From: an uncultured Gemmatimonadales bacterium
GTDB lineage: Bacteria > Gemmatimonadota > Gemmatimonadetes > Gemmatimonadales > GWC2-71-9
Length of the DNA stretch: 64,000 nt
Assembly (NCBI GenBank): GCA_947259405.1
Contig: CAMYLY010000011.1
Location: 62,001 to 126,000, forward strand
Direction: 5' to 3'
Under the pieces are notes generated by a model. That model searched no databases. It had not been told where the DNA came from and worked only from the letters and a program-made list of their open reading frames with translations. Of the stretch, positions 1 to 64,000 are shown in pieces. The translations under genes and the position numbers were made by a program. Within the stretch, counting starts at the first letter, position 1, and each line of letters begins with the position of its first letter.

Positions 1-1
1 A

Positions 2-1057
2 AGCGTCAATCCTTCGTCGTTTCCACCGGAACGCAACCTCCTGTATCACAATCGAGGGGATGGCACCTTCCAGGAGGTCGCGGCCCCTGCCGGCGTGATG
101 AATGTCGAAGGACGCGGACTCGAAGCTGCATGGGCCGACTTCGATCGCGACGGGTGGCCCGATCTCTATGTCGCCAACGACGTGTCGGACAACGTACTGT
201 ACCGCAACTTGGGCAACGGCACGTTTGCGGATGTGAGTCACCAAGCCCGCGTTGCCGACTACCGTGGCGCAATGGGGATCGCTGTTGGGGACTGGGATGG
301 AGACACCGACTTGGACATGCTCGTCACCCATTGGATCGCGCAGGAGAACGCGCTCTACTCCAACAAGCTCCTGGAGCTACGGGAAAAGGAAGGCGGCAGC
401 AGCACCATCCAGTTCATGGACGAGGCAGATCGATTCGGGCTCGGCCAGATCGCGCTCGACTTCGTGGGATGGGGTACCGCATTCCTCGATTACGACAACG
501 ACGGCCGGCTGGACCTATTCGTGGTGAATGGCAGCACCTTCCAGCGGCGCGACGATCCCACCCAGCTCGTTCCAATGACGGACCAGCTCTTCTGGAACCG
601 GAACACCCAGGAGGGATTCTTCGATGTGTCGGTCGTCGCGGGTGAGTATTTCGGTGAGCAGTACGTGGGACGTGGCGCCGCTTTCGCCGATTTCGACAAC
701 GACGGCGACGTCGACGTATTCATCGTCAACAACGGTGGCCCGGGCGTACTCCTGCGCAACGACGCCGCGACGGCAGGGACGTGGCTGCAGGTACGCCTGC
801 AAGGACGATCATCAAATCGGGCAGCGATCGGGACACAGCTCCGCCTGGTAGCAGCCGGGACCGAACAGATCCGCGAGGTAGGAGCACAGAGCTCGTACCT
901 GAGTCAGAACGCACTTGTCCCGCACTTTGGGCTCGGTACGGCTTCACTCGTCGATACGCTCGAGGTCCGGTGGCATAGCGGCATCACGCAGACACTCGTG
1001 GGCGTCCAGCCGGCTCAGATTCTCACCGTCGTCGAACCAGAGGACCGCGAGCGGTGA
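2..1057 (+). CDS. FG-GAP/VCBS repeat protein with ASPIC/UnbV C-terminus (5' truncated)
   Basis: The reading frame is open to the left edge, so the start lies outside the window. About 350 residues are visible. Four or more FG-GAP/VCBS units carry acidic calcium-loop motifs such as DFDRDGWPDLYVAND, DYDNDGRLDLF and DFDNDGDVDVF. The last ~85 residues match the ASPIC/UnbV domain of CRTAC1-type proteins (IGTQLRL, SQN..PHFGLG, LEVRWHSG). The family is secreted or surface-exposed and predicted to form a calcium-binding beta-propeller; substrates are mostly unknown. The stop codon overlaps the start of the TPR lipoprotein gene (GTGA), so the two are probably translated together. This protein/TPR pairing is common in soil bacteria. 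Confidence 0.88.
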   Translation, partial: SVNPSSFPPERNLLYHNRGDGTFQEVAAPAGVMNVEGRGLEAAWADFDRDGWPDLYVANDVSDNVLYRNLGNGTFADVSHQARVADYRGAMGIAVGDWDGDTDLDMLVTHWIAQENALYSNKLLELREKEGGSSTIQFMDEADRFGLGQIALDFVGWGTAFLDYDNDGRLDLFVVNGSTFQRRDDPTQLVPMTDQLFWNRNTQEGFFDVSVVAGEYFGEQYVGRGAAFADFDNDGDVDVFIVNNGGPGVLLRNDAATAGTWLQVRLQGRSSNRAAIGTQLRLVAAGTEQIREVGAQSSYLSQNALVPHFGLGTASLVDTLEVRWHSGITQTLVGVQPAQILTVVEPEDRER

Positions 1058-1905
1058 CCCCAGCTCGACGTATGCTGTCGGCCCTGCCGGCTGTCGCATC
1101 GGTCATCCTCGTCGGCTGTGCCGAGGAACCGGTGTCACGCACGCCCGAGACCAGAGTGAGCGACACCGAGCGTCAACGCGTGCAACAATTCTGGGCCCAA
1201 TACCGCAGCGCAACGCAAGCGCGCATTCGGGGCGATGCCGACGCCGCCGCAGCCGGCTATCGCCAAGCCCTCACGCTCAATCCCGACCACCACGACGCGC
1301 TCTACTATCTGGGCAACATGGAGCTGGAGCGCGGGCAGTTCGCGGAAGCGCAGGCGGCCTGGCAGCATCTCCTGGACTTGGACTCCACGAGTTCGCGCGC
1401 GCACACCCAACTCGGGCGGGTCTATACGTGTTCGGATCGGGACACGATAGACGCGACGGCCGCGCAAGCAGCGTTTCACAAGGCGCTCGCAATCAATCAG
1501 GAAGAAACAGGTCCACTCATCCTCCTTGGGCAGGTCGCGATCGTCCTCGATAGTCTGACGCTTGCTCGGCGACACTTCGAAGACGTCCTCCTCACCAACG
1601 AACGAAGTGTTGCCGCCCATTATTTCTCGGGGTTCATCCACTGGACGGCCGACGACCGTGGACGAGCCCTCTCGTCATTCGAGGCGGCCATCGCAGCCGC
1701 CACGCCGCTTCAGGATACGACCGGTGTCCCTGGTGAGGGTGATACAAAACAAGGGATCACTCCGCTCGTCGCTGAATCGAACTACTGCCGCGGATTCGAA
1801 CAGCAATACGAGAACCTGGAGTCGGCAACGCATGACGACATGGCCGCGCGCTACCGCGCGACGGCGAATTGGGTCGACCACATGCGGGCCCGGGTGCACC
1901 GCTAG
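1054..1905 (+). CDS. TPR-repeat lipoprotein
   Basis: This 283-residue protein starts at the GTG that overlaps the previous stop by four bases. A signal peptide ends in a lipobox (VILVGC, Cys22), so it is probably an outer-membrane or periplasmic lipoprotein. Three to four tetratricopeptide repeats follow (AAAGYRQALTLNPDHHDALY, AEAQAAWQHLLDLD, AQAAFHKALAINQEE, ARRHFEDVLL), over residues ~45-215. TPRs bind proteins, and the partner is plausibly the upstream FG-GAP protein. No catalytic motif is visible. The C-terminal ~70 residues have no domain I recognise. Confidence 0.85.
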   Translation: MTPARRMLSALPAVASVILVGCAEEPVSRTPETRVSDTERQRVQQFWAQYRSATQARIRGDADAAAAGYRQALTLNPDHHDALYYLGNMELERGQFAEAQAAWQHLLDLDSTSSRAHTQLGRVYTCSDRDTIDATAAQAAFHKALAINQEETGPLILLGQVAIVLDSLTLARRHFEDVLLTNERSVAAHYFSGFIHWTADDRGRALSSFEAAIAAATPLQDTTGVPGEGDTKQGITPLVAESNYCRGFEQQYENLESATHDDMAARYRATANWVDHMRARVHR

Positions 1906-1979
1906 CGCTGCAACCCTTGCTGGACACCAGGTGTCCAATCCGTACTGTCACTAAGCGCCTCCCCAGATCGAGTCGTCGT

Positions 1980-3545
1980 ATGCGTTGCTTGCCTACTCCC
2001 CCGAGCCTACGGGCTGGTGTCGCCACCGCGTTCGCCCTCGCCGTTGCGGCTCCGCCGCTCGCCTCACAGGACCCTGCCCGTTCCAGTTCGCTGCCTGAGG
2101 GCCCGACCACGGATCGGGTCGTCGGACTCGTGGAGGCGCTCAGTAGCGGTTCGCGACCGGGCATCCGGGCCTTCATCGACACGCACTACACATCGAGCTA
2201 CTCCGGTTTCGGGTCAGCTCAGAACCTCGAGAATTACTGGGCAGCAGTCTACCAGGAGGTCGGGCCCCTTAGCGTCGAGGTCTTCGAGACCCTGACGTTG
2301 GGGCCCCGCCAGCTTCAGGTCTACTGGGCCCGGGGCCATCGGACCCGCAGCTGGATCGGCATTCGACTGGATGTGGACACCCTGCCTCCCTACCAGATCG
2401 AAGGCAACTCCGTACTTCGGGGTGCGCGTCCCCGCAGCGGGCCACGACCCGACCGGGCTGCCGCCGGGGCGGATCCGCTCGATGTCGAACGGCTTGCCGC
2501 GTACCTCGACGAGTGGCTGTCCGGCGCGGCGGATGAGGACCACTTCTCCGGTGCGGTCGCGCTCTGGCACGGCGGGCAACCCATCTACCTCAAGGGGTTC
2601 GGGTTAGCCGACCGTGAGCGGGCGATCCCGGTGAGTCCGGAGACACCATTCCGACTTGCCTCCGTGACCAAAATGTTCACCGGGGTCGCCATCGCACAGC
2701 TTGCGGAGCGTGGGCAGCTCTCATACGACGACCCGCTCTCGAAGTTCATTCCCGAGTATCCATCACACATTGCGGACCAAGTGACGGTCCACCACCTCCT
2801 GACCCACACCTCAGGCATCGAAATTGACGACGATCGTGATTTCAATGACGCCGTCCGCGTCTCGACGTCCATGGGAGAGCTACTCGAGGCACAGCTTCGA
2901 TTCATCAGGCGACTCAACCGGGGGAACTATGACGACTTCGCACCGCTGACCGAGTTCGACTACACGAACGAAGGGATCGATCTCCTCGGCATCATCGTCG
3001 AACGCGTGAGCGGATCCTCGTGGAGCACGTATCTGCAGGACCACGTGTTCGCGCCGGCCGGGATGACACGGACCGGACCTCACGTGCTCGAGCCGCCAGT
3101 CGAGCTAGCGGTGCCCTATACTAGCCGAGGCATCGGAGGCGGATGGTCCGGCGAAGGATTGCGCGCCGTCCCACCCGCGTCGATGGTTGGGTCGGGCAGG
3201 ATTCGACCAGCGGGATCGGGCTGGTCCACCGCCAGAGACATGGCGCGCTTCGTCCAAGCACTCCGCGACGGTACGTTGCTCAGTGCCGAGTCCTACAGCC
3301 TGATGACGACCCCACACATCGTGGCCGGACAAATCCCAGGCGAAGATCTGGCGTATGGGTATACGCTCAACGTCGACCGACGCAACGGGCTCACCGTGCT
3401 CGGTCACGGTGGCGGGGCGCCTGGAATCAACACGCATGTGCGGTGGTATCCGCAAGGAGATTGGATCGTGGTCGTCCTAGCGAATAGGGATCGCGGCGCG
3501 AATCACGTGTCCTGGCATATCGAGGAATTGATCGGTGCGCGATGA
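1980..3545 (+). CDS. serine hydrolase, beta-lactamase/PBP4 family (class C-like), secreted
   Basis: The frame stays open up to 1869, but the ATG at 1980 begins a clear signal peptide (VATAFALAVAAPPLASQ), so I take that start (521 residues). An N-terminal ~150-residue region (probable NTF2/DUF-like) precedes the catalytic domain, which begins near residue 170. The S-x-x-K motif is SVTK (Ser228, Lys231), the Y-x-N motif is YTN (328-330), and a late HGGG takes the place of KTG/HTG. Members of this family include D-aminopeptidases, esterases and D,D-peptidases; the substrate cannot be read from the sequence. It probably acts in the periplasm or outside the cell. Confidence 0.88.
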   Translation: MRCLPTPPSLRAGVATAFALAVAAPPLASQDPARSSSLPEGPTTDRVVGLVEALSSGSRPGIRAFIDTHYTSSYSGFGSAQNLENYWAAVYQEVGPLSVEVFETLTLGPRQLQVYWARGHRTRSWIGIRLDVDTLPPYQIEGNSVLRGARPRSGPRPDRAAAGADPLDVERLAAYLDEWLSGAADEDHFSGAVALWHGGQPIYLKGFGLADRERAIPVSPETPFRLASVTKMFTGVAIAQLAERGQLSYDDPLSKFIPEYPSHIADQVTVHHLLTHTSGIEIDDDRDFNDAVRVSTSMGELLEAQLRFIRRLNRGNYDDFAPLTEFDYTNEGIDLLGIIVERVSGSSWSTYLQDHVFAPAGMTRTGPHVLEPPVELAVPYTSRGIGGGWSGEGLRAVPPASMVGSGRIRPAGSGWSTARDMARFVQALRDGTLLSAESYSLMTTPHIVAGQIPGEDLAYGYTLNVDRRNGLTVLGHGGGAPGINTHVRWYPQGDWIVVVLANRDRGANHVSWHIEELIGAR

Positions 3546-3563
3546 AGCCACCACGCCTGGCCA

Positions 3564-4862
3564 CTACGGCGATGGCCCGCGTGCCTGTTCTGATCCGCGA
3601 TTCTCACACTCGCCTTCGGTCATCGGCCCCGGACGTTCGGTCACACGTAGTCGATACGACCCCGACTCATCGGGGAGCGCCGTGTTGACGACGATACGAT
3701 AGGTCCCATCCGCGGCGGCTGTGACCGTCACGCGTGCATTGCAGCGACCCCCGCCGTCGTCATCCCGAAGGAGTTCACCGGTCGGCGTTAACACGAAGAG
3801 AAAAGCGTCAAAGTCGTCAGAGAGGAGATCAACCGTGACAGAAGGTGCATCGCGCAGCACCAGATCCCATGCCTGCGCGTAGGTCCCGTCGGCTCCCACG
3901 CTGTCGCGGGCGGTGAGCGTTCCGCTGTGCTCCCGGTCCATCATCAGTTGACGACCATCGGTGGCCAACGCCTTGAGCCACGTGTCGACCCCGGTGTTAC
4001 AGGGTCCCTCCACCTGCGGGAGCGGCTCCTGGCCCGCCCGAAGAAGGAACCGCCCGGTGGATTCCGCCAGCACGCTATTCGCGACGATCGTATAGTCTCC
4101 CGGCGGTAGCTCCTCCATCATCACCCGGGCGTTACAGGCGCCGGCCCCGTCGTCGTCGAAGACCGGCTCGACACCTTCACCCGGAAGCAGAATGAGGAAC
4201 GAGTCGAAGTCTTCCGAGATCATGTCGACGTAGACCGGCCCACCCTGCGGGAGTCGAAGCGTCCACGCCTGCATGAACGTCCCATCCCAGCTCACACTGT
4301 CCGCTGATATGAGTGATCCAGAAGCCTCGGTCCCCACCGACACCAAGCGACCTTCCATCGGCAACGAACGGAGCCACGCCACCTGTTCAGCGGTGAATGC
4401 GGGAGCCGCAGTACAATCCCCCTCCGTCGTGGGGCCCGGCTGTTCCGTCACACGGATGCGATACGAACCCACGCCACCCTGCCGCACGGTGTTCGCGGCA
4501 ACCCGGAAGCTCCCGCTCTGCTCGGCAACGAGCTGGATGCGGGCATCGCACGCACCCGCGCCGTCATCATCTACGAGGACTTCGGTGAATCCAGGACCGC
4601 CGATAATCAGGAAGGCGTCGAAGTCGTCCGACAAGAGGTCGACGGTCACGCGTTCGCCTTCCTGCAGCGCGAGCACCCACACTTGGATGAAGGTCCCATC
4701 CACCCATTCGGCGTCCTGAATGGTCAGTGCCGCGGTCACCTCCGCCCCAACCCGTAACTCGCGACCTGCCGTATCGAGTCGACGGAGTTCCGCCAACTCC
4801 TGCGCGGAGAGGGCGGAGGCTAACATCGCCTCAATCGTCATCAAGGTCGCGAGCGTCTTCAC
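3564..4862 (-). CDS. secreted protein with three tandem PPC-like beta-domains
   Basis: This 432-residue protein has a short signal peptide (LATLMTIEAMLASALSAQ). The rest is three repeats of about 125 residues. Each contains a 'DGTF/Y.Q.W.L' strand, a 'VD(L/M).S(D/E)DFD(A/S)FL' strand, a 'DDDG.G.C(D/N)AR' acidic loop with one Cys, a 'Y.(I/V).N' strand and an end of the type P..EG.C. This is the plan of the bacterial pre-peptidase C-terminal (PPC) domain, normally an accessory to secreted peptidases. Here no peptidase domain is attached. It is convergent with the serine hydrolase gene, only 18 bases away. Function unknown; a surface or adhesion role is only a guess. Confidence 0.8.
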   Translation of the reverse strand: MKTLATLMTIEAMLASALSAQELAELRRLDTAGRELRVGAEVTAALTIQDAEWVDGTFIQVWVLALQEGERVTVDLLSDDFDAFLIIGGPGFTEVLVDDDGAGACDARIQLVAEQSGSFRVAANTVRQGGVGSYRIRVTEQPGPTTEGDCTAAPAFTAEQVAWLRSLPMEGRLVSVGTEASGSLISADSVSWDGTFMQAWTLRLPQGGPVYVDMISEDFDSFLILLPGEGVEPVFDDDGAGACNARVMMEELPPGDYTIVANSVLAESTGRFLLRAGQEPLPQVEGPCNTGVDTWLKALATDGRQLMMDREHSGTLTARDSVGADGTYAQAWDLVLRDAPSVTVDLLSDDFDAFLFVLTPTGELLRDDDGGGRCNARVTVTAAADGTYRIVVNTALPDESGSYRLRVTERPGPMTEGECENRGSEQARGPSP

Positions 4863-4960
4863 GCTAATCCCCCGTCGGAAGCACGGCAGCTCTCTCCTAA
4901 GCTCACCCCGGACAGTGAGGGAGGCAACCCACCGGAACCCGAATTAGCTTAGTGCTCGCC

Positions 4961-5695
4961 ATGATGACACCGTTTTGGACTGTCGCCACCCTTTGGGTAG
5001 GGCTCCTCGCCGCACCCGACGAGGTCCTCGTGGCCGTGGCAGCCAACTTTGCGAGCACCGCGGAGTCCCTCGCAGAGCGTTTCGGCCACGACGGCGCGTG
5101 CGTCGTTCGTATTACGTCGGCATCGACCGGGACTCTATACGCCCAGATACGCAACGGTGCGCCCTTCGATGTCCTCATGGCAGCCGACACACTGCGACCC
5201 GCACTCCTCGAGACCGAAGGCTGGGCGGTACGAGGCTCACGTTTCACGTACGCGGTCGGCCGACTGGCGCTCTGGGCGCCAGGCACCAACGATCCAGTGG
5301 CCTTCCTCCGCGGCGGTGAGTATCGGCACCTCGCGGTCGCCACGCCCTCCACCGCCCCGTACGGCGCCGCCGCCTATCAGGTGCTTGAACGACTCTCGCT
5401 CCTCGATGCGATCTCATCCAGGATGGCACGCGGTCAGAACGTCATCCAGGCGTATCAGTTTGTCGCCTCCGGCAACGCCGAACTCGGGTTTGTTTCGCTG
5501 GCCCAGGTGATGGACGCTCCCCAACGGGAGGTCTGGGTGGTGGATGCCGACCTCTACGAACCAATCCACCAGCAGGCCGTGCTGCTTAGGCGTGTCCCCG
5601 CGCACCCGTGCGCATCGGCGTTCGTCGCTTTTCTCCGGACCGCGCCCGCCACAGCGATCATCGAGGGCCGGGGGTACATCGTGGAGGCTCGATGA
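4961..5695 (+). CDS. modA: molybdate ABC transporter, periplasmic substrate-binding protein
   Basis: About 244 residues from the ATG at 4961; a GTG at 4952 in the same frame is an alternative. A short signal peptide is followed by the ModA core: VAVAANF near the mature N-terminus, SASTGTLYAQI.NGAPFDVLMAAD, and later GNAELGFVSLAQV. It captures molybdate or tungstate in the periplasm and delivers it to ModB. Its stop overlaps the modB start by four bases (ATGA). No ModE regulator gene is adjacent. Confidence 0.93.
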   Translation: MMTPFWTVATLWVGLLAAPDEVLVAVAANFASTAESLAERFGHDGACVVRITSASTGTLYAQIRNGAPFDVLMAADTLRPALLETEGWAVRGSRFTYAVGRLALWAPGTNDPVAFLRGGEYRHLAVATPSTAPYGAAAYQVLERLSLLDAISSRMARGQNVIQAYQFVASGNAELGFVSLAQVMDAPQREVWVVDADLYEPIHQQAVLLRRVPAHPCASAFVAFLRTAPATAIIEGRGYIVEAR

Positions 5696-6360
5696 TCGTC
5701 GACCTCGCACCCGTGTGGTTGTCCCTCAAACTTGCGACCGTCACGACGGTGCTGCTGCTCGGCATTGGCACGCCCGTAGGTTGGTGGCTCGCGCGAAGCA
5801 CATCGCGATGGAAACCGCTGATAGAGGCATTGGTGGCGCTTCCGCTCGTCCTCCCGCCCACGGTATTGGGCTTCTACCTCCTGTCTGCATTGGGACCCAG
5901 TGGGCTGGTCGGGAGCCTCTGGTCGGCCGTCGGCGGATTTCCATTGGTGTTCACGTTCACCGGCCTGGTGATCGGGTCGGTGATCTTCTCACTGCCTTTC
6001 GCCATTCAACCCATTCAGACGGCGTTCGAGTCGATCGGTCCGCGACCACTCGAGGTGGCCGCCACACTCCGGGCACGACCGCTCGACCGATTCGCCACCG
6101 TCGCGCTGCCGCTGGCGCGGCGAGGGTACATCACCGCCGCCACCCTCGCCTTTGCTCACACGATCGGCGAGTTTGGCGTCGTCCTCATGATCGGTGGGAA
6201 CATTGCTGGCCGGACCGAAGTCCTTTCCATCGCGGTCTACAACGCCGTGGAACGGCTGGATTACGTGCAGGCACACCTTCTCGCCGCCGGCATGTTGGGA
6301 TTCGCGTTTCTCGTCTTGGTGTTCGTGTTCGTGATCAATCGCCGCTGGCATCTTCGATGA
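5692..6360 (+). CDS. modB: molybdate ABC transporter permease
   Basis: I start at the ATG at 5692, inside the modA stop (ATGA); the frame is open further upstream but that part shadows modA. The 222 residues have about five transmembrane helices and the inner-membrane permease signature EVAATLRARPLDRFATVALPLA, including the EAA-type loop that docks on the ATPase. It forms the membrane channel for molybdate uptake with ModC. Its stop overlaps the modC start. Confidence 0.93.
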   Translation: MIVDLAPVWLSLKLATVTTVLLLGIGTPVGWWLARSTSRWKPLIEALVALPLVLPPTVLGFYLLSALGPSGLVGSLWSAVGGFPLVFTFTGLVIGSVIFSLPFAIQPIQTAFESIGPRPLEVAATLRARPLDRFATVALPLARRGYITAATLAFAHTIGEFGVVLMIGGNIAGRTEVLSIAVYNAVERLDYVQAHLLAAGMLGFAFLVLVFVFVINRRWHLR

Positions 6361-7430
6361 CGGCCCTGGCTGCACGTTTCCGGTTCGCCCGCGATGGGTT
6401 TACGCTCGATGTCGATCTCGACCTTCCCAGCGGAGTGACCGGGATTCTCGGGCCGTCCGGGGCGGGTAAGACGACCCTCTTGCGGTTAGTGGCCGGCCTG
6501 GAGCGCTGCAGGGACGGCGATGTACAGCTCGGCGAGCGCGTGTGGCAAAGGCGCGGCGAACGGCAATTCACGCCGACACACGATCGCGGCATCGGTTTCG
6601 TCTTCCAAGAACCCAGCCTGTTTCCGCATCTCGACGTACGACGCAATCTCGCATATGGGTGGAAGCGAACGCCGGTCGACGCACGCCACCTCGCGTTCGA
6701 CGATGCCGTGGACCTGCTGGATCTGGCCAACCTCATGGACCGTGGGGCGGACAGGCTGTCCGGCGGCGAGCGGCAGCGTGTCGCGATCGCGCGCGCACTG
6801 CTGGCAGGTCCGGAGTTGCTATGCTTCGACGAACCCCTGGCCAACGTGGATCCCGAGCAGCGTCACGACGTGCTCGGTTTCCTGGAACGTGTGCCGTCGG
6901 AAGTCGCCGTGCCCCTCATCTATGTCAGTCACAATCGAGAGGAAGTCACCCGATTGGCGGACTTTCTCGTGCTCCTTCGTGATGGTCGGGTCGAAGCCTC
7001 CGGACCAGTCGCATCCGCCCTCACGGATCTCGACACTCCGCTCGCACACGCCGGTGACGCCGGTGTCGTGCTGGTGGGTAGGATCGAAGCCCACGACGAC
7101 GGTGACGGGCTCTCCACCCTGGTGGTGGGTGATCGCCAGCTCCTCGTGTCGCGGATCGATCGATCGATTGGGGAGTCCGTTCGCGTCCGTGTGGCAGCTC
7201 GCGATGTCAGCATCGCACTCGAGCGTGCGGCATCGACCAGCATCCTGAACATCCTAGACGCCACGGTCAGCAAGGTGGCGCCCACGGCAAGCGGGCAGGT
7301 GACCGTGCAGCTTCAGATCGGTCGCGAGACCATTCTGGCCCGTATTACGAAGCGGTCCGTCATCCGCCTGGGACTCGTACCGGGCAGGAAGGTCTACGCA
7401 CAGATCAAGGGCGTAGCGGTCGTCAGATAG
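6357..7430 (+). CDS. modC: molybdate ABC transporter ATP-binding protein
   Basis: The ATG at 6357 overlaps the modB stop, giving 357 residues; the open frame upstream to 5544 is only a shadow of modA/modB. It has a Walker A (GPSGAGKTT), Q-loop (FVFQEP), ABC signature (LSGGERQRVAIARAL) and Walker B (LLCFDEP) followed by ANVD and an H-loop (VSHNREE). The last ~70 residues form a MoBe/TOBE domain (SILNILDATV...GRETILARIT), which binds molybdate and sets substrate specificity. It energises ModAB. The operon ends here. Confidence 0.94.
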   Translation: MTALAARFRFARDGFTLDVDLDLPSGVTGILGPSGAGKTTLLRLVAGLERCRDGDVQLGERVWQRRGERQFTPTHDRGIGFVFQEPSLFPHLDVRRNLAYGWKRTPVDARHLAFDDAVDLLDLANLMDRGADRLSGGERQRVAIARALLAGPELLCFDEPLANVDPEQRHDVLGFLERVPSEVAVPLIYVSHNREEVTRLADFLVLLRDGRVEASGPVASALTDLDTPLAHAGDAGVVLVGRIEAHDDGDGLSTLVVGDRQLLVSRIDRSIGESVRVRVAARDVSIALERAASTSILNILDATVSKVAPTASGQVTVQLQIGRETILARITKRSVIRLGLVPGRKVYAQIKGVAVVR

Positions 7431-7455
7431 TCAACGATTGGGAGAAACCTAGCCT

Positions 7456-8541
7456 CTACGCGGTTCCCTGTCTCCGGATCTTGACCACACCCCAGGTCAC
7501 GATGGGCACCACGTACAACACGATGAACGCCCATGTGAGCGTACCGTAGCCCCTGGCAATCAGGTCCATGAGACCAAGGGGCGCGAGACTGGTGGCGATC
7601 ACCAAGAACCCGATGCCCACGCCGGCGCGCGTCCATTGCGGAAGTCGTCCTCCTCGCTCGCGCGCCAAGCCATCGATCCGCTCGTTGAGCGCGTGAATCA
7701 GCCCAGCCCCACTCTCGATGAGCGTCCCGAATAGCATGACTTGAAACGCGATCTGGAATCCACGCGAGCCGAGCATCTCGAGCAGGTAGTTCACCGGCAC
7801 CGGCCGATCGAGCACCTCCGGGTACACGCCGGCCATCGCGACGTACATGAGTGCCGCCGGAATCATCGCGATCGGGCCCGTAACGGCGCCGGCGATCACT
7901 GCGTCGCGTCGACTTTCGAGATGGCGCACAACGAACAGCGCCATCGTAGCAACCACGACGTTGTACCCGGCATAGGCCATCCCGTCCACAAACCACCCCC
8001 CACGGACCGTACCGGCGCCAAAGGTCGCGCGGATCCCTGGCGCAAACTCGACGAAAGCCCACACAAAGAGCACGACATACACGCCGTAGAGGACGAACGA
8101 CCACACTGTGAGTACGCGCTCGATGGTCGCGCTGCCTTTGAACACGAGGAACGCGACGGCCAGCATGATCCCCAACACGCCGAGCACAAACGGTAGGCCA
8201 AAGGTTTCTTCCAGAATCGAGCCGGCCGCCGCGCCGATGACCGCGCCAATGATCGCAAGCAGCAGGACAAAGCACACTTCGAACAGCACCCACACCGGCC
8301 CAAGCAGTTCCTTGAAGAGATGCCGGTAGTCATAGGTGCGGAACGCGCGGGCGAATTCGTAGGTCGCCGCCGTGACCACACTGAACACCAGCATGGACAC
8401 CACCATAGCCAACAGGCCAGTGATGGGTCCCTTCATGAGAAAGAATTCCACGATTTCGCGACCCGTACCGTACCCACCGGCAATGACGATGGATTGAAAG
8501 ACCAGGCCCGGAAGGAGGAACCGTCTAAACCAGGAGGTCAT
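7456..8541 (-). CDS. YkvI-like integral membrane protein (APC/LeuT-fold transporter relative)
   Basis: This 361-residue protein is almost entirely hydrophobic, with about ten helices. Near the N-terminus it has the unwound-helix motif GGYGTGREIVEFF, which resembles helix 1 of LeuT-fold transporters and matches the uncharacterised YkvI family. The substrate is unknown. It is convergent with modC (25 bases) and I see no operon partner. The start lies 4 bases from a GTGAGCGGTGAG repeat, and no convincing Shine-Dalgarno precedes it. Confidence 0.78.
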   Translation of the reverse strand: MTSWFRRFLLPGLVFQSIVIAGGYGTGREIVEFFLMKGPITGLLAMVVSMLVFSVVTAATYEFARAFRTYDYRHLFKELLGPVWVLFEVCFVLLLAIIGAVIGAAAGSILEETFGLPFVLGVLGIMLAVAFLVFKGSATIERVLTVWSFVLYGVYVVLFVWAFVEFAPGIRATFGAGTVRGGWFVDGMAYAGYNVVVATMALFVVRHLESRRDAVIAGAVTGPIAMIPAALMYVAMAGVYPEVLDRPVPVNYLLEMLGSRGFQIAFQVMLFGTLIESGAGLIHALNERIDGLARERGGRLPQWTRAGVGIGFLVIATSLAPLGLMDLIARGYGTLTWAFIVLYVVPIVTWGVVKIRRQGTA

Positions 8542-8679
8542 AGGGGTGAGCGGTGAGTAGTCGGTAGTGAGCTGTTCGCTTGAGACGGATAAGATAGTGG
8601 GCGGACTTCTCAGGGGTAGAGATGGCTCCCCCGCGCCTCATCGACTCTGTATTTTCAAGAATCCTCTTTCCCACGAACC

Positions 8680-9378
8680 ATGCGCGTTCTTGTCGGCACC
8701 AGCGGCTACCAGTACAAAGAATGGAGAGGCACATTCTATCCTGACCAGATGGCGACGGATAAGATGCTCGCGTACTACGCTGGTGTCTTTCCGACGTGTG
8801 AGATCAACAACACATTCTATCGCAACCCGCGCGAGAATGTGGTGCGGAATTGGGCAGCCCAGGTGCCTGCCGAGTTTCAATTCGTTCTCAAGGCATCCCG
8901 ACGCATCACGCACATCCACCGGCTCAAGAACGCTGACGAGCCGCTCAAATGGTATCTCGAGGCGTGCTCGCACCTCGAGGCCAAGCGAGGCCCTTCCCTC
9001 TTTCAACTCCCGCCGAATATGAAAAAGGACGTGGACCGACTTGCGATCTTTCTCCAACTCTTGCCACATGGGTGGCGTGCCGCATTCGAGTTCCGACACG
9101 AGTCGTGGTTCGATGACGAGGTGTACGATGTGTTGCGATCGGGGAAGTGCGCGCTGTGCATCGCCGACACTGACGAAGACGATGCGCCGAGGGTCGCAAC
9201 AGCGGACTGGGGGTATCTGCGCCTACGGGGACAAGCCTACCAGGAGCACGATCTGCGGGAATGGTCCGACTGGGTGTCCGCACAAGCATGGGACGATGCG
9301 TTTGTGTTCTTCAAGCATGAGGAAGGCGGATCGGGCCCCGCCTTCGGCAGGCAATTCATGCAGCTTGCAGGCGGGTAG
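8680..9378 (+). CDS. DUF72 (YecE-like) protein
   Basis: The 232 residues begin RVLVGTSGYQYKEWRG.FYP, the hallmark of DUF72, followed by YY...F.T.EIN.TFYR and a TIM-barrel-like pattern (AFEFRHESWFDDEVYDVL, GYLRLRG). The biochemical role of the family is not established. The protein is complete at about the usual length (230-260). Its stop codon (TAG) directly abuts the stop of the convergent EVE gene, so the two 3' ends share no spacer. Confidence 0.9.
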   Translation: MRVLVGTSGYQYKEWRGTFYPDQMATDKMLAYYAGVFPTCEINNTFYRNPRENVVRNWAAQVPAEFQFVLKASRRITHIHRLKNADEPLKWYLEACSHLEAKRGPSLFQLPPNMKKDVDRLAIFLQLLPHGWRAAFEFRHESWFDDEVYDVLRSGKCALCIADTDEDDAPRVATADWGYLRLRGQAYQEHDLREWSDWVSAQAWDDAFVFFKHEEGGSGPAFGRQFMQLAGG

Positions 9379-9789
9379 CTACCTACTCCCCATCTTGAGG
9401 AGTTTGTCCCACTGCCGCTTGGTGGCGGGCACCACCGAGAGCCGTCCCTGTCGGACCAGCGCCATGTCCTTGAATGTGGGATCGGCCTTGATCTGCGCCA
9501 GCGTCACGGGACGCTTCAGCTTCTTCACTGCCTTGAGGTCGAAGACGACCAGCTTGTCATCCTTCTTGGCGGGATCGGGATACGGATTCGAGGTGATACG
9601 GGCAACCCCGATGGCAGACTTCTCTTTTCCTGTGTGGTAGATGAGCGCCTGATCGCCCTTCCGCATCGTTCGCATGTGCTTCAAGGCGACCGGATTCCTG
9701 ACACCATCCCAATACGTCCCACCGTCCGTGACCAGATCGTCGTAGCTGTACGCTGTCGGTTCAGTCTTCAACACCCAAAAGTTCGGCAT
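9379..9789 (-). CDS. EVE domain protein
   Basis: The 136 residues start PNFWVLKTEPTAYSYDDL and contain WDGVRNPVA, M.KGD.ALIYHTG and the terminal VVPATKRQWDKLL, a full EVE domain. EVE belongs to the PUA-like superfamily, which reads modified bases in RNA or DNA (for example thymocyte nuclear protein 1); its own ligand here is unknown. It is the last gene of a short operon after the alpha/beta hydrolase (6-base gap). Confidence 0.9.
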   Translation of the reverse strand: MPNFWVLKTEPTAYSYDDLVTDGGTYWDGVRNPVALKHMRTMRKGDQALIYHTGKEKSAIGVARITSNPYPDPAKKDDKLVVFDLKAVKKLKRPVTLAQIKADPTFKDMALVRQGRLSVVPATKRQWDKLLKMGSR

Positions 9790-9795
9790 CGGTCC

Positions 9796-10458
9796 TCACA
9801 AATGTTCACTCCATTGCACGATCGAATCGGCGAGCTCCGCCATGACGTTGTCTTCCGTGCGACCAGACCGCTGCAAAACCTTAAAGGAGTGGTCGCCGCC
9901 CTCGACAACGTGAAGCGTCGCCACGTCCCCAAGACCCTCGCAGACTGGCGCCAGGTGCTCGAGGTCCGCCAAGGTATCGCGCGTACCTTGGAGAAACAAC
10001 ATCGGGATATCGATGTCGCGCAGGTGAGACGCGCGGCTGTCGCTCGGCCGGTTGGGGGCGTGGAGGGGGAACCCCAAAAACACGAGACCTTCCACCTCGG
10101 GGAGCCGCTCGCCGGCCTGCGCTTGGGACGTCATCCGACCCCCGAACGATTTGCCCCCGGCAACCAGGCGCGTGCCAGGCGCTGCGGTCGACGCCGCCAG
10201 CACGGCAGCGCGCACGGTGGCCTGGGCGACCGCCGGGCGATCCGGCGAGCGGCGGCCCACCTCCATATAGGGGAATTGGTAACGGAGCGTGGCCATCTTG
10301 CGTGTGGCGAGTTCTGCAGCGACGCGCTCCATAAACGCGTGACGCATGCCCGCACCGGCACCATGGCCTACTACGTACAGCCACTTCGCACCTTTCGGAC
10401 ATTCGAGAATCCCCGAGACCTCCGCGATGTCGGGTACGGTGATCTTCACGTTACTCAC
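9796..10458 (-). CDS. alpha/beta-hydrolase of the KANL3/Tex30 type
   Basis: I choose the GTG at 10458, which overlaps the end of the upstream gene by eight bases, over the longer frame to 10563; this gives 220 residues. An oxyanion-type GHGAGAGM follows the first strand, and the nucleophile elbow is GGKSFGGRM (Ser in GKSFGG). Later come FLQGTRDTLAD (acid) and EGGDHSFK (catalytic His). These fit the KAT8-NSL3/testis-expressed-30 hydrolase-like family. No substrate is known; it is cytoplasmic, with no signal peptide. Confidence 0.85.
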   Translation of the reverse strand: MSNVKITVPDIAEVSGILECPKGAKWLYVVGHGAGAGMRHAFMERVAAELATRKMATLRYQFPYMEVGRRSPDRPAVAQATVRAAVLAASTAAPGTRLVAGGKSFGGRMTSQAQAGERLPEVEGLVFLGFPLHAPNRPSDSRASHLRDIDIPMLFLQGTRDTLADLEHLAPVCEGLGDVATLHVVEGGDHSFKVLQRSGRTEDNVMAELADSIVQWSEHL

Positions 10459-12157
10459 CCTCAGGTCTCGCCGCTGACTCCCAACCGCTCCATCCCGGGC
10501 CTCGCACCACTCGCCCTGGCGTCGCACCCGTATGCTCACCGTCCGCCAGAACCTGGACGCCATTCACGAACACGTGCTCAACGCCGGTGGCATACTGGTG
10601 CGGGTCCTCGAATGTGCCGTGATCCTGAATCGTGGCAGGGTCAAACACGACGACATCAGCGTAGTAACCCGAACGCAACTCGCCACGGCGGCGAATGCGG
10701 AGGTTCGCGGCCGGCTGGGAAGTGAGCTTGCGGATCGCCTCCTCCAACGGGATCACGCTCTCGTCGCGGACGTACTTGCCTAAAAGACGTGCAAAGTTGC
10801 CGTACGCTCTTGGGTGAGTACTGGACAGCACGAACACACCTTCCGGTGCCTTGGACCCACCGTCCGACCCGAAGCTGACCCACGGGATCGCAATCTGGCG
10901 GGCCACGTTTTCCTCGGACATGAGGAAATACACGACCTGCACGCGACTGCCGTCTTCGACCACGAGATCCATCGCCGCCTCCTCCGGCGACACACCTCGC
11001 TCCGCCGCGACCTGGGCGAGCGTCTTCCCCGTCAACGGTTTCAGTTCATCATTCTTGAAACCCACAAGCAAGGTCCCCTCGGCCCCCGCGGCCAAGTAGA
11101 GGTTCTCCCACTCGTCCGTCGGAGTGGACATCTCGCGCCGGACCCGGCGACGCGTCTCCCCATCCTGGAGCCGCTCCGCCCAGGCATCGTATCCTCCCTC
11201 CTGCGCCCAGGGAGGCATCGCGGCATCTAAGCCCGTCGAGCCCGCGGTGTACGTGTACATATCCGCGGTGACGTGAAGACCTTCGGCGTGGGCGGTCTGG
11301 ACGCGTTCGATAACGGCGTCGAGCTTGTCCCAATTCGACATGCCCGCCGCCTTGAGATGGTAGATCTCGGCGCGGATGTCGGCCTCACGCGCGATGCGAA
11401 TCAGTTCGTCCACTGCCTCGAGCAAACGGTTCCCCTCGCTTCGCATATGCGAGATGTACATGCCGTCGTATGCCGCGGCGACCTTCGACAGCTCGATGAG
11501 CTCCTCGGTGTCCGCGTAGAAGGCGGGGGCGTAGATCAGGGACGACCCGACGCCAAGCGCACCATCCTCCATGGCTTGCCGAACGAGCGCTTTCATGCGC
11601 TCGAGTTCGTCTTCTGTGGGCGGTCGGTCATCATAACCAAGCTCGTGGATTCGGACAGTCGTCGCCCCGACAAACGAGGCGACGTTCGGTGCGATCCCGC
11701 GTGCCTCGAGATGCTCCAGATACTCGGCGAGCGTCGTCCACGCGATGTCGAACCTGATGTCGCCTTGGTCCTCGAGCTGTTCCTGCTTCATGGCATCATT
11801 GAGCGGCCCCTCGGACCACCCCTCACCAAAGATCTCGAGCGTCACCCCCTGCCGGATGTCACCCTGGGAGCGCCCGTCTTCAATGAGGTCCACGGTCGCC
11901 CAACTCAACATGTTGATGAACCCCGGTGACACCGCCAATCCCGTCGCATCGATCTCGACTCGTCCGCGCCCTTCCACGATTCCACCAATCATCGCGAGCG
12001 TGTCGTCTTTGAGTGCGACATCACCAATCACACCAGGAGACCCGGATCCATCATAGATCGTCCCGTTGCGAATAACGACGTCGTACGGCGGCGCACACGC
12101 GCCCACCAGCGCGGCAAGAACCAACAGTCGCATGCCGAGATTCCACGACCAACGCAT
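10451..12157 (-). CDS. D-aminoacylase-like amidohydrolase lipoprotein with altered metal site
   Basis: This 568-residue lipoprotein has lipobox VGAC (Cys21). The fold is that of N-acyl-D-amino-acid deacylases: DVVIRNGTIYDGSG at the N-terminus, ISHMRSEG (His237), EIYHLKAAG (His267), FGSDGG, and a C-terminal urease-like beta-sandwich (GYYADVVVFDP). The usual PGFID.HTH motif is replaced by PGFINMLSW (residues 78-86), so both His ligands of the alpha metal are gone. The Cys that normally bridges the metals appears to be Glu112 or a neighbour. It may be a one-metal enzyme or act on other substrates. It heads the hydrolase/EVE operon. Confidence 0.85.
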   Translation of the reverse strand: MRWSWNLGMRLLVLAALVGACAPPYDVVIRNGTIYDGSGSPGVIGDVALKDDTLAMIGGIVEGRGRVEIDATGLAVSPGFINMLSWATVDLIEDGRSQGDIRQGVTLEIFGEGWSEGPLNDAMKQEQLEDQGDIRFDIAWTTLAEYLEHLEARGIAPNVASFVGATTVRIHELGYDDRPPTEDELERMKALVRQAMEDGALGVGSSLIYAPAFYADTEELIELSKVAAAYDGMYISHMRSEGNRLLEAVDELIRIAREADIRAEIYHLKAAGMSNWDKLDAVIERVQTAHAEGLHVTADMYTYTAGSTGLDAAMPPWAQEGGYDAWAERLQDGETRRRVRREMSTPTDEWENLYLAAGAEGTLLVGFKNDELKPLTGKTLAQVAAERGVSPEEAAMDLVVEDGSRVQVVYFLMSEENVARQIAIPWVSFGSDGGSKAPEGVFVLSSTHPRAYGNFARLLGKYVRDESVIPLEEAIRKLTSQPAANLRIRRRGELRSGYYADVVVFDPATIQDHGTFEDPHQYATGVEHVFVNGVQVLADGEHTGATPGRVVRGPGWSGWESAARPEGE

Positions 12158-12188
12158 ATCTCTCCCCTTCTGTTCTAGCCCCTTTTAT

Positions 12189-12233
12189 CCCCTCTATCTC
12201 CTCTGTCCCCTCTACCCCCTCTATCCTCGCTGT
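12189..12233. repeat. 9-bp imperfect tandem repeat (about five units)
   Basis: Units read CCCCTCTAT, CTCCTCTGT, CCCCTCTAC, CCCCTCTAT, CCTCGCTGT, with further degenerate pyrimidine-rich copies on both sides (~12170-12245). The tract runs through the ligD stop codon (12221-12223) into the 63-base gap before the D-aminoacylase-like gene. It is purine-rich on the minus strand. It looks like a small VNTR. Confidence 0.7.
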
Positions 12234-14755
12234 CCCATCCTCTCCCCCAATCTCGCCAAGGCCGCCGTCAAATCCGGCTTCAGTTCGATCACCGGCCGCA
12301 TCGGGTCCTCGCCGAGCGCCTTCATGCGCCTTGGGGCATCTGTGATCGTGTACTGACGCACATCCAGTTCGCCGTTGACTTCTGACCACTCAAGCGGCAT
12401 CGAGACCGGCGCTCCGGCAAACGGCCGCACACAGAACGGAGATACGATCAGTTTCCCACGTCCGTTCTGAAGGTAGTCAACGTAGACCTTGCCTTCGCGA
12501 TGCGCTGGTAGCCGAGCGATCGTCGCAATCTCGGGAAGCTCCGCAGTCACCACCCGCGCGAGAAGCTCCCCCATCGCCTTCGTCTGATCGAAGGTAAATT
12601 GGTGACCCAACGGTATCAGCACGTGCAGGCCCGTCTTGCCCGTCGTCTTGACGAAATTAGGCAATGCGATCTCGTCGCACACGCGATGCAGCGACTGAGC
12701 GATTTCGACGACGTGTGCGAACGGAGCCTCCCCAGGATCCAAATCAATGACACACCAGTCGGGCTGCTCCAACGTAGCGACACGACTGGCCCAGATGTGC
12801 AGCGGGATCGACGCCAGGTTGACGATGTATAGCAATGCCTGCTGCGAATCGGCAACGAAGTAGTTGAGGTCTCGATCCGTGTCGTCCGACCACATGACTT
12901 CCCGTCGTATCCAGTCCGGCGCGAAACCGGGTGCGTCCTTCTGGAAGAACGACTTGCCCTCGATCCCATCCGGAAACCGCGTCATCACGACCGGGCGATC
13001 TCGTAAATACGGCAGGATCCACGGCGTGATAGCTCGGTAGTACGCGATCAGGTCACCTTTCGTGTACCCGTCGTCGGGCCAAAACAGTTTGTCTTGGTTG
13101 GTGAACGCGACGTCAGGCCCGCGATCCGGTTCGGTCTCCGGAGCCGCAAAGTCTTCGGCGTCATCCCCGTGCATGGCGTTGGCCGGATGCTCGCACTCCT
13201 TGGGGCTTTTATCGTCACGAAACCGTAGGAAGACGGGCTGTCGTAGCAACACCTCGTCAGTCCATTCCTTGTATCGGACCTCGCAGACCACCACCGGATC
13301 GACCCAGTGGTGACTCTTCCCTGACGGTGCACGGCTGCATGGTGGGTCGTCGCGCACGACGGAATCCAATGTGGTGCGCATGGCGTCCAGTTCGTCGGTC
13401 GTGAACCCACTTCCAACCCGGCCGACGTACACGAGGTCCTCGCCCTCGTAGGCCGCGAGATGCAGCGCGCCGAACCCTCCCCGTGAACCCTTCGGTGTGG
13501 TGAAACCCACGACCACGAAGTCACCGTGGCGATCCGCCCGGATCTTGATCCAATCGGCGGAACGGCGGCCTTGGTAGCTGGAGTCGGCTCTCTTTCCGAC
13601 AACCCCCTCCAGGCCCATCTCACTCACCTGCTGATAGAATGCTTCCCCTTGCCGTTCAAGATGGTCGGCGAACTTGAGTGGGCCCACTGGAGGGAGGACT
13701 CGACGGAGGATCTCCTTTCGCCTGGTGAGGGCCAATGATCGCAGGTCGAAATCCTCGAATCCCAAGATGTCGAACAGGTACAGGGTCGCCGGGAGCTCAA
13801 CCGCAGCCTGCCGCACATCGTGCGCACGCGACAGGCGTGCGCGCTTCTGCAAACGCTGGAAGCTCGGGAGGCCCCGCTGGTCATGCACGACGAGCTCACC
13901 GTCCAACACGAGGCGACTGTACGGTAACGCCCGTAAGGCTCGGACGACCTCCGGAAAGGCCGGAGTGGCATCGTGACCATTGCGGGTCCGTAGGCGCCCT
14001 TCGCCGGCATCGACAGAGGCAATCATCCGATATCCATCGAGCTTGATCTCAAAGACCCAACCGGGTTTCGAAAACGGGGCCTCCCGCGTCTCGGCCAACA
14101 TGAGGTCGACCGACGCGGGATTCACTGGCTCGCGTGGCGCTCCCTCCCCTCCCAGGGCACCACGTATCGCGGCTCCAGGATCGACACCCTCGGCGAGGTC
14201 TTCCACAGTGAGTCCAGAGATCACCGATTGCTCGTGGAATACGGTCCCGTTCTCATCCGTGGCAAGATGGTCATGCTCTTTGATGAGCAGCCAATCCTTT
14301 TCGCTCTTCGTGATCTTCACGAGCGTCCACCGACCGCGAAGCTTGTATCCCCTGAGTTCGAAGAGGAGCTTGCCCTTCTCGAAGCCCTCGTCCACATCCT
14401 CGAGTGGCACCCATACGCCACGATCCCACAGCACAACCGCACCGGCTCCATAGTTGCCTTCGGGAATGACACCCTCGAAATCTCCGTACTCCAACGGGTG
14501 ATCTTCTACCTTGACGGCCAGCCGCTTGTCCGCGGGGTTCATGGATGGGCCCTTCGGCACTGCCCATGACTCGAGCACGCCATGCATCTCGAGCCGCAGA
14601 TCGTAATGCAGGCGCGTCGCCGCATGCTTGTGTACCACGAAGAGGTGGCCCGCTGCGGGCGCAACCGTGCCTACGGGCTCGGGTGTCGCTCCAGCAGAAC
14701 GCTTTGCGCGGTATGTACTTAGCCGGTCACTGCCCGGCTCACGAGTTGCGCTCAT
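12221..14755 (-). CDS. ligD: ATP-dependent DNA ligase D (PE-LIG-POL)
   Basis: 844 residues with three domains. Residues ~37-150 are the 3'-phosphoesterase (HKHAATRLHYDLRLE; His50, Asp52). Residues ~215-520 are the ATP-dependent ligase, with nucleotidyl-Lys238 in EIKLDGYR and an OB fold ending near RFRDDKSP. Residues ~549-844 are the polymerase/primase with the catalytic DLD triad (671-673) and FFQKDAP. It processes and seals double-strand breaks with Ku in bacterial non-homologous end joining. The order PE-LIG-POL differs from the mycobacterial POL-PE-LIG order but is common elsewhere. It is divergent from ku with only 28 bases between the starts. Confidence 0.96.
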   Translation of the reverse strand: MSATREPGSDRLSTYRAKRSAGATPEPVGTVAPAAGHLFVVHKHAATRLHYDLRLEMHGVLESWAVPKGPSMNPADKRLAVKVEDHPLEYGDFEGVIPEGNYGAGAVVLWDRGVWVPLEDVDEGFEKGKLLFELRGYKLRGRWTLVKITKSEKDWLLIKEHDHLATDENGTVFHEQSVISGLTVEDLAEGVDPGAAIRGALGGEGAPREPVNPASVDLMLAETREAPFSKPGWVFEIKLDGYRMIASVDAGEGRLRTRNGHDATPAFPEVVRALRALPYSRLVLDGELVVHDQRGLPSFQRLQKRARLSRAHDVRQAAVELPATLYLFDILGFEDFDLRSLALTRRKEILRRVLPPVGPLKFADHLERQGEAFYQQVSEMGLEGVVGKRADSSYQGRRSADWIKIRADRHGDFVVVGFTTPKGSRGGFGALHLAAYEGEDLVYVGRVGSGFTTDELDAMRTTLDSVVRDDPPCSRAPSGKSHHWVDPVVVCEVRYKEWTDEVLLRQPVFLRFRDDKSPKECEHPANAMHGDDAEDFAAPETEPDRGPDVAFTNQDKLFWPDDGYTKGDLIAYYRAITPWILPYLRDRPVVMTRFPDGIEGKSFFQKDAPGFAPDWIRREVMWSDDTDRDLNYFVADSQQALLYIVNLASIPLHIWASRVATLEQPDWCVIDLDPGEAPFAHVVEIAQSLHRVCDEIALPNFVKTTGKTGLHVLIPLGHQFTFDQTKAMGELLARVVTAELPEIATIARLPAHREGKVYVDYLQNGRGKLIVSPFCVRPFAGAPVSMPLEWSEVNGELDVRQYTITDAPRRMKALGEDPMRPVIELKPDLTAALARLGERMGQRG

Positions 14756-14783
14756 CGGCGGGAAATTCTATCATAGCGCCCCT

Positions 14784-15638
14784 ATGCCTGCTCGTCCAAT
14801 AGCCTCGGCTACGGTCTCGTTCGGCCTCGTGTCGGTGCCAGTGAGTCTCTACTCATCGGCCGAATCGACAGCGAAGGTGTCCTTCAACTGGCTTCACAAG
14901 GAGTGCGGATCGCGCCTCAAGCAGCAGTACGTGTGTAAGCAGGACGGCGACCTGGTCGAACGCGAAGACATGATCAAGGGCTACGAGTTCGCCAAGAACA
15001 AGTACGTTACCTTCACGCCGGACGAGTTGAAGGCGCTCGAAGAACAGGCCACCGCGTCGATCGAGATTACCGAGTTCGTTCCGGCCGACCAGGTCGAGCG
15101 CTCGTATCTCTCGAAGCTCTATTACTTGGGCCCAGACAAGGGCGGCGATCGAGCATACAAGCTCCTCAGCAAGGCCATGCAGGAAACCGGCTTGGCGGCG
15201 CTCGCGAAATACTCTGCGCGCGGCAAGCAGTACCTGGTGTTGGTGCGCCCGATGGACGAGGGTCTCGCCATGGAGCAATTGCACTATGCTCACGAGCTTC
15301 GGTCGTTCTCCGACGTCCCGTTGGGAGAGGGAGAGGTGAAGGCCGACGAGCTCAAGTTGGCGATCCAGTTGATCAAACAGGCGGCGTCCAAAGAGTTCCG
15401 ACCCGAGAACTACGATGACGACGTTCGGAACCGCATGCTGGAACAGATCCAGCGGAAGGTCGATGGTGAAGAGATCACCGCTGCGCCCACGGAGGAGCCG
15501 CAAACGCAGATTATCGATCTGATGGAGGCCCTCAAGGCCAGCCTGGCGGAAGGTGGGACCTCGGCGGAGAAAAAGTCGGCGAAGAGTGCCGCCAAACGGA
15601 AAAAATCGAAGAAGAAACCCAAGCGCAAAGCTTCCTGA
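14784..15638 (+). CDS. ku: DNA end-binding protein Ku
   Basis: I use the ATG at 14784 (284 residues); the upstream open frame overlaps ligD. The bacterial Ku core is clear: RPIASATVSFGLVSVPVSLYSS, then FNWLHKECGSRLKQQYVC, ...YLSKLYYLGPDKGG and MEQLHYAHELRS. The homodimer threads onto DNA ends and recruits LigD. The C-terminus after residue ~255 is a flexible lysine-rich tail (KKSAKSAAKRKKSKKKPKRK), known in other Ku proteins to help DNA retention. A VOC gene follows four bases later. Confidence 0.96.
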   Translation: MPARPIASATVSFGLVSVPVSLYSSAESTAKVSFNWLHKECGSRLKQQYVCKQDGDLVEREDMIKGYEFAKNKYVTFTPDELKALEEQATASIEITEFVPADQVERSYLSKLYYLGPDKGGDRAYKLLSKAMQETGLAALAKYSARGKQYLVLVRPMDEGLAMEQLHYAHELRSFSDVPLGEGEVKADELKLAIQLIKQAASKEFRPENYDDDVRNRMLEQIQRKVDGEEITAAPTEEPQTQIIDLMEALKASLAEGGTSAEKKSAKSAAKRKKSKKKPKRKAS

Positions 15639-15642
15639 CTCC

Positions 15643-16065
15643 ATGAGCCAACCGAACGCAAACCCGTTGCCGGATCGCCACCAACCTGAAACGCTCCGGC
15701 TCAGGACGCTTACGCCGGGTCTCACGGTTGCCGATCTCGACGTGGCACTTGCCTGGTACTGTGACGTCGTGGGGTTCGTCGTCGTGGAAAAATGGGAGAA
15801 GGATGGGGAGATTGCAGGGGCCGTGCTCGAGGCTGGCCGTGTCCGCGTGTTTCTGGTACAAGGTGACGGCACCACGACGTCCGGAGCGACCCTCCAGTTC
15901 TACTGCGCCACGGCCCAGAATATCGACGAGCTGGCCGCGGCAATTCAGGCGCGGGGCGGTGTCCTGGATGCCGAACCCGCAGACCAACCGTGGGGTGCGC
16001 GGACGTTTGATCTGATCGACCCAGACGGGGTCCGGCTGACGGTCAGTTCGATCAACACCGAATAG
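15643..16065 (+). CDS. VOC (glyoxalase/bleomycin-resistance-like) family protein
   Basis: Start ATG at 15643 gives 140 residues; the longer frame into ku is rejected. It has one beta-alpha-beta-beta-beta module pair (TPGLTVADLDVALAWYCDVVGF...) and ends AR.FDLIDPDGVRLTVSSI, typical of VOC proteins. Substrate unknown; members may be dioxygenases, isomerases or simple binding proteins. It lies four bases downstream of ku and is likely cotranscribed, though I see no functional link to NHEJ. Confidence 0.85.
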   Translation: MSQPNANPLPDRHQPETLRLRTLTPGLTVADLDVALAWYCDVVGFVVVEKWEKDGEIAGAVLEAGRVRVFLVQGDGTTTSGATLQFYCATAQNIDELAAAIQARGGVLDAEPADQPWGARTFDLIDPDGVRLTVSSINTE

Positions 16066-16204
16066 CGACCCTCTCGCGGCGCCGCCCTATTCCTCGGCAC
16101 CTCGGGCTCGTAATTTGAGCACCAATGTCCCCTAGGCGCACTGCACAAGCCGACGTCTCCCAGTCATCGGGCCGGAGGTTCCGGCCTGACCGCTCGTCCG
16201 AACC

Positions 16205-16224
16205 AAACCCGCCCTTGCGGGTTT
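16205..16224. terminator. hairpin, possible weak terminator
   Basis: Perfect 8-bp inverted repeat AAACCCGC-CCTT-GCGGGTTT, followed by ACAT rather than a long T run. It lies after the ku/VOC operon and ends 14 bases before the next start codon, so it could equally shape the leader of that gene. Confidence 0.45.
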
Positions 16225-16238
16225 ACATACGCACCCTC

Positions 16239-18032
16239 ATGAACGCCCTGTCCATCCGATGTGTCGCCCTCGCCGTCACTGGCATGGCAGCCAGTGTGGT
16301 ACCCGCGTTGGCGCAGACCGTCCAAGGACAGCTGATCGACTCCAACCGAGATACCCCAGTCGCGTACGCGTTCATCATCCTTGCCGATTCCACCGGCAGC
16401 GAGATCGTCCGCGTCTTGGCCGACGCCAACGGGGCCTTTCTCATCGATGCGCCAGCCGCCGGCCGCTATCGGCTGCGCACGGCCATCATTGGTCGACGGA
16501 GCTGGACCTCACCAGCGTTTGTCCTCGACGAAGGACAGACGTTTGACTATCGCATGGAAGTCCCGCTCCAGGCAGTGCACCTGGACGCGCTCGTCGTGGA
16601 GGGCGCGCGGGAGTGCCAGGTCGATCCCGATTCGGGGCGGGCGGTCTCGATTGTCTGGGAGGAAGCAAAGAAGGCATTGGCAGCCGTGAAGTGGACGCGT
16701 GATTCAGCCCTCCTCAGCTTCCAGGCCATCGAATTCAACCGCGATCTCCATCCCGAAACCCTGCGGTCGCTGGGCGGGCGCGCCAATCGACAGAGCGGGA
16801 TCGCGACTGGAAGCCCGTTTACGAGCGCAACGGCCCAAGAACTGTCCAAGCAGGGGTATGTACGAGCAGTCGGCGATGAGAATGCCTGGAAGCCGTACGG
16901 CCCCGATGCGGACGTCCTGCTGTCGGAGGCGTTCGCCGACGATCACTGCTTCGCCCTGCAGCCGCACCCAGACGATGAGGACTTGATCGGACTTGCGTTC
17001 CAACCCGTCCAAAACCGCGACGTCCCCGATATTCGCGGCGTGATGTGGTTGGACCGACCATCCGCGATGCTCCGGCGATTGGAGTTTCGCTACGACCGAC
17101 TGCCCTGGCCGGTCGCGTTACGCCATGCCGGTGGCGACGTTCGGTTTGAACAACTGCCAAACGGGCTCTGGTTCGTCTCGCAGTGGCGACTGCGGCTGCC
17201 CAGACTCTCGCGCCAGACACGCGGTCTCGACTTGGGGCAGTATCGTGTGCAGTCGTACTCCGAGACCGGGGGATACGTGATTCAGCTGCGGCGTCCGGAC
17301 GGCACTCCACTGACACGAGACCTCGCAGCGAAGCCAGTCGGGGGTCCAGGCGACGTCACACCGGGCACCGGAGCTCGCGCACGCGCGATGGCTGGTGGCG
17401 TCGCAGGAGCGGTGACGGACGTGGCCACCGGGTCGACCCTCCCGGGGGCAGCGGTACTCCTCCTCGACTCTGCGGAGACGATCCGTGCCGTCGGTGTGTC
17501 CGATTCGCTCGGCCGATTCTTCGCGCGGGCTGAGCGCGCCGGCGCGTTCACCCTGACCGTTCGTCGGATTGGCTACCGACCTACAGGTTCGTCCCAAATC
17601 GACGTACCGGAAGGGCTCGTCGTGCGTACCCGGATCAATCTCGGCGCGTCGACGCCCGAAGATGCAGAGCGGGACCCCGCCTCGTTCCGGTCATTCGGGG
17701 ACGTCATTCCACAGTTTCGCTTCACCCGTGATGACATCGCGCGGACTGAGGCGGCAACCGTGTTCGATTTGGCGCTTACGATCGTGGGCACCCGTGCCGT
17801 GGGGTCGCTCGAGACACCCACCCTTGTGTTGAACGACACACAGTGCGCTCCTACTGTGTACGTGGATGGTCACCCCAGTGCGACGAGCCACATCCTGCAC
17901 GTGCTCATCGAGGGGTGGGTGCGCCTCGTCGAGATCAGCCCGCGACCTGCAGATACACCTCGGGAGTTTCGGCACCCGGACCCGGCCGCGGCACGGTGTG
18001 GTGCCATCCTGATTTGGTCAGCAACGAGCTGA
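16239..18032 (+). CDS. secreted CarboxypepD_reg-like two-domain protein
   Basis: I choose the ATG at 16239, which starts a signal peptide (CVALAVTGMAASVVPALAQ), for 597 residues. Residues ~22-110 form a carboxypeptidase-regulatory-like (transthyretin-type) domain (QGQLIDSNRDTPVAYAFIIL...GRYRLRTAIIG). A second begins near 382 (GAVTDVATGSTLPGAAVLLL). The middle resembles the outer-membrane 'CarboxypepD_reg plus plug' proteins of Gemmatimonadota, but I see no full TonB-dependent barrel. The C-terminal part (VFDLALTIVGTRA..., VYVDGHP) resembles a plug-like domain. Function unknown. Confidence 0.75.
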   Translation: MNALSIRCVALAVTGMAASVVPALAQTVQGQLIDSNRDTPVAYAFIILADSTGSEIVRVLADANGAFLIDAPAAGRYRLRTAIIGRRSWTSPAFVLDEGQTFDYRMEVPLQAVHLDALVVEGARECQVDPDSGRAVSIVWEEAKKALAAVKWTRDSALLSFQAIEFNRDLHPETLRSLGGRANRQSGIATGSPFTSATAQELSKQGYVRAVGDENAWKPYGPDADVLLSEAFADDHCFALQPHPDDEDLIGLAFQPVQNRDVPDIRGVMWLDRPSAMLRRLEFRYDRLPWPVALRHAGGDVRFEQLPNGLWFVSQWRLRLPRLSRQTRGLDLGQYRVQSYSETGGYVIQLRRPDGTPLTRDLAAKPVGGPGDVTPGTGARARAMAGGVAGAVTDVATGSTLPGAAVLLLDSAETIRAVGVSDSLGRFFARAERAGAFTLTVRRIGYRPTGSSQIDVPEGLVVRTRINLGASTPEDAERDPASFRSFGDVIPQFRFTRDDIARTEAATVFDLALTIVGTRAVGSLETPTLVLNDTQCAPTVYVDGHPSATSHILHVLIEGWVRLVEISPRPADTPREFRHPDPAAARCGAILIWSATS

Positions 18033-18037
18033 ACTGA

Positions 18038-18931
18038 TCACTGAGAACCCGTCCGGGCCACCCCTGGCTTGGGCTCGATGCGTTCCAGGTACATCCACAA
18101 CGCTTCGATTTCATCCTCGGTCATCGTACTGAAGGCGTACCACGGCATGGCTGAATCGAGTACCGCCCCGTCAGGACGGCGCCCCTGGCGTACTGCTCGT
18201 GCAAAATCGTCGTACGACCAGCCGCCGAGGCCAGTGTCAGGGTCTCGTGTGAGGTTGGGCCCGTTGCCGTCACGCCCGGCGTAGTCTTTCCCATGGCACC
18301 CGCCACATATTCCAGCCAGGTATCCACCGTACTCGGCGGTCATCCCCACCTCGACCCGGTCGAGGTGAACGATATCGTGCTGTATGGCGCTACCGGGAAA
18401 CAGCTCCGCGGAAGACATGAGCGAGGCAAAACGACCCATCGGACCAAGCTCCCGCGCCACGACGTCGTTGTCGACGGGCGGCATCGACTTGAGATAGGCA
18501 AAGAGCGCGGCGATATCTTCATCCGTGATGTGCTGATAGTCCATTGATGGCATGACCATCAGCAGGCGCCCGTTCCAGCCGACGCCGTGGCGAATCGCCT
18601 TCTCGAAGGTGGTCAGCGCATATTGCGCCGTAAGTCCCCCGATGCCAGCGGTCAGATTGGGCGCAGCCAGTCGTGCGAAGCGCGGCTCGTCGATCAGCAC
18701 CTGTCCACCGAGATTAGCGGTGTGACAGTCCGTACAACCCCAAATTGTTGCGAGGTGCGCCCCACGTGTGACGGTCCCCGGACTTGTCGCGGCCGAGAGC
18801 TGTTCGTCAGGAATGTCCAACGTGCGGCTCAGGATGCGCCCGCCCAGCAAGAACGCGGTGCCGCCTCCGAGAACCACGATCAAGACGACCGCGATGATGA
18901 CCAAAATCACGACGCGAAAAGGCTTTGGCAT
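18038..18931 (-). CDS. membrane-anchored dihaem cytochrome c
   Basis: 297 residues with one N-terminal transmembrane anchor (VVILVIIAVVLIVVLGGGTAFLLG). Two class-I cytochrome c domains follow, with haem motifs CTDCH (66-70) and CGGCH (209-213) and likely distal Met in MVMPSMDY and SAMPWYAF. It would carry electrons on the periplasmic face. The layout resembles subunits associated with alcohol or gluconate dehydrogenases, but no dehydrogenase gene is adjacent. It is convergent with the previous gene and divergent from the DUF5916 gene. Confidence 0.9.
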   Translation of the reverse strand: MPKPFRVVILVIIAVVLIVVLGGGTAFLLGGRILSRTLDIPDEQLSAATSPGTVTRGAHLATIWGCTDCHTANLGGQVLIDEPRFARLAAPNLTAGIGGLTAQYALTTFEKAIRHGVGWNGRLLMVMPSMDYQHITDEDIAALFAYLKSMPPVDNDVVARELGPMGRFASLMSSAELFPGSAIQHDIVHLDRVEVGMTAEYGGYLAGICGGCHGKDYAGRDGNGPNLTRDPDTGLGGWSYDDFARAVRQGRRPDGAVLDSAMPWYAFSTMTEDEIEALWMYLERIEPKPGVARTGSQ

Positions 18932-19190
18932 ACGAGGTACACTCCGGCGGAGTCAGAGTTGGCCGGAAGCGACAGATGGGGCAACCGGCCGAGGCGTCAG
19001 CTGGCAAAGAGATTGCGCTCCGCAACGATGCCTGAGAATCTGAGAAGCTGCGAGACGATGGTGCCGCGATGCGCCCGAGCGCCGAAGGAGTTGCGTCACC
19101 GTCATCTCACCACCTCTGGCAGGTCAACCCCAGGAAGGGCGAGCCCGCTTCCCAACCCCGGTGCGACGGTTACCTTAAGTCCGCAAAGCT

Positions 19191-21392
19191 ATGTCACGAT
19201 TCACCTTAGTCGCGCTCACGGTGTCAGCGGTCTCGCTCCCGGCCTCGGCCCAGGAACGGGTCTCCCTGACCCGCCTCACCGGTGCGATCGAGCTCGACGG
19301 CCGGCTCGAGGAACCAGCCTGGGACAACGTGACGCCACTTCCACTCACGGTGTACACACCCGTCTTCCGCGGAGAGGCGACTGAGGAGACCGAGGTGCGG
19401 ATTGGCTACGACGACGGGTACCTCTATGTCGGTGCGAGCATGCTCGACAGCGATACCCGGGGGATCCGCGCGAACACCCTCTATCGCGATCAGTACAGCG
19501 GGGACGACCTGATCGGGATCGTTCTGGACACGTACAACGACTACGAAACGGCGTTGGCATTCCTTGTGAATCCCGCCGGCACACGTATCGATCGAGCGAT
19601 TCGCAACGACGCGGAAATGACCGCGGGATTCCCCATTAACAGCGATTGGAACGCTTTCTGGGATGTGGTAACCCGCCAAGATGACGACGGATGGTACGCG
19701 GAGATGCGCGTCCCTTTCAGTAGCCTCGGGTTTCAAGACGTTGACGGTCAGGTTGAAATGGGCCTCATCGTGTATCGGCTGATCGCGCGGAAATGGGAAC
19801 GCCACATCTATCCGGCAATCCCGCCCGACTGGGCACTGGGATTCATGAAGCCCTCGCAGGGACAGCGCGTCACACTGGACCAGGTCCAGGCTACGACGCC
19901 GCGATACGTGGTACCCTACGTCCTCGGCGGGATCAATCGTGCCGCGCGCCAGACCCCCAACCTCAGTTACACGTTCGACGAGGACGTGACCACGGAGGCC
20001 GGCCTGGATTTCAAGTACTCCCCGACATCCAACCTCGCGTTGGATCTCACCGTCAACACTGACTTCGCGCAGGTCGAAGCCGACGATCAGCAACTCAACC
20101 TGACGCGGTTCTCTCTGTTCTTTCCGGAGAAGCGCCAGTTCTTTCAAGAGCGCTCGAGTACCTTCGAGTTCAACACTGGTGGATTCAGTCGGCTGTTTCA
20201 CTCCAGACAAATCGGACTGGACCGGGGTGAAATCGTTCGTATCTATGGCGGTGCGCGAGTGGTGGGGCGCGTAGGCGGCCTCGATTACGGCCTGCTCAAC
20301 ATGCAGACGGCTGAGAGTACCACGCTCCCCGCAGAGAATTTCGGCGTGCTGCGCATCAATCAGCAAATCCTCAATCCCTACTCCTCGATCGGAGCCATTG
20401 GCACGTCGCGTCTCGGCACCGACGGCAACTACAACTTTGCCGCCGGGTTCGATGCTATCGTCCGACCCTTTGGCGATGAATACATCGCGTTCAAGTGGGC
20501 GCACACATGGGATAAGAACGATCCCACGGGACGGAGCCTGGTAGACGGCGCGCGCATCATTGGGCAGTGGGAGCGCCGGAATGAAACTGGATTGAGTTAC
20601 GTTTTCAACTACGCGCGTTCCGGCAACGCCTACAACCCTCGCCTCGGTTTTGTCAGGCGTCGTGATTTCACTCTGTACAGCAACGACCTCCAGTACCTGT
20701 GGTTCACCAGCCCATCGTCGTACCTGCGAACCGTCTCGATCCGTAACAACGCTGCCGTGTACACACGGAATGTGAACGGAACGATGGAGTCGGCCAACAT
20801 CACTCCGGCGTTGTCTCTGCGGGCGAAGGCCGACCACGAGCTGACGGTATCGGTCGCGAACATCTACGAGGGTGTTGTCGACACGTTCGAAATCTCGGGT
20901 GGGGCCACGGTTCCCCCAGGCACGTACTGGTTCCACGAGGGGATTGTGCACCTGGAGCCGTCACGTGGGGGGAAATTCCGTCCAACTGCCACGGTATCGG
21001 CCGGCAGTTTCTATGATGGATGGCGTGTTGGGACGACGCTCTCCCCAGCGTGGAACGTCTCCAAGCACCTCGAGTTGTCGACCGGCTATACGTTCAACGC
21101 GATTCGCTTCCCGGACCGAAACATCACGCTCGATCAACACCTGGTTCAGTTTCGCGCCGCGACCGCGCTCAACATCCATCTCTCATTCAATGCCTTCGTG
21201 CAGTACAACAGCACCAGCGATCGGTTGAGCGTGAATGCCCGGCTCCGATACCACTTCCGCGAGGGACAGGACCTCTGGCTCGTATACGATGAAGGCTTCA
21301 ACACCGACCGCGATGTGCTCTTGGGCCCTCAGTTGCCCTTGTCGGATTCGCGGGCGTTGTTACTGAAGTACACGCATACGTTTATATGGTGA
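19191..21392 (+). CDS. DUF5916 outer-membrane protein with CBM9-like N-terminal domain
   Basis: 733 residues with signal peptide (LVALTVSAVSLPASAQ). Residues ~30-215 form a carbohydrate-binding-family-9-like domain (GAIELDGRLEEPAWDN..., VRIGYDDGYLYVGA, EMRVPFSSLGF). The rest is the DUF5916 region, rich in alternating aromatic strands and probably a beta-barrel, with the family motif NLTRFSLFFPEKRQFFQE and a terminal aromatic residue (Trp) typical of outer-membrane insertion. Role unknown. The 259 bases upstream are shared with the divergent cytochrome gene; I see no clear promoter or Shine-Dalgarno there. Confidence 0.88.
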   Translation: MSRFTLVALTVSAVSLPASAQERVSLTRLTGAIELDGRLEEPAWDNVTPLPLTVYTPVFRGEATEETEVRIGYDDGYLYVGASMLDSDTRGIRANTLYRDQYSGDDLIGIVLDTYNDYETALAFLVNPAGTRIDRAIRNDAEMTAGFPINSDWNAFWDVVTRQDDDGWYAEMRVPFSSLGFQDVDGQVEMGLIVYRLIARKWERHIYPAIPPDWALGFMKPSQGQRVTLDQVQATTPRYVVPYVLGGINRAARQTPNLSYTFDEDVTTEAGLDFKYSPTSNLALDLTVNTDFAQVEADDQQLNLTRFSLFFPEKRQFFQERSSTFEFNTGGFSRLFHSRQIGLDRGEIVRIYGGARVVGRVGGLDYGLLNMQTAESTTLPAENFGVLRINQQILNPYSSIGAIGTSRLGTDGNYNFAAGFDAIVRPFGDEYIAFKWAHTWDKNDPTGRSLVDGARIIGQWERRNETGLSYVFNYARSGNAYNPRLGFVRRRDFTLYSNDLQYLWFTSPSSYLRTVSIRNNAAVYTRNVNGTMESANITPALSLRAKADHELTVSVANIYEGVVDTFEISGGATVPPGTYWFHEGIVHLEPSRGGKFRPTATVSAGSFYDGWRVGTTLSPAWNVSKHLELSTGYTFNAIRFPDRNITLDQHLVQFRAATALNIHLSFNAFVQYNSTSDRLSVNARLRYHFREGQDLWLVYDEGFNTDRDVLLGPQLPLSDSRALLLKYTHTFIW

Positions 21393-21441
21393 GCAGTCAG
21401 CGGCGAGCTGCTGGCGGCAGGCTGAATCGAAGATCCGGTGA

Positions 21442-22011
21442 ATGAGCATGATCAAACCAACGATGAGTTGTGTCGTGTTGGCGGTGATGGTGGGGGTTGT
21501 GACACCTTCGGAAGGACAGATCGATCTGGTTCCGAAGACCGTGCAGCCCACCGTATGGGAGCGGTTCACGCTGCGCGTGATCAATCAAGTGCCCATGCCC
21601 ACAGTCGCCGTCACGGTGACCGTTCCGGAAATCGTGACCATCTTGGGTGTCGCCATGCATCCGCCAGGGTGGGTGTTCGAGGTGACGCTCGCCACCGATT
21701 CGACACCGCAGACCATCCAATGGACCGGCGGGACCGTCATGGAAGGATCGTTCGAGGAGTTTGCATTCTTGGGTCGCGTGGCAGGCGATGCGCGACGCAA
21801 GGAACTCATCTTCCCGGTTTCGACCACCAAGGCGGACGGATCGGGCACGAACTGGGCGCGGCTGTCAGGCGAAGGCGCAGCACCAGTGGTCCAGATCGTG
21901 GGGACGACGGCGATCACGCCCTGGGGGGCAGTTGGCCTTGCCGGAGGTGCGATCGGAATCTCGATTCTGGCACTGGCCATCGCTATGGCCGGTCGCCGCC
22001 GACCAGCCTAG
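21442..22011 (+). CDS. DUF1775/YcnI-like copper-associated domain protein
   Basis: 189 residues: signal peptide, then a ~120-residue domain like YcnI (VPKTVQPTVWERFTLRVIN, TV.VTVPE, PPGWVFEVTL, IQWTGGTV..G.FEEF.F.G). It ends with one transmembrane helix and a basic tail (MAGRRRP). YcnI-type domains bind copper in Bacillus and often sit beside copper transport or oxidase genes. Here it is convergent (28-base gap) with a cytochrome oxidase operon, which fits a role in copper delivery, but that is inference. Confidence 0.75.
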   Translation: MSMIKPTMSCVVLAVMVGVVTPSEGQIDLVPKTVQPTVWERFTLRVINQVPMPTVAVTVTVPEIVTILGVAMHPPGWVFEVTLATDSTPQTIQWTGGTVMEGSFEEFAFLGRVAGDARRKELIFPVSTTKADGSGTNWARLSGEGAAPVVQIVGTTAITPWGAVGLAGGAIGISILALAIAMAGRRRPA

Positions 22012-22039
22012 CCCTTTTCTCCTGCATCCTGCACCCTAC

Positions 22040-22228
22040 TCACAACTTCAAGAACCGGCCTAGGTGATTGAGGTAGTACCCGAGCAGGCCAGCCGCCAAC
22101 CCAAAAACGCCACCGAGCACGAGCGTCCCTGCCCCGCCCCGCGCCTCGAATGCGAGCAACGACCAGACGGCGAACCCCAAACAGAAGAGGATCGCCGTCG
22201 CAATGAGGAAGCGGTGAAATGCAATCAC
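22040..22228 (-). CDS. small two-helix membrane protein
   Basis: 62 residues with two hydrophobic segments (FLIATAILFCLGFAVWSLLAF and LVLGGVFGLAAGLLGYYL). It lies 13 bases after subunit IV at the 3' end of the haem-copper oxidase operon. No family is recognised. It may be an accessory subunit or assembly factor of the oxidase, judged by position only. Confidence 0.6.
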   Translation of the reverse strand: MIAFHRFLIATAILFCLGFAVWSLLAFEARGGAGTLVLGGVFGLAAGLLGYYLNHLGRFLKL

Positions 22229-22241
22229 TCGGAGGGCGCCA

Positions 22242-22511
22242 CTACCACACGTATTCGGTCAGCACTGCGATCACGATGATGACGGTCAATGGCAGCGGCG
22301 CGACAGCGAAGATCCGCATGCGATTCTTCTCGAACCGGAGATGCATGAAGTACAACGCCACGAGGAGCGCCTTCCAAATCGCCAGTGCCAGGAGCACGAC
22401 GATGATCAAGGTCTTCGACCACGGAAAGCCGGCAATGAACAGCTCGATGAACGTGAGAAGCGCCAAGCCTGCCCACACCATCCAGTAGTTCGGGTGCTTG
22501 TCTACGGCCAT
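22242..22511 (-). CDS. ctaF: cytochrome c oxidase subunit IV (prokaryotic type)
   Basis: 89 residues with three transmembrane helices; YWMVWAGLALLTFIELFIAG, then LALAIWKALLVALYFMHLRFE, the typical signature of the prokaryotic COX4/CyoD-like subunit (K.....YFMHL). It stabilises the oxidase but is not catalytic. It follows subunit III with a 16-base gap. Confidence 0.88.
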   Translation of the reverse strand: MAVDKHPNYWMVWAGLALLTFIELFIAGFPWSKTLIIVVLLALAIWKALLVALYFMHLRFEKNRMRIFAVAPLPLTVIIVIAVLTEYVW

Positions 22512-22527
22512 GTATGCCTCCGCCTCC

Positions 22528-23193
22528 TCAAACCAGATAGACGATAGTGAACAGGATGATCCACACGAGATCGACGAAGTGCCAATACAGGCCGATGACC
22601 TCCACCCCGCGGTGGTCAGTGGCCGTGTACTTGCCTTGGAACGCCTTGATCGTCACGTACACCATACAGATGACGCCCATGGTCACGTGAAATCCGTGGA
22701 ATCCCGTCATCGTGTAGAAGCTCGAACCGTAGATGTTTACGTTGGCTGGCAACTCTCCTGCGGCCGCGAGTTCCGCGAAGTGACTCCCCGCTACGTAGCC
22801 GCTCGGCACGAATCCCTCGTGGATGAGCTGCACGTACTCGAACACCTGAACGCTCACGAACGTCGCACCGATGAGCACAGTGGCGACGAGATAGAGCTTG
22901 AGCCCCTTCTGATCACCGTCGTGCACAGCCGCAAAGGCCTTCACCATGGTGACACTGCTGCAGATCAGTAAGAACGTGTTGACCGCCGTGACGGGGATGT
23001 TGAGAATCCCCCCTGGCTCCGCAAACGCCTCCGGTGTCCCAAAGCGCAGGATGATGTACGACCCGATCAACGCGGTGAAGAACAACACCTCGGAGCCGAG
23101 GAAGACCCACATCCCCAGCTTCTCGTTGTAGACGCCCGCCCCTATCTCCCGATGGGCTGGGGGATCCATGTAGGCCGCGTTTGCGTGCGCCAT
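22528..23193 (-). CDS. ctaE: cytochrome c oxidase subunit III
   Basis: 221 residues with about five helices, the short bacterial form. Signature stretches: KLGMWVFLGSEVLFFTALIG, a helix ending SSVTMVKA, and FYTMTGFHGFHVTMGV near the C-terminus, including the conserved histidine/glutamate pattern (HGFHV, and WHFVDLVWI at the end). It lies two bases after subunit I. It supports proton uptake and stability of subunit I. Confidence 0.94.
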   Translation of the reverse strand: MAHANAAYMDPPAHREIGAGVYNEKLGMWVFLGSEVLFFTALIGSYIILRFGTPEAFAEPGGILNIPVTAVNTFLLICSSVTMVKAFAAVHDGDQKGLKLYLVATVLIGATFVSVQVFEYVQLIHEGFVPSGYVAGSHFAELAAAGELPANVNIYGSSFYTMTGFHGFHVTMGVICMVYVTIKAFQGKYTATDHRGVEVIGLYWHFVDLVWIILFTIVYLV

Positions 23194-23195
23194 GG

Positions 23196-24968
23196 TCAGC
23201 TCCCCCTTCCGGCCGCTTCAGGCTCGAGGTCGCCCGGCAGCTTTTGATGTTGCGGCAGGAAGTCCTCCTCGACCTCCGGCGAACTGAACTCATAGGGTCC
23301 GCGATACACCGTCGGCACATCCGGCCAGTTCCCGTGTGGTGGTGGTGACGGCGTGGACCACTCGAGCCCATTGTCGTTCCACGGGTTCTCTGAGGCTTTC
23401 TTTCCGTAGAACCAGCTCAGGATGAAGTTGGCGGCGAAGATGACCTGCGACACCATCAACAGGAACGCGCTGATCGTCACGAATCGATTCGTACCAGACA
23501 GGTGCTGGAGGAACTCGTACTGCGATGGATCGTAGATCCGACGCATGTGACCCTGCAGACCGAGATAGTGCATCGGCCAGAACGTCAGGTTGAAGAACAC
23601 AAACGTCAGCGCAAAGTGCACGCGGCCCCACGCTTCGCTCATCATGCGCCCGAACATCTTCGGGTACCAGAACGTGATCGCCGCGAACAGCGCGAAGAGG
23701 CTGCCGCCAAACAGCACGTAGTGAATGTGCGCCACGATGAAGTACGTGTCGTGGATGTAGATGTCGACTGGCGTCGACGCCATGTAGACGCCGCTCAGGC
23801 CACCAATCACGAACATGGCCACGAACGCGATCGCGTTCAGCATCGGCACGTGGAGGGTCAAGTTGCCCCGCCACATGGTACCCATCCAATTGAACACCTT
23901 GATGGCCGAGGGAACGGCAATGAACATCGTCGAAATCATGAAGGTCATGCCCAGGGTGGGGTTCATGCCGCTCTGGAACATGTGGTGACCCCACACGATC
24001 CACCCAAGGAAGGCGATCGCGATGATGGCATACACCATCGAGTGGTAACCGAAGATCGGTTTGCGTGACCCGTTGGCGATGACCTCGGAGACCATGCCCA
24101 TGGCCGGGAGAATGAGGATGTACACCTCGGGGTGGCCAAAATACCAGAACAGGTGCTGCCAGAGGATGGGCTGTCCGCCTGCCGTGGCATTGAAGAAGCT
24201 CGTTCCGATGGTCTGGTCGAAGAACAGCATGATGGCGGCGCCCGAGAGAATCGGAATCGCGAGTACCACGAGAATGGCGGTGATGAACAGCGACCAGATA
24301 GACAGCGGCAACCGGAACCAGGTCATGCCCGGCGCACGCAGGTTCACTACCGTCGTGATGTAGTTAGTCGCACCCAGAATGGACGAGAGACCCAAGACCG
24401 CAATACTGAGCAACCAGAGTTGCTGCCCAGTCGCCACGCCAGTCCATTGTGGGTCCGCGCTCAGTGGCGCGTATTGGGTCCACCCGGCCTGCGAGTGCCC
24501 GCCCTCGACCCAGAAGCCGGCCATCATGATCACGGTCCCGATCACGGCAACCCAGAAGGACCACATGTTGATGCGCGGGAACGCCATGTCCTCGGCGCCA
24601 ATCTTGAGCGGGATGAGGTAGTTCCCGAACACGCCCACCAGCAGTGGCATCACGGCAAAGAACACCATGAAGGTGCCGTGCATCGTGACGAGGGAGTTGT
24701 AGAATTCCGGGAGCATGACCCCGCCGGAAACCATCGTCTCCGGGAAGATCCCTCCCAGCGGCATCGAGCCCTCTGGGAATCCCAGCTGCCACCGAATCGC
24801 CATCGCCATCATGCCGCCCAGGAAGAGCCCCACCAGGCTCAGCAGCAGAAACTGGACACCGATGATCTTATGGTCGGTGGAGAAGATGTACTTCCGTATA
24901 AAGGAAAGCTCGTGTCCGTGCCCCGCATGGACCGCATCGATCGGTGGCGCTGATGTCGCCATCGTCAC
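23196..24968 (-). CDS. ctaD: cytochrome c oxidase subunit I (A-family haem-copper oxidase)
   Basis: 590 residues, about 12 helices. Key sites are visible: STDHKIIGVQFL near the N-terminus, the CuB/tyrosine helix FGHPEVYILILP with the D-channel glutamate in HPEVY (A1 type), IVWGHHMF (CuB histidines), and the haem-ligand helix FIVAHIHYVLFGG. It reduces O2 to water and pumps protons. A GTG start at 24968 overlaps the subunit II stop by four bases; an ATG at 24962 is the alternative. The C-terminal ~60 residues are a charged cytoplasmic tail. Confidence 0.97.
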   Translation of the reverse strand: MTMATSAPPIDAVHAGHGHELSFIRKYIFSTDHKIIGVQFLLLSLVGLFLGGMMAMAIRWQLGFPEGSMPLGGIFPETMVSGGVMLPEFYNSLVTMHGTFMVFFAVMPLLVGVFGNYLIPLKIGAEDMAFPRINMWSFWVAVIGTVIMMAGFWVEGGHSQAGWTQYAPLSADPQWTGVATGQQLWLLSIAVLGLSSILGATNYITTVVNLRAPGMTWFRLPLSIWSLFITAILVVLAIPILSGAAIMLFFDQTIGTSFFNATAGGQPILWQHLFWYFGHPEVYILILPAMGMVSEVIANGSRKPIFGYHSMVYAIIAIAFLGWIVWGHHMFQSGMNPTLGMTFMISTMFIAVPSAIKVFNWMGTMWRGNLTLHVPMLNAIAFVAMFVIGGLSGVYMASTPVDIYIHDTYFIVAHIHYVLFGGSLFALFAAITFWYPKMFGRMMSEAWGRVHFALTFVFFNLTFWPMHYLGLQGHMRRIYDPSQYEFLQHLSGTNRFVTISAFLLMVSQVIFAANFILSWFYGKKASENPWNDNGLEWSTPSPPPHGNWPDVPTVYRGPYEFSSPEVEEDFLPQHQKLPGDLEPEAAGRGS

Positions 24969-25642
24969 TCTCCCGCGGCCGCAGCCGCTGTTTGCTCAGC
25001 CATCCACCGAGCGAAGTCGTCAGCGGTGTGCACGGTCACGAACGCCCGCATCCGATAGTGACCCAACCCACACAACTCCGCGCAGGCGATTTCGAACTCG
25101 CCGGGCTCCGTCGCCTCGAACCACACGTCGATCGTCTTTCCCGGTAATGCATCTTGCTTCACACGGAGATTGGGGACGAAGAACGAGTGGATCACGTCCT
25201 CCGTCGCAAGCTTGATCAAGACCGGTTGGTCGACCGGCACATGCAACTGATTCCGGACGACGAAATCATCGGCCGTGCCTAGACGGCCATCCGCCCCCGT
25301 GTACGTGGCATTCCACTCGAACTGCTTGGCGGTGAGGCCAAACACCATGGCGTCAGCCGGGGCGGCGTTTCGCCCCTTCACTTGATTCCACACGCCCCCG
25401 CTCATCACACCGATCACCACCACCGTCACCGCCGGAATTGCCGTCCAAATCACCTCGGCCTTCATGCTGCCGTGGGTATAGTAGGCCTTGCGTCCGGGCC
25501 GGCGCCGATACCGAATGACGAACCACAGAAGACCGAACTCGACGATCACGAACGCGATTCCGGTGATCACGAGAATCACGTAATAGATGAAATCGATGTC
25601 GCCGGCGAACGTCGAGTTCCCCGGAGGCAGCAGCCAGTTCAT
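24965..25642 (-). CDS. ctaC: cytochrome c oxidase subunit II
   Basis: I start at the ATG at 25642 (225 residues), where the hydrophobic N-terminus begins; the upstream frame is a shadow. Two transmembrane helices are followed by a cupredoxin domain with a complete CuA site: VIHSFF (His) and CAELCGLGHYRM (two Cys, Glu, His, Met). No cytochrome c domain is fused, so the donor must be separate, perhaps one of the c-type cytochromes encoded just upstream. Confidence 0.95.
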   Translation of the reverse strand: MNWLLPPGNSTFAGDIDFIYYVILVITGIAFVIVEFGLLWFVIRYRRRPGRKAYYTHGSMKAEVIWTAIPAVTVVVIGVMSGGVWNQVKGRNAAPADAMVFGLTAKQFEWNATYTGADGRLGTADDFVVRNQLHVPVDQPVLIKLATEDVIHSFFVPNLRVKQDALPGKTIDVWFEATEPGEFEIACAELCGLGHYRMRAFVTVHTADDFARWMAEQTAAAAAGE

Positions 25643-25652
25643 GAATGACCCC

Positions 25653-26399
25653 TCAGGATCCGAAGGAGAATTCGGCCGACGCCGATCCGCCGTCCTCGAC
25701 CGTGACGTCCATCGTCTGCGTGCCGAGGGTCTCGTGCCACGCTTCGAGCGTGTAGGTCCCGGCCGGGAGCCCGCTGATCGTGAAGGCCCCGTCCGCGCCC
25801 GATACCGCAAAGTACGGGTGCTCGACCACGCCAACGTACGCCTGCATCCAGCCGTGGACGCTGCACTCGAGCGGCACCATGACCTCGGCGGTGTTAAACG
25901 ATCGCGTGGAACTCATCACGCGTGGCTGCGAGATGTTGAATCCGCGGTTCGCCGTCGGCACGGCTTTGATGTTGTGCAGCAGGGGATCACTGTTTTGGAT
26001 CTCGAGATCCTGTCCGACCATCACGCCCACCACACGTGGCGTGTACAGACACCCGTCTTGGTCAATCACCGAGGGGCTCGAGGGCATCGGATACGGGCCT
26101 GCCGGCAGCCCGCTCGTGATCCGCACGAAGACATTCGCGAGCTTCCCATCCGCCACGACGACCACCGGGTCAGTCGGACCGTCGGCATATTTCGCCGCGC
26201 ACTCGGCCTCCTCAGCCATGTCGATCGCGGGGTTGGCGGGGGCCATGCCGCTGAAGTTCACGACGCCCATGATCGACGCGGTACCGAGAGCCGCGACCGC
26301 GGCTTCACCCCCACCGCCGCCACTGGATTCGCCGCCACTTTCTCCACCACCACCGCACGCTACGCTGAGCAGGACCGGAACGGCCAGAATACGTCGCAT
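25653..26399 (-). CDS. cupredoxin-like lipoprotein with CarboxypepD_reg tail
   Basis: 248 residues; lipobox LSVAC (Cys15) followed by a Gly/Ser-rich linker. Residues ~45-190 look like the plastocyanin/'methylamine utilisation protein' cupredoxin, with copper-ligand candidates in DPLLHNIKA (His), LECSVHGWM (Cys, His, Met). The last ~60 residues are a transthyretin-like carboxypeptidase-regulatory domain (GADGAFTISGLPAGTYTLEAWHE). It lies 10 bases before the CuA subunit gene, so electron or copper delivery to the oxidase is plausible. A second protein of the same plan is at 62995-63660. Confidence 0.82.
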   Translation of the reverse strand: MRRILAVPVLLSVACGGGGESGGESSGGGGGEAAVAALGTASIMGVVNFSGMAPANPAIDMAEEAECAAKYADGPTDPVVVVADGKLANVFVRITSGLPAGPYPMPSSPSVIDQDGCLYTPRVVGVMVGQDLEIQNSDPLLHNIKAVPTANRGFNISQPRVMSSTRSFNTAEVMVPLECSVHGWMQAYVGVVEHPYFAVSGADGAFTISGLPAGTYTLEAWHETLGTQTMDVTVEDGGSASAEFSFGS

Positions 26400-26431
26400 T
26401 CTTCCTCCGAAAACGGTTTGACTTCAGAACC

Positions 26432-28000
26432 TTAGGTTGATCGCCGCTGGGCCTGAATCACGACCACCAGGCCAAGTCCAGCGGTCAGCAATGTAGCCAC
26501 GACGGGCGCGATGAACACCCGCGGCGGCAGGGGCACGTCGAGATAGACCGCATACCACGCGCTCACCGCACCCCGTACGTCATCTTCGGCGTTGGTACCG
26601 TCCGCCACGTAGAATGCCATGGGCATCGACTCTCCGGGGGTGAAACTGGCGGCCACGCCCGGATCGCTGGCGGTCAGAGACCGGGTAAACTGCACTTGCC
26701 ACCGCCCATTGGCAAACGCCGCTCCATGGGTCAGATCCGAGCCCGTTCCCGACGCGAAGGTCCCGAGGCCGGTCGCAGTGCCCTCTTCAGCCATATCGGG
26801 GTTACTCCGCCAGCGGATCTGGTACACCGGATTCCGCGCATCTCCCGCAAGGAAGTAGGGGAGCACCGTACCTTCGGGCGGGGTCAAAGGAAATTGGACC
26901 GCGAGATGGTCTGGTCCCTGGGCCTCGAGATGTGGTGCATCGGGCGCGACCATCGACGTCACGACTCCGTCGAAGAAGGGGTCCCATGCCTCGTCGGGAC
27001 TCGCCGAGGCGTCGTCCCACGAAAACTGCAGGGCCATCCCTTCGCCGTTGTGCAGGGCTCTCACCCAAAGGCCGTCCACGGCCGGCGCGAACCAACGCGG
27101 CGCCTCGAGGATCTGTCCCACCATGGGGATGTAGAGGGCCTCGACGTCGTTCCAGGCCGGGTCCTCTGGCCCGTTTGGGAGGTCGCCTTCGACAAACGCG
27201 GCGCGCACCACATCCTGGCGCCGGGGAGGCGCATCGGGAGACAGACTTCGAACATACTGCGCCACGCGCCAGAGCTGTTCCTCGGTAATGATTCCGGCAT
27301 CGATGGCGTCTCCGTTGGAGGGCATCGGTGTCCCGTCCACACCTACGCGGATCCGCATAAGGATGTCCTCGACCGAACCGCCGCCGTTGAAAGTCCAGTT
27401 CTCGGTAAGGTTCGCGGCACGTATAGGGAACCCGTCATCGTCGGTAAGCTCGGGGGCCGACCCGCCGTCACCGCGCCCCTCGGCGCCGTGGCACTTGATG
27501 CACTCCACCTCCTCCTCGAAGAGCCGCCGACCTTCGGCTAATCCCTCGTCTGTAACCCGTGGAGCGCGTGCAACCGCAACGGGCTCCGGTTGGCCATCTT
27601 CGAAAAACCGTGAGAAGCTCTTGATGTAGGCCACGACATCGTCCCGATCCCCCGGTCCGAGTTTGTCTTTCCACCCGGGCATGGTGGATCCTGGCATCCC
27701 GTTGTCCACGATGTACCGCAGATCGTCGTCCGTCGGCAGCTCGCCGTTCGAGGTCGTTCGGATTTGGTAGATCGCGAACGTGAAATCGCGCGGTCTGGGA
27801 AGCATATAGTCGGCGGCCGGCCCGTCGCCCTGGCCCGTCATACCGTGGCACCCCGCACACCACTTGTCGTAGAGCGCCTTGCCATTCTCGAGATCCTGAG
27901 CACGGAGCACACCGGGGAGGCCAGCAACGAAGGCGAGCAGAATGGTTGAGGCAGCGCTCAATCTGCATGCTGCAACCTGCAATCTGCCGTGGTTAGTCAT
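26432..28000 (-). CDS. dihaem c-type cytochrome with ethylbenzene-dehydrogenase-like haem domain
   Basis: The ATG at 28000 has a good ribosome site (GGAGAGG) and overlaps the upstream gene by eight bases; 522 residues. Signal peptide, then two cytochrome c domains (CAGCH and CIKCH), then a C-terminal ~200-residue domain (LWVRALHNGEGMALQFSWDD, HGAAFANGRWQVQFTR) like the gamma subunit of ethylbenzene dehydrogenase, which binds haem b. A C-terminal helix anchors it. Such proteins relay electrons between a membrane core and soluble partners. The start of the long frame at 28081 is rejected. Confidence 0.88.
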   Translation of the reverse strand: MTNHGRLQVAACRLSAASTILLAFVAGLPGVLRAQDLENGKALYDKWCAGCHGMTGQGDGPAADYMLPRPRDFTFAIYQIRTTSNGELPTDDDLRYIVDNGMPGSTMPGWKDKLGPGDRDDVVAYIKSFSRFFEDGQPEPVAVARAPRVTDEGLAEGRRLFEEEVECIKCHGAEGRGDGGSAPELTDDDGFPIRAANLTENWTFNGGGSVEDILMRIRVGVDGTPMPSNGDAIDAGIITEEQLWRVAQYVRSLSPDAPPRRQDVVRAAFVEGDLPNGPEDPAWNDVEALYIPMVGQILEAPRWFAPAVDGLWVRALHNGEGMALQFSWDDASASPDEAWDPFFDGVVTSMVAPDAPHLEAQGPDHLAVQFPLTPPEGTVLPYFLAGDARNPVYQIRWRSNPDMAEEGTATGLGTFASGTGSDLTHGAAFANGRWQVQFTRSLTASDPGVAASFTPGESMPMAFYVADGTNAEDDVRGAVSAWYAVYLDVPLPPRVFIAPVVATLLTAGLGLVVVIQAQRRST

Positions 28001-28769
28001 GTTCCTCTCCTTCCTCACCCCACGTGCGAGGCTCGAGCCCCGACTGCTCGTAGAGGAACATGGTGACCGCCCAGATTTCATCCTCCGTCAAAAAGTCTTC
28101 CCACACCGGCATCGCGGAATTCCACGGCGTGCCTTCGCGAGGGAGTCCCGGCCCACCCTTCGCGATCCGCCAGAACACAAAGCTCTCTTGCAGATTGTCG
28201 ATGGTGCCGGCTCGATCGAACGCGAGGGGCGTCGGGTTGAACCCGTGGCCAAAGTGCCCCTGCCCGTCGAGGAGGTCGCCGTGGCAGGGCATGCAGTTCT
28301 GGTAGTAGATCGCCTTGCCGGTTTCGTAATGCTCCTCGAGGGAGCCACGGGAGCGCAGCGGGTTTTCGAGTCCCTCCAATGCCAGGGATCGGCCCTGAAA
28401 CGTGATCTGGCCCGGCGGCGCCGGATGAATGGAACGGAGCTGCGCCGTCGACCCTACGGTTGGCCGAGCCGCCTGGAACACGACGAACCCGATGAAGAGC
28501 GGGATCACCGTCAGGAGCCCCCCTCGTAGCCATTTCTTGTTTGCGTCGACCAGCGTCGCCGTGATCGGCGCCTTGAATTGGGTCCATCGCTCTTCGTTCT
28601 CGCTGACGTAGACCAAGACACCGACGGCCGCGATCAGGGTGAACTGCAGGACAACACTCTGGGGGACCGGCGCGCTTCCCGGAAACAGCGGGATCACGAA
28701 CTTGAAGAACGCCCATGATCCCACGATCAAGAGCACCGCCTGCGTAAACGGGTGTTTGAGATGCTTCAT
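27993..28769 (-). CDS. membrane-anchored monohaem cytochrome c
   Basis: 258 residues. Three N-terminal transmembrane helices (AVLLIVGSWAFFKFVIPLF, VVLQFTLIAAVGVLVYV, LLTVIPLFIGFVVFQAA) are followed by a periplasmic domain with one haem motif (CMPCH, about residue 160) and candidate Met ligand in NSAMPVWEDFLTEDEIW. It overlaps both neighbours by 4-8 bases, so it belongs to the respiratory operon and probably to the same complex. Confidence 0.9.
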   Translation of the reverse strand: MKHLKHPFTQAVLLIVGSWAFFKFVIPLFPGSAPVPQSVVLQFTLIAAVGVLVYVSENEERWTQFKAPITATLVDANKKWLRGGLLTVIPLFIGFVVFQAARPTVGSTAQLRSIHPAPPGQITFQGRSLALEGLENPLRSRGSLEEHYETGKAIYYQNCMPCHGDLLDGQGHFGHGFNPTPLAFDRAGTIDNLQESFVFWRIAKGGPGLPREGTPWNSAMPVWEDFLTEDEIWAVTMFLYEQSGLEPRTWGEEGEEHD

Positions 28770-29551
28770 TGTCTTGCCGCCAAGAATTGGACGATGATCT
28801 CCAGTTGCGCTGCGGACAATTGGTCACCAAAGGTCGCCGGCATCATGCCCGCGAACGCCTCGTAGCCCTCCGCGATTTCCGCTTCAGGATCAATGATTCC
28901 CGTCCGGATGCGGTCGGCGCTGATACGGGATCCCATACCATCGAACGCCGGGCCTACCGGAGCACCCGCACCCTCGAGCTGATGACATCCAATGCAGGCG
29001 TTTTCCGTCAGCAGCTGCACGGGATCCGTGGTGGCGGTACGCGCTGGCGCTGCTCCCGACGATGCCGGCGCGCTAGGCGCACTTGCGCTCGCCCCGATGT
29101 CGTCGGCTGTCACGGTGACCTCGCCGCCGAGTGACTCCAGATACGCGACGACGGCCCAGATCTGCTCGTTTGACAGTTGGCGCCGTGCGTCGGGCATGAT
29201 CGGCGGGAACCCCTCGATGAGATACGCCCCAGGATCGATCATCGATTCATAGAGGTATTCTTTGCAGCCCTGCTCACGCGACCCACAACGTTCACCGATG
29301 GTCCCTTCGCCCGCATGGTCCGTTCGCAGATTCGGGGCCCGGGTTCCCAGCCCGTGGCAACTGGTGCAACCTGCGCCCCCCATGAATAGGTCCTCGCCGG
29401 CTGTGACCAGAACCTCCGGTGTCACACCGGCGGACAGATCGAGAGCCTCGGGCACTTCCGATTCGAGCTGCGGAATGACCTGTGCAATGATGGTATAGAA
29501 CGCAATCACGGCGAGGCCAACGGCAAGCACTTTGATATTGGTTAGGAACAT
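28766..29551 (-). CDS. membrane-anchored dihaem cytochrome c
   Basis: 261 residues with one N-terminal helix (IKVLAVGLAVIAFYTIIAQVIP). Two cytochrome c domains carry CTSCH and CIGCH, with Met candidates in FPPIMPDARR and FAGMMPATFG, separated by a low-complexity Ala/Ser linker. Extra Cys residues occur in GERCGSREQGCKEY. It starts four bases after the CydA-like stop on the minus strand and overlaps the next cytochrome by four bases. Confidence 0.9.
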   Translation of the reverse strand: MFLTNIKVLAVGLAVIAFYTIIAQVIPQLESEVPEALDLSAGVTPEVLVTAGEDLFMGGAGCTSCHGLGTRAPNLRTDHAGEGTIGERCGSREQGCKEYLYESMIDPGAYLIEGFPPIMPDARRQLSNEQIWAVVAYLESLGGEVTVTADDIGASASAPSAPASSGAAPARTATTDPVQLLTENACIGCHQLEGAGAPVGPAFDGMGSRISADRIRTGIIDPEAEIAEGYEAFAGMMPATFGDQLSAAQLEIIVQFLAARQ

Positions 29552-29555
29552 GCGA

Positions 29556-31277
29556 TCACCCTCCCGTAACCGCTTGCGGTTGCCCGATGGGCGCAGGCTT
29601 CTTGCTCACCGCACGCTCTGCCAGGCCGCCAAGCCAGAAGATGAACGCGACGAGCCCGAGGAAGATGACCACTGTCAGGCTGATCATGTTGGCCGCATAC
29701 CCAAGGGCAGGCGTCACGGCGCGATCACTGGTGTCGCGCATCACTTCCCACACATGCCAATGCTGTCGGATACCGCTCCGAGCAAATCCCATGAGCCCCA
29801 TGAGCCACGTAAACGTGACGGCGAGCACGAAAATCGCGTACTGCGAACGGTCTGGCATTTCACCCCAGCGGATCTCCCCGCGCGATTGGGATCCACGCAT
29901 GAGGAAGATGTCGATCGCCCAAACCCCGATGATGCACGCCAGCACCGCGGCGACTTGATACACGCTGTAGCTGATACGTGTGATGGTCGGCACGAAGTAC
30001 CCGTATATCCCCAGCCACAGCACATACGCCGAGGACAGCACAAACATGGCACCTTGTGTCAGCGTTCCCGCCTTGGCCCATGTCACCGTCGGGATACGGT
30101 TCCCGCGGCGGTACATCAAGAAGGAAAGGAACGTCGTCAGGATCATGAAGTTGACCGCCGTGTTCTTACCGCTCATGAGCCCGAGGACACCCAGGAAGGG
30201 ATGCCTGGAGCCACCCATCGCTGCGAATTCGTCACGGCTCGCGATCATGGTGTTGGGCGTCCCCCAGACGATCCAACAGACAATGAGCACCAGCAACATC
30301 CACTTGGTGTACGGCAGGAACCGTTCGGCACCGGGAATTCGTCCCATGCCGGTCCACAGGTAGTAGTTCGCTGCCAAGAAGAGCACACCGATGAGGATGG
30401 CTTGCACGATCCACAGCCAACTCATGAACCCGCCCATCATGGTCACGCCCATTTGCTGGCTGTACTCGTACATCTCACGCCCTAGCCAGTACCCGGCGAA
30501 GGGAAGCACCACGAAGGTCGCGATCGCGATGAACGTCCCTACGTACCCCATCCAGTCATAATGCGCCTTCTCTTCCGGGGTCTTGGCAGCGAGGAAGCGA
30601 TACGCGGCGTACGCGGCGACGATCGATCCGCCGAAGACGGCGTTGGCGATCAGGCGATGGATGTTGATGGGCATCCAGGTGGCGTTGGCAATCGCGTTCC
30701 ACATGGTCACCCCGTCGGGTAGTCCCTCGGCGACCGTGGTGCCTTCCGGGGGGGACATCATGTAGGTGAGCCACCCGTTCGCGATGAACATCACGATGGT
30801 GCCCCACACGTTCAGCAGGAGTCCGAGCCCCCAGTGGCCCCACTTGGCGCGCCCGGACTTCCAACGATCCCACCCGTAGTAATACAGGTAGAGCGTGAAG
30901 GACTCCACGAAGAACAACCCCGCGTAGATCCACATCGACATCGAGAAGATGTCCGCCATGTGTCCCCAGAACGCCGGGTAGAGTGTCGTCAGCAAGAACA
31001 ACAGCATGCCACCCCAGAGCGCTGTGGCACTGTACGCGAACACCAGCAGTCGCGTGAACTCTTTCGAAAGCTTGTCGTACCGCTCGTCCTTGCCCACGAT
31101 CCCAATCAACTCGGTAATGACAGCGAACATCGGGACACCGAGCACGAACGCGGCGAACATGAGGTGGACTTCGGCCGCAATCCACACCGCCCCCCGACCC
31201 CCCACGGCCGGAAAATCACCGTAGCTGCGGCCCGCTTCCGCCGCGGCCTGCAGCAGCGTGAGGAAATCAATCATCAT
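29556..31277 (-). CDS. CydA-like (cytochrome bd superfamily) membrane subunit, no CydB partner
   Basis: About 573 residues from the ATG pair at 31277/31274; the stretch to 31349 overlaps the radical SAM gene. I count roughly 13 helices, against nine for E. coli CydA. Two haem histidines are retained by eye: EVHLMF (His38) and NIHRLIAN (His207). The acidic helix keeps one Glu (FVESFTLY, Glu125) but not the second. No Met matching the b558 ligand is evident in WLWIVQAIL, and no cydB is nearby. It fits the divergent OR-N/OR-C branch of the superfamily, with neighbouring c-type cytochromes as probable redox partners. Confidence 0.82.
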   Translation of the reverse strand: MMIDFLTLLQAAAEAGRSYGDFPAVGGRGAVWIAAEVHLMFAAFVLGVPMFAVITELIGIVGKDERYDKLSKEFTRLLVFAYSATALWGGMLLFLLTTLYPAFWGHMADIFSMSMWIYAGLFFVESFTLYLYYYGWDRWKSGRAKWGHWGLGLLLNVWGTIVMFIANGWLTYMMSPPEGTTVAEGLPDGVTMWNAIANATWMPINIHRLIANAVFGGSIVAAYAAYRFLAAKTPEEKAHYDWMGYVGTFIAIATFVVLPFAGYWLGREMYEYSQQMGVTMMGGFMSWLWIVQAILIGVLFLAANYYLWTGMGRIPGAERFLPYTKWMLLVLIVCWIVWGTPNTMIASRDEFAAMGGSRHPFLGVLGLMSGKNTAVNFMILTTFLSFLMYRRGNRIPTVTWAKAGTLTQGAMFVLSSAYVLWLGIYGYFVPTITRISYSVYQVAAVLACIIGVWAIDIFLMRGSQSRGEIRWGEMPDRSQYAIFVLAVTFTWLMGLMGFARSGIRQHWHVWEVMRDTSDRAVTPALGYAANMISLTVVIFLGLVAFIFWLGGLAERAVSKKPAPIGQPQAVTGG

Positions 31278-32652
31278 GGCGCATGAAGAACGGTAGGCGT
31301 TTCGAAAAATCGACTGGCATCTTTTTCCGCACTTCCTGCAGGAGTTCAACAGTGATCATCTCATATCCTTCTCGTCGTGCATAGGCTTCGACGCGTTGAA
31401 CCACCACGCCGCGCACGAACGACGGGATACGGCGCATACGTTGCTCGGCGTCGGGTGCCCACTGCATCTCGGCCCGCGGCGCACCGCCGTAGCTCATGGC
31501 AGGTGCCGCGACCAATGGTCGATCACCCGTCGGCTCGTAGGCGCAGGCGGGATCGCTGGCTAGGTAGTCACCGGTTTCCGCAAACGCGCGTGCACGACAG
31601 CCACCACACACCACCCGGTACTCACAGCGACCGCAACGCCCCTCGAGCTGCTGCGTTCGCAAGCCATGGAACAAGGCGGACTGATGCCAGACGTCACCAA
31701 ACGACGTCGTGCGTAGGTCACCTGCGGGTTCCGGCAGGTACGGGCATGCCGTGAGCTTGCCGTCCGGCGTAATCCGACAATAGTGCACCCCACAGGGACA
31801 CCGCGTGGGGTAGTTGAGGATCGGCGAGTCCGGGACGCGCTCACGTACGATGCGCATGAACTGCGGAGCGCACTTGGAACGCACCATCATGCGTCCCAGA
31901 TACTCGCGATGGAGATCGACCAATTCCGTCAGTAGCTCCTCGACGTCAATCGGAGAGAGGGCATGCATGCCCGCGCCGCGACCGGTGGTGACGAGGAAAT
32001 ACGCATTGAAGGCAACCGCGCCTTGGTCCGCCGCCCACGCGACCAGGCTGGCAAGCTCACCACGATTGCCCTTCGTGAGGGTGGTCTGGATCACGAAGTC
32101 CATCGCGAGCGTACCCAGGCGCGCAACCGCCTCGAGCGCCTGGTCCAACGAACCGTGGCCGCGACGAAAACGGTCGTGATACGTCGGGTCGAGCGATTCG
32201 ATGCTCACCGCCACCCCGGTCACGCCCGCGGCGTGCAGCGCGCGGATGCGGTCTTCGGTCAGCAACGTGCCGTTGGTGCCCACCACGACGGTCGCCCCGC
32301 GATCGACGGCGTAGCGGGCAATCGTTTCCAGATCGTCGCGCAGCAACGGCTCGCCACCTGAGAGAATGAAGAGCGGCGCCGGATTCAATGCCAGGATTTG
32401 ATCCGTGATTCGGAGAATTTCGTCGGTCTGGAGCTCACCATCGACCGACGCACCGGGGCCGGCGGCGATGTAGCAGTGGGCGCACTCGAGATTGCAGCGC
32501 TTCGTGAGATTCCAGGCGACCACATGCGGGATTACGGCGCCCGTCGCTTCCTTCTGCTGTGGCGCCTCACCGAGAAGGGCGAGGGGAGCGAGCTCCACGT
32601 GCGCGCTCGTCTTAGGCGGGAGTATCCGTGGTTTCCACCGCGTCCCGTCCAC
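31267..32652 (-). CDS. radical SAM/SPASM protein with C-terminal PCP_red domain
   Basis: 461 residues. The radical SAM cluster motif is CNLECAHC (Cys53, 57, 60), followed by GGEPLLR and a TIM-barrel pattern. A SPASM region (~320-375) has CPCGVHYC, CPYL and CGRCEYRVVCGGC for auxiliary Fe-S clusters. Residues ~394-445 are a PCP_red domain (WAPDAEQRMRRIPSFVRG). It resembles haem-modifying enzymes such as NirJ/AhbC in layout, but the substrate is unknown. It overlaps the upstream gene by 41 bases (a GTG at 32598 would avoid this) and the CydA-like gene by 11, pointing to a role in maturing that protein. Confidence 0.88.
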   Translation of the reverse strand: MDGTRWKPRILPPKTSAHVELAPLALLGEAPQQKEATGAVIPHVVAWNLTKRCNLECAHCYIAAGPGASVDGELQTDEILRITDQILALNPAPLFILSGGEPLLRDDLETIARYAVDRGATVVVGTNGTLLTEDRIRALHAAGVTGVAVSIESLDPTYHDRFRRGHGSLDQALEAVARLGTLAMDFVIQTTLTKGNRGELASLVAWAADQGAVAFNAYFLVTTGRGAGMHALSPIDVEELLTELVDLHREYLGRMMVRSKCAPQFMRIVRERVPDSPILNYPTRCPCGVHYCRITPDGKLTACPYLPEPAGDLRTTSFGDVWHQSALFHGLRTQQLEGRCGRCEYRVVCGGCRARAFAETGDYLASDPACAYEPTGDRPLVAAPAMSYGGAPRAEMQWAPDAEQRMRRIPSFVRGVVVQRVEAYARREGYEMITVELLQEVRKKMPVDFSKRLPFFMRHDD

Positions 32653-34645
32653 CCTTCATAAACTTCTCGACCGCGGCCTTCGCTTCCTCCGCTGAAACCG
32701 TCTTCATGTCGACAGGGCACTTCTCCATCTGATCTTCGATGTCCCTGATGGGACACCGCGTCATCCCGGAGGCTTTGGCCTCTTCGATGAACTTCCGCAT
32801 GTCCGTGGACAACGCGTCGCCCCCTTCGGCTTCCGCGCGGATCTGCTTCGCGCGCAGCTCGCGGAACATGCCCATCATGGTCTCGGCGTCGAACTCCTCG
32901 GCGTCGATCATTGCCTGTTTGTTTTCGTCCATGACCGACGTCGTAATACGCCAGTGCGCGTGACTCCGCGCGAACTTCTCCACGGTGTTCCGGGCGAGTG
33001 GCCGCGCGATCAACGGCACTGCCCGTAGCCGATCAAATGCTTCAGCGGTCCAGACGGGCGGGTCCACCGACGTCCGCTCACGGGTCGTGGTGTGATAGGG
33101 CGGAACCGGACACTTCACCTCGATCATGCGCCCTGGCGGTTCAGTGTCGGTGTCACTTCCCAGCACGACCGTCTTGGCCATTTGTTCTTCGGCCTTCACC
33201 TCCGCTCGCGCGACTTCTTCGGCCGACCCGATGCCCATGATGATCTGCATGTGCGTTGGGAGGAGCTTCTCGATCGCCTGATCCAGCCACCTGTTGGTCA
33301 CCGTGTCGCCGCCCCGCTCCATCACGAACTCCTCCACCGCGCGACGGGCAATGCCCTGCGCGAACGGCGGAACCCGAAGAATCCGAACCTCCGCATCCGG
33401 AGCCCAGGCCAGTCCTGCCTCTCCATCTTCTGCGATCCACGGGATGTCTTCAGGCTTGATCCCCGAGGACCCAGTCACCAACACGCTGCACGGAGCAAGG
33501 CGCACAAGGTTCTCCACCTGCGACCCCATCTCCGTCCCGTCGATCCGATGCGCACCATGGCGCCCGACAATGAGCAGTGAGGGTTCGACCTCCTCGACCC
33601 ACTGCATGACCACCTGAAACGGCTTCCCAACGAGGATCTGGGTTTCGATCTCAACGTCAGGAAACTCCTGCGCCATCACCTGGGCCCGCTTGATGTTCGC
33701 TTGGCAAAGCTTGAGCAAGCCTTTGTCGATGATGTTGTTGTGCAGTTCTTCCTGCTCCTCGAATTTGAACACCTTCGACGCGCGCACCGACAGCACGTCC
33801 TTGATGTTGTTGAAGACGTCGTGGTGGTACTCGACGTCGAAGGCCGAACACACATACACCTTCGCGTCGAAGTCCCGCGCCATTGCCAATGCCACACGCA
33901 TCGCCTGGTAGCTGTACGCGGATCCGTCGACGCAGACCATGAAACGCCCACCCGCCAGCGTCGCGTCGTCACGCACGACCATCGTGTCCTTCTCGACGCC
34001 GCGGACCACTCGTCCAACCACGCCTCCCAGTTGGGAATATTGTTGGCGACCGATTCCATGCGCGCCGATCACCACAAGGTCGTATTTGCGGCCCGACGTG
34101 CCGGCAAGCCTGTCTTCTTCGGCACTGTCGTCATCGGCGACGATGCGACCGTCCACCCCTAGCGCGACATCAGTGCGCGTTCGCTCACCCCCATCGTAGT
34201 TGGCCGCAATGGTCGGATCGAACCCGATCAGGCTCGGAAGCGTCCCCTCACCACCGTTGGCCTCGCGTACCAACTCTTCATAGTTGATCCCCTCCAGGAG
34301 CTGCCGGCGGAGCGGCACCCCAGCCTCCTCACACCGGTTCTCGACCTGATCGAGAAAAGAGTCCGAGATAAGCTGGAGCCCCTTCTCGATGAGCTTGTCA
34401 TGGACCTTTCTTTGACGCTTGATCTCTTCCGGCGTCTGGAACTGCGCCGGTAGCCCCGTCTCGAGTTGTCGGAACCGGATGTCGTGCAGCCGCGCAGCAT
34501 AGACGTGGTTGCCCGTAATCCGTCCCTCCCACTTCTGGCAAAGCTCAATAGCCCGGCCAACGGCCCAATCTGAATGTTGTGAGTTGTCGACGGGAACGAA
34601 GACTTCGCGATAGAGGACTGCCTGACCATTGTCAGACGTTCGCAT
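32612..34645 (-). CDS. tandem universal-stress-protein with two PCP_red domains
   Basis: The ATG at 34645 has a GGGAGG ribosome site; 677 residues. Residues ~14-232 and ~234-393 are two UspA-like domains; the second keeps CVDGSAYS and the nucleotide motif VGRHGAHRIDGTEMGSQ. Two PCP_red domains follow at ~411-463 (WAPDAEVRILRVPPFAQG) and ~530-582 (WTAEAFDRLRAVPLIARP). The C-terminus has a Cys pair (CPIRDIEDQMEKC). No signal peptide; cytoplasmic. The combination is unusual. It starts a block with the radical SAM and CydA-like genes, so an assembly or stress-dependent role is inferred. Confidence 0.85.
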   Translation of the reverse strand: MRTSDNGQAVLYREVFVPVDNSQHSDWAVGRAIELCQKWEGRITGNHVYAARLHDIRFRQLETGLPAQFQTPEEIKRQRKVHDKLIEKGLQLISDSFLDQVENRCEEAGVPLRRQLLEGINYEELVREANGGEGTLPSLIGFDPTIAANYDGGERTRTDVALGVDGRIVADDDSAEEDRLAGTSGRKYDLVVIGAHGIGRQQYSQLGGVVGRVVRGVEKDTMVVRDDATLAGGRFMVCVDGSAYSYQAMRVALAMARDFDAKVYVCSAFDVEYHHDVFNNIKDVLSVRASKVFKFEEQEELHNNIIDKGLLKLCQANIKRAQVMAQEFPDVEIETQILVGKPFQVVMQWVEEVEPSLLIVGRHGAHRIDGTEMGSQVENLVRLAPCSVLVTGSSGIKPEDIPWIAEDGEAGLAWAPDAEVRILRVPPFAQGIARRAVEEFVMERGGDTVTNRWLDQAIEKLLPTHMQIIMGIGSAEEVARAEVKAEEQMAKTVVLGSDTDTEPPGRMIEVKCPVPPYHTTTRERTSVDPPVWTAEAFDRLRAVPLIARPLARNTVEKFARSHAHWRITTSVMDENKQAMIDAEEFDAETMMGMFRELRAKQIRAEAEGGDALSTDMRKFIEEAKASGMTRCPIRDIEDQMEKCPVDMKTVSAEEAKAAVEKFMKGGRDAVETTDTPA

Positions 34646-34654
34646 GTACCCTCC

Positions 34655-34670
34655 CGTGCCACGAGGCACG
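34655..34670. promoter_or_regulatory. leader hairpin next to the ribosome site of the stress-protein gene
   Basis: CGTGCC-ACGA-GGCACG, a 6-bp stem, partly overlapping the region just upstream of the GGGAGG ribosome site of the minus-strand gene starting at 34645. A second small inverted repeat (CACGG-N5-CCGTG) lies at 34715-34729. The 121-base gap is the only real spacer inside this cluster, so it may hold an internal promoter; I see only a weak AT-rich block (TATCATATT on the minus strand). Confidence 0.4.
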
Positions 34671-34766
34671 TTAAGAGCGGGATGGTTTCAATGATCGACG
34701 CGCAATATGATACTCACGGACCGGCCGTGACGGGATGGGCGAGTATGAGAGTCAGCCTTCACCCTG

Positions 34767-35009
34767 TCAAGGGACGATCTGTTGTCCTTTTGTGTCCAGA
34801 ATCATGAGGGCGTCGACTGGACAGATCTCACAGGCCCGTCGCAGCGTTTCCGCGTCGACGGTGCCCGGATCAATGAAGATCGCCACGCTCTCGGCATCCA
34901 GATCGAAGGCGTCAGGAGCCGCCTCCACGCAGTCCCCGAATCCCACACACAGCGTGCGGTCGATGCGGATCGTCCAGCCGTGGGCCTGCCGTTCGTCGAT
35001 CGCCGGCAC
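34767..35009 (-). CDS. small ferredoxin, probable [3Fe-4S] type
   Basis: 80 residues. CVGFGDC (Cys21, Cys27) and CEICPVDAL (Cys60, Cys63) surround the cluster. The central Cys of the usual C-x2-C-x2-C is Phe24, which is typical of [3Fe-4S] ferredoxins; Cys60 is extra. It starts one base after the stop of the zinc-ribbon/PCP_red gene and likely supplies electrons to the radical SAM enzyme or another partner in the cluster. Confidence 0.88.
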   Translation of the reverse strand: MPAIDERQAHGWTIRIDRTLCVGFGDCVEAAPDAFDLDAESVAIFIDPGTVDAETLRRACEICPVDALMILDTKGQQIVP

Positions 35010-35435
35010 TCACATTTCCTCGAGGCCCAAGTCGACGCGCGCCTCGTCCATGACATCGGGCGTGATTTCGGAGATCCCCCGCTCCATCGCCCATTCGTTG
35101 TAGATCTTCATGACCATCCCGCGGACGAAGCTCGGTACGCGGTCCAGGCGACTGCGACTCTCAGGAGTCCACGCCGGTCGACCGTGGCCGGCGAGTTTGC
35201 CCTCCGCTCCCTCGACGTGGGATTTGACGAGGTGGAGTGGATCCTGGTCAAGCGTATTACCACCGATCGTCACGCCGAGCGACCCCACCAGATGCGTCTC
35301 CATGGGGTTGGCAAGCATCGCTACCCGTCTCCCGCAGGTGGGGCAGGCAAAGGCGGCGGCAAAGGTCCCGTCCCCCGGTTCTTGACGGTCGAAGAACTCC
35401 ATCTGTGCGTCGCAGTCGATGCAGAGGAACTTCAT
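35010..35435 (-). CDS. zinc-ribbon protein with PCP_red domain
   Basis: 141 residues. The N-terminus has two Cys pairs (CIDC at 5-8 and CPTCG at 31-35), a likely zinc or iron ribbon. Residues ~87-139 are a PCP_red domain (WTPESRSRLDRVPSFVRG...ITPDVMDEAR). Its ATG overlaps the stop of the Mrp-like gene (ATGA) and it abuts the ferredoxin gene. The PCP_red family is named after the 57-kDa subunit of light-independent protochlorophyllide reductase; no other sign of chlorophyll synthesis is present here. Confidence 0.87.
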   Translation of the reverse strand: MKFLCIDCDAQMEFFDRQEPGDGTFAAAFACPTCGRRVAMLANPMETHLVGSLGVTIGGNTLDQDPLHLVKSHVEGAEGKLAGHGRPAWTPESRSRLDRVPSFVRGMVMKIYNEWAMERGISEITPDVMDEARVDLGLEEM

Positions 35436-36265
35436 AGCAGTCTCTCGAGTACGCGGTCCACGAGTCCTGGAGCGTCACCGACCGCGTCGGCTGGCGATCG
35501 GCCCGGTCGGAGCGGAAGCCGGCCCAGCAACGGCAGGTCGAACTCGGTAGCCAGCGCGGCTCCGGCGTCTCCATCGAAGAGCGGGCCTGGCTCCCCGCGA
35601 TCTGGGCTGTGATACGCACTCATGTTCTCGACGATGCCGGCGAGTGGCATGTTCACGTCCTGTGCCGCCTGAATCGCCCTTGCGACGGAGCGACGTGACT
35701 CCTCCGTCGGGATCGTCACGACCAATCCGTGCGCCACAGAGGGAATCAGGGTCATGAGGTCTTTCGCCGCGTCGGCGCCGGGTGGAAGATCCACGACCAG
35801 GAGATCGAGCTGACCCCACTCGACGTCCGCGAGGAATTCGCGGAGCATCCCCACCTCGAGCGTACCCCGCCAGACAAACTCTTCGGAAGATGCCCCTCTC
35901 CAACGCAGGGGTGCGTCTTCGTCGAGCACTAGATCGGACGAGACCACACGGACACCCCGATCGCCCACCGCCGGAAGCATCGCGACATCCGTCATGTTGA
36001 GTGGGCCGGCGTTGAGCAGTCGCCCAACGGTGGGGCTATTCAAATCGGCGTCGAGCACTCCCACCGCCTTGCCGGCCTCGCTCGCGGCCGTCGCCAACAC
36101 GGATGCCACGTAGCTCTTCCCGACGCCGCCCTTCCCACTCATGACTGCCACGACGCGGTCGATGGCCCCCAGCCGCTCGGTCACCCGAGCACGCTGCGCG
36201 GCGACCTGATGGGCTAGTTGCGAGCGGTCCTTGCCGGGCACGTCGTGATACGTCCGGTATCTCAC
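35432..36265 (-). CDS. Mrp/NBP35-like P-loop ATPase lacking the CxxC motif
   Basis: I choose the GTG at 36265 inside the upstream stop (GTGA), giving 277 residues; the frame to 36505 is a shadow. Deviant Walker A is SGKGGVGKS (residues 43-51), followed by LDADLNSPTVGRLL and VVDLPPGADAA, the Mrp/ApbC pattern. Canonical Mrp proteins have a CPxC after 'ENMS' that holds a bridging Fe-S cluster; here that place reads ENMSAYHSPDRG (213-224) with no Cys. It may therefore move or insert something other than Fe-S, or act as a switch ATPase for the cluster. Confidence 0.9.
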   Translation of the reverse strand: MRYRTYHDVPGKDRSQLAHQVAAQRARVTERLGAIDRVVAVMSGKGGVGKSYVASVLATAASEAGKAVGVLDADLNSPTVGRLLNAGPLNMTDVAMLPAVGDRGVRVVSSDLVLDEDAPLRWRGASSEEFVWRGTLEVGMLREFLADVEWGQLDLLVVDLPPGADAAKDLMTLIPSVAHGLVVTIPTEESRRSVARAIQAAQDVNMPLAGIVENMSAYHSPDRGEPGPLFDGDAGAALATEFDLPLLGRLPLRPGRSPADAVGDAPGLVDRVLERLL

Positions 36266-36651
36266 AGATCCCACCCTGCCCTGGCCAGCATCCAGAGGTT
36301 GATCACGACCACGATGATCGCGGTGACGTAGAACGAGGGCGGCATACGCGAGGCTTGGTTGACGATGAACGCCCCGCGAATCAGCGCTGGGAGCCGGAGC
36401 CCATGCAGGACCCACACGATTCTCGCCACCCACGCGTTTTGCAGCGAATACAATGCCCAGACGATGGCGGCGGCGAAGAGCGCGCCAAGGAGCAGGAATA
36501 TCCACGGTGGTCCGAACCGCGACGGGAGTATCCCGGCACCCATCATGACATATGCTGCTGCCTCGTACAAAATGGCAACGTGCAGATAGGCAAACGCCGC
36601 CTGCCGGAACTTGCGTTGCCTAGCCTCCGGCCATGTTTGACGCCACCTCAC
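36262..36651 (-). CDS. four-helix integral membrane protein
   Basis: 129 residues; about four helices (FAYLHVAILYEAAAYVMMGAG, WIFLLLGALFAAAIVWALY, VLHGLRLPALIRGAFIV, YVTAIIVVVINLWMLA). No family recognised. It is the first gene of the cluster and overlaps the Mrp-like gene by four bases. It may anchor the ATPase or be a subunit of the CydA-like complex. The start is 57 bases from the divergent HmuY-like gene. Confidence 0.7.
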   Translation of the reverse strand: MRWRQTWPEARQRKFRQAAFAYLHVAILYEAAAYVMMGAGILPSRFGPPWIFLLLGALFAAAIVWALYSLQNAWVARIVWVLHGLRLPALIRGAFIVNQASRMPPSFYVTAIIVVVINLWMLARAGWDL

Positions 36652-36708
36652 GCCAGGATCTCGCCACTCATGACTCGTCCTGCACCTCCAGGTTAGGTTG
36701 CAGCGCTA

Positions 36709-37326
36709 ATGATCACTCCAAGCGTGGAAGGTACAGCACCGGCCCGGTCCACGGCTGCCCCCTACGTGTTGGGTGGAGTGCTCGTGCTCTTCGTCGTGCT
36801 CATCGGCTACCTCGTGGCCGGCGCGATGGCGCCGCGCGAAGCCGCCGAGTTCGCCCCGAGCCCCATCGAGCCTCGCGGGCAGGCGGCCTCGCTCGTCGTC
36901 GACACCATCACGATCGACGCGCGGGAGCCCAACACCTGGCAGTGGTTTAGTTTCGGAACCCGCAGCGTGGTCGCGAGCCCGACAGCCGGGTGGGACCTGG
37001 GCTTTCGTCGCTTCAGCATCATCGCGGCGCGCGGGGCTCAAGATCTCGGCATCATAGCGTTTGACGCGGTGGTCGAAGTACCGAAAGCATCCTACGCCAC
37101 TACCGAGTTCGGGTCTGATACCACGCTCGCTGTCTTCGACGCCTGGTACGCCTACAGCTGGATCACGCACTTGCTCGAGCCCAGCGATCACGTGTATGTG
37201 GTGGAGACGCGGAATGGCGGCCACGCGAAGCTGACATTTCTGAGCTATTACTGCCCGGAGCTGGAGGCGGGTTGTATCACATTCCGCTACGCGTACCAAC
37301 CCAACGGTTCGGGACGATTCCAGTAA
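36709..37326 (+). CDS. membrane-anchored HmuY-like protein
   Basis: 205 residues: an N-terminal transmembrane helix (~19-41) then a beta-rich domain with the HmuY-family pattern, VDTITIDAREPNTWQWFSF, WDLGFRRFSIIAARG and a C-terminal KLTFLSYYCPE...CITFRY. HmuY of Porphyromonas is a haem-binding lipoprotein; binding residues are not conserved enough to call by eye. It is divergent from the cluster headed at 36651 and may share a promoter region, so a haem or haem-c related task in the same complex is plausible. Confidence 0.65.
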   Translation: MITPSVEGTAPARSTAAPYVLGGVLVLFVVLIGYLVAGAMAPREAAEFAPSPIEPRGQAASLVVDTITIDAREPNTWQWFSFGTRSVVASPTAGWDLGFRRFSIIAARGAQDLGIIAFDAVVEVPKASYATTEFGSDTTLAVFDAWYAYSWITHLLEPSDHVYVVETRNGGHAKLTFLSYYCPELEAGCITFRYAYQPNGSGRFQ

Positions 37327-37334
37327 CGCCCCAG

Positions 37335-37838
37335 CTACTCCCCGTCCATCGTTTCGCCGAGAGGATGCTCGTGTAACGCCACCGCAATCCGCGGATGCGC
37401 CTTCCACAAATAATAGCCCATGCCGGCTGCTGCGATCGCGTTACCGGTTGCGACCGCCCACCACGCGAGCGCTCCCAGGAGTGGACGGGCACCGATCGCG
37501 ACGACGATGTAGAACCCAACCTCGAAGATCGCAAAGAACACCACCACGAAGAACAGCGTCGTTGGCCATTTCTCGACCATGAACGCCAAGGCGGCCCCTG
37601 TGATTCCCACAACCCCAAACGCCAGCACGTGCACGGCCGTATACGCAATGACCGAGGGGAATGTCACCACAGCGCCCGTGGGGTCCCGCAGTCCCCAAAA
37701 CACGGCCTGGCCCAACACGCTCGGCGTGAAGAACGCCGTGCCGGCCACCAGGTCGACGATGAAGAACCACACTGCGACCGCGGCGGCACCGATGACACCG
37801 GCAATGAACCCTTCGCGCATCAGGCGGCCAAAGCTCAT
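37335..37838 (-). CDS. four-helix integral membrane protein
   Basis: 167 residues with four hydrophobic helices (FIAGVIGAAAVAVWFFIVDLVAG, VIAYTAVHVLAFGVVGITGAAL, LFFVVVFFAIFEVGFYIVVAI, WWAVATGNAIAAAGMGYYLW). It ends HPRIAVALHEHPLGET. No family recognised. A GAGGA ribosome site precedes the ATG, and a TATATT block 5' of it (about 37869-37874, minus strand) could be a -10 element. Confidence 0.7.
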   Translation of the reverse strand: MSFGRLMREGFIAGVIGAAAVAVWFFIVDLVAGTAFFTPSVLGQAVFWGLRDPTGAVVTFPSVIAYTAVHVLAFGVVGITGAALAFMVEKWPTTLFFVVVFFAIFEVGFYIVVAIGARPLLGALAWWAVATGNAIAAAGMGYYLWKAHPRIAVALHEHPLGETMDGE

Positions 37839-37883
37839 GCAATCCTCGGGGTTGGAGAACGGCCCTAATATAGGGACGACCTC

Positions 37884-37901
37884 GCGGCCCGCGAGGGCCG
37901 C
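37884..37901. terminator. GC-rich hairpin immediately after the CPBP stop codon
   Basis: GCGGCCC-GCGA-GGGCCGC: a perfect 7-bp GC stem adjoining the stop codon of the minus-strand CPBP gene. An alternative pairing, CCTCGCG-GCC-CGCGAGG, overlaps it at 37880-37896. There is no T run, so it may be an RNA-stabilising or Rho-assisted end rather than a classical terminator. Confidence 0.5.
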
Positions 37902-38693
37902 TCAATCCTGGGTTTTCCGGCGGTACCAATGCCAGAGTCCGATCACGGCGATGAGGTTGAGCGCCACACCGAGCAGTCCCCGTTCGGGCCCGAACACGTC
38001 GTAGGCGAAGACGCTGAGACTTCCTGTTCGGAGCCCATAGCCGAAGAGAACGTAGGACAGAGCGTTCCACGTGCCGTGGCTCACGGCCGAAACCACGACT
38101 GAGCCGGTGGCCATCCGCAGGATGCCCCATGCCAATCCGAGGAGCATGGCATTCATGAAGTAGACCGGCAGAATCGCAACAGGGAGGACCAAGTTCGGCT
38201 CGAGCATGGCCACCGGCACGTGCCAGAGGGTGAACACGCTTGCCGTCCACACGAGCGCGCCGGTCTCGGACGTTCCCTTTCGCCGGATCGCAGCCCACAA
38301 CCAGCCGCGGAAGAAGCCCTCTTCGGTGATCAGAGTTCCCAACGCGGTCGCCGCGAACATGATCCCCAAGTCGACCAGCGTACTCTTTGCGTCGAGCACC
38401 GCCAAGGTTCCTGCGCCGAACACGATCGCAAGTGTCGACAGCACCCCAATGACGATGATCGGATACCCAATCGCTACCGCATGGCCACCGAGATCGCCCC
38501 ACGTGAACCCAACCACTCGTCGGGGTAGTCGCAGCAGCGCCCAACAACCAACGAACATCCCCAGCAAGACGACGACGGACGCAGCCTCGCTGCCGGTGAT
38601 GACTGTGGACGCGGGTGATACCGTGAGCAATATGACTGAGGCCCACTCCGGCCATCCCCATCGACGCTTGACGTCGTTCGCCGTCGTCATCAT
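37902..38693 (-). CDS. CPBP-family intramembrane metalloprotease
   Basis: I choose the first ATG of a tandem pair at 38693 (263 residues); the frame to 38885 is rejected. About eight helices. The catalytic signature is present: ITEEGFFRGWLW (EExxxR), SVFTLWHVPVA (His) and SAVSHGTWN (His/Asn). The family includes CAAX prenyl proteases and bacteriocin-immunity proteins; the substrate is unknown. It is followed closely by a GC-rich hairpin. Confidence 0.87.
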   Translation of the reverse strand: MMTTANDVKRRWGWPEWASVILLTVSPASTVITGSEAASVVVLLGMFVGCWALLRLPRRVVGFTWGDLGGHAVAIGYPIIVIGVLSTLAIVFGAGTLAVLDAKSTLVDLGIMFAATALGTLITEEGFFRGWLWAAIRRKGTSETGALVWTASVFTLWHVPVAMLEPNLVLPVAILPVYFMNAMLLGLAWGILRMATGSVVVSAVSHGTWNALSYVLFGYGLRTGSLSVFAYDVFGPERGLLGVALNLIAVIGLWHWYRRKTQD

Positions 38694-38757
38694 ACCGGTA
38701 CGACGACAGGACCACCCGATGAGTTTCAGCTCGGCACTCTTCGATGCCAGAGCCGGC

Positions 38758-39495
38758 CTACAGAATCGCGACCAGACGGAGCGCCATGAGCAGGAACGCG
38801 AGGGCGATGAAGAATCGGACGACCCGCTCACCACCACGCACCGAGATATGGGTGGAGACCACCGCCCCGGACGCGTTGCCAGCACCGAGCACGAGGCCGG
38901 TGATCCACTCCACGTTGCCGGTCAGCGCGAACACGGCAATCGCCGGAATCGTATAGAGACCGATCGCCATGACCTTGTACATGTTGACCCAATTGAGGCT
39001 CATGCCGAGCGCTTGGTAGAGGACGGCTAGAAACAGCAGCCCGACCCCAGCCTGAATGAACCCACCGTAGAACCCGACGCCCAGCATGGCGACATAGCTC
39101 CACCACGGCAGGACCGGGCGGGCGTTACCGTCGTCGCGCTTTTTCGGTGGAACGAGCATGGCAATGACGGCGACCGCGAGAACGGCGGCTAAGATGGCGC
39201 GAAACGTCTCGTCGGAGACCTGGACCGAGATGAACGCGCCGGCAATGGCACCGGGGAGCGCGGCGAGTGCCAACCGGACGCCATTGTGCGGGTCGAAGAT
39301 CGCCTTGCGGCGGAAGCCCTCCACGGCCGCGACGTTCTGAATCAGGATCGCAATCCGATTCGTTCCGTTGGCGAGGGGGGCGGGAAGCCCGAGGAACAAC
39401 AGTGCCGGTAGGGTTATCAGCGAGCCTCCACCGGCCATCACGTTGATGATGCCGGCTGCGAATCCGGCACCGAAGATCAACGCGTAGAAACTCAC
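38758..39495 (-). CDS. TauE/SafE-family sulfite/organic anion exporter
   Basis: Start GTG at 39495 overlaps the stop of the Rieske/glutamate-synthase gene (GTGA), giving 245 residues. About seven or eight helices; FGAGFAAGIINVMAGGGSLI is the first TauE repeat and VGFYGGFIQAGVGLLFLAVL the second. The family exports sulfite, sulfoacetate or similar anions. Translational coupling to the upstream redox enzyme suggests a shared substrate, possibly a sulfonate or organic acid; this is inference. Confidence 0.88.
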   Translation of the reverse strand: MSFYALIFGAGFAAGIINVMAGGGSLITLPALLFLGLPAPLANGTNRIAILIQNVAAVEGFRRKAIFDPHNGVRLALAALPGAIAGAFISVQVSDETFRAILAAVLAVAVIAMLVPPKKRDDGNARPVLPWWSYVAMLGVGFYGGFIQAGVGLLFLAVLYQALGMSLNWVNMYKVMAIGLYTIPAIAVFALTGNVEWITGLVLGAGNASGAVVSTHISVRGGERVVRFFIALAFLLMALRLVAIL

Positions 39496-41126
39496 AGCGG
39501 TGTGACGCCCGCGTAGCGTATGCCTGTGAGAGAAGCCATGTCGCGATCCCACGTTGTGAGATCGTCCGGCGACATGTCGGCCAGTCGGTCACGACCGCAG
39601 GCGCGCGCGAGAATCTTCATCAGCTCAACAGTGGCCTCCAAGAAATTGTGGAGACGGCGCGCGGATTCCTGGATGACGAGGCGCGCCCGCAGATTCTCCT
39701 TCTGCGTCGCGATTCCAACCGGGCAGTTGTTGGTATGGCACGCTCGCATGCCGAGACATCCGATCGCTTGAATAGCAGAATTCGAGATCGCCACACCGTC
39801 GGCACCCATGGCTAGTGCCTTGACGAAATCGGATTCCGTGCGCAGGCCGCCGGTGACCAGGAGCGTCACGTAATCTGCACGGAGTTGATCGAGATGTTGT
39901 CGCGCACGTGCGAGCGCTGGTATGGTCGGCACGGAGATGTTGTTCTTGAAGATGTCCGGTGCTGCACCGGTTGCTCCACCGCGTCCATCGAGGATGATGT
40001 AGTCCACACCAACCTCAAGAGCGAAGTCAATGTCGTCTTCGATATGTTGTGCGGACAGTTTGAAGCCGATTGGGATGCCACCACTCACGTCACGGACTTG
40101 GTCGGCGATCTCACGGAAGTCTCGCGGGGCTTTGAGATCGGGAAACGTCGCCGGACTGATGGCGGCCTGACCGGGCTCCAGCCCGCGAACCTCAGCGATC
40201 TTCCCATGCACTTTGCTGCCAGGCAGGTGGCCACCAGTTCCAGTCTTGGCGCCCTGCCCACCCTTGAAATGGAACGCCTGCACGCTTCGCACCTTCTCCA
40301 GGTTCCACCCGAACCGCGCAGATGCGAGTTCGTAGAAGTAGCGTGAGTTGGCCGCCTGCTCCTCCGGAAGCATGCCCCCTTCGCCGGAGCAAATCCCCGT
40401 GCCCGACATCTCCGCACCGGTGGCTAACGCTACCTTGGATTCCTCGCTGAGGGCACCGAAGCTCATGTCACTGACGATGATCGGAATCTTCAGTCGAAGG
40501 GGCTTGGACGTCGATGCACCGATGACGAGTTCCGTCTCGACCGGCGCATCGTCCAACAGGGGCTTGCGAGCAAGCTGTGCCGTGACGATCTGGATAGCGT
40601 CCCACCGTGGCAGCTCCTGCCGCGGGACACCCATCGCCGAGACTCGTCCATGATGGCCGAGCTCAGACAGTCCAGTGCACGCAAGCTGCTGGATATACGC
40701 GTTCTGATCTTCTGCTGGCGTGCCATGGGGGTCCGCGTAGAGTCCGAGATACTGGTCGCGCTGATACGGCTGTGGGTGATCGACCGCCCACCGTGCGATC
40801 TCGTCGGCATCGACAAGGACTGCATCCTGTTCCTTATCGACCCATGCCGTGAAACGCGGCAGCGCTTCGGCATTGTTGTATTCGCTAACGCCAGTGTCGT
40901 AGCGGTAGTCCCAGTTGTGCACACCGCAGATGAGGTTCTCGCCGTCGATGTGGCCGTCCGCCAAGAGTGCTCCCCGGTGGAGGCATCGCCCGTACAAGAC
41001 CGAGACGTTGTCGTCATACCGAATCGTGACGAGGTCAACCTCACCCACGAGCGCGTAGGCAGGCTTCCGATCTTCGAGTGCACTCCAGGTGGCGATCTTC
41101 GTGGCGGTAGCCGGCGGTGAGGTCAT
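39492..41126 (-). CDS. Rieske-domain fused to FMN-dependent glutamate synthase-like domain
   Basis: 544 residues. The N-terminal ~110 residues are a Rieske domain (CLH at 48-50, CGVH at 67-70), expected to bind a [2Fe-2S] cluster. The rest is the FMN-binding domain of the glutamate-synthase large subunit (SDMSFGALSEESK, GTGICSGEGGMLPEE, GGQGAKTGTGGHLPG, ILDGRGGATGAAP) with the [3Fe-4S] cysteines in CLGMRACHTNNC. There is no amidotransferase domain. Such fusions are oxidoreductases of unsettled substrate, sometimes grouped with archaeal-type or L-amino-acid related glutamate synthases. Confidence 0.9.
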   Translation of the reverse strand: MTSPPATATKIATWSALEDRKPAYALVGEVDLVTIRYDDNVSVLYGRCLHRGALLADGHIDGENLICGVHNWDYRYDTGVSEYNNAEALPRFTAWVDKEQDAVLVDADEIARWAVDHPQPYQRDQYLGLYADPHGTPAEDQNAYIQQLACTGLSELGHHGRVSAMGVPRQELPRWDAIQIVTAQLARKPLLDDAPVETELVIGASTSKPLRLKIPIIVSDMSFGALSEESKVALATGAEMSGTGICSGEGGMLPEEQAANSRYFYELASARFGWNLEKVRSVQAFHFKGGQGAKTGTGGHLPGSKVHGKIAEVRGLEPGQAAISPATFPDLKAPRDFREIADQVRDVSGGIPIGFKLSAQHIEDDIDFALEVGVDYIILDGRGGATGAAPDIFKNNISVPTIPALARARQHLDQLRADYVTLLVTGGLRTESDFVKALAMGADGVAISNSAIQAIGCLGMRACHTNNCPVGIATQKENLRARLVIQESARRLHNFLEATVELMKILARACGRDRLADMSPDDLTTWDRDMASLTGIRYAGVTPL

Positions 41127-41245
41127 GAGGTGTCCTGTTCGTGAGCGGTGAGCGTGTTGAATCTAGGGCGAACGGCGGATGGTGGAGGCGTGGAGGGCGA
41201 AGGGTAATCACGCAGTCTCGTCCTTTGCCCTGCGACCTCCGTCCC

Positions 41246-42952
41246 CTACGCCGCCACCTCGTGTCCCGGTCCCGCCCCTCTCGGCACCCTGATCTCTTCC
41301 ACGAATTGCTGAACACTGAGCGGTGGTGCGGGCGTCACCAACGAGATTGCGATCGCGACGGCAAAGTTGATCGCCATGCCGATCGTGCCAATGCCCTCGG
41401 GCGACACCCCAAACCACCAATGCTCCGCCGTATTGAGGTCGGGGTGTACCAGCTTGAAGTACACGATGTACGATGCGGTGAACGCTAGGCCGGCCACCAT
41501 GCCGGCGATCGCGCCGTACTTGTTGGCACCCTTCGTAAAGATGCCGAGGATGATAGCGGGGAAGAACGAGGCTGCCGCCAACCCGAAAGCGAATGCGACC
41601 GTTTGGGCCACAAACCCCGGCGGATTGATGCCGTAGTACCCGGCGATGATCACCGCGACCCCAGCCGCGATACGCGCGGTCAGCAGCTCACCGTTTTCTG
41701 TGATGCTCGGCCAGATGGTCTTCTTCAACAGATCATGGGCGACCGAGGTCGAGATGACGAGGAGGAGGCCGGCCGCCGTCGAGAGCGCGGCCGCTAGCCC
41801 ACCAGCTGCCACGAGGCCAACGACCCAGTTGGGCAGCTGCGCAATCTCCGGGTTGGCCAACACCATGATATCGTTGTCGATCGTGAGTTCATTGGGCACG
41901 GACGACGCGGGACCGGTGTTCTGAATCAGGCCATCACCGTTCAGATCGTCGAACGTGAGCAACCCCGTCACCTCCCAATTCGTGAACCATTCGGGCACGT
42001 CTTCGTACGGCTGGTTGGAGACGGTGTTCAGTAGATTGGTCCGCGCGAACGCAGCCACGGCCGGAGCGGTCGTGTACAGAATGGCGATGAACAGCAACGC
42101 CCATCCCGCGGAGCTACGGGCTTGCCGTACTTTCGGCACCGTATAGAAACGCACGATGACGTGCGGAAGCCCCGCAGTGCCGACCATCAATGCCGCAGTG
42201 ATGAACAGCACGTCCAGCGTTCCCTTGCGCCCGTCCGTATACGCGCCGAAGCCAAGTTCATCGGTCAGCCCATCCAGGCGGTCCAGGAGATACATGCCCG
42301 ATCCGTCCGCGAGCTCGCCACCGAATCCTATTTGCGGAATTGGCATGCCCGTCATAAGCATCGAGATAAAGATGGCGGGCACGAGATACGCGAAGATGAG
42401 AACGCAATACTGCGCCACTTGGGTGTAGGTGATGCCTTTCATGCCACCGAGTACGGCATAGAAGAACACGATCCCCATGCCGATGTAGACTCCAACGCTG
42501 ATGTCGACGTTCAGAAAACGGGAGAACACGATGCCCACGCCGCGCATCTGTCCAGCCACGTACGTAAATGACACGAAGAGTGCGCAGATCACGGCGACGA
42601 CACGCGCGACATGGGAGTAGTAGCGATCACCGACGAAATCCGGCACCGTGTACTTGCCGAACTTCCTGAGATAGGGCGCCAGCAGGAGCGCGAGCAGCAC
42701 GTATCCCCCGGTCCACCCCATGAGGTACACGGACCCATCGCGACCCATGAACGCGATCAGCCCGGCCATCCCTATGAACGACGCCGCGCTCATCCAATCT
42801 GCCGCGGTCGCCATGCCGTTCAGGACAGGCGGTACTTTGGCCCCAGCCACGTAGAACTCGCCGGTCGACCGTGCCCGAGCCCACACGGCGACGCCGATGT
42901 AGATCGCAAACGAGAACGCGACCATCACGAACGTCCACGCCTGGACGTTCAT
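41246..42952 (-). CDS. sodium:solute symporter (SSS family, acetate/lactate type)
   Basis: ATG at 42952 overlaps the DUF4212 gene stop (ATGA); 568 residues, about 13 helices. STGEFYVAGAKVPPVLNGMATAADWMSAASFIG is the classical SSS N-terminal pattern, and GLAAALSTAAGLLLVISTSVAHDL is the sodium-site helix. Pairing with a DUF4212 subunit is typical of acetate, pyruvate or lactate uptake systems (VC2705/ActP-like). It probably supplies short organic acids. Confidence 0.92.
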   Translation of the reverse strand: MNVQAWTFVMVAFSFAIYIGVAVWARARSTGEFYVAGAKVPPVLNGMATAADWMSAASFIGMAGLIAFMGRDGSVYLMGWTGGYVLLALLLAPYLRKFGKYTVPDFVGDRYYSHVARVVAVICALFVSFTYVAGQMRGVGIVFSRFLNVDISVGVYIGMGIVFFYAVLGGMKGITYTQVAQYCVLIFAYLVPAIFISMLMTGMPIPQIGFGGELADGSGMYLLDRLDGLTDELGFGAYTDGRKGTLDVLFITAALMVGTAGLPHVIVRFYTVPKVRQARSSAGWALLFIAILYTTAPAVAAFARTNLLNTVSNQPYEDVPEWFTNWEVTGLLTFDDLNGDGLIQNTGPASSVPNELTIDNDIMVLANPEIAQLPNWVVGLVAAGGLAAALSTAAGLLLVISTSVAHDLLKKTIWPSITENGELLTARIAAGVAVIIAGYYGINPPGFVAQTVAFAFGLAAASFFPAIILGIFTKGANKYGAIAGMVAGLAFTASYIVYFKLVHPDLNTAEHWWFGVSPEGIGTIGMAINFAVAIAISLVTPAPPLSVQQFVEEIRVPRGAGPGHEVAA

Positions 42953-43227
42953 GAGGTCTCGTCCCGCTCGTCGACCTCGAACTCCCGGTCGAGGCGGTTC
43001 ATCAGTTTGACATAGACGAAGATCAACACCACGAAGACGTAGATCGAACCCTGCTGCGCAAACCAAAAGCCCAGCTGGAATCCGCCGATTCGGATGGCGT
43101 TGAGCTGCTCCACCAGCAAGATCCCGAACCCGTAGGACACAACGAACCACACGCCGAGCAAAAGCCCGACGTACGTCAGATTCCGTTTCCAATACGCCTG
43201 TCGGTACCGAGACCCGATCTGGGACAT
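42949..43227 (-). CDS. DUF4212 small subunit of solute symporter
   Basis: About 92 residues from the ATG at 43227. It begins RYRQAYWKRNLTYVGLLLGVWF, has two helices, and ends YVKLMNRLDREFEVDERDE, the DUF4212 pattern. It is translationally coupled to the SSS transporter. Members are considered small subunits of these symporters, needed for assembly or function. Confidence 0.92.
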   Translation of the reverse strand: MSQIGSRYRQAYWKRNLTYVGLLLGVWFVVSYGFGILLVEQLNAIRIGGFQLGFWFAQQGSIYVFVVLIFVYVKLMNRLDREFEVDERDETS

Positions 43228-43332
43228 AGACCTAACGCACACGTCAATGGTGAGAATGATGCAACACGAGAGACCAACCGGCAGCTAAGATATGCAGCCC
43301 GCGCTGCCGCGCCATCCGGCCACCCTGCAGGA

Positions 43333-44898
43333 TTACGGCAACGGCGGCGTCGTCTCGGGTGGCCGTCGATGTTTGGTGTCCTGCTCGAACGCGTACGCCA
43401 GCGCGATGAGACGAGGCTCCGACCACGCATCGCCGAACAACTGCAGCCCTACCGGGAGGGTTCCGCGTACGTACCCCATCGGGACGGTCACCGCCGGGAA
43501 GCCGCTCCCGGGGGCGAGGTCCTGGCTGTTGTCCCCCGCAGGCGTCGTGAGATCGCCGATCAGTCGTGGCGGGTTGCTCCACGTGGGATACGCCATCGCG
43601 TCGAGGTCGTACTGCGTGAGCTGGCGGCGGATGGCCGCGCGGAATGTGACCTGGTTCTTCCGGGCGGTGAGGCAGGCTTCGTTCGCATCCGGGTCGTCAC
43701 GGTGCTCCTGAAAGAACTCCAGCCGCGGACGAATCGACGGGTGCGTGCGGCGCGACGCGATGATGGCATCAAGGTCGGTGACCGAAGCCTCTCGGCCGAG
43801 GCTCGCCAGATACGCGTTGATATCCCATTGAAACCGTCGGCACCACAACCCACCAGACCGCCGGATCTCCTCCATTTCGGGGATCATCACCGAATCGACG
43901 ATCGTGGCGCCCGCTTGTTGCATCGCTGCCAGCGCCTCCTCAAACCGCGCGAGCACCTCATCATCAGCACCGGGCCGATTGGACCACTGCCGCATCACGC
44001 CGATGCGGGCGCCCTCGAGTGCCTCCGCATCGAGGTATGCCGCGTAGTTGGGAATTGGACGGGCGCCCACCGCCTCGGTCCACGGATCGGCAGGATCGTA
44101 GCCCACAATCACCTGGAAGACAGCGACCGCGTCAGCGACGCTCCGTGCCATAGGACCGCCAATGTCCTTGTCGAGATACAACGGTACGATGCCATCTCGA
44201 CTCGTCAGCCCCATGGTCGAGCGGATACCCACTAGCGCTTGATGCGAGGACGGACCGCGGATCGAGTTCCCCGTGTCCGTCCCTAGACCGACCGCGCCGA
44301 AGCTCGCTGCGACCGCTGCCGCGGTCCCGCCACTCGATCCCGCAGTCACACGGTTCAACGCATATGGGTTGCGCGTGTATCCCGGCAACATCGAACCCAC
44401 CGTTTCGTACGGTGAAAACGCGAACTCCGCCATGTTGGACTTGGCAATCACAATCGCACCCGCTTCGCGGATCCGCTGCACCTGGAACGCGTCGTCAGGT
44501 GGCATCGATCCCGCCAGCGACGCGGACCCCGCGGTCGTCTGCATGTCATGCGTGTCGTAGTTGTCTTTGACGATGATTGGAATGCCATGCAGCGATCCGA
44601 CGAAGCCGCCCGTGCGGAATGCGCGGTCCAGTTCGTCAGCTCGTTCGAGCGCCTGTGGATTGATCGTGATGATGGCGTTGAGCGCGGGCCCTTGCTTGTC
44701 GTACGCTTCTATACGTTCGAGATATCGCTGCACAAGTTCTCGTGCCGTGAGGGTTCCCGCTTGCATGGCCGCATGAATCTCGGCGATCGACGCCTCGACG
44801 ACGTCGAAGCGTTGAGCTTCCGTGGCAGAGGGCTGAAGAACCAGCATGATCAACGCGAGCTTCGAGAATGGCGCGTGCACCTGGGACCTTCGGATCAT
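43333..44898 (-). CDS. amidase-signature hydrolase, secreted
   Basis: About 521 residues from ATG 44898, with a signal peptide (LALIMLVLQPSATEAQ). The amidase-signature triad is present: IVKDNYDTHDMQTTAGS (Lys), TAGSSGGTAAAVAASFG (cis-Ser) and GTDTGNSIRGPSSH (nucleophile Ser). The family hydrolyses amides, for instance fatty-acid amides or peptide amides; GatA itself is cytoplasmic, so this periplasmic enzyme is a catabolic amidase. The stop lies in a clear 3' end with a ~105-base gap to the symporter genes. Confidence 0.9.
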   Translation of the reverse strand: MIRRSQVHAPFSKLALIMLVLQPSATEAQRFDVVEASIAEIHAAMQAGTLTARELVQRYLERIEAYDKQGPALNAIITINPQALERADELDRAFRTGGFVGSLHGIPIIVKDNYDTHDMQTTAGSASLAGSMPPDDAFQVQRIREAGAIVIAKSNMAEFAFSPYETVGSMLPGYTRNPYALNRVTAGSSGGTAAAVAASFGAVGLGTDTGNSIRGPSSHQALVGIRSTMGLTSRDGIVPLYLDKDIGGPMARSVADAVAVFQVIVGYDPADPWTEAVGARPIPNYAAYLDAEALEGARIGVMRQWSNRPGADDEVLARFEEALAAMQQAGATIVDSVMIPEMEEIRRSGGLWCRRFQWDINAYLASLGREASVTDLDAIIASRRTHPSIRPRLEFFQEHRDDPDANEACLTARKNQVTFRAAIRRQLTQYDLDAMAYPTWSNPPRLIGDLTTPAGDNSQDLAPGSGFPAVTVPMGYVRGTLPVGLQLFGDAWSEPRLIALAYAFEQDTKHRRPPETTPPLP

Positions 44899-44909
44899 AA
44901 AGACTTTAT

Positions 44910-45164
44910 TCACACCCAACTGGGCAATCGCAGTTTCTCGAGCACGGCGCGAAAACGCTCATCACCCTCAAACGTCCACACATCCGGCCCGAGCATGGCC
45001 AAGAGGGTAAAGGGAGCCGTGCGATCGGCCACGCACGCCTCGAGTTCGGCAATGAGACGATCGGTGTGTCCCAACCCCATCTCAATCATTGCTCTGGCTG
45101 CCGGCATGATGTATTCCCCATCAATGCCATCGTGACCTTCAACCTTCCGCTGTACGTCTTCCAT
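44910..45164 (-). CDS. small TPR-like fragment
   Basis: 84 residues: an N-terminal short stretch, then ARAMIEMGLGHTDRLIAELEACVADR and the ending FEGDERFRAVLEKLRLP, which matches the C-terminus of long TPR proteins, often kinase-TPR proteins, in related bacteria. No start of such a protein precedes it, so it is probably a leftover 3' piece or a small TPR-end protein. It sits between fabH-like and amidase genes. Confidence 0.45.
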   Translation of the reverse strand: MEDVQRKVEGHDGIDGEYIMPAARAMIEMGLGHTDRLIAELEACVADRTAPFTLLAMLGPDVWTFEGDERFRAVLEKLRLPSWV

Positions 45165-45199
45165 TGTCGCTCACCTTTGTAGTTCACTCAGTCACTAAT

Positions 45200-46183
45200 T
45201 CAGATTCGAACAAGCATCGCCGCCCAATGAAAACCCGCACCGAATGCCGTAAGGAGCACCAGCGAGCCGGACTGCACGCGGCCTTCCTTACGCGCCTCCC
45301 ATAGCGCGAGGGGAACGGATGCGGAACCGGTGTTCCCGTACTCCTGGAGGTTCACGAACACCTTGTGCTCCGGGACCTCCAGACGTTTGCGCACAGCCTC
45401 GATGATGCGGATGTTGGCCTGATGCGGAATCACGAGATCGACGTCGTCGATCGTCACGCCCGCCGCGGCCAAGACCTCTGCTGCCGCCGCACTCATGCGG
45501 TGCGTCGCATGCCGGAACACCTCTCGCCCCTCCATGACCAGATTCTTATGCAGACCTTCGGCCGCGCCTTCGGGCGTAAAAGGCACCCGCGTGCCACCAG
45601 ACTCGAGGCCCAAGATGCCGGACTGCGCGCCATCCGTGCCCGCTACAGCTGTGAGAATCTCGCTCGTACCCGCCCCGACGATGGACGCACCCGCACCATC
45701 GCCAAACAACACGGCCGTGTTCCGGTCCCGCCAATTCATCAACCGAGTGATCAGTTCGACCCCGACAACCAAGATCTTCCGGTGACCCCCCACCGCCCGA
45801 TGGCGCGCTATGTCGAGCGCCAATACAGATCCTGCACAGCCGCTTCCCCCGAGGTCAAAGGCCGGAATCTCACGTGCGCCCAGCTTGTGTTGCACGAAAG
45901 CCGCCGTGTCCGGTGTGTATACCTCGGGCGTATCGGTGGCCACGATGATCTCGTCCAGATCGATCGCGGCAAGCCCCGCATCCTCGAGAGCGACTCGAGC
46001 GGCGGCAACCGCCAGATCTGCGGTGCTCTCGTCGTCGGACGCGATGCGCCGCCGCTCGATGCCGGTACGTTCCCGAATCCACTCGTCGGAGGTGTCGACG
46101 TACTGGGTCCACTCGTCGTTGGTCATGACACGGGCCGGCACATGACCGCCCAGACCTATGAGACCGATCTTCCTGCTCGCCAT
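45200..46183 (-). CDS. fabH: 3-oxoacyl-ACP synthase III family protein
   Basis: 327 residues, thiolase fold. The catalytic Cys lies in GGSGCAGSVLALDIA, His in IPHQANIRI and Asn in YGNTGSASVP, so the Cys-His-Asn triad is complete. The residues before the Cys are GGSG rather than the usual ...AAC, an atypical active-site loop. It starts fatty-acid elongation by condensing acetyl-CoA with malonyl-ACP, or makes a specialised 3-oxoacyl product. It may be a paralogue as no other fab gene is nearby. Confidence 0.88.
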   Translation of the reverse strand: MASRKIGLIGLGGHVPARVMTNDEWTQYVDTSDEWIRERTGIERRRIASDDESTADLAVAAARVALEDAGLAAIDLDEIIVATDTPEVYTPDTAAFVQHKLGAREIPAFDLGGSGCAGSVLALDIARHRAVGGHRKILVVGVELITRLMNWRDRNTAVLFGDGAGASIVGAGTSEILTAVAGTDGAQSGILGLESGGTRVPFTPEGAAEGLHKNLVMEGREVFRHATHRMSAAAAEVLAAAGVTIDDVDLVIPHQANIRIIEAVRKRLEVPEHKVFVNLQEYGNTGSASVPLALWEARKEGRVQSGSLVLLTAFGAGFHWAAMLVRI

Positions 46184-46249
46184 AACGGGAAAAATGAAGC
46201 GCGGCCCGGGCGACCGCGAGCGCCTGGTAACAGGTGAACGATCAGATCG

Positions 46250-47194
46250 TCAGCCGACCAACCGTTCGACCTCGGCACGCATGGCCGCGATCGCCTCCGG
46301 CATGACGCGGCAGCATCCGCCGATGATCGACGCGCCAGCCTCCAACCAGTGCGCTACTGGCCACGCATCAGCCGGTGCGGGCGACCCCGTCCACGTCTTG
46401 CGATCCGCGTCGTATCCCTCCCCAGAGTTCGGATACACGATGATTGGATGCCGCGTGAACTGCCGGAATTCCTCGATGAGTTGCGAGGCGATCGACGGAG
46501 GCACGCAGTTCACCCCAACGCCTCCAACGTTGGGAACCGACTCACAGAGGGCGGCGACCTCACCGATTGGCGTTCCATCACTGATGTGCCGCGCATCGCG
46601 ACAAGTGAAGCTGAGCCAGGCCCACGTGTTGGGCGACTCGCGAAGCAATCGGAGCAGTGCAGCTGTTTCGGCACGTGACGGAATGGTCTCACATCCAATG
46701 AGGTCGACATCGGTGCCTGCCAGTATGTGCCATCGCTCCTGGTGGAACTCGTAGAGCGCCCCTTCTTCGAGATCGTACTCCCCTCGGTACTCCGACCCGT
46801 CGGCCAGGTAGGCGCCGTATGGCCCGATACTTCCCGCAACCAACGGCCGTGATCGTCGCGTCATCGCGCTCGTCGCCCAGAACTCGTCACGCGCACGGCA
46901 CGCGATGTCCGCTGCCATCTCGAGAACGGCGCGCGCCCTCGCATCAGACATCCCTCGACGCCGGAACCCAGGGATGGTCGCTTGGTATGTCGCGGTCGCG
47001 ATGCAGTCCGCCCCTGCCTCGAGGAACTCGCGATGAACCGCTGTGATTCGATCGGGCGACTCGAGCAACGTGTTCGCCGACCACAGCGGATCATCCAGAT
47101 TGCATCCATGCGCTTCCAGTGTCGTCGCCAAGCCACCGTCCAGCATGACGAACCCGTAACGCTCGATAAACGGAAGGAACGGATTATTTGGCAC
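46250..47194 (-). CDS. mmuM: homocysteine S-methyltransferase
   Basis: I choose the GTG at 47194, with a GAGGTGGG ribosome site just upstream, for 314 residues. It is the single-domain Hcy S-methyltransferase: FVMLDGGLATTLEAHG at the N-terminus, GPYGAYLADGSEYRGEY, and zinc ligands in GVNC and the terminal GGCCR. It transfers a methyl group from S-methylmethionine (or SAM) to homocysteine. It sits in a long leftward gene run after the GIDE-domain gene. Confidence 0.9.
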   Translation of the reverse strand: MPNNPFLPFIERYGFVMLDGGLATTLEAHGCNLDDPLWSANTLLESPDRITAVHREFLEAGADCIATATYQATIPGFRRRGMSDARARAVLEMAADIACRARDEFWATSAMTRRSRPLVAGSIGPYGAYLADGSEYRGEYDLEEGALYEFHQERWHILAGTDVDLIGCETIPSRAETAALLRLLRESPNTWAWLSFTCRDARHISDGTPIGEVAALCESVPNVGGVGVNCVPPSIASQLIEEFRQFTRHPIIVYPNSGEGYDADRKTWTGSPAPADAWPVAHWLEAGASIIGGCCRVMPEAIAAMRAEVERLVG

Positions 47195-47205
47195 ATCCCA
47201 CCTCT

Positions 47206-47910
47206 TCAACGACTCATCAGCCCGTGCACGAGCGCCCACAACCCGCCGAAGAACAAGACAGGTGCGAGGAGGTTCAGGATGCGTGAGACATTGCCGAGTG
47301 ACCGTGCGAGTTGTTCCTCGCTCTTGGTGCTGATGAAGAACCGGCCCTCACCTTGCCGAAGTTCAACCGACTCGCCCGGCCCGTACACTACCTTGCCGAG
47401 GACGTACAACCGCGCGTTTGGCTGAATGGCCCAGACGGTGAGGCGCGTTGGAGCGCCACTCAGGGCACCGAGGTCGAGGCCGCCGATCTCGAAGGAGAAT
47501 CCCTGTTGGCGCCCGGTTTCGCTGTGGACCTTGGGCGCGTCGATCTCCGCCCCTTCGGGGTGCACGAGGATTTGTCCCGTGCCATCGTCGAGTGTGAACG
47601 GCACACTCGATTCGCCGGAGTCGATGGTCCGCCACTCGTAGCGACTTCCCCCTTGCGAGTCGCGCCGTCGCTCGCGGCGCTCGATCTTGTACTTGTAGCA
47701 GAGACATTCGCCGAGCTCACCCGGACCGTCGAGTGGCTTGTCGCTCGTGGCCACGCCCTTGAGTTCCACACGATGGCCTGCCATCACGGACCCAACGCTC
47801 GACGTCTGCGTGCCCTCGATGTCGTCCTTGAGCTGCGCCTTGCCACGTCCAATGAACCAGACGACGACCCCACCAATCATCGCGATGGCTCCGACGACGA
47901 TGAAGATCAC
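47206..47910 (-). CDS. GIDE-domain (MUL1-like) membrane protein
   Basis: 234 residues with one helix at each end (FIVVGAIAMIGGVVVWFIG; ILNLLAPVLFFGGLWALVHGL). The centre has the GIDE/BAM pattern of mitochondrial E3 ligase MUL1: GEL..CLCYKYKIERRERR, SSVPFTLDDGTGQILVHPEGA. No RING domain is present, as usual in bacteria. Role unknown. Its ATG overlaps the arginase-like gene stop. Confidence 0.85.
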   Translation of the reverse strand: MIFIVVGAIAMIGGVVVWFIGRGKAQLKDDIEGTQTSSVGSVMAGHRVELKGVATSDKPLDGPGELGECLCYKYKIERRERRRDSQGGSRYEWRTIDSGESSVPFTLDDGTGQILVHPEGAEIDAPKVHSETGRQQGFSFEIGGLDLGALSGAPTRLTVWAIQPNARLYVLGKVVYGPGESVELRQGEGRFFISTKSEEQLARSLGNVSRILNLLAPVLFFGGLWALVHGLMSR

Positions 47911-48887
47911 GGAAGCGTGCGTCGCTTCACCCCATCCACGGCGCCCTGGATCAAGCGGTACGCGGCGGCCCGTGAGACGCCATCGGGATCCCGTTCGTTC
48001 GCCGGTGTCGACGCCACACCGAATGCCACCGTCTTCTCATACGTGAACATGAGGGCGACGGCCGCTGCCAATTCCTGGCTGGTTGGACCATCGGCCACGG
48101 TAAGCGGATGGCCCGGCACTTCGGCGGGGTCGAGGACATCCATGTCGATGTGGACGTAGATGAGGTCGGTCCGCGTTGACAGGTCTTCCATGATGCGGTG
48201 GAGACGCGGGCTCAAGCTCCGAATATCGTCCACCGAAAAGCGCGTGAGCCGGTGTTCGGCCACGAGCTCTCGTTCGAGCGGATCAAGATCGCGCGCCGCT
48301 CCTAATACGATGTTCTCAGTGGGAATGGGCGTGGACAGTCCCGACTCGTTCCGTAAGTTGTGCAGGCCGAGTCCGGCCGCCACCGCCACCGGCATCCCAC
48401 CAAGCATGCCGCTCAAGGTCGTCTCCGGGGTATTGAAGTCGCCGTGGGCATCAATGAACACGAGTCCAATGCGCTCGGAACTCGACGCGACCTGCTGGAG
48501 ACCCCCCAACACACCGATGAGCGAGGTGCAGTTGGCGAGCAGCCCGACATGTAGGTGTTGCGCCCGTACACTCTGGGCAACGAAGTCCGCCAGATGCCCA
48601 TTCGCCATCCCCATGCGGTGCCACGTCCCGTATTCGCGTTTCTGCTCAGGCGTTAGGTCGATGGCGCCGATCGGGGCTACCGCGGCGCCCCGGTCCTCGA
48701 GCAACGCGGCGATACCCCCGCGCTCGAGGTACGCTGGGACGTCGGACAACTCGACTACGTTGCGCGAACCCGTGTACGGCATCTTGACCATCGCCACCTG
48801 CACGCGTCCCTCGGCGTCGACAACGCGCTGCGCGTTCAGCAGTCCCGGCACCCACAACAATGCGACAGCAGCGGCCCAGCGCATCAC
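47907..48887 (-). CDS. secreted arginase/agmatinase-family protein with altered metal site
   Basis: 326 residues with a signal peptide (AVALLWVPGLLNAQ), unlike most ureohydrolases. It retains FIDAHGDFN (Asp146, His148, Asp150) and HIDMDVLDP (Asp pair). The first manganese His, normally in GGDHS, is replaced by LLANCTS (Cys120 or neighbour). The metal centre may hold one ion or another metal. Reaction not certain: guanidino-compound hydrolysis is the default. Overlaps neighbours by four bases on both sides. Confidence 0.85.
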   Translation of the reverse strand: MMRWAAAVALLWVPGLLNAQRVVDAEGRVQVAMVKMPYTGSRNVVELSDVPAYLERGGIAALLEDRGAAVAPIGAIDLTPEQKREYGTWHRMGMANGHLADFVAQSVRAQHLHVGLLANCTSLIGVLGGLQQVASSSERIGLVFIDAHGDFNTPETTLSGMLGGMPVAVAAGLGLHNLRNESGLSTPIPTENIVLGAARDLDPLERELVAEHRLTRFSVDDIRSLSPRLHRIMEDLSTRTDLIYVHIDMDVLDPAEVPGHPLTVADGPTSQELAAAVALMFTYEKTVAFGVASTPANERDPDGVSRAAAYRLIQGAVDGVKRRTLP

Positions 48888-49738
48888 GGTAAGCCTCCGA
48901 TCAATGTCTGCAGCACATCCGCCAAGTGTTCCGCTTCGTCCCGCAAATCACGGGCAAACCTGAGTCGCAGGCGTCCTTGCTTGCTCGTGGGCATGTTCTC
49001 GACCGACTTCATGGCGCGAGCTTGAATGGTAATCTCTGCACTAAACATCCTGCGTTTGAACTTGATCCACGAGATCTCGGCGACCGGAAGTGTGGAGACT
49101 TTGACATCGCTCCTGAACGCACCGAGAAAGGCGTCCTTGGTCTGATGTTCGATGATCACGTCCTCATCTTCGACTCTGATCATGCCCTCGCTCTCGCTCA
49201 CAAACGCATCGGGATCGTGGAACTTGAACGCGAGCACGGGGGCGTGAACAACCGCGGCGCGGTTCTCCACGTCAACCAGTTCTTCCGGCTCCACAACCGC
49301 GGGGACGACACTGGCCGGGTCAAACGTCTCCTCCCGAACGGCAAACACCAAGCGATACTCGATGTCGGCCGTGTACTCTTTCCCCACTGCGAACTCCTGA
49401 CCCGGCGAAACGCCACTCAGCTTGGTCTCGAGCAACCGACTCAATCGTCGCAGGTCCGCCGCACGACCGTACACGCTCTCATCGTCGATCCCCGGCCGCT
49501 CCCAGATGCGGATCTTGAAATCCGCATAGGGACCGACCACCATCGTCCCGGCAGCTCCGTCGGCATCCGCTTTATCCGCCTGCGCTTTCAGCATACGAAC
49601 GAGCGTGCGCAAGCCCGTGATCGATCCGGTGAACCTCCAGACGTGAGCGGCAGTATCGGGCTCGTGGTAGAAACCGAGCGTGCGCCATTCTTCGCCCGTG
49701 TCCGAACTGGGAACACGCGTGTTCCGAGTCTCGGTCAC
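48884..49738 (-). CDS. hypothetical protein with PH-like C-terminal region
   Basis: 284 residues from the GTG at 49738 that overlaps the upstream stop (GTGA); a GTG at 49747 is the alternative. No signal or transmembrane segment. The N-terminal part is mixed alpha/beta (VWRFTGSITGLRTLVRMLKAQ). The C-terminal ~95 residues have the strand order of a bacterial PH-like domain (VIIEHQTKDAFLGAF, VAEISWIKFKRRMFSAEITIQ) ending in a helix (DEAEHLADVLQTLI). No function is recognised. It is coupled to the arginase-like gene. Confidence 0.7.
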   Translation of the reverse strand: MTETRNTRVPSSDTGEEWRTLGFYHEPDTAAHVWRFTGSITGLRTLVRMLKAQADKADADGAAGTMVVGPYADFKIRIWERPGIDDESVYGRAADLRRLSRLLETKLSGVSPGQEFAVGKEYTADIEYRLVFAVREETFDPASVVPAVVEPEELVDVENRAAVVHAPVLAFKFHDPDAFVSESEGMIRVEDEDVIIEHQTKDAFLGAFRSDVKVSTLPVAEISWIKFKRRMFSAEITIQARAMKSVENMPTSKQGRLRLRFARDLRDEAEHLADVLQTLIGGLP

Positions 49739-51801
49739 GGACGCCACTCGATGCGCTCGATCACTGCGCCCTCGAGCACAGCATCCACAGCGTCCATCCC
49801 GCTCACAACAACGGCGAAGATCGTATAGTTGTGATCCAGCCGTGGGTTGTCGACCAAGTTGATGAAGATCTGGCCGTCGCCGGTGTCGCGTCCTCGGGTG
49901 GACACCCCGACAGTCCCCCGCTCATGCGAACGCAGGCCGAGCTCATCGCGGGTATACGGCCCATCGCCGGCATACTCGTTCGCCCCCGGACTCCCACCTT
50001 GAATCACAAAGCCCGGAGCGACTCGATGGAACGTGAGTCCGTCGAAATACCCGTCCCTCGCCAACCTCGCAAATCGGGCCGCGTTCGTCGGGGCCTCGAA
50101 CGGCAGGAGTTGTAGCTCGATTTCGCCGCCGCCATGCATCACGAGCACCGGTCGTGCACGCGCCAGGCCCTCCACTTCTGCAAGCGAGGGGAGGGGTACG
50201 GCCGGCGGTGACCGCGGGGCGGCGCGGTGCTCACCTCCTGTCCAGTCACCCATGATCTCGGCCGCGCGTTGGGCAACAGCGGGATCGAAATCTGTGAGAT
50301 ACGGTTCGAGTGCCTTCACTTGCTGCACGTTCCCGAACTCGGCGACCCGCTCGAGCAAGGCCATCCGCACATCACGGGACGTCTCACGCTCCTCGAGCGT
50401 GATCCGCCGCAGCGTGATCAAGATCAACGGCAACGCGCCCTCGGCTGCAGGACTCCCAGCGAGTGCCCCTGTCGCCGTTATGATGAGTTGATAATCCTCG
50501 CGCGCCAGCTGGGACACGTACACCGAATCGAACTCGTGGTCAGCCAACTCTGACAAGGCGTCAACCGCCAACCGCCTCACGTTGTCATCGTCGTCAAAGG
50601 CGAGACGCTCGAGCACAGATCGATCTTCCAATACGCCGGCCGCTCGTGCGGCGTACCTCCGGAGCCACGCATTTTGTCCACCAGCAAACGCTGGCAAAAC
50701 CGCGCGTGCGTCATCGGGTGCAACGTGAGCAAGCGCCACCAGCGCGTGAGCCGGTTGGTGCCAGGCAGCACGCGTCGTGGAAAGCTGGAGCTTCCCGAGC
50801 AGGAGGTCGCGCACCCCGGCCGTCGACCCACAACGCGCAAGATGATCGATCACGAGCAGCCTTACGTGGAAATCTGGGTCCTCGGCGCCCTCGGCAGATC
50901 GAGCACAACCCGTTGGATCGTCGTCGCGCGCCAGCGCCCGCCACGCCGCGTAGCGAACGGAGGGTGCGGAGTCGCTCATGGCTCGCTCGACAACGACGCG
51001 GCGGACCGAGTCGTGAGCCGTGGAAGATACGGTGACCGCGAGTCGTCGAACCTCGGCATCGGGATCGTCGATTGCCGTTGCAAGCGGTTCGTTCACGGGC
51101 CCGCCCGCGCGGATTGCTGCAACAAGCGCCAAGCGTCGTATGCGTGCTGCCCTGGCCGGATTGGCTTCGGAGCGGTGCACAGCGAGCGCCGCTAGCCGTT
51201 CCATGCCCTCGAGAGGGATTGTGAAGCCCTGGTTGTTCGCTCGGAGGAGTGCCTGGTACCCACGGACGACGCCCAGCAGTTCGTGCATGTATTCGCTCTC
51301 GGACAGCCCGCGCAACATGACTTCGACCTGGCTGACGAGGGCCGTGTCGGACAGCGCGAGACGACCAAGGGTAGCGACGATCGTGCCGCGAACGGACGCA
51401 TTCCGTTCTTCGTCGAGCCGCTCCCCGAGTATGGGTACCACGTCATCTCCGGTTGCGCCGTACACCGCCTGTCCAAGCGCGTTCACAGCCTCCATGCGCA
51501 CCTGCGGTTCGGCATCATCCAACGCTGCCGTGATGCTCGGGACAACCGACGGGCGTTCCAGTCTTCCCAGGGCCCGGACGGCAACCACGCGCACTGATGG
51601 GTTCGCATGGCCGAGCGCCCGTTCAAGCACCGCCACGGCGTTCAGCGCGGGAGCCCGATGATCCTCCGCCTCCAGGATCGCCGCCCACGTCGTCGAATCG
51701 ATCGCGGGCCAAGACGGGGGCCGCACCTGGGCCAAAGCGGGCGCACCCGCCACAGCCACGGCCACCAGGGTCATCATCAACGCGCGCTGCATCGGCATCA
51801 T
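49735..51801 (-). CDS. HEAT-repeat protein with C-terminal cyclophilin domain, secreted
   Basis: I start at the ATG at 51801 just before a signal peptide (TLVAVAVAGAPALAQ), so ~688 residues. Most of it is HEAT/ARM repeats (VRVVAVRALGRLERPSVVP, VRMEAVNALGQAVY, VRRLAVDALSELADH). The last ~155 residues are a cyclophilin PPIase (LLPFEAPTNAARFARLARDGYFDGLTFHRV, GFVIQGGSP, FINLVDNPRLDHNYTIFAVV). It would bind and isomerise prolyl bonds in periplasmic partners. It is the first gene of the leftward run and is divergent from the receiver gene. Confidence 0.9.
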   Translation of the reverse strand: MMPMQRALMMTLVAVAVAGAPALAQVRPPSWPAIDSTTWAAILEAEDHRAPALNAVAVLERALGHANPSVRVVAVRALGRLERPSVVPSITAALDDAEPQVRMEAVNALGQAVYGATGDDVVPILGERLDEERNASVRGTIVATLGRLALSDTALVSQVEVMLRGLSESEYMHELLGVVRGYQALLRANNQGFTIPLEGMERLAALAVHRSEANPARAARIRRLALVAAIRAGGPVNEPLATAIDDPDAEVRRLAVTVSSTAHDSVRRVVVERAMSDSAPSVRYAAWRALARDDDPTGCARSAEGAEDPDFHVRLLVIDHLARCGSTAGVRDLLLGKLQLSTTRAAWHQPAHALVALAHVAPDDARAVLPAFAGGQNAWLRRYAARAAGVLEDRSVLERLAFDDDDNVRRLAVDALSELADHEFDSVYVSQLAREDYQLIITATGALAGSPAAEGALPLILITLRRITLEERETSRDVRMALLERVAEFGNVQQVKALEPYLTDFDPAVAQRAAEIMGDWTGGEHRAAPRSPPAVPLPSLAEVEGLARARPVLVMHGGGEIELQLLPFEAPTNAARFARLARDGYFDGLTFHRVAPGFVIQGGSPGANEYAGDGPYTRDELGLRSHERGTVGVSTRGRDTGDGQIFINLVDNPRLDHNYTIFAVVVSGMDAVDAVLEGAVIERIEWRP

Positions 51802-51906
51802 TGGGAAAATGCCCAGGCTCCGCCGGGAACGCGAGCGAGGTGGCAGCTTCGGGCGACACTTGGACATGGAGTGGACTATTATAAAGGAAGAGAGAAACGA
51901 GAACCC

Positions 51907-52275
51907 GTGGCCCACGTCCTCCTGGTCGACGACGACACCAGCGCTCGGTCCTCCATCGGGCGCCTGCTCGAAAGCGAAGGGCACGCCGTGACGACCGCCC
52001 GGGACGGGCTCGAGGCCCTTCGGCTGGTCGGCACGCGACCGTTCGCACTCGCGATCGTCGATATCTACATGCCCAACATGGATGGCCTGGAACTCATCCC
52101 CAAGCTCAGGATCCAAGTCCCCGAACTCCCCGTCCTAGCGATGTCAGGTGGGTACAAGCCGGGCCGCGGTCTCGACCTCCTCCGGGCGGCCGAACGTGCC
52201 GGAGCCGACGGGAGCATCGCCAAGCCCTTTACCCTCGACGAACTCCGAGCTGCCATCGGCCCACTCCTGCGTTAA
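51907..52275 (+). CDS. stand-alone response-regulator receiver
   Basis: GTG at 51907, preceded by AAGGAAGAG, gives 122 residues. A receiver domain: acidic pair DDD (8-10), phospho-acceptor Asp52 in IVDIYMPNMDG, Lys in SIAKPFTLDEL. No output domain and no histidine kinase next door. A CheY-like single-domain switch. It is divergent from the HEAT-cyclophilin gene; a TATTATAA block at ~51876 may belong to a promoter. Confidence 0.9.
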   Translation: MAHVLLVDDDTSARSSIGRLLESEGHAVTTARDGLEALRLVGTRPFALAIVDIYMPNMDGLELIPKLRIQVPELPVLAMSGGYKPGRGLDLLRAAERAGADGSIAKPFTLDELRAAIGPLLR

Positions 52276-52340
52276 ACATCACTTTCCGGCCGCGCATTCA
52301 CAGTGTACTCTATTGGTGTGAACCGGCACCTCCCGCTGTG

Positions 52341-52757
52341 ATGACCGTGTCCCCAGACGACCTCGTGCTCGCGCGTGCCAGCTACGACCGCTGCTGCGCG
52401 GCACCGGACTTCTTTGTCTGCTTCTATCGCAACTTGTTCAAGCTGGCTCCGCAAACGGAGCCGCGCTTCGCCAACACCGATTTCACGCGTCAGCACAAAC
52501 TCCTCCGGCACGCGCTCGGCTTGCTGCTGAGTTTTCCCACGGAACCGGACACGGAACCGACCATTCTTCGCCGCGTGGCGGATCGCCATGGCCGGACCGA
52601 TCTGGACATTCCCCCAGAGTGGTACGGTGCATTCGTGGACGCCCTACTGCAGACCGTCACCGAACATGACGGCGAGTACACCGACGCCGTGGACGCGGCT
52701 TGGCGCCGGAGCATCGAGCCCGGAATCGAGTACATGAAGGCGCGGTACGAACAGTGA
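52341..52757 (+). CDS. globin-family protein
   Basis: 138 residues starting with ATG at 52341 (an in-frame GTG is directly upstream). Globin pattern: FYRNLFKLAPQTEPRFANTDFTRQHKLL (CD/E region), VADRHGRTDLDIPPEWY with candidate proximal His, and EHDGEYTDAVDAAWRRSI. It should bind haem and sense or scavenge O2 or NO. Its stop overlaps the start of the Ser/Thr kinase gene, so the two are probably made in fixed ratio. Confidence 0.85.
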   Translation: MTVSPDDLVLARASYDRCCAAPDFFVCFYRNLFKLAPQTEPRFANTDFTRQHKLLRHALGLLLSFPTEPDTEPTILRRVADRHGRTDLDIPPEWYGAFVDALLQTVTEHDGEYTDAVDAAWRRSIEPGIEYMKARYEQ

Positions 52758-55171
52758 CGTTCTGCTCGACCTGCGGCAGCTCGATCACCGACGGCTCCCA
52801 TTTTTGCTCCTCGTGCGGTTCTAAACTGCAAGGTGATACAACGGGGCATCGACGCCCGAGCGCCGAGTCAATCGCCATCAACGAACGGCGCCTGCTCCAG
52901 GCCTTGCGCGACGCAACGCTCGGCGAATACGAAATCCAAGGCGAGATCGGTCGCGGCGGGATGGCGGTGGTGTATCTCGCGCACGACGTCGGCCTCAATC
53001 GCAAGGTCGCGGTGAAGGTCATGTCCCCGGCATTGACCCTCATGGTGGACGGAATACAAGAACGGTTCAAGCGCGAGGCGCAAACGGCGGCGGCGCTCAG
53101 TCATCCCCACATCATCCCGGTGTATGCCGTACGCGAGGCGCACGACCTCGTGTTCTTCGTCATGAAGTACATCGTGGGCCGGTCGCTCGAATCCGTGATC
53201 AAGGAAGTTGGTCCCATGCCGATCCCGGTCACCCAGACGATTCTGAACCAGGCCGGCGGCGCCCTGGCCCACGCGCACAAGCGAGGGATCGTCCATCGGG
53301 ATGTCAAACCCGGCAACATCATGTTGGATGAAGACGGGTGGGTCATCGTGGCGGATTTCGGCATCGCGAAGGTCGCGGAGGCCGAAGCATTGACCATGAC
53401 GGGCGGCGTAGTGGGAACGCCGGCGTATATGAGCCCGGAACAATGCTCTGGTGGCGAGCTCACCGGCGCCGCCGATCAGTACTCGTTGGGCATCGTCGCC
53501 TACGAGATGCTCGCGGGAAGGAAGCCCTTCGACAGCGGTACGATGGTCAACCTCATCTACGACCATTGCCACACACCGCCGCCACCGCTTCTAGAGGCGC
53601 GACCCGACTGTCCACCGGAGCTCGCGGCCGTGATCACTCGCATGATCGAAAAGAGCCCGGCCGACCGGTTCCCGAGTGTGGCGGAAGCCGTCGCGGCCAC
53701 CGGATTTGCCACGGAGAGTTCGCAAGAAGCCGCGCGAACCCACATGTCGACGCTCGCCAAGGTCACCGAAACCGACAAGCTCCTGCATAAGTTTAAGGTG
53801 ACCGGAAGCCCAGCACCGCCTGCCAGGGCGGTCTCGTTCCCACCGAGCACCCCATCGACCCCCATGCCTCAGGCCGACGACGCGCCGGCGACGCGCCGTG
53901 GTGTGCCGGTGTGGGCCTGGGCCGTCCCTCTCGTCGGGGTGACCGGCGCCGCCCTCTGGTTTGCCATGGGACGATCGGAGGGGCCCTCCCCGCAGGAGGC
54001 TGGACCCGCGGTGACCGCCCAGGCTCCGCCCGTGGCCGCCCTCGACGTTCAGCCCCTCACGGCCACCCTGCGGGTGGGCGAGACATTGGCGCTCGACGCG
54101 ATCGCGAGAGGTCCCGACGGTGCGGAAGTGACCGGCGTCTCGCTGACCTGGAACACAAACCCCGCAGGGATCGTTGACATCACCAGGGCCGGCGTCGTTA
54201 CCGCCCGCGCGCCTGGCACAGCACAGGTCACGGCGCAAACGGCAGCCGCTTCCGCGTCGATTGTCGTCACCGTCACGCGACCACGTCTCACCGCAACACC
54301 GACGACCACGCGCCTGGCAGTGACGGCGGTGCAACTCGCGCCTACCGCACTGGACCTGCAGGTTGGTGATCGGGCACGGGTCGCCGCAACGATGACGGAT
54401 CGGACCGGGACGCCGCTGAGTAATCGCCGGGTGGACTGGTCCACGAGCGATGCCGGCGTGGTGCAGGTCGATGCGAATGGCACGGTGACGGCCCTCGCAC
54501 CCGGAAGTGCCAACGTGCGCGCGGCGAGTGAAGGCATCGTAGGACAAACAGTGGTGAGAGTCGCGGCCATGCCCGTGGCGTCGGTCACCGTCACACCGGA
54601 CCAGGTCACGTTGGAGGAACGTGCGACCACGCGGCTGGTGGCGACGTTGCGCGACCCTCAACAGCGAGAACTCACCGACCGCGTCGTAACCTGGGAATCC
54701 AGCGACCCGGAGGTCGCGCGTGTTGGGACCGGGGGGGAGGTCACGGCGGTCGCCACGGGCACGGCTCGCATCACAGCGACGGCCGGGGGCCGATCCGGAT
54801 CAGCGACCATTGCGGTGGCGGCAGTGACACCGCGTCTGGTGACCCCGCCGCGAAATGACCGCGCGGAGATCGAGGGTGTCCTCGAAGCCTATCGCCAAGC
54901 CATCGCCTCGACGAGCGTGACGCAGATCCGCGCGGTGTATCCGACGATGACGTCCGATCAAGAAACATCGTGGAACGGCTTCTTCCGGAGCGTGTCAGAT
55001 TTTGCGCCTGAATTCGATGTCGCCGACATCGTTATCGATGGGACCACGGCAACAGCGCGCATCAACGCCGTCTATCGATACCGAACCAATCAGGATCAGG
55101 CGCGGGATCTCCAACTTGTCGTCCATTTACGTCGCATGACCGACGGTTGGCAGATCGCAACCGTACGATAG
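52754..55171 (+). CDS. zinc-ribbon Ser/Thr protein kinase with Big domains and NTF2-like tail
   Basis: 805 residues from the GTG overlapping the globin stop (GTGA). Residues 4-21 are a zinc ribbon (CSTC, CSSC). The Hanks-type kinase spans ~58-315: GRGGMAVVY, catalytic Lys88, HRDVKPGN, DFGIAK and GTPAYMSPEQ. A transmembrane helix (VWAWAVPLVGVTGAALWFAMG, ~residue 392) is followed by three Big_2-like Ig domains (~425-705) and a C-terminal NTF2/SnoaL-like domain. The kinase is cytoplasmic and the Ig/NTF2 part extracytoplasmic, a sensor layout. Confidence 0.92.
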   Translation: MTFCSTCGSSITDGSHFCSSCGSKLQGDTTGHRRPSAESIAINERRLLQALRDATLGEYEIQGEIGRGGMAVVYLAHDVGLNRKVAVKVMSPALTLMVDGIQERFKREAQTAAALSHPHIIPVYAVREAHDLVFFVMKYIVGRSLESVIKEVGPMPIPVTQTILNQAGGALAHAHKRGIVHRDVKPGNIMLDEDGWVIVADFGIAKVAEAEALTMTGGVVGTPAYMSPEQCSGGELTGAADQYSLGIVAYEMLAGRKPFDSGTMVNLIYDHCHTPPPPLLEARPDCPPELAAVITRMIEKSPADRFPSVAEAVAATGFATESSQEAARTHMSTLAKVTETDKLLHKFKVTGSPAPPARAVSFPPSTPSTPMPQADDAPATRRGVPVWAWAVPLVGVTGAALWFAMGRSEGPSPQEAGPAVTAQAPPVAALDVQPLTATLRVGETLALDAIARGPDGAEVTGVSLTWNTNPAGIVDITRAGVVTARAPGTAQVTAQTAAASASIVVTVTRPRLTATPTTTRLAVTAVQLAPTALDLQVGDRARVAATMTDRTGTPLSNRRVDWSTSDAGVVQVDANGTVTALAPGSANVRAASEGIVGQTVVRVAAMPVASVTVTPDQVTLEERATTRLVATLRDPQQRELTDRVVTWESSDPEVARVGTGGEVTAVATGTARITATAGGRSGSATIAVAAVTPRLVTPPRNDRAEIEGVLEAYRQAIASTSVTQIRAVYPTMTSDQETSWNGFFRSVSDFAPEFDVADIVIDGTTATARINAVYRYRTNQDQARDLQLVVHLRRMTDGWQIATVR

Positions 55172-55186
55172 CGATACTCCCCCAAG

Positions 55187-55204
55187 TGGCCCACTGGTGG
55201 GCCA
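55187..55204. terminator. hairpin between kinase and outer-membrane gene
   Basis: TGGCCCAC-TG-GTGGGCCA, an 8-bp inverted repeat 15 bases after the kinase stop; effective loop four bases. No T run follows, and a GGAGGAA ribosome site for the next gene lies just downstream. Confidence 0.45.
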
Positions 55205-55222
55205 TCACCTCCCGGAGGAACG

Positions 55223-56557
55223 ATGAAACGATATGTGGTTCTGATCTTGCCAGCGCTCCTCGTCGCTCAACCCGCATCGGCACAAGGTCTGCGCGACCTC
55301 ATATCGGAACTCTTCATCTTCGGGAGCGGAGGTGACCCGCTGTTCTTGGTGGGAACCAACGACCCCAACAACCCAACGGCCATCCAGGCCCACGCCGACC
55401 ACTTCGTCCCTTCGGCAGTGGAAGGAAACGGGACACTGATCGCATTCCTCACGAGCGCGATCGGCACGAGCGTTTCGAATCTGCCGATCAGTTCGACGTC
55501 GAGCGGCCAGACGTTCCGATTTGAAGGGGGCGTGCCAATTGCCACGTCGACATCCGCCGGACCCATCTTTGCGGAGCGGGCACAGACACTTGGCAAGGGA
55601 CGCCTATTGATCGGTGCCAACTTCAACGCGTTCCGATTCGCGAAAGTGCGTGGCGTCGACCTCGAGAATATCGACCTGACTTTCACGCACGTGAACGCCG
55701 ACTTTCCGGGGTGTGATACGGTGTTCGCGGGCGACTGTTCGCTGGTGGGGATCCCGGGGCTCGAGAACGACTATATGACGCTCGATCTCGATCTGAATCT
55801 CGATGTCACCGCGACGGTGTTCAATCTAAACTACGGCTTGCTCGACAACGTCGACATCGGTATCGCCATCCCGGTCATCTCCACGTCGTTGCGCGGTACG
55901 AGTGTCGCCCAGGTGAGGCCGTTCGGCGGTCCGACGGCAGCACACTTCTTTGCCGGCACAACCGACAACCCGGAGCTGAACGCCTCGCAAACGGTTGAGG
56001 GATCGTCCACAGGCCTTGGTGACGTGGCCGCGCGCCTGAAAGTGCGGCTGGCACAAAACGACCACAGCGCGTTCGCTCTTCTGGCGGACGCCCGATTCAA
56101 CACAGGATCGGCCAGCGACTTCCTTGGTGCCGGGCACTTTTCCATTCGAGGGGTTGGGATCGCGTCAGCACAGTTCGGGAATTTCTCTCCCCACGCCAAC
56201 GTTGGGTATGCGTACCGAGACAGTGAGGTCCTCACCGATGCTCTGTTGGCTACCGTCGGCTTCGACCACAAGTTGGCCGATTGGGCCACGCTTGCCGTCG
56301 ACTTGATTTCGGAACTCCAGGTGGGAGATTCCAAGCTCGCCGTCCCCGGCGATCACCACTTCGATGTGCCCTTCCGCCGATCGGTGACGCCGACGAACAT
56401 CCCGAACATCCGCGACGATATCGTCAACGGGTCGCTCGGGATGAAGTTTGTCGCTGCGCCGGGACTCATCATCGTGACCAACGGCCTCATCCCCCTCAAC
56501 AAGGGTGGGCTCCGCCCCAACGTTGGGTTCACGCTGGGTCTCGAATACGGATTCTAG
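55223..56557 (+). CDS. outer-membrane beta-barrel protein, transporter-like
   Basis: 444 residues with signal peptide (VVLILPALLVAQPASAQ) and a good ribosome site (GGAGG). The rest is a beta-rich barrel with alternating hydrophobic strands (GKGRLLIGANFNAFRFA, LLDNVDIGIAIPVIS, FSPHANVGYAYRD) and the terminal Phe in GLEYGF, typical of outer-membrane insertion. It resembles the 'transporter' porin-like proteins of FadL/DUF-type, but the cargo is unknown. Confidence 0.75.
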   Translation: MKRYVVLILPALLVAQPASAQGLRDLISELFIFGSGGDPLFLVGTNDPNNPTAIQAHADHFVPSAVEGNGTLIAFLTSAIGTSVSNLPISSTSSGQTFRFEGGVPIATSTSAGPIFAERAQTLGKGRLLIGANFNAFRFAKVRGVDLENIDLTFTHVNADFPGCDTVFAGDCSLVGIPGLENDYMTLDLDLNLDVTATVFNLNYGLLDNVDIGIAIPVISTSLRGTSVAQVRPFGGPTAAHFFAGTTDNPELNASQTVEGSSTGLGDVAARLKVRLAQNDHSAFALLADARFNTGSASDFLGAGHFSIRGVGIASAQFGNFSPHANVGYAYRDSEVLTDALLATVGFDHKLADWATLAVDLISELQVGDSKLAVPGDHHFDVPFRRSVTPTNIPNIRDDIVNGSLGMKFVAAPGLIIVTNGLIPLNKGGLRPNVGFTLGLEYGF

Positions 56558-56560
56558 GGC

Positions 56561-57094
56561 ATGGGTGGGGCGAACGACGCCGAGACCCTGATCGACGGAA
56601 CGCTACCGGCGAAGCCCGAGGACTTGTTTCGGCGTCTCGACGAGCTCGATATCTCTTTTGAGAACCACACACATGCACCCGTGTTCACCGTCGACGAGGC
56701 ACGGGCCATTCGCGGCGACCTCCCCGGTTGCCACACCAAGAATCTGTTTGTTCGGGACAAGAAGGAGCGGATGTGGTTGATCGTCTGCGAGCAAGACGCG
56801 CCCGTGCAGCTCCGTGAGATGGAATCCGTGATCAGTTCGAAACGCTTGTCGTTTGGCAGTCCGAAGCGGTTGATGCACTACCTAGGAGTCATTCCAGGAG
56901 CCGTAAATCCATTCGCCGTCATGAACGACGGGACACGCAGCGTGCAGGTGGTGGTCGACAGAGAGATCCTCGCGAAGGAACCGCTCAACTTCCACCCGCT
57001 GGACAACGCCATGACCACCGCCATCGGCGCCAACGATCTTCTTCGGTTCTTGGAGGCCGAAGGTCATCCACCCTTGATGGTCGACCTTCCATAG
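56561..57094 (+). CDS. YbaK/ProX-type aminoacyl-tRNA deacylase
   Basis: 177 residues, three bases after the outer-membrane gene. The YbaK/EbsC fold is clear: ELDISFENHTHAPVFTVDEA, LPGCHTKNLFVRDKK, GSPKRLMHYLGVIPGAVNPFAV, FHPLDNAMTTAIGANDLLRFLE. It most resembles the stand-alone PrdX/ProX group that hydrolyses Ala-tRNA(Pro). It would correct mischarged tRNA in the cytoplasm. Confidence 0.9.
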   Translation: MGGANDAETLIDGTLPAKPEDLFRRLDELDISFENHTHAPVFTVDEARAIRGDLPGCHTKNLFVRDKKERMWLIVCEQDAPVQLREMESVISSKRLSFGSPKRLMHYLGVIPGAVNPFAVMNDGTRSVQVVVDREILAKEPLNFHPLDNAMTTAIGANDLLRFLEAEGHPPLMVDLP

Positions 57095-57106
57095 GACCCC
57101 GACGGC

Positions 57107-57757
57107 TTACGGCAACGTGACGTCGGTGATCCGGAAGGTGATCATGTACTCGTAGACGTCGCCACCGATCTCGAACGGTAGAAACAGCCCAAATGTGCGC
57201 CCACGATTGTCGAGCGCAGGCTGGAGCTCTTCCAAGGTCATGCGCCGATAAGGCACGAAAAGCGGTTGTTCGATCCATTGTGCGGCTGGCGACAAGTACA
57301 CCAGATGCACGGGGAGGATGAAGTCACGTTTCGTATCACCAGCACGGACGACCTCAGGTTGTTGAGGATCACGCCGGTCTTCGTACCGAATGTGGCGGCG
57401 CATGACTTTGTGCGGCGCACCGCGGAGGTCGATGAAGAGAGCGTCGTCCCAGTGCATGGTGAGGGGCTGGTCCGTTTTGTTCATGAGTTCAAACGGGAGT
57501 CGCGACTCCCGGACCTCGATCTCGAGGCGAATCAACCCATCCTCCACGAGGTAGGACGTGCCTTCATCCTCGACCACCTCCGCGTACTGCGCCACACCAA
57601 ACCGCGACTCGGCATCGCCGCTACGATCGACGTCCACGAGCCCAACAGTGTACGTGGCTGCCAGACCGGGGGCGCAGGCGGCGGCGGACGCAGCCACCAC
57701 TGGAACGACGATAAGTCCGAGCTGCCTCCGGACGGCGTGGCTGAAACGATTCAACAC
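57107..57757 (-). CDS. hypothetical lipoprotein
   Basis: 216 residues from a GTG start; signal with lipobox (SAAAC, about Cys28). Beta-rich body (IRLEIEVRESRLPFELMNKTDQPLTMHWDDALFID) of unknown fold. It ends with a conserved-looking YEYMITFRITDV. Convergent with the deacylase gene. No function is recognised. Confidence 0.7.
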   Translation of the reverse strand: MLNRFSHAVRRQLGLIVVPVVAASAAACAPGLAATYTVGLVDVDRSGDAESRFGVAQYAEVVEDEGTSYLVEDGLIRLEIEVRESRLPFELMNKTDQPLTMHWDDALFIDLRGAPHKVMRRHIRYEDRRDPQQPEVVRAGDTKRDFILPVHLVYLSPAAQWIEQPLFVPYRRMTLEELQPALDNRGRTFGLFLPFEIGGDVYEYMITFRITDVTLP

Positions 57758-57876
57758 AGAGGTAGTCTGCCTTTCGAGTATCGCGGCCGCTCGCCATGAG
57801 TCCCGCGGGTCGGGAGGTCAGACGCGGGGGCCGGCTATCTCCCGATCAAGTTAATGCGTGGTTCCGGCAGCGGCCG

Positions 57877-57898
57877 AGGCCGGCAGTTGCGCCGGCCT
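57877..57898. promoter_or_regulatory. GC-rich inverted repeat ahead of small gene
   Basis: AGGCCGGC-AGTTGC-GCCGGCCT, a perfect 8-bp stem with 6-base loop, 20 bases before the start at 57919. No T run. It could end transcription from the left or form a leader structure for the small gene. Confidence 0.4.
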
Positions 57899-57918
57899 GA
57901 CCGTGTGCCTACCCGTTG

Positions 57919-58194
57919 ATGATGTCACGTGCCTTTGTCAATGAAGATGCGGACGGACCTGAGCCACGGTACGCCCTCCCCAAGCGTGACGATCCCGGTT
58001 TCGATCGCGCGGCCGCGTGGGCGTTGATCGAGGGTGCGCACCAGGGCGACTCGCGCAGCGCCGAGCTCGCCACCGGATACGAGTGGGGCGACGCCAAACT
58101 GCGGCCGCATGTTGAAGACATCCTCGCCGAAGCGCGGGAATCCGGGAACGAGCGGCTTGAACAGCTGGCCACGCGGTTCCTGAAGGGCTGGTGA
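57919..58194 (+). CDS. small conserved-looking acidic protein
   Basis: 91 residues from the ATG at 57919. Begins MSRAFVNEDADG and has a patterned body (YALPKRDDPGFDRAAAWALIEGA, ATGYEWGDAKLRPHVEDILAEA). I believe small proteins starting this way occur in Gemmatimonadota and Acidobacteriota, sometimes beside GreA, but I cannot name a family. Soluble, no signal. It is followed by the DUF2279 gene (7 bases). Confidence 0.65.
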   Translation: MMSRAFVNEDADGPEPRYALPKRDDPGFDRAAAWALIEGAHQGDSRSAELATGYEWGDAKLRPHVEDILAEARESGNERLEQLATRFLKGW

Positions 58195-58201
58195 CACGCC
58201 A

Positions 58202-59028
58202 GTGCGTGTCATTGTCCCGCTGGCGGTCGCCTGGAGTGTCGGAGCCCTGCCGCTGAACGCACAAAGATGCTCCCCCGTACGGAGCAGTCGCGTCAGCCTC
58301 GTTGCGGGCGCGTATGCCATCACACAAACGGCAGTGCTCCTCGCGCGTCACGACCGGTGGTGGCCCGACCCGAGCGGCGCATTCGCCTTCGTGTGGGATG
58401 TCAGCCCAAGCAACGGTCAGGATCGCTATCTCCACGCGTTCGCTGGATACCAGATTTCACAGCTCACTGCACAGGCATGGGACTGGACGTGCCTGTCACC
58501 GACGGCCGCTGGCTGGCTGGGTGCCGCCGTCTCCATGGGATTTTCGTTATCCAAAGAGATCGGCGACGGTTTCCAGCCGGCCAAGGGCTTCTCGGCGCCG
58601 GACATGATGGCGGCGACCGCTGGTGCGGCACTCCCTGCCCTGCACCGGCAGGTCCCGTTCTCTCGTGCGGTGCTCATCAAGTTCAACTACTGGCCATCGG
58701 ACGAACTCCAAGACCCGATGGCCAATCTCACGGTCGCCAGCGACTACGCCGGCCAGCGCTACTACCTGGCGTTCAACCCCCCGGCAGGGTACCCGGTGGT
58801 GCCAGCGCGTGGCCCGACTGGCTCGGATTCGCCGTCGGACACAGTGTCGAAACCTGGACACTCCAACCGGCGGTGAGCCAGTGGTATGTGACGCTGGACC
58901 TGAATGCGCGAGGCATACCGATCCACACGGGTTGGTGGCAGGCGCTCGCCACCGTGGTAGACCAGTTTCACATCCCGCTGCCCGGAATTCGCATTCAACG
59001 TGGTGACGTTGTGGTGGGTCTGTTCTAA
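58202..59028 (+). pseudogene. DUF2279 (YfiM-like) gene interrupted by a one-base frameshift
   Basis: The first frame (58202-58876) encodes a signal peptide and a DUF2279 body: YLHAFAGYQISQLTAQAW, SMGFSLSKEIGDGF, FSAPDMMAATAGA, then FNYWPSDE and YYLAFNP. After a run of six C (58777-58782) the sense continues in the next frame: AWPDWLGFAVGHSVETWTL and a typical C-terminus to 59028. One additional C would restore a single ~275-residue protein. Either a sequencing or assembly error in the homopolymer, or a true frameshift/recoding. The ORF ending at 58876 has a non-family tail. Confidence 0.75.
58777..58782 (+). other. C6 homopolymer at the DUF2279 frameshift
   Basis: Run of six C between FN and the following Pro/Gly codons. 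Adding one base joins the two coding frames exactly where the family's conserved text resumes. Confidence 0.7.
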
Positions 59029-59148
59029 CGGCCCGGCCTGCCACCCCCGGTGATGGCACCACACATGAAGCCGCCACCCCTCCCCCGCGCTTGTGACGCT
59101 TGTGGCAATCAATACCTTTCTCGCTAGGGCAGTCGACGGAGTGGACGG

Positions 59149-59724
59149 GTGCGATCCCACCTCATCGGAATTTCGCTGTGCGTGGCGTGCGTGGCATGTG
59201 CAGGGAAAACCGACTACCGGATCTCGTGGACTATCGACGCCGTACGTCCGGGAGGTGCGCGGTGGCAGTTCGCGACAGGCTTGACCACGGACGTACCGGA
59301 ACTGTGGAGTGTGACCGGCCGCAACATTCGGATTGTGCATGAGACGCCCGTGACACCCCACGACACCGTCGGCATCCTCTATTGGCATCACACCGAGGTC
59401 CCGCTCGTGACGAAATCGCGGGACACGGATTGCCGAACCGTCACTCGCCCTGGGAGTGTGACCACACGACGGGTGTGTTACTCACAGATCTACCGGGTGG
59501 AAGCGCAATGTGATGGCAACTGCCGCCAGAAGATCCTGCGCGCCGTTGCGGATTCCCTTGACGCCGAGACGATTATTGTTGCCGAAGAGCGGCTCGTGTT
59601 CAGAGGATTGGACGGAGAACAGGCGATCGTGCCCCAAACGTATGCGCAGAACGACGGGTTCCGAGGAACATATGTGATGATCGTGTCACGCGCCGAGCCA
59701 ATGACAACAATGAAGGAGAGATAG
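59149..59724 (+). CDS. hypothetical lipoprotein, cysteine-containing
   Basis: 191 residues from GTG 59149. A short signal ends in VACVACAGK (lipobox-like). The body has WSVTGRNIRIVHETP, SRDTDCRTV and YSQIYRVEAQCDGNCRQKILRAVADSL; the Cys residues may form disulfides. No family recognised. It precedes another anchored hypothetical gene by seven bases, so the two are likely cotranscribed. Confidence 0.6.
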   Translation: MRSHLIGISLCVACVACAGKTDYRISWTIDAVRPGGARWQFATGLTTDVPELWSVTGRNIRIVHETPVTPHDTVGILYWHHTEVPLVTKSRDTDCRTVTRPGSVTTRRVCYSQIYRVEAQCDGNCRQKILRAVADSLDAETIIVAEERLVFRGLDGEQAIVPQTYAQNDGFRGTYVMIVSRAEPMTTMKER

Positions 59725-59731
59725 GAGCATC

Positions 59732-60283
59732 ATGACTTGGGTAATCGCGTTCTTTGCTGTCTTTGGCATCGCCGTACTCCTCCTCGTCCTCCAGGCGAAG
59801 AAGGCCGGCCCGCGCCAAGTTCCTGGGGCTGACATCGATAGCGGACGCACCGTGGTTCGGGTAACGGCCGCAGAACCTGGAGCCGGTTGGCAGGAACTCG
59901 GTAGCAAGACGCGGGTCGACGGGATCAACCTACGCTTCGATCACAATGATGACCCACAAGCCCAGGCGACACTGCTGGTGCCCGAACGCGACCGAGGTGG
60001 TCGAAACACGTTCACGCACAACTTGACCGTCGCACTCACCGACACGTTTGAAACCCATCACGTCCACACGGCGGGATACGTGTTCCGAGTACGCCTCCGC
60101 GGAGATGCCGCGGTCGCCGGCAAGGAAGTGAAGATCCAGATGAAGGTCAGTGGAGACGGCAAGGCCTACGGTGGTCACATCGAGAACGACTCCGGCAAGC
60201 GACGCGCGGGGGCGGCGAGCAAGGCCGCCGTTGGTGGGTGGATCGAGATCGAGTGGGCCGAGGTGCTCCAGCTGCGCGCGTAG
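59732..60283 (+). CDS. hypothetical membrane-anchored beta-rich protein
   Basis: 183 residues. One N-terminal helix (VIAFFAVFGIAVLLLVLQA) then a soluble beta-rich domain (TVVRVTAAEPGAGWQELG, FTHNLTVALTDTFETHHVHTAGYVFRVRLRG, KEVKIQMKVSGDGKAYGG). No family recognised. A terminator-like hairpin follows. Confidence 0.65.
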   Translation: MTWVIAFFAVFGIAVLLLVLQAKKAGPRQVPGADIDSGRTVVRVTAAEPGAGWQELGSKTRVDGINLRFDHNDDPQAQATLLVPERDRGGRNTFTHNLTVALTDTFETHHVHTAGYVFRVRLRGDAAVAGKEVKIQMKVSGDGKAYGGHIENDSGKRRAGAASKAAVGGWIEIEWAEVLQLRA

Positions 60284-60302
60284 CCATTCGCAAATAAGCG
60301 AA

Positions 60303-60330
60303 GGCGGACACCTCATGAGAGGCGCCCGCC
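60303..60330. terminator. bidirectional terminator hairpin
   Basis: GGCGGACACCTC-ATGA-GAGGCGCCCGCC, a 12-bp stem with two mismatches on the plus strand that become G-U pairs on the minus strand, where it is followed by TTCGCTTATTT. It lies between two convergent genes and probably ends the DUF481 transcript from the right. Confidence 0.6.
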
Positions 60331-60343
60331 AGCACTATGTGGT

Positions 60344-60362
60344 CGGCCGTTGCTAACGGCCG
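60344..60362. terminator. hairpin overlapping the DUF481 stop codon
   Basis: CGGCCGTT-GCT-AACGGCCG, a perfect 8-bp stem; the DUF481 stop codon (minus strand) lies in its loop/arm. Together with the hairpin at 60303-60330 it forms a double 3' structure. Confidence 0.5.
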
Positions 60363-61417
60363 ATCGTATACGTCAGCGACGTCGTGATCAGCATATCCCC
60401 TTTGCCAATCCCCGGTGGCGGGTTGTTGTTGACTTCATTCCGCACCCCGATGCGGAACCCCAGACCCTTGTACACAGTTGTGGTGAGACTAGCGTCGGAG
60501 ACGAGGCGATAGTCGTTGAAGTCCTTGGTGCTGGGCGACCAGTTCAGATCCCAGGCAAGGAGCGCCGGTCCAAGAACCTGACGCAATCCGGTGCCGCCGC
60601 CGATCGTCGGAGTGGTGCTCGTGCCACCCGAGGTGAATGCCTCGCGGCGATAGCCTCCCGACGCGTTGAATCGCAGGTCGGTGGTGGCGTTTTGGATCAC
60701 CTGGATACCGATACCAGCGTCGTAGTTGGATCGCAGATCGATATCCTGAAACTGATCGCGTTGCTGGCTCGTCTGCGCGAAGAAGAAGAACCGCGGCCCC
60801 ACGAACAAGTCCACTCGCAAGGACCCCCAATAGCGCTCGACGGTCTTCTCCAGATCACCCGTTCCCAAATCGGAAGACTGCGTAGCCGCACCGAGCTTGA
60901 GCGTGATACGGTCCTTTGGACTGTTGCGACCGACCTCGAGTGCGCCGTCAATCCCGCGTGACTTGCTGTTGCCACTCTGGTTCGTGAACCCGAGGCTAGC
61001 TGTGGCACCCCAGAACATGCCCATCGGCGAGAAGTAGCCGATGCGCACGGGTTCGAGCGCAGCGAGATTGGCGGGATCACCAACCGCCACAAGGGCATCG
61101 AATCCCACGGTTCGCGTGGAGCCGTCCGTTACGGACAGCCGCAACTGGTTTGCGGCCGTCGTGACGGTGCCGGCGACGATGCTGCCATCCGACAGCCGAA
61201 CGCCAATCGAACTCGTCGAGGAAAACGAGGCGACATCCGCCGGGGCGATCTTGAGCTCACCGCCCGCATGCTCAAACACCCACGACCCAGCGTCGATACC
61301 CTTGAGCGTGCCTGTCAGCCGGTCACCGTTCGTCAGCTGTAGCTGCTGCTGAGCCACAGCAGGCGCCACGGCGAGCGTGAGCCCGCCAACCATCAATGCC
61401 CACAGTCGTTTCTGCAT
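60353..61417 (-). CDS. DUF481 outer-membrane protein
   Basis: ATG at 61417 with AGGAG ribosome site; 354 residues. Signal peptide (LWALMVGGLTLAVAPAVAQ), a short N-terminal domain (LTNGDRLTGTLKGIDAGSW, a LysM/SH3-like strand pattern common in DUF481 proteins), then the DUF481 barrel (GFTNQSGNSKSRGIDGALE, RYWGSLRVDLFVGPRFFFFA, ...LITTSLTYTIGR). Function unknown; probably salt- or metal-stress related in some bacteria. Divergent from the PAS gene. Confidence 0.9.
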   Translation of the reverse strand: MQKRLWALMVGGLTLAVAPAVAQQQLQLTNGDRLTGTLKGIDAGSWVFEHAGGELKIAPADVASFSSTSSIGVRLSDGSIVAGTVTTAANQLRLSVTDGSTRTVGFDALVAVGDPANLAALEPVRIGYFSPMGMFWGATASLGFTNQSGNSKSRGIDGALEVGRNSPKDRITLKLGAATQSSDLGTGDLEKTVERYWGSLRVDLFVGPRFFFFAQTSQQRDQFQDIDLRSNYDAGIGIQVIQNATTDLRFNASGGYRREAFTSGGTSTTPTIGGGTGLRQVLGPALLAWDLNWSPSTKDFNDYRLVSDASLTTTVYKGLGFRIGVRNEVNNNPPPGIGKGDMLITTSLTYTIGR

Positions 61418-61552
61418 CACTATGACTCCTGGTCAAGACATAAACGTGTTTGCGTTGTCGGTTGAAAAAGCAAGCCGCATACCGCGACGCGCCCCAGTAT
61501 AACTAGTTGTGGGATAGGAGCTTAGAGATGGAACGGGAGTGAAGGAGCGGAC

Positions 61553-61584
61553 GTGTTTCAGATCGGAGAGCCCGATCTGAACAC
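61553..61584. promoter_or_regulatory. 13-bp inverted repeat in the divergent DUF481/PAS gap
   Basis: GTG-T-TTCAGATCGG AGAGC CCGATCTGAA CAC: the core is a perfect 10-bp pairing, 13 bp with one bulged base. It lies 121 bases before the PAS start and 136 bases before the DUF481 start in a 287-base gene-free gap. No T run. It could be an operator or an RNA hairpin. Elsewhere in this gap I see only a weak TATAAC at 61498-61503. Confidence 0.6.
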
Positions 61585-61704
61585 AAGCGTGTCGGACCGG
61601 TACAGGCCCGCCTGAGACCTACGTCACCCGAGAGCACCAGGACGGCTCATTGATCCGACCCGGACCGCGCGCGACATTTTGGGAAATCCCCCCAAGGCGT
61701 GACC

Positions 61705-62232
61705 ATGACTGACGAGCAAAAGTCCCCAGCTGAACTCCTCGAGGAACTCGAAACGCTTCGCACCCGCGTCGCGGAGCTCGACCGAGCGGTCCGCCAGCTT
61801 CGCATATCTGAAATGGAACTCGCAACGAACGCCTATCGGCTGCAGAGTATCCTCGACAACACCACGGCCGTGATCTACGTGAAGGACTTGGAGGGACACT
61901 ACTTCACGGTGAATCACCAATACGAGCAGCTTTTCGACGTCAAACGCGAGGACATGCTCGGGCGTACCGATTTCGAGATCTTCCCCAAAGACATGGCGGA
62001 GGCCTTCCGCGCGAACGATCTCAAGGTGATTGAAGCCGATGCGCCACTGGAGTTCGAAGAGGTGGCCCCTCACGACGACGGACCGCACACATACATCTCG
62101 ATCAAATTCCCACTGCGCAATAGCCTCGGGAACCTCGAAGCCGTCGGTGGTATCTCGACCGACATCACCGAGCGGAAGAATATCGAGGAGGAACTTCGCG
62201 TCGCCCTCGAGCGCCTCAAGAAACACGAGTAG
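61705..62232 (+). CDS. PAS-domain protein with coiled-coil ends
   Basis: 175 residues from ATG 61705 (GTG 61699 in frame). Residues ~5-40 form a coiled coil (ELLEELETLRTRVAELDRAVRQL). A single PAS domain spans ~45-160 (LQSILDNTTAVIYVKDLEGHYFTVN, FEIFPKDMAEAF, GISTDITERKNIEEEL), and a helix ends in LKKHE. No kinase or cyclase is attached; perhaps a free sensor module acting on a partner. No neighbour is obviously linked. Confidence 0.88.
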   Translation: MTDEQKSPAELLEELETLRTRVAELDRAVRQLRISEMELATNAYRLQSILDNTTAVIYVKDLEGHYFTVNHQYEQLFDVKREDMLGRTDFEIFPKDMAEAFRANDLKVIEADAPLEFEEVAPHDDGPHTYISIKFPLRNSLGNLEAVGGISTDITERKNIEEELRVALERLKKHE

Positions 62233-62250
62233 GCCCGAACGCTGATCCCG

Positions 62251-62790
62251 CTAGAACGTCATCTGCAACCCGATGTCCGTCCCGCCCTGAGAACCACGGC
62301 GAACGAGAGGACTCACCGTCAACCGCGGTGACGTCATGACCTCCGTGAACACGACCGCGGCCACCTGCACGGCCCCGGCAATGCCGAGCAGGACACCAGA
62401 CTCTACGGCAACACCGCTGACCGCTCCTGCCGTACCGATCGCGATGCTCACACCGTAGTCCGCGAGCAGGGATCCGCGTCCCCGGTTCCCGACGTGGGCG
62501 CCAAGCGGCAGCAGGACGATCTCGCCGATCATGGCACCGAGGACAATGCCGTCGATGGCACAAAGGTCCTGACACGATGGAGTGAGCGCGACATCGATCG
62601 CGCCACCCGCAAATGCGCCTCCCACGAACCCCACACCGCCACCGAGAATGGCGCCGGCGATAGTCCCCGGGACCGATGCGTCCCGATTTCCATCCTGCGC
62701 CTGAAGAGCCGGCACATGGAACACGACGGCCAGAATTGCCACGCGTGCAACGCCACGAAATGGTGCTGGTTTCACTCGCCCCCGTATCAC
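62251..62790 (-). CDS. glycine-zipper-type secreted/membrane protein
   Basis: 179 residues. Signal peptide (VAILAVVFHVPALQAQ), then glycine-rich hydrophobic stretches (IAGAILGGGVGFVGGAFAGGA, IGTAGAVSGVAVESGVLLGIAGA) typical of glycine-zipper proteins, and a C-terminal RRGSQGGTDIGLQMTF. One pair of Cys (PSCQDLC). Function unknown. Confidence 0.65.
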   Translation of the reverse strand: MIRGRVKPAPFRGVARVAILAVVFHVPALQAQDGNRDASVPGTIAGAILGGGVGFVGGAFAGGAIDVALTPSCQDLCAIDGIVLGAMIGEIVLLPLGAHVGNRGRGSLLADYGVSIAIGTAGAVSGVAVESGVLLGIAGAVQVAAVVFTEVMTSPRLTVSPLVRRGSQGGTDIGLQMTF

Positions 62791-62994
62791 GCTCAGCGTC
62801 GACCTGCGACCCCCAATCTATCCTCCGTTGGAGTCTCGGGAGGGTAAAAAGCACGTCTCTGACCAATTGTGATGACCCTCACGGCACTTCCCGGTACCCG
62901 GTGTTAACTGGGGGGATAGTTAGCGCGTTCGGGTACCGCCATCGACACCGGTTTGGCTTCCGAAGCCTAAGTAACGCAAGCTTTTATCTTCAGC

Positions 62995-63660
62995 ATGGGG
63001 GTCGCGTTCGTGACCCACGGATGGGATGTTCGTCATCTCTTGCCGCTCGGCGCCATGGCCGTGGCAGCCTGCGGCCTCGGCAGCGCCCCGCCGGCTCCCA
63101 GCCCGAACATCCATCAAGTACAAGGCAGCCTGAGGGTCTTGATCGAGCAACTCGCCATGCTTCCGCGACCCGCCGTCGTGATGCTGGAGCCGTTACAGGA
63201 CGTGCGGGTCCCACCGTCGCGGGACCGCGTCGTGCGGGTGGCGTCATCGGGCGACGTGTTCGACCCACAGTTCGTCGTCGCGGACACGGGGGATACGATC
63301 GTGTTCGTCAATCAAGGTGCCTTGAAGCACGATCTGTTCTCGCCTGACATCGGCATGGACGTGTCGTTTCCGGTCGACCCACGCTCTGAGTTCTGGTCGT
63401 TGAATTTTCTGGGAGCGGGAAGACGGAGCTTCTTCTGTTCGCTCCACCCGGATGAGGCATTCTCCATCTTCGTAAGCAACACCCCGTTTCGCGCTGTGGT
63501 CGACCGCAAAGGGAGGTACAGGATCACCCAGGTACCAGCGGGAACGTACCGACTCGCGATTTGGAGCGAAGCGGCGACCGGACCGATCCGGACCGTCCAC
63601 GTGAACGGGCGCGGCGCCATCGTGGAGAACATCTGGCTCGACCCGGAGCGGCTCGAGTAG
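62995..63660 (+). CDS. cupredoxin-like lipoprotein with CarboxypepD_reg tail (second copy)
   Basis: 221 residues; lipobox AVAAC. Copper-ligand candidates lie in LKHDLFS (His) and FFCSLHPDEA (Cys, His), the same plan as the protein at 25653-26399, followed by a regulatory-like domain (DRKGRYRITQVPAGTYRLAIW). It is directly upstream of the membrane sensor, sharing one base (TAGTG), so it may feed or sense through that protein. Start 62995 is the first ATG; a GTG 15 bases on is possible. Confidence 0.75.
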   Translation: MGVAFVTHGWDVRHLLPLGAMAVAACGLGSAPPAPSPNIHQVQGSLRVLIEQLAMLPRPAVVMLEPLQDVRVPPSRDRVVRVASSGDVFDPQFVVADTGDTIVFVNQGALKHDLFSPDIGMDVSFPVDPRSEFWSLNFLGAGRRSFFCSLHPDEAFSIFVSNTPFRAVVDRKGRYRITQVPAGTYRLAIWSEAATGPIRTVHVNGRGAIVENIWLDPERLE

Positions 63661-64000
63661 TGACGCTCCCGACAATCAGATTGGGCCTCGTCGCCCGACT
63701 TGCGGTCCTGCTCGGGGGTCTCGCGGCGATCTCGACGGTCCTCGCGCTGTTCATTCAGGACCGGGCATTGAACGCGGATCTCCACTCGGCCGCACAATCC
63801 CGACTCCATGGCGCCGCTGTGGCGGCCGAGCGACTGACCGCCGATCATCTACGCAGCGTCGCGTACCGCTACTCGGCCATCAGCCGGACTCCGGAGTTCC
63901 GGGCCAACCTCGATGCGGGGCACCGTCCCACCCTATCGTTCTACGCCAAGCAATTGGCGAAAGACCAAGGTGCCGCAGCGGTCGTCTTCACGCTCGCCTC
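63660..64000 (+). CDS. membrane sensor protein, 3' truncated
   Basis: GTG at 63660 overlaps the stop of the cupredoxin gene by one base. The 113 visible residues have an N-terminal helix (LVARLAVLLGGLAAISTVLALFI) followed by a charged helical extracytoplasmic segment (HSAAQSRLHGAAVAAERLTADHL). It runs off the right edge. Likely the sensory half of a histidine kinase, cyclase or chemoreceptor; which one cannot be told from here. Confidence 0.75.
   Translation, partial: MTLPTIRLGLVARLAVLLGGLAAISTVLALFIQDRALNADLHSAAQSRLHGAAVAAERLTADHLRSVAYRYSAISRTPEFRANLDAGHRPTLSFYAKQLAKDQGAAAVVFTLA

Follow-up and report, generated by a model that had tools for sequence, protein, structure and literature searches.

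Among the closest described counterparts of the protein studied here are AfDam, the D-aminoacylase of Alcaligenes faecalis (1m7j), and BbDam, an N-acyl-D-glutamate deacylase from Bordetella (3gip), which carry an HxH pair preceded by an Asp, a Cys ligand, a pair of His at the beta metal site and a catalytic Asp. A further characterized relative is the GlcNAc-1A deacetylase PpOngB. According to the available text of PMC12017989, PpOngB binds one zinc at the beta site through Cys97, His222 and His252, and this is sufficient for activity. Asp368 is catalytic, Lys254, Tyr285 and Arg379 hold the substrate carboxylate, Tyr194 holds the amide oxygen, and the substitution H68A or H70A abolishes activity even though neither residue binds zinc. 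The same text gives Glu/His/His as the site of NagA-type (CE9) enzymes, and the mononuclear NagA of E. coli has QxN at the HxH position according to the available text of PMC6016474.

Here we describe a gene from an uncultured Gemmatimonadales bacterium (contig CAMYLY010000011.1), located in a stretch of 64 000 nucleotides that was analyzed as a whole and is referred to below as the window. Its product has the fold of D-aminoacylases and is an amidohydrolase that falls outside strict subtype V, since both the Cys ligand of the Cys/His/His site and the HxH pair are absent. Members of the clade to which it belongs bear the annotation ‘D-aminoacylase’ or ‘amidohydrolase family protein’, and our searches of the open-licence PMC literature showed no description of a D-aminoacylase clade that is of the Glu type or lacks HxH.

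Fold, motifs and lipoprotein signal

The gene at 10451-12157 on the minus strand (ORF call and translation) encodes a D-aminoacylase-like protein of 568 amino acids. It matches Pfam family Amidohydro_3 (PF07969) with 60.7 bits, above the cut-off of 29.7, and scores 219.7 bits with NCBIfam NF006560 (PRK09061, amidohydrolase family protein), below the curated cut-off of 340. In sequence, the solved structures nearest to it are the D-aminoacylases 1rjp/1m7j (E about 4e-79). The predicted structure (mean pLDDT 89.0, pTM 0.89) matches 1m7j over 465 residues with Z 52.6 and rmsd 2.0, and resembles BbDam equally over the whole fold (Z 52.5, rmsd 2.0). Its top nine fold matches are all D-aminoacylase, N-acyl-D-glutamate deacylase or OngB entries (Z 51.6-53.0, rmsd 2.0-2.4), while the next family reaches only Z 33.4. 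NagA chains are absent among the 50 fold matches listed, which has no bearing on their relation to the protein.

An earlier note on this DNA, made from the letters alone, had reported that PGFINMLSW replaces PGFIDxHTH, that the Cys region is altered to LEIFGEG and that His237 and His267 remain, and our alignment to 1m7j agrees with it on each count. Residues 78-86 of the translation place L84 and W86 opposite H67 and H69 of AfDam, and the Asp that precedes HxH in AfDam and BbDam is Asn82. In the second motif, GEG appears where D-aminoacylases read GNCG, with no Cys in the loop; C96 of AfDam faces a one-residue gap beside Glu112, and Glu112 itself stands opposite Asn95. His237 and His267 align to H220 and H250 of AfDam, and D366 corresponds to Asp432, at whose column the D366A mutant 1rjq has Ala. 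The note's reading of the Cys region was nonetheless incomplete, as the region taken to be missing contains an invariant Glu that defines the clade, and in the rows sampled HxH is seen to be lost only where this Glu is present (see below). The positions of all these features are given in Table 1.

Table 1. Features of the D-aminoacylase-like gene in the window, with the evidence for each
Feature	Position	Strand	Evidence
D-aminoacylase-like gene, Glu type with HxH lost (LxW subclade)	10451..12157	-	ORF, translation, PF07969, structure model, fold match
Signal peptide with lipobox VGAC (residues 18-21), predicted anchor Cys21	12095..12157	-	Sequence pattern; 68/80 relatives similar
Strand 1 motif PGFINMLSW (residues 78-86), replacing PGFIDxHxH	11900..11926	-	N82, L84, S85, W86 in 80/80 relatives
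Strand 2 motif GVTLEIFGEGWS (residues 104-115), replacing GVTTxxxGNCG/GQDG	11813..11848	-	Glu in 80/80 relatives
Glu112, inside strand 2 motif	11822-11824	-	80/80 relatives; 46/46 Glu-group tree rows; 156/156 readable HxH-lost rows
Tyr209, substrate amide anchor (PpOngB Y194)	11531..11533	-	80/80 relatives; role from available text of PMC12017989
His237, retained metal ligand (AfDam H220)	11447..11449	-	80/80 relatives; 252/252 rows
His267, retained metal ligand (AfDam H250)	11357..11359	-	80/80 relatives; 252/252 rows
Lys269, substrate carboxylate anchor (PpOngB K254)	11351..11353	-	80/80 relatives; role from available text of PMC12017989
Tyr301, substrate carboxylate anchor (PpOngB Y285)	11255..11257	-	80/80 relatives; role from available text of PMC12017989
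Asp432, retained catalytic Asp (AfDam D366)	10862..10864	-	80/80 relatives; 252/252 rows
Arg450, in HPR motif, carboxylate anchor (PpOngB R379)	10808..10810	-	80/80 relatives; role from available text of PMC12017989

Relatives were encoded in 582 of the 593 stretches scanned, and the best 80 of at least 582 were used for comparison, a choice that biases this set to the subclade of the window protein. They are 66-74% identical to it and come from genomes titled as Acidobacteria, Gemmatimonadota, Bacteroidetes, Ignavibacteria, Verrucomicrobia, Planctomycetota and others, which argues for strong selection. Twelve positions (N82, L84, S85, W86, G111, E112, G113, S115, H237, H267, K269 and D432) are invariant in all 80. 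Across 298 genomes of the window's phylum, DNA able to encode PGF[IV]N[MV]LSW was matched at 78 sites, distributed over 76 genomes that include the window's own, and the reversed control gave no matches among the rows listed for these 298 genomes. The clade survey proposed in the earlier note thus finds the motif invariant in relatives from many phyla. Residue columns shared with 80 proteins from other genomes, together with the genome survey and its control, rule out what the note had named as grounds for refutation (an alignment artefact, with the His residues lying elsewhere) and make an alignment, sequencing or assembly artefact of any kind a practically negligible explanation.

The remaining hallmarks of subtype V are present in all 80 relatives, namely the two beta-site His with the catalytic Asp (H237, H267, D432) and the Lys, Tyr, Tyr and Arg anchors (K269, Y209, Y301, R450). 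Glu112, His237 and His267, the residues that would make up a subtype IV (NagA-type) site, are also invariant in 80/80, but the nearest relatives are D-aminoacylases.

Unlike AfDam and BbDam, the window protein is a predicted lipoprotein, with a signal peptide and lipobox Cys recognized by sequence pattern. Under a permissive pattern a lipobox-like site is found in 68 of the 80 relatives, one of which is too short to judge (a cruder, badly anchored count gave 60/81), and the residue following the lipobox Cys is never Asp among the 68 that bear it. By the +2 rule of E. coli, a residue other than Asp at this place favours the outer membrane. If it holds in the phyla of the window and its relatives, the rule would place these proteins in the outer membrane. 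The earlier note's suggestion of outer-membrane lipoproteins therefore stands for most of the 80 relatives as regards the lipoprotein, and its membrane destination is an extrapolation.

Residue states and phylogeny of the family

To place these changes in the family, we tabulated the states of the HxH pair and of the third-ligand position in a sample of paralogues from the window's own genome, close and distant members from the phylum and plasmid-borne members. The largest table has 252 rows, of which 251 are distinct (the window protein appears twice), and is weighted to the phylum. HxH is combined with Asp in 80 rows, with Cys in 7, with Glu in 5 and with another residue in 2 (L084 and L088), while 157 rows combine lost HxH with Glu and one is unclassed. 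One of the 157 (L231_m2) ends before HxH, leaving 156 readable HxH-lost rows; the unclassed row (L230_m1) is also cut off, and its loop still reads GEG. None of the 252 rows combines a lost HxH with Cys or Asp, and column 112 is Glu (GEG/GES/GEA) in 156/156 readable HxH-lost rows. The lost states are LxW (101), MxQ (27), LxQ (10), QxH (6), QxQ (6), MxG (2), MxH (2), QxG (1) and LxH (1). In contrast to this variety, the two beta-site His and the catalytic Asp are kept in every row. At the variable third-ligand position 249 of the 252 have Cys, Asp or Glu, each time before a small residue, and the loop is one residue shorter in most Glu rows (GEG/GES/GEA) than in Cys or Asp rows (GNCG or GQDG).

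An Asp type (GQDG, NPDG, NQDG or GVDG) is seen in 80 of the 252 rows and in the own-genome paralogues L083, L085, L086 and L087. These paralogues, from the window's genome and its phylum, belong to the same family and share the His pair and catalytic Asp with the window protein, from which they differ by an intact HxH in all 80 rows and by Asp at the third-ligand place. The Asp type outnumbers the Cys type 80 to 7 in this phylum-weighted sample, for which two of the table-filling searches used Asp-type queries. Two other own-genome paralogues, L084 (SLHSG) and L088 (ELE), keep HxH and have the usual loop without Cys, Asp or the GEG form.

Trees were built without the motif columns (residues 78-120). 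Glu rows fall on one side of a single branch in both the quick tree (69 of 89 rows, SH-aLRT 99) and the careful tree (46 of 66 rows, support 99/99). On the careful tree, one change is needed to explain Glu versus not-Glu, two to explain HxH versus lost HxH and 13 to explain the detailed HxH states. Because Glu has a single origin, its perfect tie with HxH loss counts as one phylogenetic event and not as many. The five HxH+Glu rows sit within the Glu group, where they cluster together (98/83) apart from the other Glu rows, beside two MxQ rows with weak support (84/36). This pattern fits an order in which Glu came first and HxH was lost later, an order that would make Glu the enabling change; the HxH+Glu rows may represent the ancestral state or a regained HxH, both of which are compatible with the tree. 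LxW also occurs, as LGW, in a second and separate Glu subclade (L177/L179), and LxW may have arisen twice. Across the sequences sampled, the Glu-type branch is large, widespread and strongly conserved.

A candidate one-metal site

We favour a model in which the window protein is a working secreted lipoprotein amidohydrolase that would most likely hydrolyse N-acyl-(D-)amino acids or peptides with D residues outside the cytoplasm. One divalent metal would occupy the beta site, with Glu112 as the substitute for the usual Cys or Asp and with His237 and His267 as its other ligands. The metal-bound water would be activated by Asp432, the substrate carboxylate would be gripped by Lys269, Tyr301 and Arg450, and the amide oxygen by Tyr209. 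The first step in the origin of this site would have been the change of Cys to Glu in a loop one residue shorter, making the HxH pair dispensable; HxH would then have decayed differently among subclades and been re-fixed as LSW in that of the window protein. Taken as a whole, from the rebuilt site and the functional enzyme to the Glu swap preceding the loss of HxH, we regard this model as reasonably probable. The earlier note had left the choice between a one-zinc variant and a new function, and the first is now the best-supported reading; Glu112 as a metal ligand, the single metal, catalytic activity, the substrate and the order of events are all what we infer.

Two described systems frame this model. 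The available text on PpOngB indicates that a one-zinc beta site suffices there, and PpOngB shares its substrate anchors with the window protein; it differs in requiring H68 and H70 and in using Cys97, none of which has a like residue in the window protein. E. coli NagA provides a functional parallel in outline, with a one-metal Glu/His/His site and HxH replaced by QxN as far as the available descriptions go. It belongs to another amidohydrolase family, and any resemblance to the window protein would be convergent. The Glu ligand of NagA lies on another strand. As a precedent for a one-metal Glu/His/His site without HxH, NagA favours the assignment of Glu112, His237 and His267 with Asp432, and the mode of action probably resembles that of a one-metal D-aminoacylase or of NagA. 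A metallo bile-salt-hydrolase was also considered and set aside as a different kind of site, since in the available text of the preprint PMC13081902 it retains H110 and H112 together with a Lys predicted to be carboxylated. Glu108 (in GVTLE) is a less likely new ligand than Glu112, as Glu occupies that position in 9 of 20 non-Glu types and 38 of 46 members of the Glu group, compared with 46/46 for Glu112.

The alignment counts against the model in one respect, as Glu112 lies opposite Asn95 and beside the Cys96 position, which leaves its location at the metal putative. It is possible on this account, though unlikely, that Glu112 does not bind metal and instead assumes the charge or proton role of HxH near the catalytic Asp, with the metal held by His237, His267, Asp432 and water. 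In PpOngB, as described in the available text, HxH is essential without binding zinc and lies near the catalytic Asp, so that loss of both His needs some compensation and a compensating residue would be expected. Yet Cys, Asp and Glu, the variable residues of 249/252 rows, are all possible metal ligands followed by a small residue, and Glu already occurs in five sequences that have HxH, making its recruitment as an HxH substitute unnecessary. We retain Glu112 as the candidate third ligand.

With three of six metal-site residues gone, the protein might instead be a relative that has neither metal nor catalytic activity and persists as a lipoprotein with a binding or structural role. CRMPs are such non-catalytic relatives of dihydropyrimidinase, and CRMP chains do appear in the fold lists, though only as general amidohydrolase matches. 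Besides His237, His267 and Asp432, which never vary in the 252 rows, Glu112, K269, Y301, Y303 and R450 are each present in 46/46 Glu-group tree rows, and Tyr209 is kept in 41 of the 46, being replaced by Gly in four and Thr in one. A non-catalytic protein is unlikely to keep exactly the metal His pair, the Asp and the anchors, and we consider a pseudoenzyme quite improbable; judged by these residues, a working one-metal enzyme is probably at hand rather than a broken one.

The beta-site His pair, the catalytic Asp and the Lys/Tyr/Arg anchors are common to AfDam, BbDam and the window protein, and all anchors of PpOngB have counterparts. The protein therefore probably still hydrolyses amides adjacent to a carboxylate as its core reaction. 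The new function envisaged in the earlier note finds no support here, given that the residues holding the acyl-amide and alpha-carboxylate of N-acyl-amino acids are retained.

Gene neighbourhood and implications

The same fold and metal site could also serve a changed reaction or substrate, for instance as a peptidase acting on D-residue muropeptides or dipeptides. This possibility is compatible with the one-metal model, and we consider it plausible but less likely than not. It gains from neighbouring genes suited to peptide or D-amino-acid salvage in some genomes, among them Croceicoccus, relatives in Deinococcus, L013, L022 and others. On a plasmid of Croceicoccus marinus (L163, 1-9629), genes for a dipeptide epimerase, a peptide transporter, a TonB receptor, DUF1611, a membrane protein, a serine hydrolase and the Glu-type protein all run in one direction, and this array looks like a D-peptide salvage cluster. 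Two Deinococcus relatives adjoin serine hydrolases and a MurR/RpiR regulator, one of them also a membrane dipeptidase; an M55 D-aminopeptidase gene (L013:2942-3838) lies 44 bases downstream of a Glu-type gene. PF00144 serine hydrolases adjoin L009, L035, L048 and L063, and a serine-hydrolase cluster was present at 13 of 82 loci. DUF1611 adjoins the L022 Glu-type gene by Pfam and was detected in 9 of 15 genomes checked; none was found in the genome of the window, whose completeness is 61%. We take DUF1611 to be DgcN. The dgcN gene is described in the available text of PMC12363236.

Set against this are the raw counts from our Pfam scans, which took in 27 of 79 selected adjacent genes in addition to the Croceicoccus membrane-protein gene and two window genes. 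Only 6 of the 27 suit peptide or D-amino-acid work, while 16 match other families (PRPP synthetase, IGPS, ADH etc.) and 5 match none. The window's own neighbours are uninformative as to function: the next gene on the same strand, which has a possible GTG start one base after the stop codon of the 568-aa gene, encodes an alpha/beta hydrolase (PF20408), and an 844-aa ORF 67 bases upstream resembles DNA ligase D, as judged by eye only. The neighbourhood evidence is therefore suggestive but mixed.

Two further observations concern gene arrangement. A membrane protein without a Pfam match, presumably YkvI-like, is encoded at 7456-8541 on the minus strand of the window; it is 43% identical to the one that accompanies the Glu-type gene in the Croceicoccus cluster, and a relative of it is also found near L011. 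In four genomes the Glu-type gene is followed by an HxH+Asp paralogue on the same strand (L062, at 1182-2822 and 2975-4486; L174, genome G304; L230, G019; L231, G039), and the two may possibly form a functional pair.

Despite their annotation as D-aminoacylases, members of the Glu-type clade lack the residues whose removal kills the characterized relative PpOngB, as far as its available description goes. A more unusual reading, which we offer tentatively and think could well be right without favouring it, is that they represent a distinct amidohydrolase metal-site subtype. In this subtype a strand-2 Glu would stand in for Cys and a one-metal Glu/His/His/Asp site would make the otherwise essential HxH dispensable. 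The HxH+Glu homologues would be the intermediate stage, and the group would form a major clade of outer-surface lipoproteins salvaging D-amino-acid material in many phyla. Should these proteins not be D-aminoacylases, the gene would be misannotated in 76 of the 298 genomes sampled from one phylum, and also in genomes whose titles name many other phyla. If they are active, they would exemplify the swap of a metal ligand followed by the discarding of a conserved catalytic motif, with living HxH+Glu intermediates still extant.

Follow-up and report, generated by a model that had tools for sequence, protein, structure and literature searches.

Gene content of the locus

The window, that is, the whole stretch of DNA analysed (64,000 nucleotides), comes from a Gemmatimonadota assembly (3.06 Mb, 61% complete) and contains a long run of genes on the minus strand in which a set of accessory genes precedes those of a respiratory complex. 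The first gene encodes a small membrane protein (36262..36651) with approximately three helices predicted from hydropathy; it has no family match, was assigned by synteny and is present in part of the loci. It is followed by the genes for an Mrp/NUBPL-like P-loop ATPase (35432..36298; PF10609, 184 bits; start uncertain), a Zn-ribbon protein (35010..35435) with conserved CxxC...CxxC cysteines and a PCP_red domain (PF08369), a small ferredoxin (34767..35009; PF13370) with [3Fe-4S]-like cysteine spacing and a conserved CVGFGDC...CP motif, a tandem universal-stress protein that ends in two PCP_red domains (32612..34669; PF00582 and two matches to PF08369), and a radical SAM/SPASM enzyme with a C-terminal PCP_red domain (31267..32652; PF04055, PF13186, PF08369). 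The CydA-like, bd-like core (29556..31277; PF01654, ligand mapping, approximately 13 helices predicted from hydropathy) comes next. The first-pass annotation of this DNA had described these genes as overlapping or abutting, and indeed 31267 is the last base of the radical SAM gene and the ATG of the CydA-like gene lies at approximately 31277, and the ferredoxin and Zn-ribbon genes meet at 35009/35010. The other genes that it named were all recovered, with matches to Radical_SAM plus SPASM, Usp and ParA/NUBPL (Mrp ATPase) and with a ferredoxin whose C-x5-C...CP spacing is [3Fe-4S]-like.

That annotation had also proposed four PCP_red domains in three unrelated proteins. A search with the PF08369 profile, using its curated gathering cut-off of 32.5 bits and converting the coordinates from the genome to the window, placed all four segments above the cut-off (40.3-58.9 bits), at positions that agree with the proposed ones within approximately 20 bases: one in the radical SAM enzyme (31327-31461, 58.9 bits), two in the universal-stress protein (32918-33052, 42.1 bits; 33275-33406, 40.3 bits) and one in the Zn-ribbon protein (35037-35171, 48.7 bits). 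PCP_red was found again with hmmscan, with E values from 4e-12 to 7e-19 per protein. The carriers are indeed unrelated: the radical SAM enzyme resembles AhbD and NirJ2, the universal-stress protein, which has two of the copies, is a tandem one, and the third carrier is a Zn-ribbon protein. Neither the ferredoxin nor the Mrp protein has the domain, and the source assembly contains no matches beyond these four. Conservation within PCP_red is copy-specific, and a search for an axial haem ligand revealed no His, Cys or Met conserved across all four copies. In the structure models, which resolve domain folds only, the USP part of the universal-stress protein matches tandem USPs, for example Rv2623 and TTHA0350; its second USP domain includes a GX2GX9GS-type motif resembling an ATP site.

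Downstream of the CydA-like gene, the minus strand encodes a membrane-anchored dihaem cytochrome c (28766..29551; PF00034, two CXXCH), a membrane monohaem cytochrome c (27993..28769; PF13442, one CXXCH, approximately three helices), and a fusion of a dihaem cytochrome c with an ethylbenzene-dehydrogenase-gamma/NxrC-like haem b domain (26432..28006; PF00034, PF09459, two CXXCH), which scores 88 bits with TIGR03477, under the cut-off of that model. These are followed by a cupredoxin-like secreted protein (25653..26399), assigned by synteny and by a copper-site-like motif recognised by eye (CSVHGWM), for which Pfam gives only a carboxypeptidase-regulatory-like domain, and by the haem-copper oxidase subunits II, I and III (CoxB, CoxA and Cox3; 22528..25645; PF00116, PF00115, PF00510). 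On the other side, a gene on the plus strand (36709..37326) that diverges from the module encodes an HmuY-like protein of a haem-binding family (PF14064, 37 bits, cut-off 27), and this gene recurs beside the module at many other loci. Elsewhere in the window, a glutamate-synthase-type FMN domain is fused to a Rieske domain (39492-41126; PF00355 and PF01645), and a cyclophilin-type peptidyl-prolyl isomerase is fused to HEAT repeats (49735-52116).

The CydA-like protein had been called an oxidase core. Its relationship to CydA holds (Cyt_bd_oxida_I, 70 bits, cut-off 26), but its activity as an oxidase is not established. According to a profile alignment that is weak in the C-terminal half, H40, E127 and H209 (counting from position 31283) are equivalent to H19, E107 and H186 of E. 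coli, while equivalents of E99, M393 and E445, as well as the Q-loop, are absent; O2 reduction by this protein is therefore putative. Helices replace the Q-loop region, and H150, H361 and H510, which are invariant, may also be ligands. The protein has in common with canonical CydA the Pfam family and the three ligand equivalents, and it differs from canonical cytochrome bd in the missing E99, M393, E445 and Q-loop, in its extra helices and in the lack of CydB in the run. The missing Q-loop and the extra helices fit the published description of bd-like proteins.

A cluster with the same four-gene content, formed by a bd-like protein (bd-like_3), a membrane-anchored NxrC-like protein with two haem c motifs (alt_NxrC_2) and two membrane cytochromes c, is described for Nitrospira, Nitrospina and Kuenenia in two reports, where a part in nitrite oxidation is proposed for it (PMC6606698, PMC3578206). 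For Nitrospina, the reports also name cupredoxin-like and zinc-finger genes; their passages on this cluster make no mention of PCP_red accessory genes. In contrast with those clusters, a haem-copper oxidase adjoins the genes studied here and an NXR-type alpha subunit is absent. This subunit (TIGR03479, E <= 1e-80) was detected in none of the 52 Gemmatimonadota genomes with a CydA-like gene, and its only two occurrences among 200 genomes (G102 and G003) are in CydA-like-negative ones. A role as a substitute for complex III was rejected: NrfD, the marker of alternative complex III, is present in 198 of the 200 genomes, so the respiratory complex does not simply replace it. Cytochrome b is rarer where the CydA-like gene is present (16/52 versus 96/148), which is not decisive for complex III substitution.

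Co-occurrence with the CydA-like gene and movement of the accessory genes

The association of the accessory genes with the CydA-like gene, on which the reading of the first-pass annotation depended, exceeds chance by far. With the CydA-like gene called at E below 1e-200, it was found in 52 of 200 Gemmatimonadota genomes, and the PCP_red radical SAM gene was present in 52 of these 52 and in one of the 148 CydA-like-negative genomes (G160); these are raw genome counts, and as the Fisher values calculated from them ignore shared ancestry, the argument is built on the counts. Among the Methylomirabilota, 57 genomes have both PCP_red and the CydA-like gene, two have only the CydA-like gene, seven only PCP_red and 29 neither (64 PCP_red-positive and 59 CydA-like-positive genomes). 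In one of the seven (G281, locus L201) the contig begins inside CoxA, so the CydA-like gene may be cut off; assembly gaps likely explain as well why G160 and G016 have the accessory genes and no detected CydA-like gene. In several Methylomirabilota (G278, G263, G294 and similar genomes) we observed second CydA-like paralogues with 50-54% identity, and some of the contigs contained more PCP_red matches.

The block is nearly unchanged in the loci from the module-positive genomes among the 200 Gemmatimonadota, and it recurs in most of 80 loci from a named collection where the contig is long enough. Since the order of the genes is nearly fixed in dozens of genomes, the set is not a product of chance. 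The Methylomirabilota loci contain the same genes in different orders. The loci matched by the Zn-ribbon family are mostly from Gemmatimonadota, with one from Rokubacteria (L147) and a few others.

The Rokubacteria locus is a mosaic. In FastTree phylogenies from one taxon sample, its radical SAM, USP, Zn-ribbon and Mrp proteins fall inside Gemmatimonadota (support 0.998, 0.996, 0.849 and 0.999, respectively), whereas its CydA, dihaem cytochrome c and NxrC-like proteins fall inside Rokubacteria (0.999, 0.93 and 0.998), as if the accessory genes had moved as a unit relative to the core; as a MAG, this genome may contain an assembly error. It has four PCP_red matches in all, and because every one sits in this cluster, a native PCP_red set is apparently absent. 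The GC content is even throughout the stretch, so composition neither dates nor excludes a transfer. At another locus (L081), the core is Gemmatimonadota-like, and the radical SAM and Mrp proteins group with Methylomirabilota.

As far as sequence comparison can tell, the PCP_red identity, the near-absolute co-occurrence, the linkage conserved in two phyla, the movement as a unit and, with these, the link between module and core are well supported. A set of helpers that tracks its core in two phyla provides testable candidates for the missing assembly factors of bd-like complexes. What is at issue is how these complexes acquire their haems, and what they do, in nitrite-oxidising, anammox and soil bacteria. 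No description of the module was found in the open-access literature on the domain.

A candidate haem maturation module

The best NCBIfam models for the radical SAM enzyme were NirJ2 (TIGR04055, 292 bits) and AhbD (TIGR04545, 281 bits), both under their cut-off of 500, and the peptide-maturase model PqqE reached 101 bits. The enzyme contains C53-x3-C57-x2-C60 and eight SPASM cysteines, and these eleven residues are at least 97% conserved among 84 sequences. In this set, the AuxII cysteines (C340/343/349/352/370) match exactly the CX2CX5CX2CX17C spacing which, together with CX3CX2C, is reported for AhbD (PMC10452713). The enzyme shares with AhbD haem synthase and NirJ2 the CX3CX2C motif and the full set of SPASM cysteines with AhbD spacing, and differs from them in scoring under both cut-offs, in carrying PCP_red and in that most of its hosts have ChdC as coproheme decarboxylase.

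ChdC (PF06778) was detected in 49 of the 52 CydA-like-positive and in 40 of the 148 negative genomes, raw counts that may merely track the same clades. The PF06778 family includes chlorite dismutases as well, so some of these matches may not be ChdC. Within the window's own family, ChdC was present in 15 of 17 positive and in none of 27 negative genomes. Across the 200 genomes, HemN is nearly confined to the CydA-like-negatives (1/52 versus 28/148). In 18 genomes, ChdC is encoded on the same contig as the CydA-like gene and at most 28 kb from it; in the source genome it is on another contig. HemE lies beside the core-linked ChdC in several loci, and HemH in some. HemE, ChdC and at times HemH lie beside the respiratory cluster at L203, L204, L205, L207, L208, L209 and L210.

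Taken together, the AhbD-type cysteine spacing, the ChdC/HemE/HemH linkage and the HmuY-like neighbour indirectly support haem as the probable substrate. From the sequences, we consider it slightly more probable than the opposite that the five genes from Mrp to radical SAM form a dedicated module for maturation and insertion of haem into the adjoining CydA-like/cytochrome c complex. According to this proposal, the accessory module would prepare haem and then deliver it to the CydA-like subunit. Coproheme or a related haem would be the substrate of the AhbD/NirJ2-type enzyme and the ferredoxin its reductant, the Mrp ATPase could be an Fe-S carrier or an energy source, and the tandem universal-stress protein could provide a scaffold. 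Because three distinct proteins of the module carry PCP_red and its conservation is copy-specific, a docking role appears plausible; from this we infer a shared docking or tetrapyrrole-handling domain, which on its three partners would pass the haem along. A more specific version, tentative and in our view rather unlikely, is an undescribed system for both modification and delivery of haem. In it, PCP_red would be a portable tetrapyrrole-handling domain shared by the radical SAM enzyme, the Zn-ribbon protein and a scaffold that binds ATP, and the product would be a non-standard haem used by the bd-like complex alone.

It is less likely still that the radical SAM enzyme has the role of AhbD, synthesising haem b without oxygen for general use whenever ChdC is limited by O2 or peroxide, with PCP_red as a partner-binding domain. 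The AhbD-type motif, the presence of a coproheme-pathway enzyme in most of the positive genomes and the proximity of the ChdC, HemE and HemH genes to the core in some of them are consistent with such a role; nevertheless, a general synthase need not be tied to one core, yet this gene accompanies it in all 52 core genomes and adjoins it in most, and the AhbD score falls short of its cut-off. The frequency of ChdC in the CydA-like-positive genomes itself weakens a role as sole haem b synthase.

We assign a somewhat lower probability to the possibility that the radical SAM/SPASM enzyme modifies the CydA-like protein or a cytochrome, for example by a crosslink, and that PCP_red docks this protein substrate. 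Most of the SPASM enzymes studied act on peptides, and the peptide-modifying PqqE, SkfB and SuiB were the top fold matches of the structure model (mean pLDDT 77), in a match list that contained neither an AhbD nor a NirJ structure. However, SuiB is also reported as the nearest structure of the AhbD model itself (PMC10452713), so the fold matches do not separate the haem and peptide readings. Against the peptide reading, the haem-enzyme models give the best scores (292 against 101 bits for PqqE), the cysteine spacing is that of AhbD, and among the larger reading frames no gene for a small precursor peptide was noticed.

That the PCP_red proteins, rather than being maturases, belong to the respiratory complex as cytoplasmic subunits or regulate it, sensing ATP or redox state through the USP domains, seems improbable. 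The ATP-type motif in the second USP domain and the constant linkage with the respiratory complex are in agreement with this possibility, but it leaves unexplained why a radical SAM enzyme would retain all its cysteines and why an Mrp ATPase is present, and the accessory genes are found rearranged and displaced with respect to the core. In the preferred reading of a haem maturation module, haem as the substrate, the role of PCP_red and the delivery to CydA are the inferred parts.

PCP_red outside the chlorophyll context

PF08369 was counted among the phototrophy families in a recent trait survey (PMC12815261). PCP_red is the C-terminal domain of the DPOR subunit BchB/ChlB and is what this subunit has in common with the module proteins, in which the nitrogenase-like catalytic domain is absent and PCP_red is attached to radical SAM, USP and Zn-ribbon proteins. 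That the module is a remnant or a variant of chlorophyll (DPOR) biosynthesis is hardly credible, since the DPOR_BchB models reached at most 50 bits with the module proteins (cut-offs of approximately 490-509), essentially through the PCP_red end only (44 versus 490 bits for BchB), the BchL model reached 14.5 bits (cut-off 345), the run lacks a BchN/B/L core, and the BchB proteins that other loci of the phylum encode are full-length and different in kind. The first-pass annotation had already seen nothing beyond PCP_red that points to chlorophyll. A chlorophyll role was accordingly rejected on the sub-cut-off DPOR scores and the separate full-length BchB. The helper set places PCP_red in a setting other than chlorophyll synthesis and, given its presence here in loci without chlorophyll genes, a match to PF08369 is not by itself a safe sign of phototrophy.

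PCP_red is present in 21 CydA-like-negative Gemmatimonadota genomes. Full-length BchB was confirmed in two of the negative genomes with strong PCP_red matches (L012 and L014) and in one CydA-like-positive genome (L007); judging from the length of the reading frames, the PCP_red of the remaining negative genomes probably belongs to BchB too.
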